Source: Desulfovibrio sp.
Lineage (GTDB): Bacteria > Desulfobacterota > Desulfovibrionia > Desulfovibrionales > Desulfovibrionaceae
Assembly: GCA_031279825.1 (NCBI GenBank)
Contig: JAITHT010000091.1
Location: forward strand, 1-34,032
DNA: 34,032 bases
Direction of reading: 5' to 3'
Part shown: one piece after another, positions 1 through 34,032 of the stretch
How the letters are laid out: every line of letters starts with the position of its first letter
How positions within the stretch are numbered: position 1 is the stretch's first letter
Notes under the pieces: generated by a model
Database searches by the model: none
What the model saw: the letters and a program-made list of their open reading frames with translations, nothing else
What the model was told of the DNA's origin: nothing
Translations under genes and position numbers: made by a program

Positions 1-298
1 GTGTCTCGCCCAGGCTGATGCCGTACTTATCGGCAAGTTCCCTGGCCGCTTCGCCCTGGCCTATGCCCCGGATTTTCGCCCACAGGCCGATCACATCGCC
101 CCAGCTCTCGCCGGTGGAGAAGTCGGAACCTCTGCCTGTCTCCAGGTTGGTCTTGCAGGAATCTCCCGGCCCGCCCTGCAAAGAGCCGCAGACGTATTCC
201 CCGCCGCTTTGTCTGCCTCCCGGCAACAGTTCCGGCAGAACGGAGGCCAGCCGGGGGTGCAGGCCCTCTTTCACCAGTTCAAAGACGTTCGCGCTCAT
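1..298 (-). CDS. possible primase/replication protein, N-terminal part (runs off left edge)
   Basis: About 99 residues are visible, read right to left from an ATG at 298; the gene continues beyond base 1. The start overlaps the stop of the AlpA gene in an ATGA arrangement, so the two are probably translationally coupled. The visible protein opens with MSANVFELVKEGLHPRLASV, has two cysteines in a Gly-rich stretch (VCGSLQGGPGDSCK) and a segment ending GEAARELADKYG. This resembles the N-terminal, zinc-finger-like region of phage and plasmid primases, and a replication gene follows AlpA in the related element B. The reading frame is well supported. The primase assignment is a pattern-level guess because the catalytic part lies outside the window. 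Confidence 0.5.
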   Translation of the reverse strand, partial: MSANVFELVKEGLHPRLASVLPELLPGGRQSGGEYVCGSLQGGPGDSCKTNLETGRGSDFSTGESWGDVIGLWAKIRGIGQGEAARELADKYGISLGET

Positions 299-513
299 TG
301 GCCGTTCCCGCCTTTGTCGCCAAGGCTTTCCACCAGGGCGGCGATGTCCTCCGCTCTCCAGGCGGTGGTGCGCGGGGCGAGCTTGACCGGCTTGGGATAG
401 CGGCCCGACTTGCAGCCTCGCCACCAGGAACTTTTACCCACGGGGATAAGGGCCAGGACTTGGGACAGACGCAAAAAGCCTGTCGCCGGAATGTTCATGT
501 GATCGCCTGACAT
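295..513 (-). CDS. AlpA-family phage regulatory protein (element A)
   Basis: A 72-residue protein of the AlpA/MerR-like winged-helix family, small DNA-binding regulators of excision and transcription in P4-like satellites and islands. The family pattern is visible as GFLRLSQVLALIPVGKSSWW, then GRYPKPVKLAPRTTAWRAEDI: a helix-turn-helix followed by the wing. The start at 513 is preceded by a strong AGGAGG. That ribosome binding site lies inside the 3' arm of a hairpin (519-548) followed by six T, so initiation or transcription may be gated there. The gene overlaps the downstream primase-like start. It is the counterpart of the AlpA gene at 23525-23749, with recognisable but diverged sequence (GFLRL, YPxPV, RTxAWRxEDI conserved). 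Confidence 0.88.
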   Translation of the reverse strand: MSGDHMNIPATGFLRLSQVLALIPVGKSSWWRGCKSGRYPKPVKLAPRTTAWRAEDIAALVESLGDKGGNGQ

Positions 514-518
514 AAAAA

Positions 519-548
519 ACCTCCTGATTTCATGTGATTTCAGGAGGT
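519..548 (-). promoter_or_regulatory. terminator-like hairpin overlapping the AlpA ribosome binding site
   Basis: Read on the minus strand, ACCTCCTGA (548-540) and TCAGGAGGT (527-519) form a perfect 9-bp stem around a 12-base loop. The stem is followed at once by TTTTTT and then the AlpA start codon. The 3' arm contains the Shine-Dalgarno sequence of AlpA. The structure could act as an intrinsic terminator/attenuator for transcription arriving from the unknown gene at 627-1643, or as a translational lock on AlpA. The pairing is seen directly; either regulatory role is inferred. Confidence 0.6.
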
Positions 549-626
549 CTTACATCGTGGCGGCAGGCAAAGTACGTGATTTTTCCGCGCGTTTTCCGCG
601 CAAAAAGCAAGAAAATCGGGCGTTTT

Positions 627-1643
627 TCAGGCAGAAGAGATTGTAAGGGTCCGGGCTTCGTCCAAAAGGTTGTTGGCGCGGCGGCGGTGCGCGCTCTCGT
701 CCTGATCGGGATTGTCGCCAAGCAATATACCAATGCGCTTTTTGTTTTTCAACTTGCACCATGTAAACAAGACATGGGCAATGACCGGATCGGCGTATCC
801 TTCTTGTTTCATGCCGTCGCGCACAGCTTGTGGCGTCTTTCCCTGCCACAGTTCAGAGGGAACAAAAATCGGCGGTAGTTCAGGCGTTGAAGGCAAGTCG
901 GCGGATGAAACAATATCGTGTACCGGAGCATTCTGCGCAACTGACGCCGTGATACGCTCCAGAATGGCTTTAGAAATACCTTTTACTTCCCGGCGCAAAG
1001 GATAGCCACATTCAAAAATATAACGAACAGCGGCAGATTTATTTACAATAATGGAATCAATAAATACAGATGAAAGAAACGTGAAGTATTTATGTGGGAT
1101 GGCATGTCTTTTCCAATCCATAGTTTCAAGAAGCTGGCTTATATTCTCGCATGTTCTGAATTTAATATCATAATTTTTATCTTCTTCAGAAATTTTATTG
1201 AATAGTATTTCTCGCTCATTTCTAAAAATATCATTGCAGTCATCATATATTTCTTCAAAAATATAATTGATCCCGTCTTGTAATATATTAGATATAAGAA
1301 TGCCTGACAAACTCATAAAAAGAACAATGATCTGTTCTTCCAACTTACTGATATAAAAATAATCGTCATGTTGGATTGCAATTTCCGGAAATAGCAGAAA
1401 ATCAAGCTTTGATGGTTTGAAGAGAGTGCCGATTCTGTACCCTGACAAATAGCTTTCCAACGGGCCGAACCAGAAAGATTTATAGGCATTCCGCCACAGC
1501 GTATCAGGAAAGGTGCCGTCCGGCGGGAGAGCGGAAAGGAGGCGCTGTATGTCCCGCTCATTCAGGCCGTATGCCTGCTTCAATTTGCCGATGGGTATGC
1601 GTTCCGGGTTCAACATGGGACGGGATGATACGCCAGGAGACAA
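627..1643 (-). CDS. unknown element protein, AT-rich, related to the 22518-23309 gene
   Basis: A 338-residue protein of unknown function. The longest reading starts at a TTG at 1643; an ATG at 1616 (MLNPERIP) is an equally good start, and neither has a clear Shine-Dalgarno. The N-terminus (QAYGLNERDI, residues 24-33) and residues 193-231 (VNKSAAV, then GYPLRREVKGISK) match the element B protein at 22518-23309 (QAYNLN; VDKKQAV, then GYPLQKEVKG), so the two are homologous over much of their length. Here the C-terminal helix-turn-helix of the B protein is replaced by a different tail ending in basic and acidic residues. The middle of the gene is clearly AT-richer than its neighbours, a sign of separate origin. 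It lies between the integrase and AlpA. A DNA-binding or replication-control role is possible but unproven. Confidence 0.7.
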   Translation of the reverse strand: MSPGVSSRPMLNPERIPIGKLKQAYGLNERDIQRLLSALPPDGTFPDTLWRNAYKSFWFGPLESYLSGYRIGTLFKPSKLDFLLFPEIAIQHDDYFYISKLEEQIIVLFMSLSGILISNILQDGINYIFEEIYDDCNDIFRNEREILFNKISEEDKNYDIKFRTCENISQLLETMDWKRHAIPHKYFTFLSSVFIDSIIVNKSAAVRYIFECGYPLRREVKGISKAILERITASVAQNAPVHDIVSSADLPSTPELPPIFVPSELWQGKTPQAVRDGMKQEGYADPVIAHVLFTWCKLKNKKRIGILLGDNPDQDESAHRRRANNLLDEARTLTISSA

Positions 1644-1727
1644 AAATTGTCATGAGGCGGCATTTCCGCCTTTCGGCGTTTTGCTTGAATGGAAATATCC
1701 TTGCCCGGAGCCCGCGCCGCAGGCATC

Positions 1728-1860
1728 CTCGTCCCTCGCCCGCAATTTTTCAGGCCGGGAGCAAGGCGGAGCCGTCAAGGGCGCGGAGCGGCCCAAAGGG
1801 CCTTGCCCTTGACGGCCTCCCGCCGCTCACGGCAGTCTTGCGGGCGTGAGGGACGAAGAG
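1728..1860. repeat. long nested inverted repeat between integrase and unknown gene
   Basis: Nested complementary arms are visible. The outer pair is CTCGTCCCTCGCCCGCAA (1728-1745) with TTGCGGGCGTGAGGGACG (1838-1855, one bulged base). An inner pair is GCCGTCAAGGGC (1771-1782) with GCCCTTGACGGC (1805-1816), and a central GGCCC-AAA-GGGCC sits between them. The whole could fold into a ~130-base cruciform or RNA hairpin. It occupies the 221-base gap between the integrase stop (1865) and the start of the unknown gene (1643). It may be a terminator for the integrase, an origin-type structure or a small structured RNA. The pairing is seen; the function is not. Confidence 0.6.
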
Positions 1861-1864
1861 CGGA

Positions 1865-3030
1865 TTATGCCGTCTTTTCGCGCAATTCGTCCAAAAAGTC
1901 GGCGTATGCCTGCATCATGCTCCGGCGTTCCTTGAGATATTCCGCGCGATTGTAGGCAAGGCGCACGGCATCCGGTTCCTTGTGGGCCAGTTGGGCTTCA
2001 ATCACGTCCGCCCGGAAGCCGAGTTCATTCAGATTGGTGCTGGCCGTGGCCCGGAAGCCGTGCAGACACATCTGGTTCTGGGCATAACCCAGACGGCGCA
2101 AAGCGGCCAGCGGGGCGGCATCGCTGATGGGCGTGGTTTGGGTGCGGATGCTCGGAAAGAGATATTGCCCGTTGCCGGAGAATTTTTGCAGCGCCCGCAG
2201 TAATGCCGTCACCTGCCGGGCCAGAGGAACGGAATGCTCCTGACGCATTTTCATACGCTCCTTTGGTATGCGCCAGAGTTCCTTGTCAAAGTCAAATTCC
2301 GCCCATTCCGCCCGCCGCAGTTCCGTAGGCCGCGTAAAGACATAGGGCAGGATTTTCATAAAATAGATTACGGAAAAATGGCCTTCACAGGCGTCAATGT
2401 CCCGGAGCAACGCGCCCACGGCTTTGGGGTCGGTCAGCGCGGCAAGGCTGGTGTTTCGCACGGGCTGGAGCGCTTCGGTCAAGCCGGAGGCCACATCATG
2501 ACCTGCCCGCAAAGCTGCATGAGCTTGTGGGCCGTTTCCAGATGCCCTTTGGCCTCGGTGGGGCGCACCGCCGCCAAAAGGTCGGCGGGTTCAATCAGGG
2601 TCACGGGCTTGTCGCCGATGGCCGGAAAAAGCGTGTATTGCAGAAAGCGCTTGAGCTTGGCGGCGTGTTTGGGGGTGAGTCTGGGCGAATAGACAACGAA
2701 CCATTCCAGAGCGACAAAGGCGAAATTTTCCTGTTCTTCCTTCTCTTTGGCGGCTTGAGCCGCTTTGCGCTCCTTTTTTTCCTCGCCGGGGTCAATGTCC
2801 TTGGCAAGCAATTCCTTGGCTTCGTCACGCCGGGCGCGGGCATCTTTCAGGGAGACGGCGGGGTATGCGCCGAAACTCAGAAGTTTCTGCTTGCCGTTAA
2901 AGCGGTAGGCCATCCTCCAGAGTTTTCCGCCTGTAGGGGCGCAATGCAGGTAGAGGCCGCCGCCGTCCGAGAGTTTTTGCACCTTGCCGGAGGCTTTCAG
3001 GTTGCGGATATGCGTGTCGGTCAGGTTCAT
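1865..3030 (-). pseudogene. P4-type tyrosine recombinase (integrase), broken
   Basis: The gene starts at an ATG at 3030 (MNLTDTHIRNLK) with a GGAGAGGAGG upstream. The first part has the DUF4102 arm-binding domain (LSDGGGLYLHCAPTGGKLWR, LLSFGAYPAVSLKDAR) and the core-binding region. The frame is lost after LMQLCGQVM at about 2485 and resumes in another frame at ASGLTEALQP. The intact paralogue at 21010 has 13 residues (QFAHLTGKTRYNP) in this gap, 39 nt against 5 nt here, so about 34 bases have been deleted. The catalytic half is otherwise complete, with Arg in TRPTELR, HGFRA, AHKEPDAV and the AYNRAEY tyrosine. Element A probably can no longer mobilise itself unless an integrase is supplied in trans, for example by the related element B. 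Confidence 0.9.
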
Positions 3031-3050
3031 AACGGCCTCCTCTCCGGTAT

Positions 3051-3154
3051 GTTGGTATGTCCTCAGCGGTTTGAGTCTCAAATCATCCCACTACGATTAT
3101 TTCAATGAAAAACAGTATATTGTCGAATGTTGGTATAAAAATCGGCGTTGGTAT
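3051..3154. repeat. GTTGGTAT direct repeats and palindrome upstream of the broken integrase
   Basis: GTTGGTAT occurs at 3051-3058, 3129-3136 and 3147-3154, all in the same orientation. A perfect odd palindrome, TTTGAG-T-CTCAAA, lies at 3070-3082. They sit between the integrase start and the core chromosome, where an attachment site with arm-type integrase sites would be expected. The repeats are seen directly; the att role is inferred, and no tRNA 3' end was recognised here. Confidence 0.35.
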
Positions 3155-3237
3155 CGCCAAAAATTATTCTACCAAAGAAACTACCAGAAAAAAAGAAGGC
3201 TGTTACGGTACTTGCTGGTATTTCATGGGACAAAAGA

Positions 3238-3278
3238 GAAGCCCGGAATTGCCGTTTTATTCAGTAATTCCGGGCTTC
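3238..3278. terminator. intrinsic terminator-like hairpin
   Basis: GAAGCCCGGAATT (3238-3250) and AATTCCGGGCTTC (3266-3278) form a perfect 13-bp stem with a 15-base loop. The flank is T-rich on the minus strand (TTCTCTTTTG) and weakly so on the plus strand. It probably belonged to the gene that preceded rfbB before element A integrated. It now insulates rfbB from the element. The rest of the 3031-3440 gap contains no gene that I can support. Confidence 0.65.
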
Positions 3279-3440
3279 TTAAGACTGTTTTGGACTATCT
3301 CTTGGTGCGAAGGGGGCATCCGCATATTCTGTTTGACCGCTGCCGCTTTGCCCTGTATAGGGGGACAGACGGTCTTTCCCCGAGTCGATGGTATTACGAT
3401 GACGCCTCCCGCGGAGGAAGACACTGTAGCGAGGTCATGT

Positions 3441-4460
3441 ATGCGCTTACTTGTCACAGGCGGTTGCGGATTCATCGGCAGCAACTTTATCCGCATGGCG
3501 TTGCGCGACGATCCGGAAAGTTTCATCTGCAATGCGGACAAGCTCACCTATGCCGGCAACCCCGCTAATCTCGCCCGGACGGTCAAAGAGCATCCCGGGC
3601 GCTACGTCTTCGCCAAAGCCGATATAGCCGACCACGACACAATGCTCCGTCTGCTGGAGGAACACTCCCTGGACGGCGTCGTGAATTTCGCCGCCGAATC
3701 GCATGTGGACCGCTCCATTATCGATCCGGCGCCCTTTATCCGTACCAACGTGCTGGGGGCGCAGACGCTGCTGGCGGCGGCGAGTAAACACGGCGTCTCG
3801 CGTTACGTGCATGTTTCCACTGATGAAGTGTACGGTTCTTTGGGGGAAAAAGGCGCTTTTTCCGAAACCACCCCTCTTGCGCCGAACAGCCCCTATTCCG
3901 CATCCAAGGCCGCTGCGGATCTGATTTGCCGCGCCTGGCATAAAACTTACGCCTTTCCCGTAATCGTGACCCGCTGCTCCAACAACTACGGTCCCTGCCA
4001 GTTCCCGGAAAAACTCATACCTTTTATGTACCTGCGCGCCATGCGGGATGAGAGTCTGCCCCTCTACGGCGACGGAGGCAACGTACGCGACTGGATTCAC
4101 GTGGAGGATCACTGCCGGGGCATCCTGCTGGCGCTGCTCAAAGGCAGACCCGGGGCCGTCTATAATTTCGGAGGAAACGCCGAACGAGACAACCTTGCCG
4201 TCGTACGCGAAATTCTTCGTTTTTGCGGCAAACCGGAAAGCCTCGTCCGTTTCGTCGCGGACAGGCCGGGGCATGATCGGCGCTATGCCATGGAGTATTC
4301 TCTCGCCGCCGAAGAACTGGGATTTTCCCCTTCCCGCTCCTTTGAGGAAGGACTCGGGCAAACTCTGCGCTGGTATGCCGACAATCCGGAATGGGTCCGC
4401 GGCGTCACCTCCGGAGCCTACCTCTCGTTCATACAGGAATGGTACGGAGACAAAGTATGA
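3441..4460 (+). CDS. rfbB: dTDP-glucose 4,6-dehydratase
   Basis: RfbB/RmlB, an extended short-chain dehydrogenase/reductase, converts dTDP-glucose to dTDP-4-keto-6-deoxyglucose in the dTDP-L-rhamnose pathway feeding O-antigen or other surface glycans. The 339-residue protein has the NAD-binding TGGCGFIGSNF at residues 6-16, the substrate segment HVSTDEVYGSLGE with the catalytic Asp-Glu pair, and the YSASKAAAD Tyr-x-x-x-Lys motif. Length is normal for the family. I start it at the ATG at 3441 (MRLLVTGG) because GAGGT lies five bases upstream and family members begin almost at the nucleotide-binding motif; the frame is open further upstream to 3105 without homology. Its stop overlaps the rfbD start (ATGA). 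The partner genes rfbA and rfbC are not in this window. Confidence 0.95.
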   Translation: MRLLVTGGCGFIGSNFIRMALRDDPESFICNADKLTYAGNPANLARTVKEHPGRYVFAKADIADHDTMLRLLEEHSLDGVVNFAAESHVDRSIIDPAPFIRTNVLGAQTLLAAASKHGVSRYVHVSTDEVYGSLGEKGAFSETTPLAPNSPYSASKAAADLICRAWHKTYAFPVIVTRCSNNYGPCQFPEKLIPFMYLRAMRDESLPLYGDGGNVRDWIHVEDHCRGILLALLKGRPGAVYNFGGNAERDNLAVVREILRFCGKPESLVRFVADRPGHDRRYAMEYSLAAEELGFSPSRSFEEGLGQTLRWYADNPEWVRGVTSGAYLSFIQEWYGDKV

Positions 4461-5338
4461 ACAACGCGCAAAAGGCGCTTGTCCTGGGCGGCGCGACAGG
4501 CTTGCTGGGACAGGCCATGGTGACGATTCTCCGGGAATCCGGATGGGCCGCCGACACAGTCGGCGGGGCGGATGTCGATCTGCGGGCTCCCGACGCCGCC
4601 GACGCCCTGAGCCTGCTTGTGGACAAGCTTGAACCCTCCGTCATTGTTAACGCCATTGCCTACACCCAGGTGGATGCGGCGGAAGAAGACGTTGAAACGG
4701 CATTTCTGCTCAACCGCTCCCTGCCCGCCATGCTCGGTCGCCTGGTCAAAACGCGTGGTTGCGGCCTTGTCCACTTCAGCACCGATTTCGTTTTCAACGG
4801 CAAAAAAAATCAGCCGTACACTTCAGACGACGTCCCGGATCCTCTTTGCGTATACGGCAAAAGCAAACTCGCCGGAGAAGATGCCCTGCTTTCCCTCGAT
4901 CTGCCTCGCTGCCTGATTATACGCACCGCCTGGCTTTTCGGCCCTGGAAAAAAGAACTTCGTCAGCACCATCCTCCAACTCTGCAAACAGAAAAAGAGCC
5001 TTCAGGTGGTGCATGATCACATCGGATCGCCCACCTATACCCTGGATCTGGCGCAGTATACCCTGAAGCTGTTAGAGGCGGAAGGCAGCGGGCTGTTCCA
5101 CGTGGTCAACTCCGGCATGGCCAGTTGGTGCGAACTGGCGTCCGAAGCGACCCGGCTTGCCCAGACGGAATGCCTTATAACGCCCGTTCCCTCTTCCGCC
5201 TACCCGCAAAAAGCAACGCGTCCCGCTTACTCCGTCCTTGATTGCGAAGCCCTGTCGCGCCTTACCGGAATAGTCCCCCGTCCCTGGCCTCGGGCATTAA
5301 GGGAATACATTTTGAAGGCATTTCCCCCGGCGGAATAA
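4457..5338 (+). CDS. rfbD: dTDP-4-dehydrorhamnose reductase
   Basis: RfbD/RmlD performs the last step of dTDP-L-rhamnose synthesis, the NAD(P)H-dependent reduction of dTDP-4-keto-rhamnose. The 293-residue protein has GGATGLLGQAM (glycine-rich nucleotide binding, residues 11-21), the HFSTDFVFNG catalytic segment, YGKSKLAGE as the Tyr-x-x-x-Lys pair, and RTAWLFGPGKKNFV, all typical of RmlD. The start ATG at 4457 overlaps the rfbB stop, so the two are translationally coupled and their products act in sequence. lpxB follows after only six bases, making a three-gene envelope-glycan operon. Confidence 0.95.
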   Translation: MNNAQKALVLGGATGLLGQAMVTILRESGWAADTVGGADVDLRAPDAADALSLLVDKLEPSVIVNAIAYTQVDAAEEDVETAFLLNRSLPAMLGRLVKTRGCGLVHFSTDFVFNGKKNQPYTSDDVPDPLCVYGKSKLAGEDALLSLDLPRCLIIRTAWLFGPGKKNFVSTILQLCKQKKSLQVVHDHIGSPTYTLDLAQYTLKLLEAEGSGLFHVVNSGMASWCELASEATRLAQTECLITPVPSSAYPQKATRPAYSVLDCEALSRLTGIVPRPWPRALREYILKAFPPAE

Positions 5339-5344
5339 GCGATT

Positions 5345-6475
5345 GTGAAGAGCCGAAGCCTATGGATCAGCGCCGGAGAAATATCCGGAGACATGCACGG
5401 CGCGCTTTTGCTTGACGCGTTGCGCAAGCTTGAGCCCGATCTGCGCTGCACGGGCATGGGGGGTCCTCATCTGCGCGCTGCCGGCCTTGAGGCGCTTTTT
5501 CGAACGGAAGATCTCTCCGTCATGGGAATTACCGAAGTCGCGGGACAACTGCCGCGCATCCTGCGCATGCTGTCCGGCATCGCAAAAACCCTGGAGAGGG
5601 AAAAACCCGACGCCCTGGTGGTCATAGATTCGCCTGACTTTCATTTTCGCGTCATCAAGGCGGCGCGTCGATGCAACATTCCCGTCTATTACTACATAAG
5701 CCCCAAAATATGGGCATGGCGGAGGAATCGCGCCCGCTTCATCCGGGACAACGTCCGCCGCATGCTCTCCATATTGCCTTTTGAAAAAGAGTTTTACCGC
5801 CATTTCGGCATGGACGTCGACTACGTGGGCAACCCCCTGATGGATTTGCTGCATCGTCTGGATCTGCAGGGCGTCGCGCGTGAGCCCGGCCTGATCGGCC
5901 TGCTGCCCGGCAGCAGAAAAAAAGAAGTGACCGCGCTGCTGCGAGAATTCGCGGGCGCGGCTCGCATTCTGCGCCGCCGCCTTCCCGGCGTATCCTTCGC
6001 CTGTCTGCGCGCCCCCGGCATTGACGCGGATCTGTTGCGCAATCTCTGGCCGGAAGATCTTCCGGTAAGCTTCATCGAACCCGACTTGCGCTGGGGATTC
6101 ATGCGCCGCTGCGAGATGCTCGTCGCGGCTTCCGGCACGGCCGCGCTGGAAAGCGCCGTTCTCGGCGTCCCGACCATCGTCGTCTATAAAGTTTCCTCTC
6201 TCAGCTACGCCCTGGGCAGACTTCTGGTGCGCGTGCCCTTTATCAGTCTGCCCAACCTGATTCTCGAACGAGCGATCTTTCCGGAACTGCTGCAAAAACA
6301 ATGCGATGCCGCTCCTCTGGCCGATGCCGCCTTGCTCTGGCTGTTGCCCCGGCGGGGCGAACGCCCGCTGGAGAAGGTTCGCCGTGAACTGGAGGAGATA
6401 CGCCGCCTGCTTGGCGGACCGGGCGCGGCCGACAGGGCGGCTGCGATTATTTTGCGTGATCTTGATCAGATATAA
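5345..6475 (+). CDS. lpxB: lipid-A-disaccharide synthase
   Basis: LpxB, a GT19-family inner-membrane-associated glycosyltransferase, condenses UDP-2,3-diacylglucosamine with lipid X to form the lipid A disaccharide. At 376 residues it is close to the family's ~380. Family motifs are visible: SAGEISGDMHGA at the N-terminus, VVIDSPDFHFRV, YYISPKIWAWRRNR, GLLPGSRKKEV, and the C-terminal ASGTAALESAVLGVPTIVVYK of the nucleotide-sugar site. The start is a GTG at 5345, six bases after the rfbD stop, with only a weak ribosome binding site, so it probably depends on translation of rfbD. Its presence shows that the host makes lipid A. Confidence 0.95.
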   Translation: MKSRSLWISAGEISGDMHGALLLDALRKLEPDLRCTGMGGPHLRAAGLEALFRTEDLSVMGITEVAGQLPRILRMLSGIAKTLEREKPDALVVIDSPDFHFRVIKAARRCNIPVYYYISPKIWAWRRNRARFIRDNVRRMLSILPFEKEFYRHFGMDVDYVGNPLMDLLHRLDLQGVAREPGLIGLLPGSRKKEVTALLREFAGAARILRRRLPGVSFACLRAPGIDADLLRNLWPEDLPVSFIEPDLRWGFMRRCEMLVAASGTAALESAVLGVPTIVVYKVSSLSYALGRLLVRVPFISLPNLILERAIFPELLQKQCDAAPLADAALLWLLPRRGERPLEKVRRELEEIRRLLGGPGAADRAAAIILRDLDQI

Positions 6476-6505
6476 GTCGCCGACGGCGTATTCTTTATTT
6501 TTTTC

Positions 6506-6535
6506 TTGTCAAAACATTCGCTTCAAGATAAAAAT
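6506..6535 (+). promoter_or_regulatory. possible sigma70 promoter for rpmE
   Basis: TTGTCA at 6506-6511, a 17-base spacer and TAAAAA at 6529-6534 lie in the AT-rich stretch between lpxB and rpmE. A weak hairpin with a following T-run at about 6478-6505 may end the lpxB transcript just before it. The -10 box is imperfect, so this is a candidate only. Confidence 0.35.
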
Positions 6536-6624
6536 ATCAGTTCGCCGTTAAGGCATACTTTCCGGAAACAAAGGCCCGTTTCTTTCCCGCGCGCGATTCC
6601 GGCAGCAAACCATGAGGTCCGGCA

Positions 6625-6834
6625 ATGAAAGACTCCATCCATCCCAAGGTATATAACGCCAAAATCACCTGTGCATGCGGCAATGCCATTGAAGCATTAT
6701 CCACCAAAGGAGCGTCGGTGCATATGGAAATCTGCTCCCACTGCCATCCTTTCTACACGGGTAAGCAACGTTTTGTGGACACCGCCGGTCGTATTGATCG
6801 TTTTCGCAAAAAGTACGCCAACATACAGAAATAA
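6625..6834 (+). CDS. rpmE: 50S ribosomal protein L31 (zinc-binding type)
   Basis: A 69-residue L31, a component of the large ribosomal subunit near the subunit bridge. The sequence begins [19 protein letters not shown], holds the Cys-x-Cys and Cys-x-x-Cys ([13 protein letters not shown]) ligands of the zinc-binding form, and ends in the basic [11 protein letters not shown] tail typical of the family. GAGGT upstream serves as ribosome binding site. It heads a set with the DUF1385 gene and prfA, an order often seen in this part of bacterial diversity. Confidence 0.97.
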
Positions 6835-6846
6835 AGGCAACCACTC

Positions 6847-7896
6847 TTGTCCGCCGCCCTTGTATTCGCCCAAATCTGGAGCATGACCGCCGCCGATGCG
6901 GAAAACGAAAAAGCGGCGGAGAGTCTGGCGGTGGGCGGTCAAGCCGTTATGGAAGGCGTCATGATGCGTAACGGCGGCCGCCTGTCTCTGGCCGTACGCA
7001 AGCAGGATCAACGCATCGTGGCCCTTAACCTGCCGTGGTTTACGCTGTTCAAGGGAGATTTCGCGCGCCGCCCCGGCATACGGGGCTTTCCTCTCCTGAT
7101 TGAGACCATGATCAACGGCATCAAAACCCTGAACCTCTCCGCCGAACTGGCGGTGGAATCAGAGGAAACGAGTCTCAAACCGTGGCAGACGGCCATGGCG
7201 CTGATTGCCGCCATCGCTTTGGCCCTGCTCCTGTTCGTGGTCGTGCCGCATATGCTGACCGTCGGACTCGGCTTCTTATCCCTGTCCGATGGCGTGGAAG
7301 GACTCTCCTTTCACCTTTGGGACGGATTACTGAAGTTTTCCATCTTTATCGGCTATATTGCAAGCATATCCTGCCTGCCGGACATTCGCCGCGTTTTCGC
7401 GTATCACGGCGCGGAACACAAAAGCATCGCCGCTTACGAGCAGGGAGAAAATCCCCTTGACGCCTCATCGGCGGCCAAATACAGCCGCCTGCATCCGCGT
7501 TGCGGCACCACCTTTCTCCTCTTCGTGCTGTCTATTTCCATAGTGCTGCATGCAATCGCCGTACCGACGCTTATGCTTGCCTGGCAACCGGACAACGCCG
7601 TTCTCAAGCATACGGTCATTATTATTTTCAAGCTCCTGCTGATGGCCCCCATAAGCGCCTTGGCCTACGAGGCCATCCGCTCGGCGGCGCGCATCAAAAA
7701 CCCCCTGTTGGGCGCCGCACTGCGCGGCCCCGGCTTACTGCTGCAAACGCTTACCACCCGCGAACCGGAACCCGGGCAACTGGAGGTCGCGCTGGTGGCC
7801 CTGCGCGAGGCCGTGGGCAACAATGCCGGCATGACGATACGCACCCCCGAATACGAGTATCTCCGTCCTGAAACCGCCGGGCAGGATGCGGGCTGA
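6847..7896 (+). CDS. DUF1385 (YqhQ-like) integral membrane protein
   Basis: Up to 349 residues. The N-terminal [23 protein letters not shown] is the signature of the DUF1385/YqhQ family, whose function is not firmly known. At least three hydrophobic segments are visible: the [16 protein letters not shown] stretch, [11 protein letters not shown], and [17 protein letters not shown] with a further one before LAYEAIR. A conserved [15 protein letters not shown] loop, rich in His and Glu, could bind metal. The longest reading uses a TTG at 6847 with AAGG nine bases upstream; an ATG at 6883 has a Shine-Dalgarno too close to it. The stop overlaps the prfA start (TGATG). The rpmE - DUF1385 - prfA link hints at a translation- or envelope-related housekeeping role. 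Confidence 0.85.
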
Positions 7897-8966
7897 TGTT
7901 TGCCAAGCTGGAAAATCTCGAACATCACTATGAGGATCTGGAACGACAGTTGTCCTTTCCCGATGTGCTGGCGGATCAAGAACGTTACCGTAAACTTACC
8001 AAAGCTCACGCGGATCTGAAGGAAGTCGTGGACGCCTTTCGCAAGTATAAGGCGGTGAAAAATCATCTGGCGGAAAGCAGGGGACTCCTTGAGGATGCGG
8101 ATACGGATATCCGGAGCATGGCTCAGGAAGAAATAAAGGTACTGGAGCAGGAAGCCGGGATTCTCGAACAGCAGTTGACGGTGCTCCTCCTGCCCAGGGA
8201 TCCTCTGGACGACAAAAATATCATCTTGGAAATCAGGGCGGGTACCGGCGGCGACGAAGCCTCCCTGTTCGCGGGCGATCTCTTCCGCATGTACTCGCGG
8301 TACGCGGACAATCGCGCATGGAAAGTTGAAATCCTGTCCTTGAGCGAATCGGACGCCGGCGGCTGCAAGGAAGTCATCGCCCTGATCAGCGGCCATAAGG
8401 CGTACAGTTACCTCAAATATGAAGCGGGCACCCATCGCGTACAGCGTGTGCCCGCAACGGAATCCCAAGGCCGCATCCATACCTCGGCCGCTACCGTCGC
8501 CATCATGCCGGAAGCGGAGGAAGCGGACGTGGACATCCGTCCTGAAGATCTGCGCTTTGACGTGTACCGCTCTTCCGGTCCCGGCGGCCAGTCGGTCAAC
8601 ACCACGGATTCCGCTGTACGCGTCACCCACCTCCCCTCCGGCATCGTTGTTTCGTGCCAGGATGAAAAATCACAACACAAAAACAAGGCCAAGGCGCTCA
8701 AAGTGCTGTATTCCCGTCTGCTCCAGGCGGAACAGGAACGCTTGCAGGCCGCGCAGGCGGAAAATCGCCGCTCCCAGGTCGGGTCGGGCGACCGTTCCGA
8801 GCGCATCCGCACCTACAACTATCCCCAAGGCCGCGTCACCGACCACCGCATCAATCTGACCGCATACAGGCTTGACACCGTCATGGAAGGCGACATCCAA
8901 GAATTCATTGACGCCCTTGCCGCCGCCGCCCGGACCGAGGCCCTTAAGGCCCAGGCCGAAGTCTGA
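7896..8966 (+). CDS. prfA: peptide chain release factor 1
   Basis: RF1 recognises UAA and UAG stop codons and triggers peptidyl-tRNA hydrolysis. The 356-residue protein has the PAT tripeptide anticodon in [13 protein letters not shown] (near residue 186), which marks RF1 rather than RF2, and the catalytic GGQ in [20 protein letters not shown] (near residue 229). The coiled N-terminal domain and the C-terminal [17 protein letters not shown] are standard. Translation is coupled to the upstream DUF1385 gene by a one-base stop/start overlap. The methyltransferase gene prmC, often next to prfA, does not follow here; the glycosyltransferase gene converges on it from the opposite strand. Confidence 0.97.
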
Positions 8967-9006
8967 CGGCGCTTGGAGCCTATACGGCCCCGCCCACAAC
9001 AGCGGA

Positions 9007-10959
9007 TTACCTTTGCAACGATTCCCATATCCGCCGCCCGCCCGGCGCGGCGAACAGGCGATTCTGAAAAGCCGGGGATTGCCCTTGCCGAAGCGCTTTC
9101 GTCGCAGCTTCCTTCGCCTCGAACAAGCCCGCCTCCACCCGGCAACTCTGTATGCAGGCCAGAGCGTACTCTAACTGCGTACGCCAGTTATCCTGCTCAG
9201 CCAGGCAATTTTTCGCCAGACAACCGACCCGCAGATGTAAAAATGCGCGTTTGCCGGCGAGCAAAGCCGCTAAACGCTTGAAAATGCGACTGTGCGCTTC
9301 GGGACTGAACGTTTGCGCGAATAAAAGACAACTCAGGGCGCTTTCCGGTAAAAAACCCTTTTCCGACACGTAGGAAAAACCGCTGGTAAAAATCGTCCCT
9401 TGCCGTTGCCAGGCTGCGGCCCAATACAGGCATAAGGAGGATACATCCCGCGGCGGCGCTCCGGCGCTTTTGCCGGCATGAAGCATCCAGAAGGCCAAAG
9501 CCATACGGAACTGCCCTTGCCTGACGGCGAAATGGGAAGCCGTCGAGGCGACCTCCAGCGTATGAGCCGGTGAGGGACAGGCGTGGCCCGCGCACGCCTC
9601 CGGTTCTCCCGGAAGGGGGGACGCCGAAGAACAATCGTTTGCGGGGAAGGAAGGAAGGAAGGAAGACGCCTCCCGGAGCGGGCCGTCGGAAACGGAGGCG
9701 GGATTCGGCTCCCGGCCGCTTGCGGCGAAAGGCGCCTGCGGGGGAGCAGGGCCGTCCGCCGTCGCGCGATTCGACACTTTTCGGCTGTCCGCCAGAAGAT
9801 TGCGGCAAAGCGCATAGGCATCGTCCACCGGCCAGGACACGCCTCCGCCGGGCAGAAGTGCCGGTACGCCATCCTGTCCGGAACATGCCTGATGCGCGTC
9901 TTTTTCCGCAAACAGACACAGGCTCTGCGTAATGGTATGGGAAACAAAGGGACGCAAAGACAAGGGGAGTTCCCGCCAAGCGGGCAGGCTGTACGCCATG
10001 CGCAAACCCAGCCGGGCATGCTCGTGCGGGGAGGCGTCAATCGTCCCGTTGCGGATCTGCACGGCCCTGACAAGCCACATGGCAAGGGAAGTGGCCTTGC
10101 CTGTCAGACGACTCTGCGACAGACGCGAAGCAAGGCGCACCAGAAAATCGGCCCGGTGCTCGGGCAAATGCTCGGCCTGTATGCGCTGCATGGCCGCCTT
10201 GCCCACGCGTTCCGCGCTTTCCGGACGCCGTTTCGCCCAGCTTACCTGCTCAAGCAACTCCAGTCCGTCATGGTAGAGCAAAAATTCCTCGCCGGGCCGC
10301 AAAAGCGCGTCCTGATCCTCCCCCACGTCCGGGCTCAATACCAGACAGCCGGAAGAAGCGCCTTCCATCAGCCGGAAATTAACTTCATTGGCGATGCATT
10401 CATTGAGCGCCACCCGCGTATCGTCGTACAGACGCATCATTGCATCAAAGCTCAAGTTCTCCGTGACATCCAGTCCCAGCGGCCTGAGCAAATCGACCAG
10501 CCATGCCCGCATGGGCCTGCTGTCGGTCAAACGCGCACACATGGCCATATCCCGCCGGCGCTGCCCGTGAGGAACCCATTGCCGCCGCTGTCCCGCCTGC
10601 GCGAAACGGTGCAGTTCCCGGGGACGCCGCTCGGCGGGAAGCGCCCTGAAAAGGGAAACATGCGGGGTGAGCACGGCGTCAAACAGCAACCCGTACCACT
10701 GCTGCCAGAACATGTTCAAATGGCTGTCGATGGCCCAGAACATCGTGGGACACTCGCAGGTCTCCAAACCGCTGAGATACAGGCGCTTCCCGAGACTTTC
10801 CTGCTGCAGCACGAGGTCCGGCGCAAGCTTCATGCGCCGCAATATGCCCGGCAGATGGCATATCCCGCCCGAGGCAAAGCGCGCGGCATGCACCTCGTGT
10901 CCCAGCAAGTGCAAGGCTGACTCCAACGCCGGCATGGGATCAAAAAGCAGAATAATCAT
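9007..10959 (-). CDS. CgeB-type glycosyltransferase with extra C-terminal region
   Basis: A 650-residue protein on the strand opposite to its neighbours. The N-terminal half looks like a CgeB/Glyco_trans_1_2 glycosyltransferase: a short N-terminal Rossmann strand (MIILLFDPMP), a central YDDTRVALNECIANEVNFRL and SSGCLVLSPDVGEDQDALLRPGEEF, the usual sugar-nucleotide site region of the family. The C-terminal half (from about residue 300) is Ala/Leu/Arg-rich and helical, with a low-complexity Ser/Pro linker near residues 410-450, and has no domain I recognise. Five tandem GGAA units (9645-9664) fall in this linker. Surface glycan or flagellin glycosylation is likely for the family, but the acceptor is unknown. 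The open frames on the opposite strand here are shadows. Confidence 0.8.
   Translation of the reverse strand: MIILLFDPMPALESALHLLGHEVHAARFASGGICHLPGILRRMKLAPDLVLQQESLGKRLYLSGLETCECPTMFWAIDSHLNMFWQQWYGLLFDAVLTPHVSLFRALPAERRPRELHRFAQAGQRRQWVPHGQRRRDMAMCARLTDSRPMRAWLVDLLRPLGLDVTENLSFDAMMRLYDDTRVALNECIANEVNFRLMEGASSGCLVLSPDVGEDQDALLRPGEEFLLYHDGLELLEQVSWAKRRPESAERVGKAAMQRIQAEHLPEHRADFLVRLASRLSQSRLTGKATSLAMWLVRAVQIRNGTIDASPHEHARLGLRMAYSLPAWRELPLSLRPFVSHTITQSLCLFAEKDAHQACSGQDGVPALLPGGGVSWPVDDAYALCRNLLADSRKVSNRATADGPAPPQAPFAASGREPNPASVSDGPLREASSFLPSFPANDCSSASPLPGEPEACAGHACPSPAHTLEVASTASHFAVRQGQFRMALAFWMLHAGKSAGAPPRDVSSLCLYWAAAWQRQGTIFTSGFSYVSEKGFLPESALSCLLFAQTFSPEAHSRIFKRLAALLAGKRAFLHLRVGCLAKNCLAEQDNWRTQLEYALACIQSCRVEAGLFEAKEAATKALRQGQSPAFQNRLFAAPGGRRIWESLQR
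9645..9664. repeat. (GGAA)5 tetranucleotide repeat inside the glycosyltransferase gene
   Basis: Five uninterrupted GGAA units (TTCC on the coding strand) followed by a further G. The tract lies near codon 432 of the 650-codon glycosyltransferase, in the Ser/Pro linker between the catalytic half and the C-terminal half. Gain or loss of one unit would shift the frame and remove the C-terminal region. Confidence 0.7.
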
Positions 10960-11008
10960 AATAACGGTAATCTATCAGAAAGTCACCGCAATCGCAACAA
11001 AGCGGGCC

Positions 11009-11037
11009 TTGCTAAACAGGCGGGCAAGCGCTATAGT
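11009..11037 (+). promoter_or_regulatory. sigma70-like promoter for the ComFB-family gene
   Basis: TTGCTA (11009-11014), a 17-base spacer and TATAGT (11032-11037) precede the ComFB-like start at 11074. The expected transcript would have a leader of about 30 bases containing GGAGG. Confidence 0.5.
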
Positions 11038-11073
11038 AAAAAAATCCGTTTATGCTTTTATCCGGAGGAATCC

Positions 11074-11361
11074 ATGTCCGACATCCGTAAAAAATATACC
11101 GTAGCCGGGTTTGATCTGTACCATGTGCGCAATCGTAACGAACTGCGCGTCATCCAGTGCCTGCAACAGGAAATAAACAGGCTCGGCCTGAAAAATATTT
11201 CTCCGGACGTGCTTGAGGATTCCTATGCCCTTGCCCTGAACCGTCTGCCCCCCCGCTATACGCAACGGGGCACCATCGTGTTGCGGGATCCGGTGAAAAC
11301 GCCGACCATTGAGGAGGCTGTCGCGCACTCCATCCAATACGTGCTGGATAATCCGAAATAA
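11074..11361 (+). CDS. late competence protein ComFB family
   Basis: A 95-residue protein of the ComFB family, named after a Bacillus competence-operon gene but widespread in non-competent bacteria; in cyanobacteria members act as signalling proteins. The family layout is visible: a helical NELRVIQCLQQEINRLG segment, CL-rich core, then YALALNRLPPRYTQRGTIVLRDP and a C-terminal helix with IEEAVAHSIQYVLDNP. In the family the ALNxLPPxY motif is the most conserved part. The start at 11074 has CCGGAGGAATCC upstream. It stands alone and divergent from the glycosyltransferase gene. A regulatory role is likely; the ligand is not readable from sequence. Confidence 0.85.
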   Translation: MSDIRKKYTVAGFDLYHVRNRNELRVIQCLQQEINRLGLKNISPDVLEDSYALALNRLPPRYTQRGTIVLRDPVKTPTIEEAVAHSIQYVLDNPK

Positions 11362-11451
11362 GAGAACGGTCTTGCGCGCCGACAGCTATTCTTCCTTCAA
11401 AAAATCGGCAACGGCGGACAAAAGGCCGCCCATGCCGGCACTCTATTCGAC

Positions 11452-12396
11452 ATGATCACTTCACTTTCCTGCAGCGCGTTCCCCGACATGCCCCCCCTCA
11501 TCACAGCCGACCTGCATATACATACCAGCCATTCTCACGGCAGAGCCGGCGTTGAAGCCATGTACGCGGCGGCGCGCTCCAGAGGGCTCACCCTCATCGG
11601 CTTTTCAGAGCATTCCCCCCGCCCCGCGGGTTATGCCTATCCTTCGGATTACCAGGAGAAACTCACTGGGGGATTTTCCCGCTATACGGATGAAGTGCGA
11701 AGAACAGCCCACCTCGGCGTGTCCGAGGGAGTCGAGGTATTGCTGGGCGTCGAGTTGGACTATATTCCGGAACAGGAAGCGCATGCACGAACGCTCCGCG
11801 ATGCGTTTCCCTTTGACTACGTCATCGGCGGCCTGCATTTTCAAAACGGCTGGGGTTTCGATTTCAGCGCCGAGGACTGGGCGTCCCGATCCCGGGAAGA
11901 ATGTTTCTCCATGTACGCCGCCTATTATGCCGATCTTACCTCCATGTGCCAAAGCCGCCTGTTCCATATTGCCGCTCATCCGGATCTGATCAAACTGTTC
12001 ACTGTGGAGTATTTTCATAGCTGGCTCGCCACCGATGAAGCGCCGGTTCTGATCAAACGATCGCTGACGGCCATGAAGGATACCGGCATGGCTATGGAAA
12101 TTTCCTCAGCCGGTCTTCGCAAACCCTGCAAAGAAATCTATCCCTGCCGGACGATCATGGATATGGCCGCACGGCTGCGCCTGCCCGTGAGTTTCGGTTC
12201 CGACGCCCACTGCGTCGATACGCCGGCCTTCGCCTTTGACCTTCTTGCCCGCTATGCCCACGAATACGGGTATACCTACAGCGTCGTGCCGGAACATGGC
12301 CGCTACCGGCAAATTCTCTTCTCTCCCGGGCCGCGCGCCTCCATCGACACCCGCGGCAAACATCATGCGAAACACATGGAACGCAACGCGCCATAA
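11452..12396 (+). CDS. PHP-domain histidinol-phosphatase (HisJ/HisK type)
   Basis: A PHP-superfamily metal-dependent phosphoesterase, most like the histidinol-phosphatase HisJ family that dephosphorylates L-histidinol phosphate. Metal-binding motifs are visible: DLHIHTSHSHG near the N-terminus, FSEHSPRP, GVELDYIPEQE, IGGLHF, HIAAHPDLIKLF and SDAHCVDT near the C-terminus, covering the expected metal ligands. Length (314) is somewhat above the usual ~270. Two starts are possible, ATG at 11452 or ATG at 11488 (MPPLITADLHIH); neither has a good ribosome binding site, and the second fits family lengths better. No other his gene is adjacent, so a different phosphoester substrate cannot be excluded. 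Confidence 0.85.
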   Translation: MITSLSCSAFPDMPPLITADLHIHTSHSHGRAGVEAMYAAARSRGLTLIGFSEHSPRPAGYAYPSDYQEKLTGGFSRYTDEVRRTAHLGVSEGVEVLLGVELDYIPEQEAHARTLRDAFPFDYVIGGLHFQNGWGFDFSAEDWASRSREECFSMYAAYYADLTSMCQSRLFHIAAHPDLIKLFTVEYFHSWLATDEAPVLIKRSLTAMKDTGMAMEISSAGLRKPCKEIYPCRTIMDMAARLRLPVSFGSDAHCVDTPAFAFDLLARYAHEYGYTYSVVPEHGRYRQILFSPGPRASIDTRGKHHAKHMERNAP

Positions 12397-12429
12397 ACGG
12401 GCATACAATCCCTGACCGCAAAAAACGAT

Positions 12430-12600
12430 GCAGCGATCCAAATGAGGTAGCGAAGCCCTTCAGGGCTTCGCGTCTCGCGCTTGGGAGGGATTTGGACCCC
12501 TCCCAAGCTTCCGCCCCGGAAAGAAACCCCGCCCTTCAGGGCGGGGTCGGGGCTATATCCGGCCTTTCGGCCGGGGTTTCAGACCACAAAGGAAGTTCTG
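12430..12600 (+). repeat. structured 170-bp leader repeat, copy 1 (before ABC ATPase gene)
   Basis: This stretch is nearly the same as 18315-18484 and ends exactly at the start codon of the next gene. It contains successive hairpins: GAAGCCC-TTCA-GGGCTTC, GGGAGGG...CCCTCCC, ACCCCGCCC-TTCA-GGGCGGGGT and CCGGCC-TTTC-GGCCGG. A common tail, CAGACCACAAAGGAAGTTCT, supplies the Shine-Dalgarno AAGGAAG. The repeat therefore brings its own ribosome binding site. It may be a transposed 5' UTR, a regulatory RNA leader or a REP-like element. Confidence 0.8.
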
Positions 12601-14151
12601 ATGAACAAAGTTGTCGCCTTACACGATGATCCTCCGCATCCCGTTCCCCTGGTCCGCCTTGAGCATGTGGCGGTGCGTTTCGGCGAACGTCCCGTTTTCG
12701 CCGACCTCTCGTTCCGCTTGTTTCGCGGCGAACATCTCGCCCTGCTCGGCGCCAACGGAGCGGGCAAGTCCACCCTGCTCCGCCTGCTGCAGGGAGAACT
12801 GCGGCCCGCCCAGAACGCGGAAACCGCCGGGAAACAGCGCGCTCCCGGCCGTATTTACTGGAATTTTGAAGGTGAGGAAGAACCCTTTGCCCTCAGCGCC
12901 ATCAACCATGCGCGCCTTGTCTCCCCGATCCAGCAGCAGCGGTATATGCGTCACGGCCGGCATATACGCGGAGAGGCAATCGTGCTCTCCGGACTCGACA
13001 ACTCGGCCTTGCCGAGCGCGGACAGCTCCGAACGGCAACGCCGGCTGGCGGCGCAGTTCGCGTCTTCCGCCGGGGCTGAACAACTTCTGGATATGCCGGC
13101 GTCAACCATGTCTCAAGGACAACTCCGCCTGATGTTGATCCTGCGCGCCCTCATCAGCCGACCAATCCTGCTGCTTTTGGACGAACCCTTTGACGGGCTG
13201 GACATCCCTTCCCGTGGATGGATCACCCGTTGCCTCCATCTGGCCGCCGAACAGGGCAGCACCGTGATCCTCAGCGCGCACAGAGAAGAAGACATCCCCT
13301 CCTTCATCAGCGGCGCCCTGATCCTGCAAGGAGGGAATGCCGTACGGGCGCGGTTCCCTTCACCCGCGCGCCGTCTCCCGGCTTCCCCCCCTCCTCGCGC
13401 CGCCGCATGGTCCGCCGCTTCCGGCGACGTTTCCCCGGCCGGTGACGACCCGGCGCAAAAAAGCCCTTTGCTGGAACTTGAGCATGTGGATGTATTCGTG
13501 GACAGACGGCAGGTACTGCACGGCATCAACTGGCGGATTTTTCCCGGCGAGCGGTGGCTGCTTTCCGGCGGCAACGGCGCGGGCAAAAGCACGCTGCTAC
13601 GCCTCATCCAAGGAGGAGAGTTCGCCGCCTGCGGCGGAACGATCCGCTGGCGTGGGGGCCCCCGCCCTCCTTTGGAGGAATTACGCTCGCGCGTCGGCTA
13701 TGTGTCGGACAACCTGCAGTACTCCTATGATTATGACCTCAGCGCCGAAGAGGTGGTTATTTCCGGCCTGCGCGGCAGCATCGGCCTCTATCGTGAGCCT
13801 GACGCGCGCGAACGCGCTCTGGCCCGCGACTGGATGGATATCATGGGCGTATCCGCAGTACGCGCCCAAAATTTTTTCGCCCTTTCCAGCGGCATGAGCC
13901 GGAGGGTGCTCCTGGCTCGCGCCCTTGCCGCATCCCCGCCTTTACTGTTGCTGGACGAACCTTGCTCCGGACTGGACGAGCAAAGCCGGATGCTTTTTTT
14001 ACAGGGTCTTGCCCTTCTCGGCGCCAAAGGCGTGACCATTATTCACGTTACCCACCATGAGCAGGACAGAAACCCGCTGCTCACACATGAACTGCGTCTG
14101 AATGAAGGCCGAATCGATTTTTGCGGCAAACGGGCGATGCCCGCCGCGTGA
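12601..14151 (+). CDS. ABC transporter ATPase with two nucleotide-binding domains (ModF-like)
   Basis: A 516-residue soluble protein with two fused ABC ATPase domains. Domain 1 has Walker A GANGAGKST (residues 50-58), a degenerate signature MSQGQLRLMLILRAL and Walker B LLLLDEPFDGLD. Domain 2 has GGNGAGKST (about 323-331), signature LSSGMSRRVLLARAL and Walker B LLLLDEPCSGLDE, with a switch His in IIHVTHHEQD. A Pro/Ala-rich linker joins them. The layout matches ModF/PhrA, a molybdenum-related ATPase of unclear role. No permease gene is adjacent, so it may work alone or with a distant partner. The start ATG at 12601 directly follows the duplicated leader with AAGGAAG. An earlier in-frame start at 12481 would translate the repeat and is rejected. 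Confidence 0.88.
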   Translation: MNKVVALHDDPPHPVPLVRLEHVAVRFGERPVFADLSFRLFRGEHLALLGANGAGKSTLLRLLQGELRPAQNAETAGKQRAPGRIYWNFEGEEEPFALSAINHARLVSPIQQQRYMRHGRHIRGEAIVLSGLDNSALPSADSSERQRRLAAQFASSAGAEQLLDMPASTMSQGQLRLMLILRALISRPILLLLDEPFDGLDIPSRGWITRCLHLAAEQGSTVILSAHREEDIPSFISGALILQGGNAVRARFPSPARRLPASPPPRAAAWSAASGDVSPAGDDPAQKSPLLELEHVDVFVDRRQVLHGINWRIFPGERWLLSGGNGAGKSTLLRLIQGGEFAACGGTIRWRGGPRPPLEELRSRVGYVSDNLQYSYDYDLSAEEVVISGLRGSIGLYREPDARERALARDWMDIMGVSAVRAQNFFALSSGMSRRVLLARALAASPPLLLLDEPCSGLDEQSRMLFLQGLALLGAKGVTIIHVTHHEQDRNPLLTHELRLNEGRIDFCGKRAMPAA

Positions 14152-14264
14152 ACTCCGAAAATATTTTTTTTTGTAAAAAATCCCGTTCCCCCGCTTTGTG
14201 TCTTACATTTTTACGCCACGTTCCGTAAGAAATCCTTTTGCCCGTTGCCGTACGGGAGCAACTC

Positions 14265-14381
14265 AGAGCAGGTTAACTTTGCAACGCTGCACTCGTCGCC
14301 CTCGGCGAAAACAAGTTTCGCCCACTCCTCGTGCGCGAGAGCCGACGCTTACGCTGTCGGTTGACAGAGCATTTTCAAAGT
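14265..14381 (+). repeat. MITE-like repeat, copy 1
   Basis: Begins AGAGCAGGTTAACTTTGCAA and ends with TTGACAGAGCATTTTCAAAG. The ends are imperfect inverted repeats of each other (CTTTGAAA/TTTCAAAG type). Between them lie CTGCACTCGTCGCCCTCGGC and GACGCTTACGCTGTCGG. Related copies lie at 15301-15416 (inverted) and 17862-18060. A partial end, GAGCAGATAACCTTTGA, follows at 14395-14411. It encodes no protein. Confidence 0.7.
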
Positions 14382-14793
14382 AAAAATACTCTAAGAGCAG
14401 ATAACCTTTGAGCGGTAGCGCGCAAAAAAAACGGAGCGATTTCACAATGAAATTTGCTCTCGCGGCGTCAAAAACCCGGCTGATGGCGGAAAATTTTTCC
14501 TTCCGCGTAAAACACGCCTTTTCCTTGCGTAAGAAGAAGTGTCCGGTGCCGAAAAGCATGCGCGATACTCTTGGCAGATATTTTGCATAGTCCCGTGAGA
14601 GTATGGTCTCTTCGCGGCTGTCCGTGCTGACATGATGCTCCGGCGGTGCCATCGTGCCGCAGCGTCCGAAAAACCGGCACGAACGTATAGTGTCCGCCGT
14701 TATGCGGCACTTTTACAGCCGAAACGAGAAGGGCCGCGCATAATGCATGTTGGTCATTCCGATAACGATACGCTTTGAATGAGGAGGAGCCGT
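14382..14793. other. gene-free stretch between MITE copy 1 and the YbjQ-like gene
   Basis: Short open frames exist on both strands. The best, an ATG at 14447 giving a 47-residue basic peptide to 14590, has only a distant GGAG and overlaps frames on the other strand that also look spurious. I see no RNA gene or promoter that I can defend. The stretch is probably repeat debris plus the upstream region of the next gene. Confidence 0.4.
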
Positions 14794-15168
14794 ATGTTAT
14801 TTTTGTTGGGGGGAGATAAAAAGAAACGGAAAGAATCGGACAATGGCGTTGAAAATTTTGATCGCGTCAAGGAACTCTTTCTGGCTGGCCGTTTCCCCGT
14901 TGTCACAACCGCGCTTCTTGATGAAAGCAGAAAAATCAATAAAGTTCTTGGCTTGGTGGTTTGTCGCGGCTATGATTCCGAGGAAACATTTTTCGGCATG
15001 GCGGCCAGAGCCGTCAACAAAGGTGCCCAAGCAATTATAGGTTACCAGGAAAATATCGCCTTCCATCCCGACGGCAGCAAGTTCTTTACGTGCTACGGTA
15101 CCGCCGTGCAGTATGAAGTTGTACAGCAAAAGCCCGCTTTGCCTGAAGGCATGAGTCTGGCCATTTGA
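14794..15168 (+). CDS. YbjQ/DUF74-like small protein
   Basis: A 124-residue protein. The first ~25 residues are charged (LGGDKKKRKESDNGVENFD). The rest resembles the YbjQ/DUF74 family, compact proteins that form pentamers and have been called heavy-metal-binding, without a proven function: a TTALLDESRKINKVLGLVVC strand region, an Ala-rich helix with AVNKGAQAIIGYQENIAF, and a closing FFTCYGTAVQYE strand (the ALGANAVVG...GTAV pattern of the family). I start at the ATG at 14794 because GAGGAGGAG lies just upstream; the ATG at 14779 would consume that ribosome binding site. The gene is flanked by inverted copies of the MITE-like repeat. Confidence 0.7.
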   Translation: MLFLLGGDKKKRKESDNGVENFDRVKELFLAGRFPVVTTALLDESRKINKVLGLVVCRGYDSEETFFGMAARAVNKGAQAIIGYQENIAFHPDGSKFFTCYGTAVQYEVVQQKPALPEGMSLAI

Positions 15169-15194
15169 CGTCTCGCAGTTGTAAGCCGTTTTTT

Positions 15195-15236
15195 GCGGCG
15201 TCCGGCGGGAGGAGCGCCCCTGCCGGACGCCGCTTT
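15195..15236 (+). terminator. strong hairpin after the YbjQ-like gene
   Basis: GCGGCGTCCGGC (15195-15206) and GCCGGACGCCGC (15222-15233) form a perfect 12-bp stem around a 15-base loop, followed by TTTGCAT. The T-run is short, but position and stem strength fit transcription termination. Confidence 0.6.
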
Positions 15237-15300
15237 GCATCCTTATATAATAAGGCACTTGACCTTGCCCGGCAATGACGTATTCTTTTATAGCATTTTC

Positions 15301-15416
15301 ACTTTGAAAATGCTCTGTCAACCGGCAGCGTAAGCGCCGGTTGCGTGCGCGAGGAGTAAGCGAAACTTGTTTTCGCCGAGGGCGACGAGCGCAACGTTTC
15401 AAAGTTAATCTGCTCC
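15301..15416 (-). repeat. MITE-like repeat, copy 2 (inverted)
   Basis: Inverted relative to copies 1 and 3: starts ACTTTGAAAATGCTCTGTCA and ends CAAAGTTAATCTGCTC. The core AAGCGAAACTTGTTTTCGCC and the GCAGCGTAAGCGCC stem match copy 1 in reverse. At its left edge AGCATTTTC (15292-15300) and GAAAATGCT (15306-15314) form a 9-bp hairpin. With copy 1 it brackets the YbjQ-like gene. Confidence 0.7.
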
Positions 15417-15540
15417 TGGAGCAATGTATACATTTGTTCTCACGGCGATTGCGCCGCACGCCGTGCGGCATGCGTCGTCCGGAAAAAGCGCGTCACGGCA
15501 CCATCCGCCGGCTGTGAATGACGCGGCATTAAGGAACCTT

Positions 15541-17796
15541 ATGGGTAAAAACCTTATTATCGTGGAATCGCCCGCCAAGGTGAAAACTATCCGTAAATTT
15601 TTGGGAAACGCCTATGCCGTCCATGCCAGCGTGGGGCATATCCGCGATTTGCCTTCTAAAACTCTTGGCGTGGACGAAAACAACGGTTTTGCTCCCCACT
15701 ATGAAATCATCCCCGGCAAGGAAAAAATCGTTGACGCCCTGCGTGAAGCCGCGGCCAAGGCGGACAACGTATACCTCGCCCCTGACCCGGATCGCGAAGG
15801 GGAAGCCATAGCCTGGCATATAGCCGCCCTGATCGAAGACGGCAAAAAGAGCATCCAGCGCATCCAGTTCAACGAAATCACCGCCCGCGCCGTCAAAGAA
15901 GCCCTGACGCATCCCCGCCCCTTAAACGCCAATCTCTTCGACGCCCAACAAGCGCGTCGAGTTCTTGACAGGCTGGTGGGGTATAAAATTTCTCCCCTGC
16001 TCTGGAACAAAGTCAAACGCGGCATTTCCGCCGGCCGTGTGCAAAGCGTGGCCCTGCGTCTTCTGGCGGAGCGCGATGCCGAGCGCCGCATCTTTGTGCC
16101 CGAAGAATATTGGCTGTTTCACATTTTTCTTGACGCCGGCAGCCCTCCGCTTTTTCGTGCGGATCTGCACAAAGTCGATGGTAAAAAACCAAAACTGAAC
16201 AATGAACAGGATGCCCTGGCAATCGAATCCCGCATCAGCGGCAAAGCCTTCATTGTGGCCGGCATCGAAAGCAAGGAACGCGAGCGTACACCTCCCCCTC
16301 CCTTCATCACCTCCACTCTTCAGCAAAGCGCCAACCAGCGTCTCGGCTATACGGCCAAGCGCGCCATGAATATTGCCCAACGGCTGTATGAAGGAGTGGA
16401 TCTCGGCGAGGCGGGTACTACCGCCCTTATCACATATATGCGTACTGACTCGGTGCGCATCTCTGATGAGGCCGAAGCCGCGGCCAAAGCTTTTATTGAA
16501 AGTACCTGGGGCAAGGACTATTACCCGCGGAAGGCGCGGCGTTTCGCATCCAAAAAAGGCGCCCAGGACGCCCACGAGGCCATCAGACCCGTAGATGTCG
16601 CCATCACGCCCGACAGCATCAGGGCTCTGCTGTCGCCGGAACAATATCAGCTCTACCGCCTGATCTGGAATCGCTTTCTGGCGTCCCGGATGGCCGACGC
16701 CCGGGTACAGGATACGACCATCCTGATCGAATGCGACACGGTACAATTTCGCACCAAAGGAGAACGGGTCGTCTTTCCCGGCTTCTATGTCCTTTCTCCT
16801 CAAAAAAACGACGAAGCCGTCGAATTGCCATCTCTTGCGCCGGATCAGCCTCTGACCCTGGCCTCGCTCGAAAAGGAACAGAAATTCACCCAGCCTCCGC
16901 CCCGCTACACGGAAGCATCCCTGGTGCGCGAACTGGAAGAAAAAGGCATCGGCCGTCCCTCCACCTATGCCAGCATCATTGCCACTCTGCTGGAACGCGA
17001 ATATGCCGTTCTTGAAGATAAGCACTTTGCCGTCACCGATCTCGGCGGCATCGTTTGCCGACTTTTGACGGAAAACTTCCAGGAGCTTATGGACGTGGGA
17101 TTCACCGCCGCCATGGAAGAGCGCCTGGATAAAGTCGCCGAAGGAGAAGAGGACTGGATTACCCTTATCAGTCGTTTTTCCAAGGATTTTACCCCCGTTC
17201 TGGAAAAAGCGGCCAAGACGATGGACTCCGTCAAGGGCGGCATGTCTTCGGGACTGTCCTGCCCTGAATGCGGCAAGCCGGCGCTGATCAAATTCGGCAA
17301 GGCCGGTGCCTTCCTTGCCTGTTCCGGCTACCCCGCTTGCCGTTTTACCAGTAATTTCGTCCGCGACGATCAGGGCGGGGTCCACATAGCTGAGCACACG
17401 CGCCCTCCGCAGCAGCTTGTAGGCAAGTGTCCCGATTGCGACGGAGACCTGGTCTTGAAAAAGGCCCGTACCGGCAGCCGCTTCATCGCCTGCACCCGGT
17501 ATCCCGATTGTCGTTACGCCCGTCCGTATTCCACTGGAGTGATCTGCCCGGCATGCCAAAAGGGCAGCCTTGTCGAAAAAAGCTCCAAACGCGGCAAGCT
17601 TTTCTTCGCCTGCGATCAGTACCCGCAGTGCGATTACGCCATGTGGGACGAACCGGTACCCGGCCCCTGCCCCGCCTGCGCATCTCCTTTTCTCGTTCTC
17701 AAACGCCCCCGCGCCGGTCGGCCATCTGTCCGCTGTCCGGAAAAAAAATGCGATTACCGGAAAGACGCGGCAGCCGACAGCGAAAAGCCGGCATAA
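15541..17796 (+). CDS. topA: DNA topoisomerase I
   Basis: Type IA topoisomerase that relaxes negative supercoils. The 751-residue protein begins MGKNLIIVESPAKVKTIRKF with the Toprim motif Glu, has the acidic triad in APDPDREGEAIAWHIA and the active-site Tyr in ALITYMRTDSVRIS (near residue 297). The SAGRVQSVALRLL segment is also typical. Four Cys4 zinc ribbons follow at the C-terminus, starting CPECGKPALI, CPDCDGDLVL, CPACQKGSLV and CPACASPFLV; the last is divergent. The start at 15541 has AAGGAACC upstream, and homology begins immediately after it; an in-frame extension to 15424 would run into the MITE-like region. Single-gene transcription unit. Confidence 0.97.
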   Translation: MGKNLIIVESPAKVKTIRKFLGNAYAVHASVGHIRDLPSKTLGVDENNGFAPHYEIIPGKEKIVDALREAAAKADNVYLAPDPDREGEAIAWHIAALIEDGKKSIQRIQFNEITARAVKEALTHPRPLNANLFDAQQARRVLDRLVGYKISPLLWNKVKRGISAGRVQSVALRLLAERDAERRIFVPEEYWLFHIFLDAGSPPLFRADLHKVDGKKPKLNNEQDALAIESRISGKAFIVAGIESKERERTPPPPFITSTLQQSANQRLGYTAKRAMNIAQRLYEGVDLGEAGTTALITYMRTDSVRISDEAEAAAKAFIESTWGKDYYPRKARRFASKKGAQDAHEAIRPVDVAITPDSIRALLSPEQYQLYRLIWNRFLASRMADARVQDTTILIECDTVQFRTKGERVVFPGFYVLSPQKNDEAVELPSLAPDQPLTLASLEKEQKFTQPPPRYTEASLVRELEEKGIGRPSTYASIIATLLEREYAVLEDKHFAVTDLGGIVCRLLTENFQELMDVGFTAAMEERLDKVAEGEEDWITLISRFSKDFTPVLEKAAKTMDSVKGGMSSGLSCPECGKPALIKFGKAGAFLACSGYPACRFTSNFVRDDQGGVHIAEHTRPPQQLVGKCPDCDGDLVLKKARTGSRFIACTRYPDCRYARPYSTGVICPACQKGSLVEKSSKRGKLFFACDQYPQCDYAMWDEPVPGPCPACASPFLVLKRPRAGRPSVRCPEKKCDYRKDAAADSEKPA

Positions 17797-17861
17797 CGCA
17801 GATCTACCCCGGAACCCTGCAAGATCGAGACGCTTTGCCGCGTGCGTCAGGCCACCGCGGG

Positions 17862-18060
17862 AGAGCAGATTACCTTTGAAACGCTGCACTCGTCGTGTAC
17901 GGCGAGAACAAGGCTGACTCGGCCATCCGGCCCTCGCCCCTTCGGGGAACGAAATCGCTTGCTTTCACGTACTATTCCGCTATCCTGCGGAAGTAGCCGC
18001 TTACTCCCCGTGCGCACGAGCCGGTGCTTACGCTGCCGGTTGACAGAGTATTTTCAAAGT
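17862..18060 (+). repeat. MITE-like repeat, copy 3, with a ~75-bp insertion
   Basis: Begins AGAGCAGATTACCTTTGAAA and ends GTTGACAGAGTATTTTCAAA, matching copies 1 and 2. The middle carries extra sequence absent from them (from about 17913 to 18000), including GGCCATCCGGCC and CGCCCCTTCGGGG hairpins. It lies downstream of topA. The rest of the 17797-18314 gap contains no gene that I can support. Confidence 0.65.
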
Positions 18061-18314
18061 GAAGCTGCGCTAATGCCGCAAGACCAGTCTTACTTCACGG
18101 TAACGGGAATAAAGGTCAAAGCCGGAAGCGGCCCGCGCGCCATTTCGCCAAGTTTCCGGCAAGAGATCCGGCGGTTCGGGCGCTGACTCCGCAGGGCGGT
18201 TGTCATCCCGACCGGGCAATGCTATTAAGGGCAGGAAAACAGGACCGCCGGTTTCCCGCAACGAGGCAGGCACACGCCGGAAGTTGACCGCATGAACCCA
18301 CGAATGTGTACGGA

Positions 18315-18484
18315 GCAGCTATCCAAATGAGATAGCGAAGCCCTTCATGCCTTCGCGTCTCGCGCTTGTGAGGGGTTTGGACCCCTCCCGAGCTTTCCGC
18401 CCCGGAAAGAAACCCCGCCATTCAGGGCGGGGTCGGGGCTATATGGCCTTGCGGCCGGGGTTTCAGACCACAAAGGAAGTTCTG
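18315..18484 (+). repeat. structured 170-bp leader repeat, copy 2 (before tandem-ACT gene)
   Basis: Second copy of the 12430-12600 leader. It differs by scattered substitutions: the first hairpin is weakened (GAAGCCC-TTCA-TGCCTTC), the second is re-paired as GAGGGG-TTTGGA-CCCCTC, the third loses one closing pair, and the fourth is GGCC-TTGC-GGCC. The tail with AAGGAAGTTCTG directly before the ATG is identical. Its ending exactly at a start codon again argues against chance. Confidence 0.8.
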
Positions 18485-18946
18485 ATGAAAGTGGAACAAC
18501 TTTCCGTTTTTCTTGAAAATAAAGCCGGTCGTCTTGCGGGAGTCACCACCATTCTTTATGAAGCCGGCGTCAACATTATGGCCCTGTCATTGGCCGATAC
18601 GTCGGAATTCGGCATTCTGCGCCTCATTGTCGATAATCATGAAAAAGCCCAAGCGGCCCTCAAGGCCGAAGGACTCACAGTCAGCCGCACCGGCGTTGTG
18701 GCAATTGAAGTCGCGCACAGCCCGGGCGGACTCAACAGAATTTTACATATTCTTGAAAAACACGGGATCAATATTGAATATATGTACGGCTTTCCGTACC
18801 AGGGAGAAGCGGCGATCATCATTTTCCGCTTTGACCGTTCCGAACTGGCCATAGATCTCCTCCAGCAAAACGGCGTCCGCATTTTTTCCGAAAGCGATAT
18901 CTGCCGGGCCGGCAAGGGGGTCGATGAGAAGCCGTCTCATATATGA
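18485..18946 (+). CDS. tandem ACT-domain protein
   Basis: A 153-residue protein made almost wholly of two ACT domains, ligand-binding folds that usually sense amino acids. Domain 1 opens VEQLSVFLENKAGRLAGVTT with the glycine-turn (NKAGRLAG) of the ligand site and ALSLADTSEFGILRLIV. Domain 2 has VAIEVAHSPGGLNRILHILE and a GINIEYMYGF strand. In Desulfovibrio-type genomes such stand-alone ACT-ACT proteins are commonly next to phenylacetate-CoA ligase genes; none is here. The start ATG at 18485 is placed by the AAGGAAG in the duplicated leader. The ligand and target are not readable; aromatic or branched amino acids are plausible. Confidence 0.9.
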   Translation: MKVEQLSVFLENKAGRLAGVTTILYEAGVNIMALSLADTSEFGILRLIVDNHEKAQAALKAEGLTVSRTGVVAIEVAHSPGGLNRILHILEKHGINIEYMYGFPYQGEAAIIIFRFDRSELAIDLLQQNGVRIFSESDICRAGKGVDEKPSHI

Positions 18947-19462
18947 GGCGGTTCGCGGTCCTGCGTGTTTGTGACAAGAGTCCGGGATTTTGCCCTGGAC
19001 TCCGACGAGGGGAAGCATCCTTTTTTACGGTAAGATCGCGTACGTTGCAGAAGTGCGGCATGGTAACCCTCCCCACGCCCGCTCAACATCCGAATCCGGC
19101 ACTTACGACAGATGCGGAGCAAGACACGAGCCGAAAACAATGTTCCTGCTGCGGGATTGACGCGATTACACAGTATCTCCACCCGGTAACCAAGGTCTCA
19201 AGGCGTAAAAAAAACGGCAGAATCGCATCGTCAAAGCCATGCGTCGTCGGAATAGCAGGCGGACTGATCCTCACCAAGGAAAAATGCATGGATATCTCCT
19301 GCGAATCACCAGTGCCGTAACGCTCAGGCGTTATTCCACCCCGCAGGGCTCTCTGTCCCGGCGTGCGGAGCACGAAGCAATCGCCGCGAGAGCAATGCCA
19401 TTTTGAACTTATTCCCGTGCACGCTCGGGATATATGCGGGATATATGTGGGAAAACGATAGT
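18947..19462. other. intergenic region without a supportable gene
   Basis: Open frames exist on both strands (plus 18943-19320, minus 19083-19373), but they overlap each other, lack a good ribosome binding site and show no family pattern. A cysteine-bearing segment near 19138-19180 (KQCSCCGIDAITQYLHPV in the plus frame) is the only protein-like part. It could be a decayed gene. Confidence 0.4.
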
Positions 19463-20473
19463 TTATCTGTAATTGCCATGCGACACAACATCCGGATGGA
19501 CGCGAAAAAATTCTTTTGCTACGGAACAGTCTTTATGAATTTGCTCAATCAACCCATTAACACTGTTAAACTGCAACTCGTCGCGTAGTCGTTTGACAAA
19601 GTGGGTCCGAAAAGACGATCCGTAAATATCTTCATGAAAATCAAAAATATGCGTTTCAACATGCACGAATGCATCAGCAAATGTGGGATTTTTCCCCACA
19701 TTGGCGACACCTTGCAGGCAAAGTCGACCGGAGGCGCCTGCATCAGACGGTGGATTGGGCTGGCGTATCTCTGCCATAACGGCATATACACCGGTTTTCG
19801 GCAATAACAGCGGTTCTTGCATGCAGAGATTGGCTGTGGGAAAACCAAGCAATTCGCCTCCCCGTTTCATGCCGTGCTCCACTGTGCCTTCCACGCTATA
19901 CGGGCGCCCCAGCAAAGCGCGGGCATCTTCGACATCTCCTTGCAAAAGCGTATCCCGAATGCGCGTGGAACTCACGATTTCGCCGTGCAGGGATACCGGA
20001 GGAATCTGCTCCAGCGTATACCCATGGGTTCTGCCCAGACTTCTCAAAAGCGCCGCGTTTCCCCGACGATTTTTACCGAAGGCATAATCATAGCCCACAA
20101 CAAGGGTACGGGTGTTCAGACAATGAACCAGAATTTGCCGGACAAACTCTTCGGGCGACAATGCGGCGGTTTCCTGGGTAAACGGCATAATCAAAGCAAG
20201 ATCAACGCCCATGCCGGCAAAACATTCCAGTTTGTACGCCAGGGACATCAAGCGCGCGGGCGCGTTCTCTCTAAGTAATACCTGCAACGGATGCGGCTCA
20301 AAGGAGATAAGAACGGCGGGCAAAGCGTCCGCCCGAGCCTTTGCAACAGTATGTCGAATAAGGCTCTGATGGCCATAGTGCATGCCGTCAAAATTACCGA
20401 TGGTGACGGTGCATCCCTGTGCCAGAGTGCGAGGGGCAAAAGGAAGGGAATGGGGATCTGTCGCTGTGTACAT
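19463..20473 (-). CDS. ribF: bifunctional riboflavin kinase/FAD synthetase
   Basis: RibF phosphorylates riboflavin to FMN and adenylylates FMN to FAD. The N-terminal FAD synthetase part has the nucleotidyltransferase motif TIGNFDGMHYGHQSL, SFEPHPLQVL, VVGYDYAFGKNRRG and SSTRIRDTLLQGDVEDAR. The C-terminal kinase part has KRGGELLGFPTANL, TGVYAV, VANVGKNPTF and VETHIFDFHEDIYG. From the ATG at 20473 the protein has 336 residues, close to the usual ~310; a GTG at 20503 would add ten. Neither start has an obvious ribosome binding site. It is transcribed away from the tRNA-Leu gene. Confidence 0.95.
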   Translation of the reverse strand: MYTATDPHSLPFAPRTLAQGCTVTIGNFDGMHYGHQSLIRHTVAKARADALPAVLISFEPHPLQVLLRENAPARLMSLAYKLECFAGMGVDLALIMPFTQETAALSPEEFVRQILVHCLNTRTLVVGYDYAFGKNRRGNAALLRSLGRTHGYTLEQIPPVSLHGEIVSSTRIRDTLLQGDVEDARALLGRPYSVEGTVEHGMKRGGELLGFPTANLCMQEPLLLPKTGVYAVMAEIRQPNPPSDAGASGRLCLQGVANVGKNPTFADAFVHVETHIFDFHEDIYGSSFRTHFVKRLRDELQFNSVNGLIEQIHKDCSVAKEFFRVHPDVVSHGNYR

Positions 20474-20595
20474 GCTTGATTGTATACAACGCTTTGCCGC
20501 CACTGTGAAGGAGCAATGCGTCGAAGAAGAATATCGATTTTAAACGTAAAAAGAGCTTGCCAACACAGGCTATAAAGCGTATGGAACTCTTCCAC

Positions 20596-20682
20596 GCCGA
20601 AGTGGTGGAATTGGTAGACACGCCAGGTTCAGGGTCTGGTTCTCGCAAGGGAGTGGGAGTTCGAGTCTCCCCTTCGGCACCA
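20596..20682 (+). tRNA. tRNA-Leu (anticodon CAG)
   Basis: An 87-base class II tRNA with encoded CCA. The acceptor stem is GCCGAAG/CTTCGGC. The D arm contains AATTGGTAGAC. The anticodon stem is CCAGG/TCTGG around the loop TTCAGGG, giving anticodon CAG. A long variable arm (TTCTCGCAAGGGAG region) is typical of leucine tRNAs, and the T arm contains GTTCGAGTC. Its 3' end is the integration target of element B and is duplicated imperfectly at 31932-31951. Confidence 0.97.
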
Positions 20683-20683
20683 T
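20663..20683 (+). other. attL (3' end of tRNA-Leu)
   Basis: The T-arm to CCA segment of the tRNA, followed by AT. It is repeated at 31932-31951 with a single-base deletion. Use of the tRNA 3' end as attB, with the integrase gene adjacent and reading away from it, is standard for this integrase family. Confidence 0.85.
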
Positions 20684-20706
20684 TTTTAAGTTCACCACAG
20701 TTCAAG

Positions 20707-20745
20707 AAAGTCCGCAAAGCTTAGAGCCAAGCGGACTTTTCTTTT
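20707..20745 (+). terminator. intrinsic terminator downstream of tRNA-Leu
   Basis: AAAGTCCGC (20707-20715) and GCGGACTTT (20731-20739) form a perfect 9-bp stem with a 15-base loop, followed by TCTTTT. It lies inside the element and would end the tRNA transcript, replacing the original terminator now displaced to the far side of the element. Confidence 0.75.
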
Positions 20746-20796
20746 GCCATACGTTCAAGCAAGTTCACGAAGGTACGTTGACATGCGCTATTTTTG

Positions 20797-21008
20797 GGGG
20801 TAACTATTGGGGTAACAGGGCGAGAGGCGGGGGGGTAAATGCCGTTTTGATACCCCCAGCATGAAACCATTGCCGGACAAGGTTTTTCTCAAAAATCCTC
20901 TTGTCCGGCCCGACACCCGAAAAAAGTTACCCCCAGCGGAACGGCTTGTCCCTACTGGCGAAAGCCGAATCTGGGCGAAGACTCCCCTCAAACGGAAGGA
21001 GTTACCCC
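20797..21008. repeat. GGGGTAAC / GTTACCCC cluster (putative integrase arm sites, left)
   Basis: GGGGTAAC occurs at 20797-20804 and 20809-20816, 12 bases apart. Inverted copies GTTACCCC lie at 20926-20933 and 21001-21008, the last abutting the integrase start. Weaker matches lie at 20832-20839 and 20851-20857. The same 12-base-spaced pair recurs at the other end of the element (31856-31875). P4-type integrases carry an arm-binding N-terminal domain, so these are good candidates for its sites. Confidence 0.6.
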
Positions 21009-21009
21009 C

Positions 21010-22245
21010 GTGGCCTTGTCTGATACATCCATCCGCAATGCCAAGGCACAAGCCAAGCCCCTCAAGCTCTTTGACGGCGGCGGGCTGTTCCTGCTTGTTA
21101 CCCCCGCTGGCGGCAAGTGGTGGCGGCTCAAGTATCGCTTCGGGGGCAAGGAAAAACTTCTTTCCCTGGGAGTATATCCAGACGTGGGCCTGAAAGATGC
21201 CCGCCGCCGCCGCGATGAGGCCAGGGGGCTGCTTGCCGATGGTATCGACCCTGGCGAACAGCGCAAGGAAGTCAAGGCTGCGGCGGTGGCTGAACAGAAG
21301 GAAAGAGAAAGCACCTTTGAGGCCGTGGCGCGTGAGTGGTACGCCTCCTATGCGCCCTCCCTGACGCCGAAGCATTCAGCCAAGCTCATGCGCTATCTGG
21401 AAACAATCCTGTTCCCGGCCTTTGGGGGTAAGTCTGTTGCCACCCTGGAGCCGTCCGTTTTTGTGGACGCCATCAGGCCCACGGAAGCGAAAGGCCATAT
21501 CACCACGGCCCACAAGCTCATGCAGCTTTGCTCTCAGGTAATGCAGTTCGCACACCTCACCGGCAAAACCCGGTACAATCCCGCTACCGGACTGAGCAAG
21601 GCCTTGCAGCCGCTACGCCATCAGAATCTTGCCGCCGTCACTGATCCCGCCGCCATCGGTCTGCTACTCAGGGACATTGACGCGTATGAGGGCTTTCCTT
21701 CCATCGTGTCCTACCTGAAAATTCTTCCCTACGTTTTTACCCGGCCTTCGGAGCTTCGCCTTGCCGAGTGGCAGGAGTTCAAAATTGATGAAGCCATGTG
21801 GCGTATCCCGGCAAAGCGGATGAAGATGCGGCGGGAGCATACCGTTCCCCTGTCGCGTCAGGTGTTGGCCCTGCTGGAAGAGTTGCGGGCGTTCTCCGGA
21901 TCGGGTCGGTATCTGTTCCCCAGCGCCAAGACAAAAGCGGCCACCATATCCGACGCTGGCCCGCTGGCCGCACTCCGGCGTATGGGCTACCAGAGTCACG
22001 AAATGACGCCGCACGGATTCCGGGCCATGGCGTCAACCCGTCTGAATGAGCTTGGCTTTCGCGCGGACGTGATCGAGGCGCAGCTTGCCCACCGGGAACC
22101 GGATGCCGTCCGCCTGGCATACAACCGGGCTGAATACACCGATGAGCGCCGGAAGCTCACATGCAGTCATGGGCCGATTATCTGGACGAATTACGCGCCG
22201 GCCAAAGTCCCTCACAGCGGTGAGGGCGCACTTACCGGTTTCTAA
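21010..22245 (+). CDS. P4-type tyrosine recombinase (integrase) of element B
   Basis: Mediates site-specific integration and excision at tRNA-Leu. The 411-residue protein has the DUF4102 arm-binding domain (FDGGGLFLLVTPAGGKWWRL, LLSLGVYPDVGLKDARRRRD), a core-binding region and the catalytic domain, with Arg in TRPSELRLAEW, HGFRAMAST, AHREPDAV and the nucleophile Tyr in AYNRAEY. It starts at a GTG at 21010 with GGAAGGAG upstream. After ERRKL the frame is shifted by two extra bases near 22159: the conserved tail MQSWADYLDELRAGQ is readable in another frame and would stop at 22222, whereas the actual frame ends in an unrelated tail. The catalytic residues are unaffected, so the protein may still work. 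Confidence 0.93.
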   Translation: MALSDTSIRNAKAQAKPLKLFDGGGLFLLVTPAGGKWWRLKYRFGGKEKLLSLGVYPDVGLKDARRRRDEARGLLADGIDPGEQRKEVKAAAVAEQKERESTFEAVAREWYASYAPSLTPKHSAKLMRYLETILFPAFGGKSVATLEPSVFVDAIRPTEAKGHITTAHKLMQLCSQVMQFAHLTGKTRYNPATGLSKALQPLRHQNLAAVTDPAAIGLLLRDIDAYEGFPSIVSYLKILPYVFTRPSELRLAEWQEFKIDEAMWRIPAKRMKMRREHTVPLSRQVLALLEELRAFSGSGRYLFPSAKTKAATISDAGPLAALRRMGYQSHEMTPHGFRAMASTRLNELGFRADVIEAQLAHREPDAVRLAYNRAEYTDERRKLTCSHGPIIWTNYAPAKVPHSGEGALTGF

Positions 22246-22262
22246 AGAAACCTGTGCGCTCT
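22209..22262. promoter_or_regulatory. paired hairpins after the integrase
   Basis: CCCTCAC-AGCG-GTGAGGG (22209-22226) is a perfect hairpin. It is followed by GGGCGCAC...GTGCGCTC enclosing GGTTTCT-AAA-AGAAACC (22225-22261), which share the GGG arm and so cannot both form fully. There is no T-run. The structure occupies the same place as the nested inverted repeat of element A. It may be a terminator or a regulatory switch; the rest of the 22246-22517 gap has no gene. Confidence 0.4.
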
Positions 22263-22517
22263 GCGAGGCATTGAGCGGGGAAGAGACAACGGCTGGCGGT
22301 ATGGGAAAATGGCGGGCGTGTCTGCCGCTGGTTTTTGCGAAAGGCAAAAGCATAGCACAGTATACTTCACTCGCGTGAAGGCTGTGCGACCGTCCCGCTC
22401 GACCGGGAGAGAAAACCAAATTTCCCCGGATAGGTGCGGCCTCATGAACCGCACTGAAAAGCCGTACCTGAACGGCCTGCCGGGGGAAGCATTCAGGTAG
22501 CTCCATCAGGAGGGGTT

Positions 22518-23309
22518 ATGTTTGATGATTGGATCGCTATGGGGCTATTATCCCAAGCGTATAATTTGAATGCGATCGAGTGCATCGAATTAGCACAGCG
22601 GGTGCCCTGCAAGTTCGGCGCAACAAGTCACAATCGGGCATACGACCTGAAAAAGATCGACCATCATGCGAAAGAGTATGCCCGGAAACTGATGGGTAAT
22701 TCTGACCAAAGCGCTACTTACTCAATATATCACCTTGCCATGAATCAGTGGCGTGGTGAAACGCATGAACAAGCCAAGGCCACCTGGGACGCGGGATATA
22801 AATTCCTATGGGATCGTAAAGTCGTGAAGGAGGCCTTCGGCGCTCTGTGGCCGGTCACACGTCTTTTTTTCATCACTGACTTGAGCGTGGATAAGAAGCA
22901 AGCCGTCCTCCTTCTCGCAGAAGCTGGCTACCCTTTGCAAAAAGAGGTCAAAGGGCTAACGAAAACTGTTGTTGATGGTATTTTAGCTTCTGCCAACCCT
23001 GCCAGTGCCCCGCAGCCCCAACCCCTTACCAATTCCGCCGCTACCCCGAAAAAGCGACACGGGGCTATTTCGGCCAACGACGCAGCTAAGGTGCTAAAAG
23101 TATCTGAAAGAACCGTGCGAAATTGGGATACCGGAAATAATATGCCGGAGGGATACCCCGGCAGAAACGATTTGACAGCTTTTCACTTGTTCGCGAACCA
23201 GTACCTTCAAAAGAAGCGCCTCGCAGAACAGGCGCGGGCAATGAATCGGGCAAGCTCAGGCTTGGGAGGGCTTGAAGAATTCGGCGATTATGACGATCGG
23301 GCTTTATAA
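22518..23309 (+). CDS. unknown element protein with C-terminal helix-turn-helix
   Basis: A 263-residue protein with GGAGGGG upstream of the start. I know no named family for it. Residues 9-20 (GLLSQAYNLNAI) and 122-150 (LSVDKKQAV, then GYPLQKEVKGLTK) match the element A protein at 627-1643. A Pro/Ala-rich linker (about 158-180) leads to a helix-turn-helix at about 184-205 (ANDAAKVLKVSERTVRNWD), so it probably binds DNA through its C-terminus. It lies between the integrase and AlpA, where satellites and islands usually keep regulators. It could be a repressor, a replication initiator or an excision accessory protein. Confidence 0.75.
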   Translation: MFDDWIAMGLLSQAYNLNAIECIELAQRVPCKFGATSHNRAYDLKKIDHHAKEYARKLMGNSDQSATYSIYHLAMNQWRGETHEQAKATWDAGYKFLWDRKVVKEAFGALWPVTRLFFITDLSVDKKQAVLLLAEAGYPLQKEVKGLTKTVVDGILASANPASAPQPQPLTNSAATPKKRHGAISANDAAKVLKVSERTVRNWDTGNNMPEGYPGRNDLTAFHLFANQYLQKKRLAEQARAMNRASSGLGGLEEFGDYDDRAL

Positions 23310-23407
23310 GACAAAAGACAGCCCTCTTCCCCATTAAAACATGAAGCAAATTGATCAAAACATGAAATTCTAAAATCTTTTCTAAAAATATTATGCCGTT
23401 CTATATC

Positions 23408-23437
23408 AACCCCTTGCGCTTGCGTGAGGGGTTTTTT
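23408..23437 (+). terminator. intrinsic terminator upstream of AlpA
   Basis: AACCCCTTGCGCTTGCGTGAGGGGTT folds into a stem of AACCCCT with AGGGGTT plus an inner GCG/GCG contact and is followed by TTTT. It separates the unknown regulator gene from the AlpA gene. In element A a terminator-like hairpin stands in the same position. Confidence 0.75.
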
Positions 23438-23524
23438 CACGTTTTAAAACCGCTCAAGATCTGCAATTCCGGCCTCTTTTTGAAAGCTGTCCGTTCCGGT
23501 TCAGCTAAGGTCAAAGGAGGTTTT

Positions 23525-23749
23525 ATGTCACAGGAAGCGATTTCTTTTCCCACCATAGGCTTTCTCCGTCTGCCTCAATTCATCGGGCGGGGCAAACCCA
23601 TCCCTATTTGCCGCACAGCCTGGCTCGAAGGCGTGAAGTCGGGCATCTACCCGCAGCCAGTTCGGCTTGGGCCGAGGACAGTTGCATGGAGAGTCGAAGA
23701 TATCAGGCGGCTCATTGACGAATTGAGCGCGCAGAACGCCGGGCAATAG
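23525..23749 (+). CDS. AlpA-family phage regulatory protein (element B)
   Basis: A 74-residue AlpA-type DNA-binding protein. It starts at the ATG at 23525 with AAAGGAGG upstream; an in-frame start at 23393 would read through the terminator and is rejected. GFLRLPQFIG, CRTAWLEGVKSGIYPQPVRL and RTVAWRVEDIRRLI give the helix-turn-helix and wing pattern shared with the element A copy. In P4-like satellites AlpA proteins promote excision and late expression. The replication gene follows after nine bases. Confidence 0.9.
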   Translation: MSQEAISFPTIGFLRLPQFIGRGKPIPICRTAWLEGVKSGIYPQPVRLGPRTVAWRVEDIRRLIDELSAQNAGQ

Positions 23750-23758
23750 GCGGATGCC

Positions 23759-24838
23759 ATGAATACCGACATCCGTCTTGCCATCGGCTTTTTCGACCAT
23801 CCAAAAACCATAAAACTTGAGCGTCAGCTTGGGCTACAGGGTGTCGTAGCTCTCATGCGCCTTTGGCTGTGGGCGGCACAGAACAGGCCAGACGGCGTTC
23901 TATCCGAAATGGACGTTGACGACATTGAAATTGCCGCCCGGTGGAACGGCGAACAACGAGCGTTGTACGACGTACTTACGAAACTGCGCTTCGTAGATAC
24001 CGTAGACGGCGAACCCCACCTTCATGACTGGAAAGACCACAACGAATGGCAGTCACAAGCCGGGCAACGCTCCGATTCGAATCGGCTAACCCGTTTGGCA
24101 CGGGCTTGCCCTGATTCCTATAAAGCCTTGGTAGATGCGGGAATCAAGGGGATTTCCCGCGAAATATACGAAGTAGTTACCACGTCCAACGACCGTAATA
24201 CGACCGTACAACGATTGCTTACGAACGGTACTACCCCTTTCCTTACCTCTCCCTGCCTTTCCTCTCCCTCCCCAACCTTACCTGAAGAAAGAGAGACTTC
24301 ACTACGTTCAGTCTCCTTGTCCGGGCCTGGCGGCCCTGACGTGCAGAGCGAGATTACCCCGGAAGACGTTCCGGATGCCTCTCCGGAGAAAAAACAGGCA
24401 AAGAAAAAGCCTGAGCCATTGCCGGAAGATTCGGAGCCGTACAGGCTCGCTCTCTTCATGCAGGATACCTTGAAAGCCAACGTCCCTACACTCAAAGAGC
24501 CCGACCTGCAAAAGTGGGCGCGAGAGTTCGACGTAGCCCTTCGGAATGACAGCCGCATGTCTGAAGCCCGCTTTGTTGCGCAGGTCATCAAGTGGGCCTG
24601 TTCAGACATCTTTTGGCGGACAAACATTCAGAGCCCCGGCAAGCTCCGGGAAAAATTCGACCAGTTGACCGCGAAAATGGAAGCGGAGGCGGCAAAGGCT
24701 CGCACTTCACCGCAACAAGCGGAGTGGAAGTCTCCGGCGCAGCGGCGGCTTGAAGCGAACCAACAGGCCGGGAGGGATGCGAAACGCCTTCTCTTCGGGA
24801 ACCAGGCCGCTCAGGAGGTGACCCATGAAGCCGGATGA
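23759..24838 (+). CDS. phage replication protein (replisome-organiser-like N-terminus)
   Basis: A 359-residue protein. Residues 1-100 (IRLAIGFFDHPKTIKLERQL, ALMRLWLWAAQNRPDG, DDIEIAARW, LRFVDTVDGEPHLHDWKDHN) have the winged-helix pattern of phage replisome organisers and DnaD-like initiators, which bind the origin and help load helicase. The middle (about 160-225) is low-complexity, rich in Ser, Pro, Glu and Lys, and probably flexible; the nucleotide sequence there has runs of CCT. The C-terminal part is helical. It overlaps the next gene by 14 bases, and the two together look like an initiator/helicase-loader pair. The origin was not identified; it may lie within this gene, as in lambda-type O genes. 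Confidence 0.7.
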   Translation: MNTDIRLAIGFFDHPKTIKLERQLGLQGVVALMRLWLWAAQNRPDGVLSEMDVDDIEIAARWNGEQRALYDVLTKLRFVDTVDGEPHLHDWKDHNEWQSQAGQRSDSNRLTRLARACPDSYKALVDAGIKGISREIYEVVTTSNDRNTTVQRLLTNGTTPFLTSPCLSSPSPTLPEERETSLRSVSLSGPGGPDVQSEITPEDVPDASPEKKQAKKKPEPLPEDSEPYRLALFMQDTLKANVPTLKEPDLQKWAREFDVALRNDSRMSEARFVAQVIKWACSDIFWRTNIQSPGKLREKFDQLTAKMEAEAAKARTSPQQAEWKSPAQRRLEANQQAGRDAKRLLFGNQAAQEVTHEAG

Positions 24839-25502
24839 TTTCGACCGCTTCGACTCGTTGATTCAGGGAGTGGCAGACTGCTACGGTCAGACGATTACGG
24901 CTCAAGGCATCGCCTTGCGGTTCAAGATGCTGGCACAGTTTGATTACCCTGAAGTGGAACAGGCCGCGCTCTCCATCATGGCGAGCCGCAAATATACCTC
25001 CATGCCGACCCCGGCGGACTTTTTCGAGCACTTGGGCGGCGGAAGCGCCGAAGACAAGGCAGAGGTGGAAGCGGGCAAGGTCTTGCAGGCCATCGGAAGA
25101 CATGGCGGCTACAACAGCGTTGTCTTTGACGATCCCACGACTCAGGCAGTCATCGTACAGGCCTATGGCGGCTGGGCGCAGATGTGTGCGGAGTGTGGCG
25201 TTGAAGAGTCGGAAAAATGGTTCCGTGTCAACTTCGCAAAGACCTGGGCCGCATACAAGCGCCAGGGCGTTCAGGTGTTCGGGGTACTGGCCGGGATATT
25301 TGAAATCCAGAACAGTGCCAACGGCTTTCTTGAACATATCCCCCAGCCGAAATTGGTAGGCAATCCAGAAAAAGCTCAGGCCGTGCTTGAAGCCGGGCGG
25401 CAGATGGTTCTTGAGGCCTCTCCGCAAAACGCCCTGCTGGCTGGACAAGGCCTTTCGGAAGGAACCGGGCCCCGGGAAGCCGAAACGCTCCGGCGTCCAT
25501 AA
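24825..25502 (+). CDS. replication accessory protein (helicase-loader-like)
   Basis: A 225-residue protein starting at an ATG with AGGAGGTG five bases upstream, inside the end of the previous gene. Its first ~80 residues (DRFDSLIQGVADCYGQ, ALRFKMLAQFDYPEVEQAAL, MPTPADFFEHLGG) resemble the helical domain of phage proteins acting like lambda P or DnaB loaders. The centre has conserved Trp and Cys (WAQMCAECGVEESEKWFRV, FAKTWAAYKRQ). No ATP-binding motif is visible, so it would be a P-type rather than DnaC-type loader. The assignment rests on position after an initiator-like gene and on general pattern. Confidence 0.6.
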   Translation: MKPDDFDRFDSLIQGVADCYGQTITAQGIALRFKMLAQFDYPEVEQAALSIMASRKYTSMPTPADFFEHLGGGSAEDKAEVEAGKVLQAIGRHGGYNSVVFDDPTTQAVIVQAYGGWAQMCAECGVEESEKWFRVNFAKTWAAYKRQGVQVFGVLAGIFEIQNSANGFLEHIPQPKLVGNPEKAQAVLEAGRQMVLEASPQNALLAGQGLSEGTGPREAETLRRP

Positions 25503-25533
25503 GCGAAATTTTGAGCATTGCGGGGGTGACACA

Positions 25534-26319
25534 ATGAGTACGGCTGTAACTATTTTCCAGAATCCTTCTTTCGGTAGTCTCCGTGCATTCACTGATCACG
25601 ATGGGGAACCCCTGTTCGTCGCGCGGGATATTGCCGAGGCGCTGGGGTATTCCGAATCCAGTAATCCGGCCCGGCTGCTCGCACACGTTCCGGAGGAGTG
25701 GAAGGGGGTGAAACGGATTCACACCCCTGGAGGCGAACAGGAAGCGCTTTGTCTCATGGAACAAGGCTTGTACTTTTTCTTGGGCCGCTCCGACAAGCCC
25801 GCAGCGCTCCCGTTCCAAAAATGGCTTGCCGGGGATGTACTTCCTTCCATCCGCCGCCACGGCATGTATGCCACTCCGCAGACCGTGGAAGCCATTCTTG
25901 CCGACCCTGATACCGCTATCACCCTTTTGCAAAACCTGAAGCAGGAACGGAGCCGCCGTACCGCTCTGGAAGCGCAAGCGTCCATTGACCGGCCCAAGGT
26001 AGTCTTTGCTGATGCCGTTGACGCCTCTCATACGTCTATCCTGCTGGGCGACTTTGCCAAGATTCTGCATCAGAACGGCGTCAGCATCGGTCAGCGGAGG
26101 CTTTTCGAGTGGATGAGGGAACGCGGCTACCTGATGAAGTACGGCGACAGCCGTAACATGCCAACACAGCGCAGCATGGAAATGAAGCTCTTTGAAATCA
26201 AGGAGCGCACCATAAACAACCCGGACGGCTCCATACGCATCACGAAAACGCCCAAGCTCACCGGCAAGGGACAAATCTACTTTGTGAACCTGTTCAAGCG
26301 TGATGGATATGCGGCGTAA
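25534..26319 (+). CDS. phage antirepressor (Bro-N plus KilAC-type domains)
   Basis: A 261-residue protein with an N-terminal Bro-N domain: IFQNPSFGSLRAFTDHDGEP, FVARDIAEALGYS, then CLMEQGLYFFLGRSDKPAAL and FQKWLAGDVLPSIRRHGMY. The C-terminal ~110 residues (LGDFAKILHQNGVSIGQRRL, FEWMRERGYL, TGKGQIYFVNLF) match the KilAC/ANT DNA-binding domain. Such proteins counter phage repressors or control lytic genes. In a satellite it could respond to a helper phage. I start it at the ATG at 25534 after GGGGGTG; the frame is open to 25387 without homology. Its stop overlaps the next start (TAATG). Confidence 0.9.
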   Translation: MSTAVTIFQNPSFGSLRAFTDHDGEPLFVARDIAEALGYSESSNPARLLAHVPEEWKGVKRIHTPGGEQEALCLMEQGLYFFLGRSDKPAALPFQKWLAGDVLPSIRRHGMYATPQTVEAILADPDTAITLLQNLKQERSRRTALEAQASIDRPKVVFADAVDASHTSILLGDFAKILHQNGVSIGQRRLFEWMRERGYLMKYGDSRNMPTQRSMEMKLFEIKERTINNPDGSIRITKTPKLTGKGQIYFVNLFKRDGYAA

Positions 26320-26732
26320 TGCCGGTTTTATCGAGGCCGCTCAACCGGCCCTGTACTGTGGCAGAGTTCCGCAAGAAGCAAAGAGCCGTGGCCGACCTTG
26401 CCAGCAAACGCCCAAAGGGAAAGAAGCGGCGGCGTCCACAGATGCCAGACTATGAGATATTGCAGATATTGGCCCTACAGCAAGAAGGAGAATGCGACAT
26501 GAGAGCATTGGAACAGCGCATAGTCAGAGTCACTGCGGAAGTGCCCGTGCGGCCCTTCAAAGAACCCTTGGCGGGCGAAACCTACAGCAAGGTTCACGTC
26601 TGCATGGAAGGCAAGCGCGCGGACGGCAAGCCCTGTCTGCTCGATCTCGATATGAACGAATTCATCCCGCCGCGCGACGATTCGACCATTGTTGTGCTCC
26701 GGCTGAAGCCCAAGGCACAGGGAAGCGCATGA
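26319..26732 (+). CDS. unknown protein upstream of terminase
   Basis: A 137-residue protein with no family that I recognise. The N-terminal half is very basic (RKKQRAVADLASKRPKGKKR), while the C-terminal half (YSKVHVCMEGKRADGKPCLL, then RDDSTIVVLRLKPKA) looks like a small beta-rich domain. The first ATG at 26319 overlaps the antirepressor stop. An internal ATG at 26499 has a much stronger ribosome binding site (AAGGAG, 8-base spacing) and would give the C-terminal 77 residues alone, so two products are possible. Its stop overlaps the small terminase start (ATGA). Confidence 0.65.
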   Translation: MPVLSRPLNRPCTVAEFRKKQRAVADLASKRPKGKKRRRPQMPDYEILQILALQQEGECDMRALEQRIVRVTAEVPVRPFKEPLAGETYSKVHVCMEGKRADGKPCLLDLDMNEFIPPRDDSTIVVLRLKPKAQGSA

Positions 26733-27160
26733 AAGGGCTTACCGTCAGGCAACGGCGCTTTGTGGAGGCGTATGCAGGCAACGCCACGGAAGCGGCTGTA
26801 AAGGCCGGTTACAGCGAAAAGACGGCACGATCTCAGGGGCAACGCCTGTTGACAAATGCTGATATTCAGGCGGCCATTCAGGGCCGGACGGAAAAGAACA
26901 TGAAAGCCACCATTGCCGATCGGCAAGAGCGGCAGGAATTCTGGACTGCGATCATGCGCGATGAAGAAGCCGACATACGCGATCGGACCCGCGCGAGCGA
27001 GTTGCTGGGCAAAAGCGAGGGGGATTTTCTCGAACGGGTGGATCACTCCAATACCGACGGCAGCCTTGCCCCTGTTGTGGCTATCGACCTTTCGCACCTG
27101 GGGGCGGATGAAATTATTGCCCTGACCCGCGCGGCTTTTGAGGGGGAAGAATCATGCTGA
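26729..27160 (+). CDS. terminase small subunit
   Basis: A 143-residue protein of the Terminase_2/XtmA family, which recognises the pac or cos site and recruits the large subunit. The N-terminal helix-turn-helix region reads LTVRQRRFVEAYAGNATEAA, then AGYSEKTARSQGQRLLTN. A central helical part for oligomerisation follows (RTRASELLGKSEGDFLERVD), and a C-terminal tail (EEIIALTR-type) would contact the large subunit. I start it at the ATG at 26729, overlapping the previous stop; an in-frame start at 26492 lies inside the upstream gene and gives nonsense. It overlaps the large subunit gene by seven bases. Confidence 0.92.
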   Translation: MKGLTVRQRRFVEAYAGNATEAAVKAGYSEKTARSQGQRLLTNADIQAAIQGRTEKNMKATIADRQERQEFWTAIMRDEEADIRDRTRASELLGKSEGDFLERVDHSNTDGSLAPVVAIDLSHLGADEIIALTRAAFEGEESC

Positions 27161-28662
27161 CAGCCATGCTGGAATTGATGCGGGATAATCCTTCCGCGCT
27201 CGCGGGCGCAATGCGCGTCGCGCTCGCGCGTGTCGGCCTGTGCGCGTTCGTGCGCCATACCTGCCGCGGCTATGAAATGGGCTGGGTGCACGAGGAAATT
27301 TGCAAAGAGCTTGACGCATTCTTGGCTGCTGTGCAGCGCAAGGAATCGCCGCGCCTCATGATCACCATGCCGCCGCGCCACGGCAAGAGCGAACTCGCAA
27401 CTCGGCGTTTCCCGGCCTATGCCTTCGGGCGCAACCCCGATCTGACCATTATCAGCACAAGCTATGGCGCCGACCTTTCCAGTCGCATGAATCGGGACGT
27501 ACAGCGCATCATGGATGGCAAGGAGTACCTGGAGCTTTTCCCCGATGTCACCCTTTCCGGCAAAAACATTCGTACCGTTGCCAGCGGTAACTACCTTCGC
27601 AATTCGGATATATTTGAGATTGTGGGGCACGAAGGCAGCTATCGCAGCGCGGGCGTTGGTGGGGGCATCACCGGCATGGGCGGGGACATCCTGATCATTG
27701 ACGACCCCCTGAAGGACCGCGCCGAAGCCGACAGCCCCACCATCCGCGAAAAGGTATGGGACTGGTACACGTCCACTCTGTATACCCGTCTTGCCCCTGG
27801 CGGCGGTATCCTGCTCATTCAGACGCGCTGGCACATGGACGATCTGGCCGGGCGGCTTCTGGAAGCGGAACGTATGGGGGAAGGCGACGCATGGCGTTGT
27901 GTGAACTTTCCCGCCATCGCTACGGACGATGAACCCCATAGGCGCATGGGGGAGGCCCTGCACCCCGAACGCTATCCCCTGGAACAGTTGATCACCATCA
28001 AGACCGCGCTTGGCTCCCGTGATTGGGAAGCGTTGTATCAGCAACGCCCGGTGCCGGACGGTGGGGCGGTGTTCCGTAAGGAGTGGCTGCGCTACTGGCT
28101 GCCCAAGGATTTGCCGGAGAAGTTCGACAAACTTTTGATATCCTGGGACATGGCTTTCAAAGACAGTGAAGACTCTGACTATGTTGTTGGTCAGGTGTGG
28201 GGCAAGCACGGCGGGAGCTTTTATCTGGTTGATCAGGTGCGCGGGCGCATGGGTTTTACCGCCACTGTTCAGGCCTTTCGCGATCTGGCGGACAAGTGGC
28301 CGCAGGCCGTGGAAAAGCTGGTGGAAGACAAAGCCAACGGCCCAGCGGTGATCGACAGTTTGAAAACCAAGGTGCACGGCATCATCCCGATCGAGCCGGA
28401 CGGAACGAAAACGGCCCGCGCACATGCCGTGACGCCGCTATTCGAGGCTGGGAACGTCTATATCCCGCACCCGCAGGCGCGCGCGTGGGCGAGCGACTAC
28501 GAAGCCGAGTTGCTCCAGTTCCCCGCCGCCGCACATGATGATCAGGTTGACGCGACAACACAGGCGCTCCGGAGATTCACCGTCAGGCCGCCCATGCAGA
28601 TCAATCCTGATATCCTGAAAAACATGCGGTGGAATGGATCGCGAACAACCTTTGTTCTGTGA
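27154..28662 (+). CDS. terminase large subunit
   Basis: A 502-residue packaging motor (Terminase_6 type) that cuts concatemeric DNA and pumps it into proheads. The ATPase half has Walker A MPPRHGKSELATRRFP, an ISTSYGADLSSRMNRD segment and Walker B DILIIDDPLKD with IQTRWHMDDLAGRL as coupling motif. The RNase H-like nuclease half has the acidic residues in ISWDMAFKDSEDSDYVVGQV, VEDKANGPAVID and AAHDDQVDATTQAL. All key residues look intact and the length is full. No portal gene follows, although portal normally comes next in phages; the element instead switches to a tiny gene and then to the opposite strand. Confidence 0.95.
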   Translation: MLTAMLELMRDNPSALAGAMRVALARVGLCAFVRHTCRGYEMGWVHEEICKELDAFLAAVQRKESPRLMITMPPRHGKSELATRRFPAYAFGRNPDLTIISTSYGADLSSRMNRDVQRIMDGKEYLELFPDVTLSGKNIRTVASGNYLRNSDIFEIVGHEGSYRSAGVGGGITGMGGDILIIDDPLKDRAEADSPTIREKVWDWYTSTLYTRLAPGGGILLIQTRWHMDDLAGRLLEAERMGEGDAWRCVNFPAIATDDEPHRRMGEALHPERYPLEQLITIKTALGSRDWEALYQQRPVPDGGAVFRKEWLRYWLPKDLPEKFDKLLISWDMAFKDSEDSDYVVGQVWGKHGGSFYLVDQVRGRMGFTATVQAFRDLADKWPQAVEKLVEDKANGPAVIDSLKTKVHGIIPIEPDGTKTARAHAVTPLFEAGNVYIPHPQARAWASDYEAELLQFPAAAHDDQVDATTQALRRFTVRPPMQINPDILKNMRWNGSRTTFVL

Positions 28663-28716
28663 CACTCTGAACTCGCCTGAGACCAGGCGAAATACACACC
28701 AAAGGAGGTGGTAGAC

Positions 28717-28833
28717 ATGCGGCACTACGCGCGAGGAATGGGAACTATAGGACGTGCCGGCGCGATGGGTTCCAGAGGTCGGGCGATCCTTCGTTCCGTG
28801 CGGTCTGGCAGAGGCGGCACCAGTGGTTCTTAA
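28717..28833 (+). CDS. 38-residue Gly/Arg-rich basic peptide
   Basis: A short open frame with a strong ribosome binding site (AAAGGAGGTG, 6 bases before the ATG at 28717). The product starts MRHYARGMGTIGRAGAMGSR and ends RSGRGGTSGS: eight Arg, ten or more Gly, no acidic residue. It ends four bases before the convergent gene's stop. It sits where phages usually have portal or head genes. It may bind nucleic acid, or be a small regulator of packaging. I cannot name a family. Confidence 0.6.
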   Translation: MRHYARGMGTIGRAGAMGSRGRAILRSVRSGRGGTSGS

Positions 28834-29243
28834 TCTTTAACCAAGGCGCTCAGGCGCTTATTCTCCTTGGCGGTTGGGCGGTATGCCATGCTCGAAGCGG
28901 GCAGGTTTATCCCCAGCCGCCTAGCCATATCAAGGCCGTCAAGGTATTTGTCCCCTTCGTGGTAAATGTTGATGGCCTTCAAAAAGGCCTCTTTCTGCTC
29001 TCGTGTCTCAAAGCACAGGGCGCACCAATATTCGCTGTCCGTGGTCAGGCGCATGTGCTCCCGCAGGGCTTTTTTGCGCTCTTTGTTCTGCAATGCTTCC
29101 AGGGACAGGGCTATCTCTTGTCGAGAGTCCTTTTCCGGGTTGCCGGTGTACTCCAGAGAGTCGAGCGGGCTGGGGGGCATGTCCAGATCATCATCCAGGG
29201 GCTTTTTCTTTCTTCCCCTGCCGGGTTTACGAACAAAGGCCAT
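28830..29243 (-). CDS. unknown protein, partner of the PAPS-reductase-like gene
   Basis: A 137-residue protein read right to left. I choose the ATG at 29243 (MAFVRKPGRGRKKKPLDDDL) because GGAGGT lies nine bases upstream; the longer frame to 29435 would lie inside the next gene. The N-terminus is a basic Gly/Arg/Lys patch followed by an acidic one. The centre is helical and charged (EIALSLEALQNKERKKALRE). A EYWCALCFETREQKEAFLKA segment has a Cys-x-x-Cys that could bind metal. The protein overlaps the end of the PAPS-reductase-like gene by 17 bases, so the two are translationally linked and probably work together. I recognise no family. Confidence 0.75.
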   Translation of the reverse strand: MAFVRKPGRGRKKKPLDDDLDMPPSPLDSLEYTGNPEKDSRQEIALSLEALQNKERKKALREHMRLTTDSEYWCALCFETREQKEAFLKAINIYHEGDKYLDGLDMARRLGINLPASSMAYRPTAKENKRLSALVKD

Positions 29244-29946
29244 AGCGTTCATACCTCCATATTTCCAAGTCGGCCAGCGGGAACCATTCGAGTATGCGCT
29301 CATAGTCCCGTGGGTAGTGCTTTTTGATGTTGTACAAGTATAGCAGGTAAATGCCGTCGAACGTGCGTCCGAACAGGTTGTAATCAACCGGGAGCTTGAT
29401 GCGGTTGTGCTCCAACTCCTCATATACCCGGTCAATTTTCCAGTCCCATACGGGGTAGAACACCCGCCGCTTATCGTTTACAACGCCATGTGTCCGCAGC
29501 GCTGTGCGCCGCTGTACGCTGTCCGCAGAGCGAAGCCCCACGGCGCACCAGCATTTTTCGGGCAGTTCCCGGCTTGCTTCACAGGCGCGGTGCACGTCAT
29601 CCCAAGTGAACCGAGGCAAATTGAGGTTCAAAATTGTGGGCCAGCGGTCAGGAGGTTGATACACGCAGTCATTCAGCATCTCATAGAAACGCGGGTTGGG
29701 CAGGCGGGTTATGCGTGTGCCGAGTATGCCCTCAGCATAGGTCAGGTAATCCTCTACGAACTCCAGATCAGGCACGAGGTAGTAATAAAACGGCGTGATC
29801 TTGGCCGGATCGAAATGCTCTCGAATGCCGAGCCAGGCCGCCCATGCGTCTTTGCCCCCGCTGAACGACAAAAGTATATGGCCGTCGGGGGTGCGCTCCT
29901 GCACATACCTGATGATGTCAGCATGGGGCATGGTTTTGTCGATCAC
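29227..29946 (-). CDS. PAPS-reductase-like ATP pyrophosphatase (phage type)
   Basis: A member of the adenine nucleotide alpha-hydrolase/PAPS reductase family. The PP-loop SFSGGKDAWAAW near the N-terminus binds the ATP pyrophosphate. Further family-like parts are DLEFVEDYLTYAE, CWCAVGLRSADSVQRR and FYPVWDWKIDRVYEELE, with the paired C-terminal tail WRYERYG. I favour a GTG at 29946 (GGAGGT upstream), giving 239 residues and no overlap with the XRE gene; the longest frame begins at 30033. Relatives include sulfate-assimilation enzymes, tRNA thiolases and the phosphorothioation protein DndC. Phage-borne forms have no settled function. Nucleotide or DNA/tRNA modification, possibly for defence or counter-defence, is the best guess. 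Confidence 0.85.
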   Translation of the reverse strand: MIDKTMPHADIIRYVQERTPDGHILLSFSGGKDAWAAWLGIREHFDPAKITPFYYYLVPDLEFVEDYLTYAEGILGTRITRLPNPRFYEMLNDCVYQPPDRWPTILNLNLPRFTWDDVHRACEASRELPEKCWCAVGLRSADSVQRRTALRTHGVVNDKRRVFYPVWDWKIDRVYEELEHNRIKLPVDYNLFGRTFDGIYLLYLYNIKKHYPRDYERILEWFPLADLEIWRYERYGLCS

Positions 29947-29986
29947 ATGCACCTCCACAGTAGTAAATTTCGCATAGAAACAGCCC

Positions 29987-30223
29987 CTACGCCTCGTTTT
30001 TGTCTTTGCCGGAGGAGGGTTCATATTCGCCATCGAAAAGAGCCTTTACCGGCACGTCAAGGGCATGCGCGATGCGCCCCAAGGTAGAAAGGCGGCATTC
30101 GGAGATATCAACGTCAGAACGAGCCTTATGTAGCGTCGCGCTCGAAAGGCCAGATACCGCAACGATATCCCGAATAGTCACATCCTTGTCTTTCATTATC
30201 TCTTTGATTTTACTTGTAAACAT
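29987..30223 (-). CDS. XRE-family helix-turn-helix regulator
   Basis: A 78-residue repressor-like protein with one XRE/Cro helix-turn-helix: TIRDIVAVSGLSSATLHKAR forms the helix pair and RIAHALDVPVKALFDGEY the closing helices. It is first in the minus-strand set with the PAPS-reductase-like gene and its partner, and divergent from two small plus-strand genes. It probably represses from the intervening 166-base region, where CGTGAG and CTCACG half-sites flank a TTGACC box. It may be the master repressor of the element, with the antirepressor gene as its antagonist. Confidence 0.88.
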   Translation of the reverse strand: MFTSKIKEIMKDKDVTIRDIVAVSGLSSATLHKARSDVDISECRLSTLGRIAHALDVPVKALFDGEYEPSSGKDKNEA

Positions 30224-30251
30224 AACAAACGCTCTATTCTTGTTTTAGTAA

Positions 30252-30283
30252 CGTGAGTTTTTACTTGACCTCTTTGCCTCACG
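30252..30283. promoter_or_regulatory. candidate operator/promoter in the divergent region
   Basis: CGTGAG (30252-30257) and CTCACG (30278-30283) form a 6-bp inverted repeat separated by 20 bases, with TTGACC (30265-30270) between them as a possible -35 box for the plus-strand genes. The region lies between the XRE start (30223) and the small gene at 30390. Only the inverted repeat is certain. Confidence 0.4.
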
Positions 30284-30389
30284 ATATTAAAACAGAGTCG
30301 TTGAAAGCGCAATACACAAGAAACAGCCCCGGCGGGTACAGCGAATACCGCGCCAGGGCCTGACCAGACAGCACACAGGAGGTGCTACC

Positions 30390-30614
30390 ATGGCTACACA
30401 AAACTTATCGGCTCAGGCAGCGGAAGGCAATACCCCCGAACCCAAATACTGCACCCGCTACGGCGTCATGACGGCCAGCGACGCGGCGCTTGATCTGCTC
30501 GACCGGGCGCGCTTCCGAGCGGCGTTCATCGGTACGATGCTCAAGGCCTGCGGAAAAGACGGCTACGACGTCACGCCCGGCAAGATATCCGACATGCCGG
30601 AGGTGAAGTCATGA
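30390..30614 (+). CDS. small unknown element protein
   Basis: A 74-residue protein with a strong AGGAGGT upstream of the start at 30390. The sequence has a charged N-terminus followed by a helical YGVMTASDAALDLLDRARFR segment and FIGTMLKACGKDGYDV. No family is recognised. It is first in a two-gene set divergent from the XRE regulator, with its stop overlapping the next start (ATGA), so it is probably controlled by that regulator. Confidence 0.7.
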   Translation: MATQNLSAQAAEGNTPEPKYCTRYGVMTASDAALDLLDRARFRAAFIGTMLKACGKDGYDVTPGKISDMPEVKS

Positions 30615-30856
30615 GCAAAACCGCCGCAAAAGCCACACAGCAGGCTCAGAGCCTGGTTCACCTCACGCAAGAGATAGAGCACTTGCGCTGGACAGTTGAT
30701 AGCTTAACCAGGAGAAACGAAATACTTGAAACCCTGAACGCCTCATACGAAGAAAGACTTAGCCTGCACCGCCAGTTGGGCCACATCAGCAGCGCTCCAA
30801 AAGACGCCGAACCACCCCCCGCATGGGCGAACAGTATCGAAGGACCGATCCAATGA
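30611..30856 (+). CDS. small coiled-coil protein
   Basis: An 81-residue protein that is largely one amphipathic coiled coil (HLTQEIEHLRWTVDSLTRRN, EILETLNASYEERLSLHRQL) with a Pro-rich acidic tail (KDAEPPPAWANSIEGPIQ). It is translationally coupled to the preceding small gene by a four-base overlap. No family is recognised. A dimeric regulatory or capsid-interaction role could be imagined, but nothing in the sequence shows it. Confidence 0.65.
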   Translation: MSKTAAKATQQAQSLVHLTQEIEHLRWTVDSLTRRNEILETLNASYEERLSLHRQLGHISSAPKDAEPPPAWANSIEGPIQ

Positions 30857-30917
30857 ACGAGGCGGCTGATACTCTGAACCCTTGACGCCACAACAGCCTG
30901 ATAAAACCTGCCCCCCG

Positions 30918-30950
30918 GCCCTGCTTCCTTCATGGAGGCGGGGCTTTCTC
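30918..30950 (+). terminator. intrinsic terminator after the small gene pair
   Basis: GCCCTGCTTCC (30918-30928) pairs over 11 positions (two or three G-T) with GGAGGCGGGGC (30934-30944) around the loop TTCAT, followed by TTTCTCATTTT. It ends the small-gene transcript before the toxin-antitoxin pair. Confidence 0.8.
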
Positions 30951-30984
30951 ATTTTCCGGCAGGATGACTGCGAAGGCGGAATGC

Positions 30985-31000
30985 AGACTCGAACTCCCAC
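30985..31000 (-). other. tRNA-Leu T-arm fragment inside the element (inverted)
   Basis: On the minus strand GTGGGAGTTCGAGTCT is identical over 16 bases to bases 20653-20668 of tRNA-Leu(CAG). Past the match a degraded resemblance continues (CCTTCGCA near 30970). The rest of the tRNA is absent. It looks like the relic of an older attachment site or of a captured tRNA end. The 30857-31184 gap otherwise holds only the terminator. Confidence 0.5.
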
Positions 31001-31184
31001 AATTTTGCGATATTCGGACACGAACTTTTGCGTGTCTGTGTTCGGCTGTGTTCCGGCTGCTCTCTTCGGGGTTCCAAGGGGCTTGCCCCTGGCCAGCGCC
31101 CGGCAGTGGGTGTGCCCACAACGGGTAGGCTGGCTCTCTTCGGTGGCGCCGGGCAGGGTCACGAATAATGCCACAGATACCCCA

Positions 31185-31222
31185 TTGACATTTAGCTTAT
31201 GATTGCTTATAAAAACTTATGA
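31185..31222 (+). promoter_or_regulatory. consensus-like promoter with repeated operator motif for the TA pair
   Basis: TTGACA (31185-31190), a 17-base spacer and TATAAA (31208-31213) form a near-perfect sigma70 promoter. The expected start of transcription is at about 31220, on the toxin ATG itself, so the transcript would be leaderless or nearly so. CTTATGA-like repeats occur at about 31195, 31206 and 31216, overlapping the -10 box, and fit autoregulation by the antitoxin. Confidence 0.7.
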
Positions 31223-31473
31223 ACAGCATCGAGTGGACAACCAAGGCATTACGGCAAGCACGGAAGCTCCCGCCAACTGTTCAGGGAGACATTGCCGAGG
31301 CGGTTGATACCCTCCGCAGTTGGCCGCATGTTGAGCAGATCAAGGCGCTGGTGGGGAAACCCGGCTACCGGTTGCGTGTAGGCCGTTATCGAGTGCTGTT
31401 CACAATTCATGCCGGTATCCCGCTGGTGGTTCGCATAGAGGAGGTCAAGAAGCGCGATGAGCATACCTACTAA
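31219..31473 (+). CDS. RelE/ParE-family toxin
   Basis: An 84-residue toxin of the RelE/ParE superfamily, which usually cleaves mRNA at the ribosome or poisons gyrase. The pattern is typical: SIEWTTKALRQARKLP, a helical AEAVDTLRSWP, then KALVGKPGYRLRVGRYRVLF and a closing VRIEEVKKRDEHTY strand. The YRLRVGRYRVLF core with VKKRDE suggests the RelE/YafQ-like mRNA-interferase subgroup. There is no Shine-Dalgarno and the promoter suggests a leaderless message. It is upstream of and overlaps the antitoxin gene by 17 bases, the toxin-first order of HigBA-type pairs. It may stabilise the element after integration. Confidence 0.9.
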   Translation: MNSIEWTTKALRQARKLPPTVQGDIAEAVDTLRSWPHVEQIKALVGKPGYRLRVGRYRVLFTIHAGIPLVVRIEEVKKRDEHTY

Positions 31474-31804
31474 TCATCAAGTTATCACGCACCAGGGCGT
31501 ACCTGTGGCTGTTGTGGTGCCCTATGAGGAGTACGCCGCCGCTTTTGGCCGTGACGCAGTGCAGGAAGCCACAGATCCCACCGTTCCGCATGAGGTTGCG
31601 TCCCGTGTTCTGAAAGAGCAGATATCCCCCATCCGCGCATGGCGTGAGTACCTGGGATTGACTCAGGCTGATGTGGCCGCCCGCATGGAGGTATCACAGT
31701 CCGCCTTTGCCCAGATGGAAGCCCCTGAAGCCAGGCCGCGCATGAACACCTTGAAAAAGGTAGCCGCCGCCCTGGGGGTTGCTCCTGACCAGTTGAGGTG
31801 GTAA
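31457..31804 (+). CDS. antitoxin: Phd-like N-terminus fused to XRE helix-turn-helix
   Basis: A 115-residue antitoxin of the preceding toxin. The N-terminus (HQVITHQGVPVAVVVPYEEY) resembles the Phd/YefM dimerisation fold, and the C-terminal half is a standard XRE helix-turn-helix (REYLGLTQADVAARMEVSQS, then MNTLKKVAAALGVAPDQLRW). The middle would wrap the toxin. Combining a Phd-type segment with an XRE domain is less usual than either alone. It probably represses the operon through the CTTATGA-like repeats. Start at 31457, inside the toxin gene, with GAGGTCAAG upstream. Confidence 0.88.
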   Translation: MSIPTNHQVITHQGVPVAVVVPYEEYAAAFGRDAVQEATDPTVPHEVASRVLKEQISPIRAWREYLGLTQADVAARMEVSQSAFAQMEAPEARPRMNTLKKVAAALGVAPDQLRW

Positions 31805-31855
31805 TCCTGCACGGAGGAAGAGACACCCCCGGCCATGATGCACCGAAAGCGTGTG

Positions 31856-31875
31856 GGGGTAACTTTCGGGGTAAC
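31856..31875. repeat. GGGGTAAC pair (putative integrase arm sites, right)
   Basis: GGGGTAAC at 31856-31863 and 31868-31875, again 12 bases apart and in the same orientation as the left-end pair at 20797-20816. This shared spacing at both ends of the element supports a role in integrase binding. Confidence 0.6.
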
Positions 31876-31931
31876 TATAAAAATATGCACCATGGCATAC
31901 GTTTAATTTCAATATGATAGCATGACCTGAA

Positions 31932-31951
31932 GAGTCTCCCCTTCGCACCAT
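31932..31951 (+). other. attR of element B (duplicated tRNA-Leu end)
   Basis: GAGTCTCCCCTTCGCACCAT matches the 3' end of tRNA-Leu (GAGTCTCCCCTTCGGCACCAT) except for one missing G. It marks the right end of element B. The adjacent sequence is a terminator and then the integrase of another element, so the same att could also be the left end of that element. Confidence 0.8.
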
Positions 31952-31958
31952 AAGACTG

Positions 31959-31999
31959 TAAGGGTTGTAGCTAACTAGCTGTAACCCTTATTCTTTTTT
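31959..31999 (+). terminator. intrinsic terminator after attR
   Basis: TAAGGGTT (31959-31966) and AACCCTTA (31983-31990) form an 8-bp stem, with an inner AGCT/AGCT pair, followed by TTCTTTTTTC. It stands seven bases after the duplicated tRNA end and is probably the original terminator of the tRNA-Leu gene, or that of the next element. Confidence 0.7.
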
Positions 32000-32038
32000 C
32001 TCTCTCCAAGGGTTCAGCCGTGGCTGAAAATCCCTGAT

Positions 32039-32068
32039 GGGTCCAAAGGGGTCCAAACAGGGGTCCAA
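32039..32068. repeat. GGGTCCAA triple direct repeat
   Basis: GGGTCCAA at 32039-32046, 32049-32056 and 32061-32068, spaced 10 and 12 bases. It lies between attR and the start of the next integrase, the usual place for arm-type integrase sites of that element. Confidence 0.5.
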
Positions 32069-32093
32069 CCTGCCCTCCGGCACGGGGTTCGCC

Positions 32094-33920
32094 ATGACCC
32101 AAACCCTTACTTCCGTCCAGGCATGCGGGAAGCCTGCGAACTCCCACTCCCATGCGCCTTCCTATCTTTACCGGAAACGGAATATCTACTACTTTCGGTA
32201 TGTGATTCCCAAAAACATGCGGGAATCACTCGGCGGCACGGAAATACGGCTCAGCCTGCGCACCGGGTACGTCCGCGAAGCAAAGCCGCTGGCGGACAGG
32301 ATGCATGATGCGTTGCGCATCGACTTGCAAGGACAACTGATGCTTACCCTTCAGGAAATCAAAAAACGTCTGGCGGCGCTCGTGACCAATCTAGCCGAGC
32401 TTCAGGCGGCCACGTTTGAAACGATGGAGAGCGACCCGCTCTATGGGGATGCTGACGTTGCGCCGTCCGCTAAAGAGTTGCGGTACAAGCAAAAAGCCTT
32501 GTATCAGGACAGGCGGCGGCAGGAAGACGTATATGAACGTTGGCTGATCGAGAAACTGCACGGCCCTCTTCTGTCCTCCATCACGACCGAGAAATACCAT
32601 GAGCTTTTGGACAGACCGTTCAAATCGGAATATTTTTTCGCGTTATACACGGAGCGTCACGCCGCCTTTCTGGTGAATAGGGGCTTTTTTTCAAAAGAAG
32701 AGATTGAGGAGAACAAGGCCGTTATCGGCAAAGCCCTGATGCAAGCCTGCCTCATGTTTAACGATTATGTCGTCGCGGACGAGGACGGCAAGACCGTTGA
32801 AGCGCAAAAAATCCTTGCCGATTATCTGGCGACAGCCAATCCGCCTCTCGTCCCTGCGGCATCTCAGCCACCGCCGCCAGCACCTCCAAAACTCTTCTAT
32901 TCCGAAGCCGTGGAGAGGTATATTTCCGCCAAACTCCGGGAAAACGCCTGGAAGCCACACAATGTGCCGGACATACGGACCAGACTGCTCAACTTCGTCG
33001 AGATCAAAGGAGACATGCCGATTGAGGATATTTCCCGCCAGGACATGCGTTCCTTCATGGAAATTTTGCAAAAGCTCCCGCCGCATCGCAACAAAGGGAA
33101 AAGATATGCCGGGAAAAGCATCGCGGAAATTCTGGCGATGAACCCCGAACAAACGCTGAACGTCGCGACCATAAACACCGCTGTTGAAGCTGTGGGCAGT
33201 CTGCTTGAGTGGTATGTGAGGGAAGGCGTTCTTGACAGGAACCCGGCCAAGGGATTGCAGGTCAAGGACACCCGACAGGCCATCGACCTGCGGGAAGCGT
33301 TTTCGCGGGATGATCTGGAACGTATATTTGTTCATCCCAAGTTCACGCAGGGCAAATTCAAATTTCCCGCCTACTTCTGGATACCTCTTATCGGACTTTT
33401 CACCGGCATGCGTCTTGAGGAAATCGCGCAACTCTTTTGCAAGGATACCTACCAGGACAAAGATAGCTTGTTGTGGGTCATTGATGTGAACGACATCGGC
33501 CAGGATGAGCTTGGGCTCGGTAAAAGTCTGAAAAACAAAAACGCTCACAGGCGAATACCCGTTCACCAGACCCTGGTGGAGCTTGGGTTGCCGGAATATC
33601 GGACGCAGGTTGCGAAGGCCAAACATATCCGCCTGTTCCCCGAACTCAAAAGAACGGCCAAAACGCCAAAACTCGGCAAACAGCCAGGAAAACAATTCAG
33701 CGCCGTGGTTAATGAGGTATTGGGCAATTCTGGGAAGAAATCATTCCACTCCCTCCGTCACACCTTTGCGGATTTTTATAAGCAAAAAGGCTTGCAAACA
33801 GACTTTTTCCGGCAGTTGTATGGGCATGACACCCCGGAGCTTGCCGCCAAACAATACGGCTCAAGATTTCCGATAGAACTACAGTATGCAAAAGTCATTG
33901 AGAAATTGGATTACGGGTAG
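32094..33920 (+). CDS. tyrosine recombinase (integrase) of a second element, element C
   Basis: A 608-residue integrase from the ATG at 32094 (an upstream ATG at 32037 would translate the direct repeats). The N-terminus has the DUF6538-type beta segment YLYRKRNIYYFRYVIPKNMR, with LRTGYVREAKPLADRM. A long helical insertion and a Pro-rich linker (near residues 265-285) separate it from the core-binding region (FYSEAVERYISAKLRENAWK). The catalytic domain has Arg in FTGMRLEEIAQLF, HSLRHTFADFY, GHDTPELAAKQYG and the nucleophile Tyr in that last motif. It is unlike the two P4-type integrases in this window, so a different element shares the locus. Only this gene of the element is visible. Confidence 0.92.
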   Translation: MTQTLTSVQACGKPANSHSHAPSYLYRKRNIYYFRYVIPKNMRESLGGTEIRLSLRTGYVREAKPLADRMHDALRIDLQGQLMLTLQEIKKRLAALVTNLAELQAATFETMESDPLYGDADVAPSAKELRYKQKALYQDRRRQEDVYERWLIEKLHGPLLSSITTEKYHELLDRPFKSEYFFALYTERHAAFLVNRGFFSKEEIEENKAVIGKALMQACLMFNDYVVADEDGKTVEAQKILADYLATANPPLVPAASQPPPPAPPKLFYSEAVERYISAKLRENAWKPHNVPDIRTRLLNFVEIKGDMPIEDISRQDMRSFMEILQKLPPHRNKGKRYAGKSIAEILAMNPEQTLNVATINTAVEAVGSLLEWYVREGVLDRNPAKGLQVKDTRQAIDLREAFSRDDLERIFVHPKFTQGKFKFPAYFWIPLIGLFTGMRLEEIAQLFCKDTYQDKDSLLWVIDVNDIGQDELGLGKSLKNKNAHRRIPVHQTLVELGLPEYRTQVAKAKHIRLFPELKRTAKTPKLGKQPGKQFSAVVNEVLGNSGKKSFHSLRHTFADFYKQKGLQTDFFRQLYGHDTPELAAKQYGSRFPIELQYAKVIEKLDYG

Positions 33921-34032
33921 TGTCCAGAATTTTTCGCACATTTTGTAGTAGCCAAGTAATGTCGGTTTTGGCGGTGCCTTGAGGAGTCGGCGCGGGCCTT
34001 GCGAGCGATATCCCTCAAATATATCGCGGCTG
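33921..34032. other. right edge, no supportable feature
   Basis: Only 112 bases follow the integrase stop. I see no gene start, hairpin or repeat that I can defend. Confidence 0.4.

Follow-up and report, generated by a model that had tools for sequence, protein, structure and literature searches.

The 11.3-kb element lying between tRNA-Leu-derived att sites in the window, the 34,032-nt stretch of Desulfovibrio DNA analyzed here, is tentatively best read as a relaxase-less, oriT-bearing integrative mobilizable ('iOriT') element that may have acquired a phage packaging module. The segment 22338-22406 is newly assigned here as a MOBV-type oriT, and a single 11-kb island bears both signatures: an oriT with a mobilizable backbone, and a complete terminase. 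The available text of PMC11389934 treats phage satellites and conjugation-dependent islands as distinct helper-dependent classes. More speculatively, the element could be a two-way hitchhiker, with its MOBV oriT serving conjugation and its TerS-TerL serving packaging into helper heads, the relaxase having been swapped for a terminase. Among relatives, the slot past the replication genes appears open to relaxases of three different families, and in this copy to a packaging motor.

The window spans one contig from end to end, in a MAG that is 83% complete, with a multi-copy repeat closing this contig. As the first-pass annotation had claimed, two tRNA-Leu-derived att sites bound the element. The left site (20663-20683, GAGTCTCCCCTTCGGCACCAT) is the 3' end of a tRNA-Leu(cag) gene (20596..20682, plus strand; ARAGORN), whereas the right site (31932-31951, plus strand) repeats this end minus one G. 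Both came from repeat and fuzzy searches, which reported no third copy in the window within four edits on either strand. An element of genome G190 in the same tRNA-Leu carries the identical one-base-shorter variant as its right att. A second integrase gene (32037-33920) lies directly past the right att; like the oriT and the whole-contig nature of the window, it had escaped the first-pass annotation.

Sixteen ORFs of the element were scanned against Pfam and PHROGs at E≤0.001, six of which were rescanned at E≤1. The left part runs along the plus strand, beginning with a tyrosine integrase gene (21010..22245; Arm-DNA-bind_3, Phage_integrase), whose product shares 75% identity with its counterpart in the G190 element. 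It is followed by B (22518..23309; 263 aa), which has a weak helix-turn-helix near residues 183-211 and short matches to proteins adjoining AlpA and integrase genes, and by a 74-aa AlpA-like regulator (23525..23749; Pfam Phage_AlpA). Next come D (23759..24838), a DnaD-like replisome organizer or helicase loader (phrog_2514, phrog_4880), and E (24825..25502), a DUF6475 protein by Pfam and PHROGs that is probably replication-associated. A BRO-N/ANT antirepressor (25534..26319; Pfam and PHROGs), with an 83% identical counterpart in an element of G008, precedes G (26319..26732; 137 aa, without family match), TerS (26729..27160; 143 aa; Terminase_2, phrog_51) and TerL (27154..28662; 502 aa; Terminase_6N/6C, phrog_38). 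On the minus strand lie J (28830..29252; 140 aa), the adjoining PAPS-reductase-like gene K (29227..30033; phrog_2302, phrog_424) and a Cro/C1-type HTH regulator, L (29987..30223; HTH_26). Pfam gave no match for K, which matches SspD weakly (E 1e-6). On the plus strand, at 30390..30856, M (74 aa) and N (81 aa) have no PHROG match at E≤0.001. Further along that strand lie a RelE/ParE-type toxin and HTH antitoxin (31219..31804; Pfam and PHROGs), a pair that also stands alone elsewhere, being the sole part in common with the window in five of five fetched loci.

These searches confirmed the integrase, the two replication proteins, the antirepressor and both terminase subunits of the first-pass annotation. 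Its AlpA stands as an AlpA-like protein, with a Pfam score under the cut-off (19.8 bits against 21; E 7e-4). Its description of a terminase-bearing, capsid-less element was likewise upheld: at E≤0.001, the 16 ORFs gave no match to head (terminase aside), tail or lysis families, and a profile of relatives' portals had no window hit at E≤10. Matches of B to tail-assembly (E 0.003) and TerS (E 0.018) families involve its apparent helix-turn-helix and were taken as chance, as was a match of N to spanins (E 0.27). No relaxase or type IV secretion family was found among the element ORFs, and MOBV, NikA/Relaxase, MobA/MobL and three Trb probes gave no window match at E≤1e-4.

By gene content, the left arm, integrase-oriT-B-AlpA-DnaD-DUF6475, is common to mobilizable islands. 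A DUF6475 profile searched against 288 genomes of the family had hits at 29 places, distributed over 25 genomes; ten of the 19 places examined, window included, also hold an integrase, AlpA or D. In six of the nine other backbone loci, a relaxase lies within 0.7 kb past DUF6475, so that in most of these sister islands it occupies the slot held here by antirepressor, TerS and TerL. The relaxases sharing this slot belong to three unrelated families: MOBV in G243, G264 and G008:1.75 Mb (interrupted), MobA/MobL in G026, and NikA plus Relaxase in G173:C13 and G052:C84. Two oriT loci with MobV also resemble the window, G026:C23 in integrase (75%), B (52%, a short stretch) and AlpA (49%), and G019:C5 in D (59%) and AlpA (44%). 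The integrase-AlpA-replication set, put forward earlier as a satellite mark, does not on its own indicate a P4 or PICI satellite here, being common to relaxase-bearing mobilizable elements of the family.

The orphan oriT (22338-22406, minus strand) lies 93 bp past the integrase gene, and the element has no MOBV gene. It was assigned by covariance model, nhmmer, adjacency and layout. The covariance model, built from 14 mobV-side copies, scored it at 72.2 bits (E 6.7e-21, a rough value), compared to 8.7 bits for the runner-up site; nhmmer gave 50.6 bits, compared to 11.0 for the top of 100 shuffled windows. Among 24 oriT loci examined, the segment is adjoined by a MobV match in 17 and by a TraK-like gene in 16. 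Other orphan copies, in G008:2.63 Mb and G173:C102, also lie 26-106 bp past an integrase gene. Over 13 distinct mobV-side copies, 99.4% of hairpin cells are paired, and sliding the hairpin lowers this to 31-40%. In the window and G008:2.63 Mb copies, GCACAG/CTGTGC replaces the GCCCAC/GTGGGC of mobV-side copies; the outer stem is therefore kept via paired changes, which suggests use. Two-sided changes among mobV-side copies, at two pairs, lend modest support, as 32 of 500 shuffles reach that number. By sequence and predicted structure, the segment is a putative MOBV-type oriT, with a predicted minus-strand nick between 22356 and 22355 (CTGTG/CTATG).

Comparison with the oriTs of pMV158 and IMESag-rpsI, as presented in the available portions of PMC5863519 and PMC5090054, revealed a similar long hairpin with a loop of ~4 nt and a nick at the 3' end of an arm, the latter only predicted here. 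Those oriTs have a 3-nt bulge in the right arm, as do the relatives of the window copy; in the window copy, a single C-U mismatch in the inner stem widens the bulge to 4 nt opposite one unpaired base. The nick motif, TAGTGGG/CTA by consensus in Desulfovibrionaceae copies and TACTGTG/CTA in the window, is similar but not identical to TAGTGTG/TTA and TAGTGCG/TTA of pMV158 and IMESag-rpsI (PMC5863519, PMC5090054). In the same sources the oriT adjoins the relaxase gene, whereas that of the window sits past the integrase gene; the Desulfovibrionaceae oriTs also differ in being GC-rich. The structural model of this Desulfovibrionaceae MOBV-type oriT could be used to find other relaxase-less islands.

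Both terminase subunits are complete by Pfam and PHROGs. TerL residues K78, which we take to be Walker A, D183 and D184, presumably Walker B, and D463, presumably in the C-terminal part, do not vary across the 27 aligned sequences; the earlier claim that all catalytic residues are intact holds for these four, the ones examined. A dN/dS of 0.08-0.11 against four phage TerLs and a terminal branch shorter than the neighboring ones indicate that TerL is constrained, with no sign of decay in its sequence. TerS is 67% identical to that of viral contig L133 and 63% to that of L297, where it is again paired with a matching TerL (84%). TerL is 76-84% identical to those of G150:C46, G180:C72, G173:C1, L028 and L297. 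A portal gene follows TerL in the first four, unlike in the window; L297 ends 0.96 kb past TerL, with no portal match in that stretch. Among distinct close-relative loci, 22 of 30 have a portal near TerL, and five of the other eight, with <1.5 kb downstream of TerL, are too short to tell. Since close TerL relatives normally lie near a portal gene, the pair either derives from a phage or is a phage remnant.

How this phage DNA should be understood is where the explanations diverge. A mobilizable island with a mere passenger, in which TerS-TerL-K-J would be recombined phage DNA without a transfer role or with an anti-phage one only, is a possible though rather doubtful alternative. It accords with a backbone and oriT that are those of integrative mobilizable elements, with the varied cargo of other backbone copies (SIR2-like and LPD38 genes in G190; genes CBASS-like by eye in G026), and with a backbone-terminase combination seen in one instance. 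Against it, TerS and TerL travel together, with the matching pair in L297; no head-gene debris lies beside them by ORF scans and portal profile; and TerL is intact, with a short branch and purifying selection, although a recent capture would look alike.

A collapsed prophage in tRNA-Leu, stripped of its head, tail and lysis genes in the interval from TerL or K-J to the right arm, is unlikely. The usual nearness of portal and TerL favors it, as do the phages L031 and L117, whose TerL-portal gaps of ~0.9 and 2 kb suggest that K-J-L could be one such insert. K-J is moreover a phage gene pair that occurs beside terminase genes in phages, and DnaD-like, DUF6475 and Ant genes occur in phages too. 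In viral contig L039, a distant DUF6475 relative (23%) lies 8.4 kb upstream of a 60% identical TerL and a portal gene; phages therefore do combine such gene types. However, the left arm with its MOBV-type oriT is common to relaxase-bearing elements, every gene scanned is open, and att sites bound the element. L133, with a 79% identical K, already has convergent J-K behind TerS-TerL and lacks a portal past TerL. The arrangement named in the first-pass annotation as evidence against a satellite, both arms flanking a complete complement of head and tail genes, was not found in the nine other backbone loci, a check that covered one TerL and portal family (absent from all nine) in 3.3-20-kb stretches of draft genomes, which can hide prophages; the nine come from the 19 of 29 DUF6475 places examined. 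Nor was a locus with both arms present among 80 TerL loci kept from viral contigs. A pure phage satellite with a vestigial oriT, in which packaging alone matters, fits the 11.3-kb size, the tRNA att, the integrase-AlpA-replication-antirepressor-TerS-TerL series without structural genes, and candidate helpers within the genus (G150 and G180 each have a TerL, 81-82% identical, next to a portal gene), but is improbable given the paired changes that keep the outer oriT stem and viral-contig scans that gave one 42% DUF6475 match and no contig with the exact oriT pattern. The earlier satellite proposal is partly supported: the intact terminase, the constrained TerL and the G150 and G180 contigs agree with it, while the backbone and oriT are those of mobilizable elements.

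Under the favored reading, an iOriT element with a packaging module, the following course is proposed. The integrase and AlpA-like factor would excise the element from tRNA-Leu, and D and E would replicate the excised circle. Two exit routes, both helper-dependent, would then be available: conjugation in trans and phage packaging. In the first, the MOBV relaxase and type IV channel of a co-resident element would nick the oriT and mobilize the element. In the second, once a phage whose portal (phrog_146 family) is compatible has been induced, the element's own TerS-TerL may fill the heads of this helper. No pac or cos site was identified in the element. The island offers a concrete, testable case in which satellites may arise from mobilizable elements via module exchange.

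PICIs combine an integrase, AlpA/Stl-type regulators, primase/replication genes in a set order and TerS, with no structural genes. On this general definition, the element is similar in its integrase, AlpA-type regulator, replication genes, TerS and lack of structural genes; it differs in having TerL too, an oriT, a backbone common to mobilizable elements and no recognized capsid-redirecting gene. Its replication genes are DnaD-like/DUF6475, common to relaxase-bearing elements. P4-like satellites carry a P4-type primase/helicase, Sid/Psu capsid genes and a cos read by the helper terminase. None of these families was found in the 16 ORFs at E≤0.001, and, unlike P4-like satellites as usually defined, the element has its own terminase. 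In the accessible part of PMC10690885, cf-PICIs encode capsid, protease, portal and connectors with TerS/TerL and HNH; the element shares both terminase subunits, and no major capsid, protease, portal, connector or HNH gene was found in it. The iOriT elements are a named class of integrative mobilizable elements with an oriT only, as outlined in part of PMC11389934. The element resembles them, so far as described there, in its integrase, a predicted oriT unaccompanied by a relaxase gene, the absence of transfer-channel genes, tRNA att sites and a backbone common to relaxase-bearing elements of the same bacterial family; it differs in its complete phage TerS-TerL and phage PAPS-like/J genes.

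As for helper functions in the same MAG, the sole phrog_146 portal match is a fragment beside an IS, and Mob_Pre found no match in this 83%-complete assembly, where the control was also silent. On contig C56, mobV is present only as a C-terminal fragment, and TrbE/VirB-type genes lie near an oriT copy.

By its gene order the element reads as a relaxase-less mobilizable island, in which a complete phage packaging pair, TerS and TerL, occupies the slot usually taken by the relaxase. It spans 11 kb between two tRNA-Leu-derived att sites (20663-20683 and 31932-31951). The left site lies at the end of a tRNA-Leu(cag) gene (20596-20682), and a copy of this 3' end that lacks one G lies on the same strand at 31932-31951; no third copy was reported in the window on either strand with four edits allowed. 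In the family genome G190 the same tRNA gene hosts an element whose right end is an identical shortened copy, so both ends of the present element are real. Inverted tRNA-Leu copies at 30985-31037 and 32137-32156 were rejected as att sites, since they are wrongly oriented to allow excision and the direct repeat at 31932-31951 is stronger.

Pfam and PHROGs assigned within the att sites an integrase, a DnaD-like protein, a DUF6475 protein, an antirepressor, TerS, TerL, a PAPS-reductase-like protein, two HTH proteins and a RelE-type toxin. The first-pass annotation had described a terminase-bearing, capsid-less element with an AlpA gene; the former description is borne out, with both terminase subunits present and no match to head (terminase aside), tail or lysis families among the 16 element ORFs at E<=0.001, and the AlpA call comes down to a weak match. 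The matches that appear at E<=1, those of protein B to tail assembly (0.003) and TerS (0.018) and of protein N to spanin (0.27), are taken as chance. A portal profile built from relatives matched nothing in the window at E<=10. Protein B was also tried as a family marker, and no relatives were confirmed in viral contigs. Matches of the window DNA in other genomes are mostly to the integrase and the toxin-antitoxin genes; the latter were dismissed as a sign of a common prophage right arm, for only the 0.6-kb pair is shared in the five of five loci fetched.

The left arm, or backbone, consists of the integrase gene, oriT and the B, AlpA-like, DnaD-like and DUF6475 genes. The DUF6475 profile had matches in 25 of 288 family genomes, at 29 places altogether; 19 of these places were examined: the window, nine other backbone loci and nine distant loci, the last compared only with the window's proteins and with this TerL and portal family. 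DUF6475 is accompanied by the integrase, the AlpA-like or the DnaD-like gene in 10 of the 19 (the window included), and by none of them in the nine distant loci. In six of the nine other backbone loci a relaxase follows within 0.7 kb of DUF6475: Mob_Pre (MOBV) by Pfam in G243 and at 1.75 Mb of G008, where the gene is interrupted and the match partial; MOBV by similarity in G264; MobA/MobL in G026; and NikA with Relaxase in contig C84 of G052 (read in locus L138, the relaxase being 100% identical) and, by similarity, in contig C13 of G173. The remaining three carry an antirepressor followed by small genes (2.63 Mb of G008), an HTH protein, another integrase, a giant LPD38 protein and a SIR2 protein (G190), or stop with the contig within the antirepressor (contig C41 of G052). 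MobV also lies beside window-like genes at two loci of the oriT survey, with integrase (75%), AlpA (49%) and a short B match (52%) in contig C23 of G026, and with D (59%) and AlpA (44%) in contig C5 of G019. Since relaxases follow DUF6475 and MobV accompanies window-like genes, the backbone is shared with integrative mobilizable elements. Against a backbone exclusive to such elements, DUF6475 and DnaD-like genes are also present in phages; viral contig L039 joins these gene types, its 60% TerL and portal lying 8.4 kb downstream of a distant (23%) DUF6475 relative. The annotation had set against its satellite proposal an arrangement of both arms around a head and tail set; of such a set, the present TerL and portal family was sought and found in none of the nine other backbone loci. 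The right att site of the G008 element was not found via similarity to its tRNA-His, and no match favoured DUF5681 in G008 as a stand-in for TerS. The G190 locus (L126, contig C15), inserted in the same tRNA-Leu, encodes an LPD38 protein of 1377 aa, a 570-aa protein that matched no family, a resolvase and a SIR2-like protein.

The non-coding stretch past the integrase, which holds the orphan oriT, has matches in other genomes; as a query of its own it occurs in 34 of 285 family genomes, at 45 places among the matches listed. Twenty-four of these 45 were examined, among which G211, G246 and G155 look near-identical. A MobV match adjoins oriT in 17 and a TraK-like gene lies on its other side in 16; the remainder comprises five with an integrase without a MobV match and two, on short contigs, with neither. 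A model of 14 mobV-side copies, with the window left out and a search tool whose E-values are rough, scored the window site (22338-22406, minus strand) at 72.2 bits, against 8.7 for the runner-up in the window. A sequence-only profile of 13 copies gave 50.6 bits, whereas the highest score among 100 block-shuffled windows was 11.0. The hairpin formed by the mobV-side copies has a 6+7-bp stem whose right arm bears a 3-nt bulge, and its pairing holds in 99.4% of cells versus 31-40% when slid. Two hairpin pairs show two-sided changes, and because 32 of 500 shuffles equal this number, covariation alone lends modest support.

The oriT of pMV158 has a 12-bp stem with a 4-nt loop and a right-arm 3-nt bulge, and is nicked at the 3' end of the right arm, at TAGTGTG/TTA (PMC5863519, PMC5090054). 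At the same position the family consensus is TAGTGGG/CTA and the window reads TACTGTG/CTA, where the predicted nick would fall on the minus strand between 22356 and 22355. The outer stem is GCACAG/CTGTGC in the window and at 2.63 Mb of G008, in place of GCCCAC/GTGGGC in the relaxase-side copies, which indicates that it has been retained through paired changes. The inner stem of the window has one C-U mismatch, which extends the bulge to 4 nt opposite one base. In the window, at 2.63 Mb of G008 and in contig C102 of G173, oriT lies 26-106 bp past the integrase in the same relative orientation; the G173 copy is on a 4.5-kb contig, and a relaxase outside it is possible. The G202 copy has the other orientation relative to a nearby integrase, and that of G049 is ~0.9 kb from one. 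A search of IMG/VR for a packaged relative, using one exact oriT pattern, returned 0 matches.

The packaging pair is of a phage type. Close relatives of TerL (phmmer E<1e-120) occupy 30 distinct loci once six duplicates and the window's own locus are set aside, and 22 of the 30 have a match to a phrog_146-like portal profile nearby. Five of the other eight retain <1.5 kb of downstream sequence; the rest are L032, which on reading has tail baseplate genes, L047 and L049. A narrower rule counted 18 portals over 75 TerL loci with >=1.5 kb downstream, a set that includes duplicates, the window and distant TerL with other portal families. In the TerL tree the window is sister to locus L297 (support 0.91), inside a clade with sequences of G150, G180 and G173 (0.98), and its terminal branch (0.098) is shorter than those of these neighbours (0.155-0.312). 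In pairwise comparison with the TerLs of four phages, dN/dS is 0.08-0.11 and dS is close to saturation; together with the short branch this argues that TerL is not decaying, and a recent capture would look alike. L297 carries TerS (63%) and TerL (84%) together, with no portal match in the remaining 0.96 kb of its contig. This pair weakens the idea that TerS derives from a different phage than TerL, for which counts the closer TerS (67%) of phage contig L133, located beside another TerL family. In L133, which has a tape-measure-like gene upstream of TerS, TerS-TerL faces genes J and K (PAPS-reductase-like) convergently, as in the window. The J-K pair (28830-30033, minus strand), in which K has weak SspD similarity, also adjoins the terminase genes of phages from unrelated hosts, among them Pm86 of Pasteurella and CA1NRNZ of Cutibacterium. 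In phages L117 and L031, a 0.9-2 kb insert separates TerL from the portal and includes a reverse-strand gene of ~250 aa, which by eye resembles a secreted nuclease.

The best explanation, which we put forward tentatively, is that the terminase probably serves transfer. Confidence is limited because this is a single instance in an unfinished genome, with transfer deduced from sequence. Passive carriage of the terminase is not much less likely than such a role. A collapsed prophage is less likely, given that relaxase-bearing elements have this left arm and oriT too. If the terminase does serve transfer, a MOBV oriT and its own TerS-TerL might allow one element to travel both by conjugation in trans and by packaging into the heads of a helper phage, a more doubtful proposition. 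The literature searched, available in part and with few subscription journals, contained no element with an oriT and its own large terminase and without capsid genes; the nearest cases are transduction-selected plasmids and plasmid-SaPI hybrids (PMC8494744), and a plasmid that bears an oriT mimic and whose host strain also has a PICI (PMC8407400).

A helper for either transfer route may reside in the source MAG (2.23 Mb, 94 contigs, estimated 83% complete), in which the window is the entire contig C23. Its one phrog_146 portal is a fragment on the 3.4-kb contig C72 (L220), adjoining a DDE transposase and followed by a Phage_Mu_F/DUF6883 fusion; C72 is what is left of a prophage whose portal type matches. 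It was rejected as a missing part of the element, as no overlap with the window's end was detected. A search limited to the Terminase_6N family found none in the MAG besides the window's, and Mob_Pre had no match in this 83% complete assembly, where the control was silent too. Contig C56 may hold a resident conjugative element, as a TrbE/VirB-type gene and a piece of a T2SSE-type ATPase (32.5-38.9 kb, L209) lie near an oriT copy that adjoins a C-terminal piece of mobV.

A second tyrosine integrase (DUF6538; 32037-33920, plus strand) begins 86 bp past the right att site, which suggests that elements stand in tandem at this tRNA-Leu. The contig stops 112 bp beyond this integrase, in a repeat found at five other places in the genome. 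The left edge of the contig holds a second island end of the same kind (295-3081, minus strand), with an AlpA that scores above the cut-off of Pfam Phage_AlpA, a 338-aa protein resembling B and an integrase divided between two overlapping ORFs in different frames.
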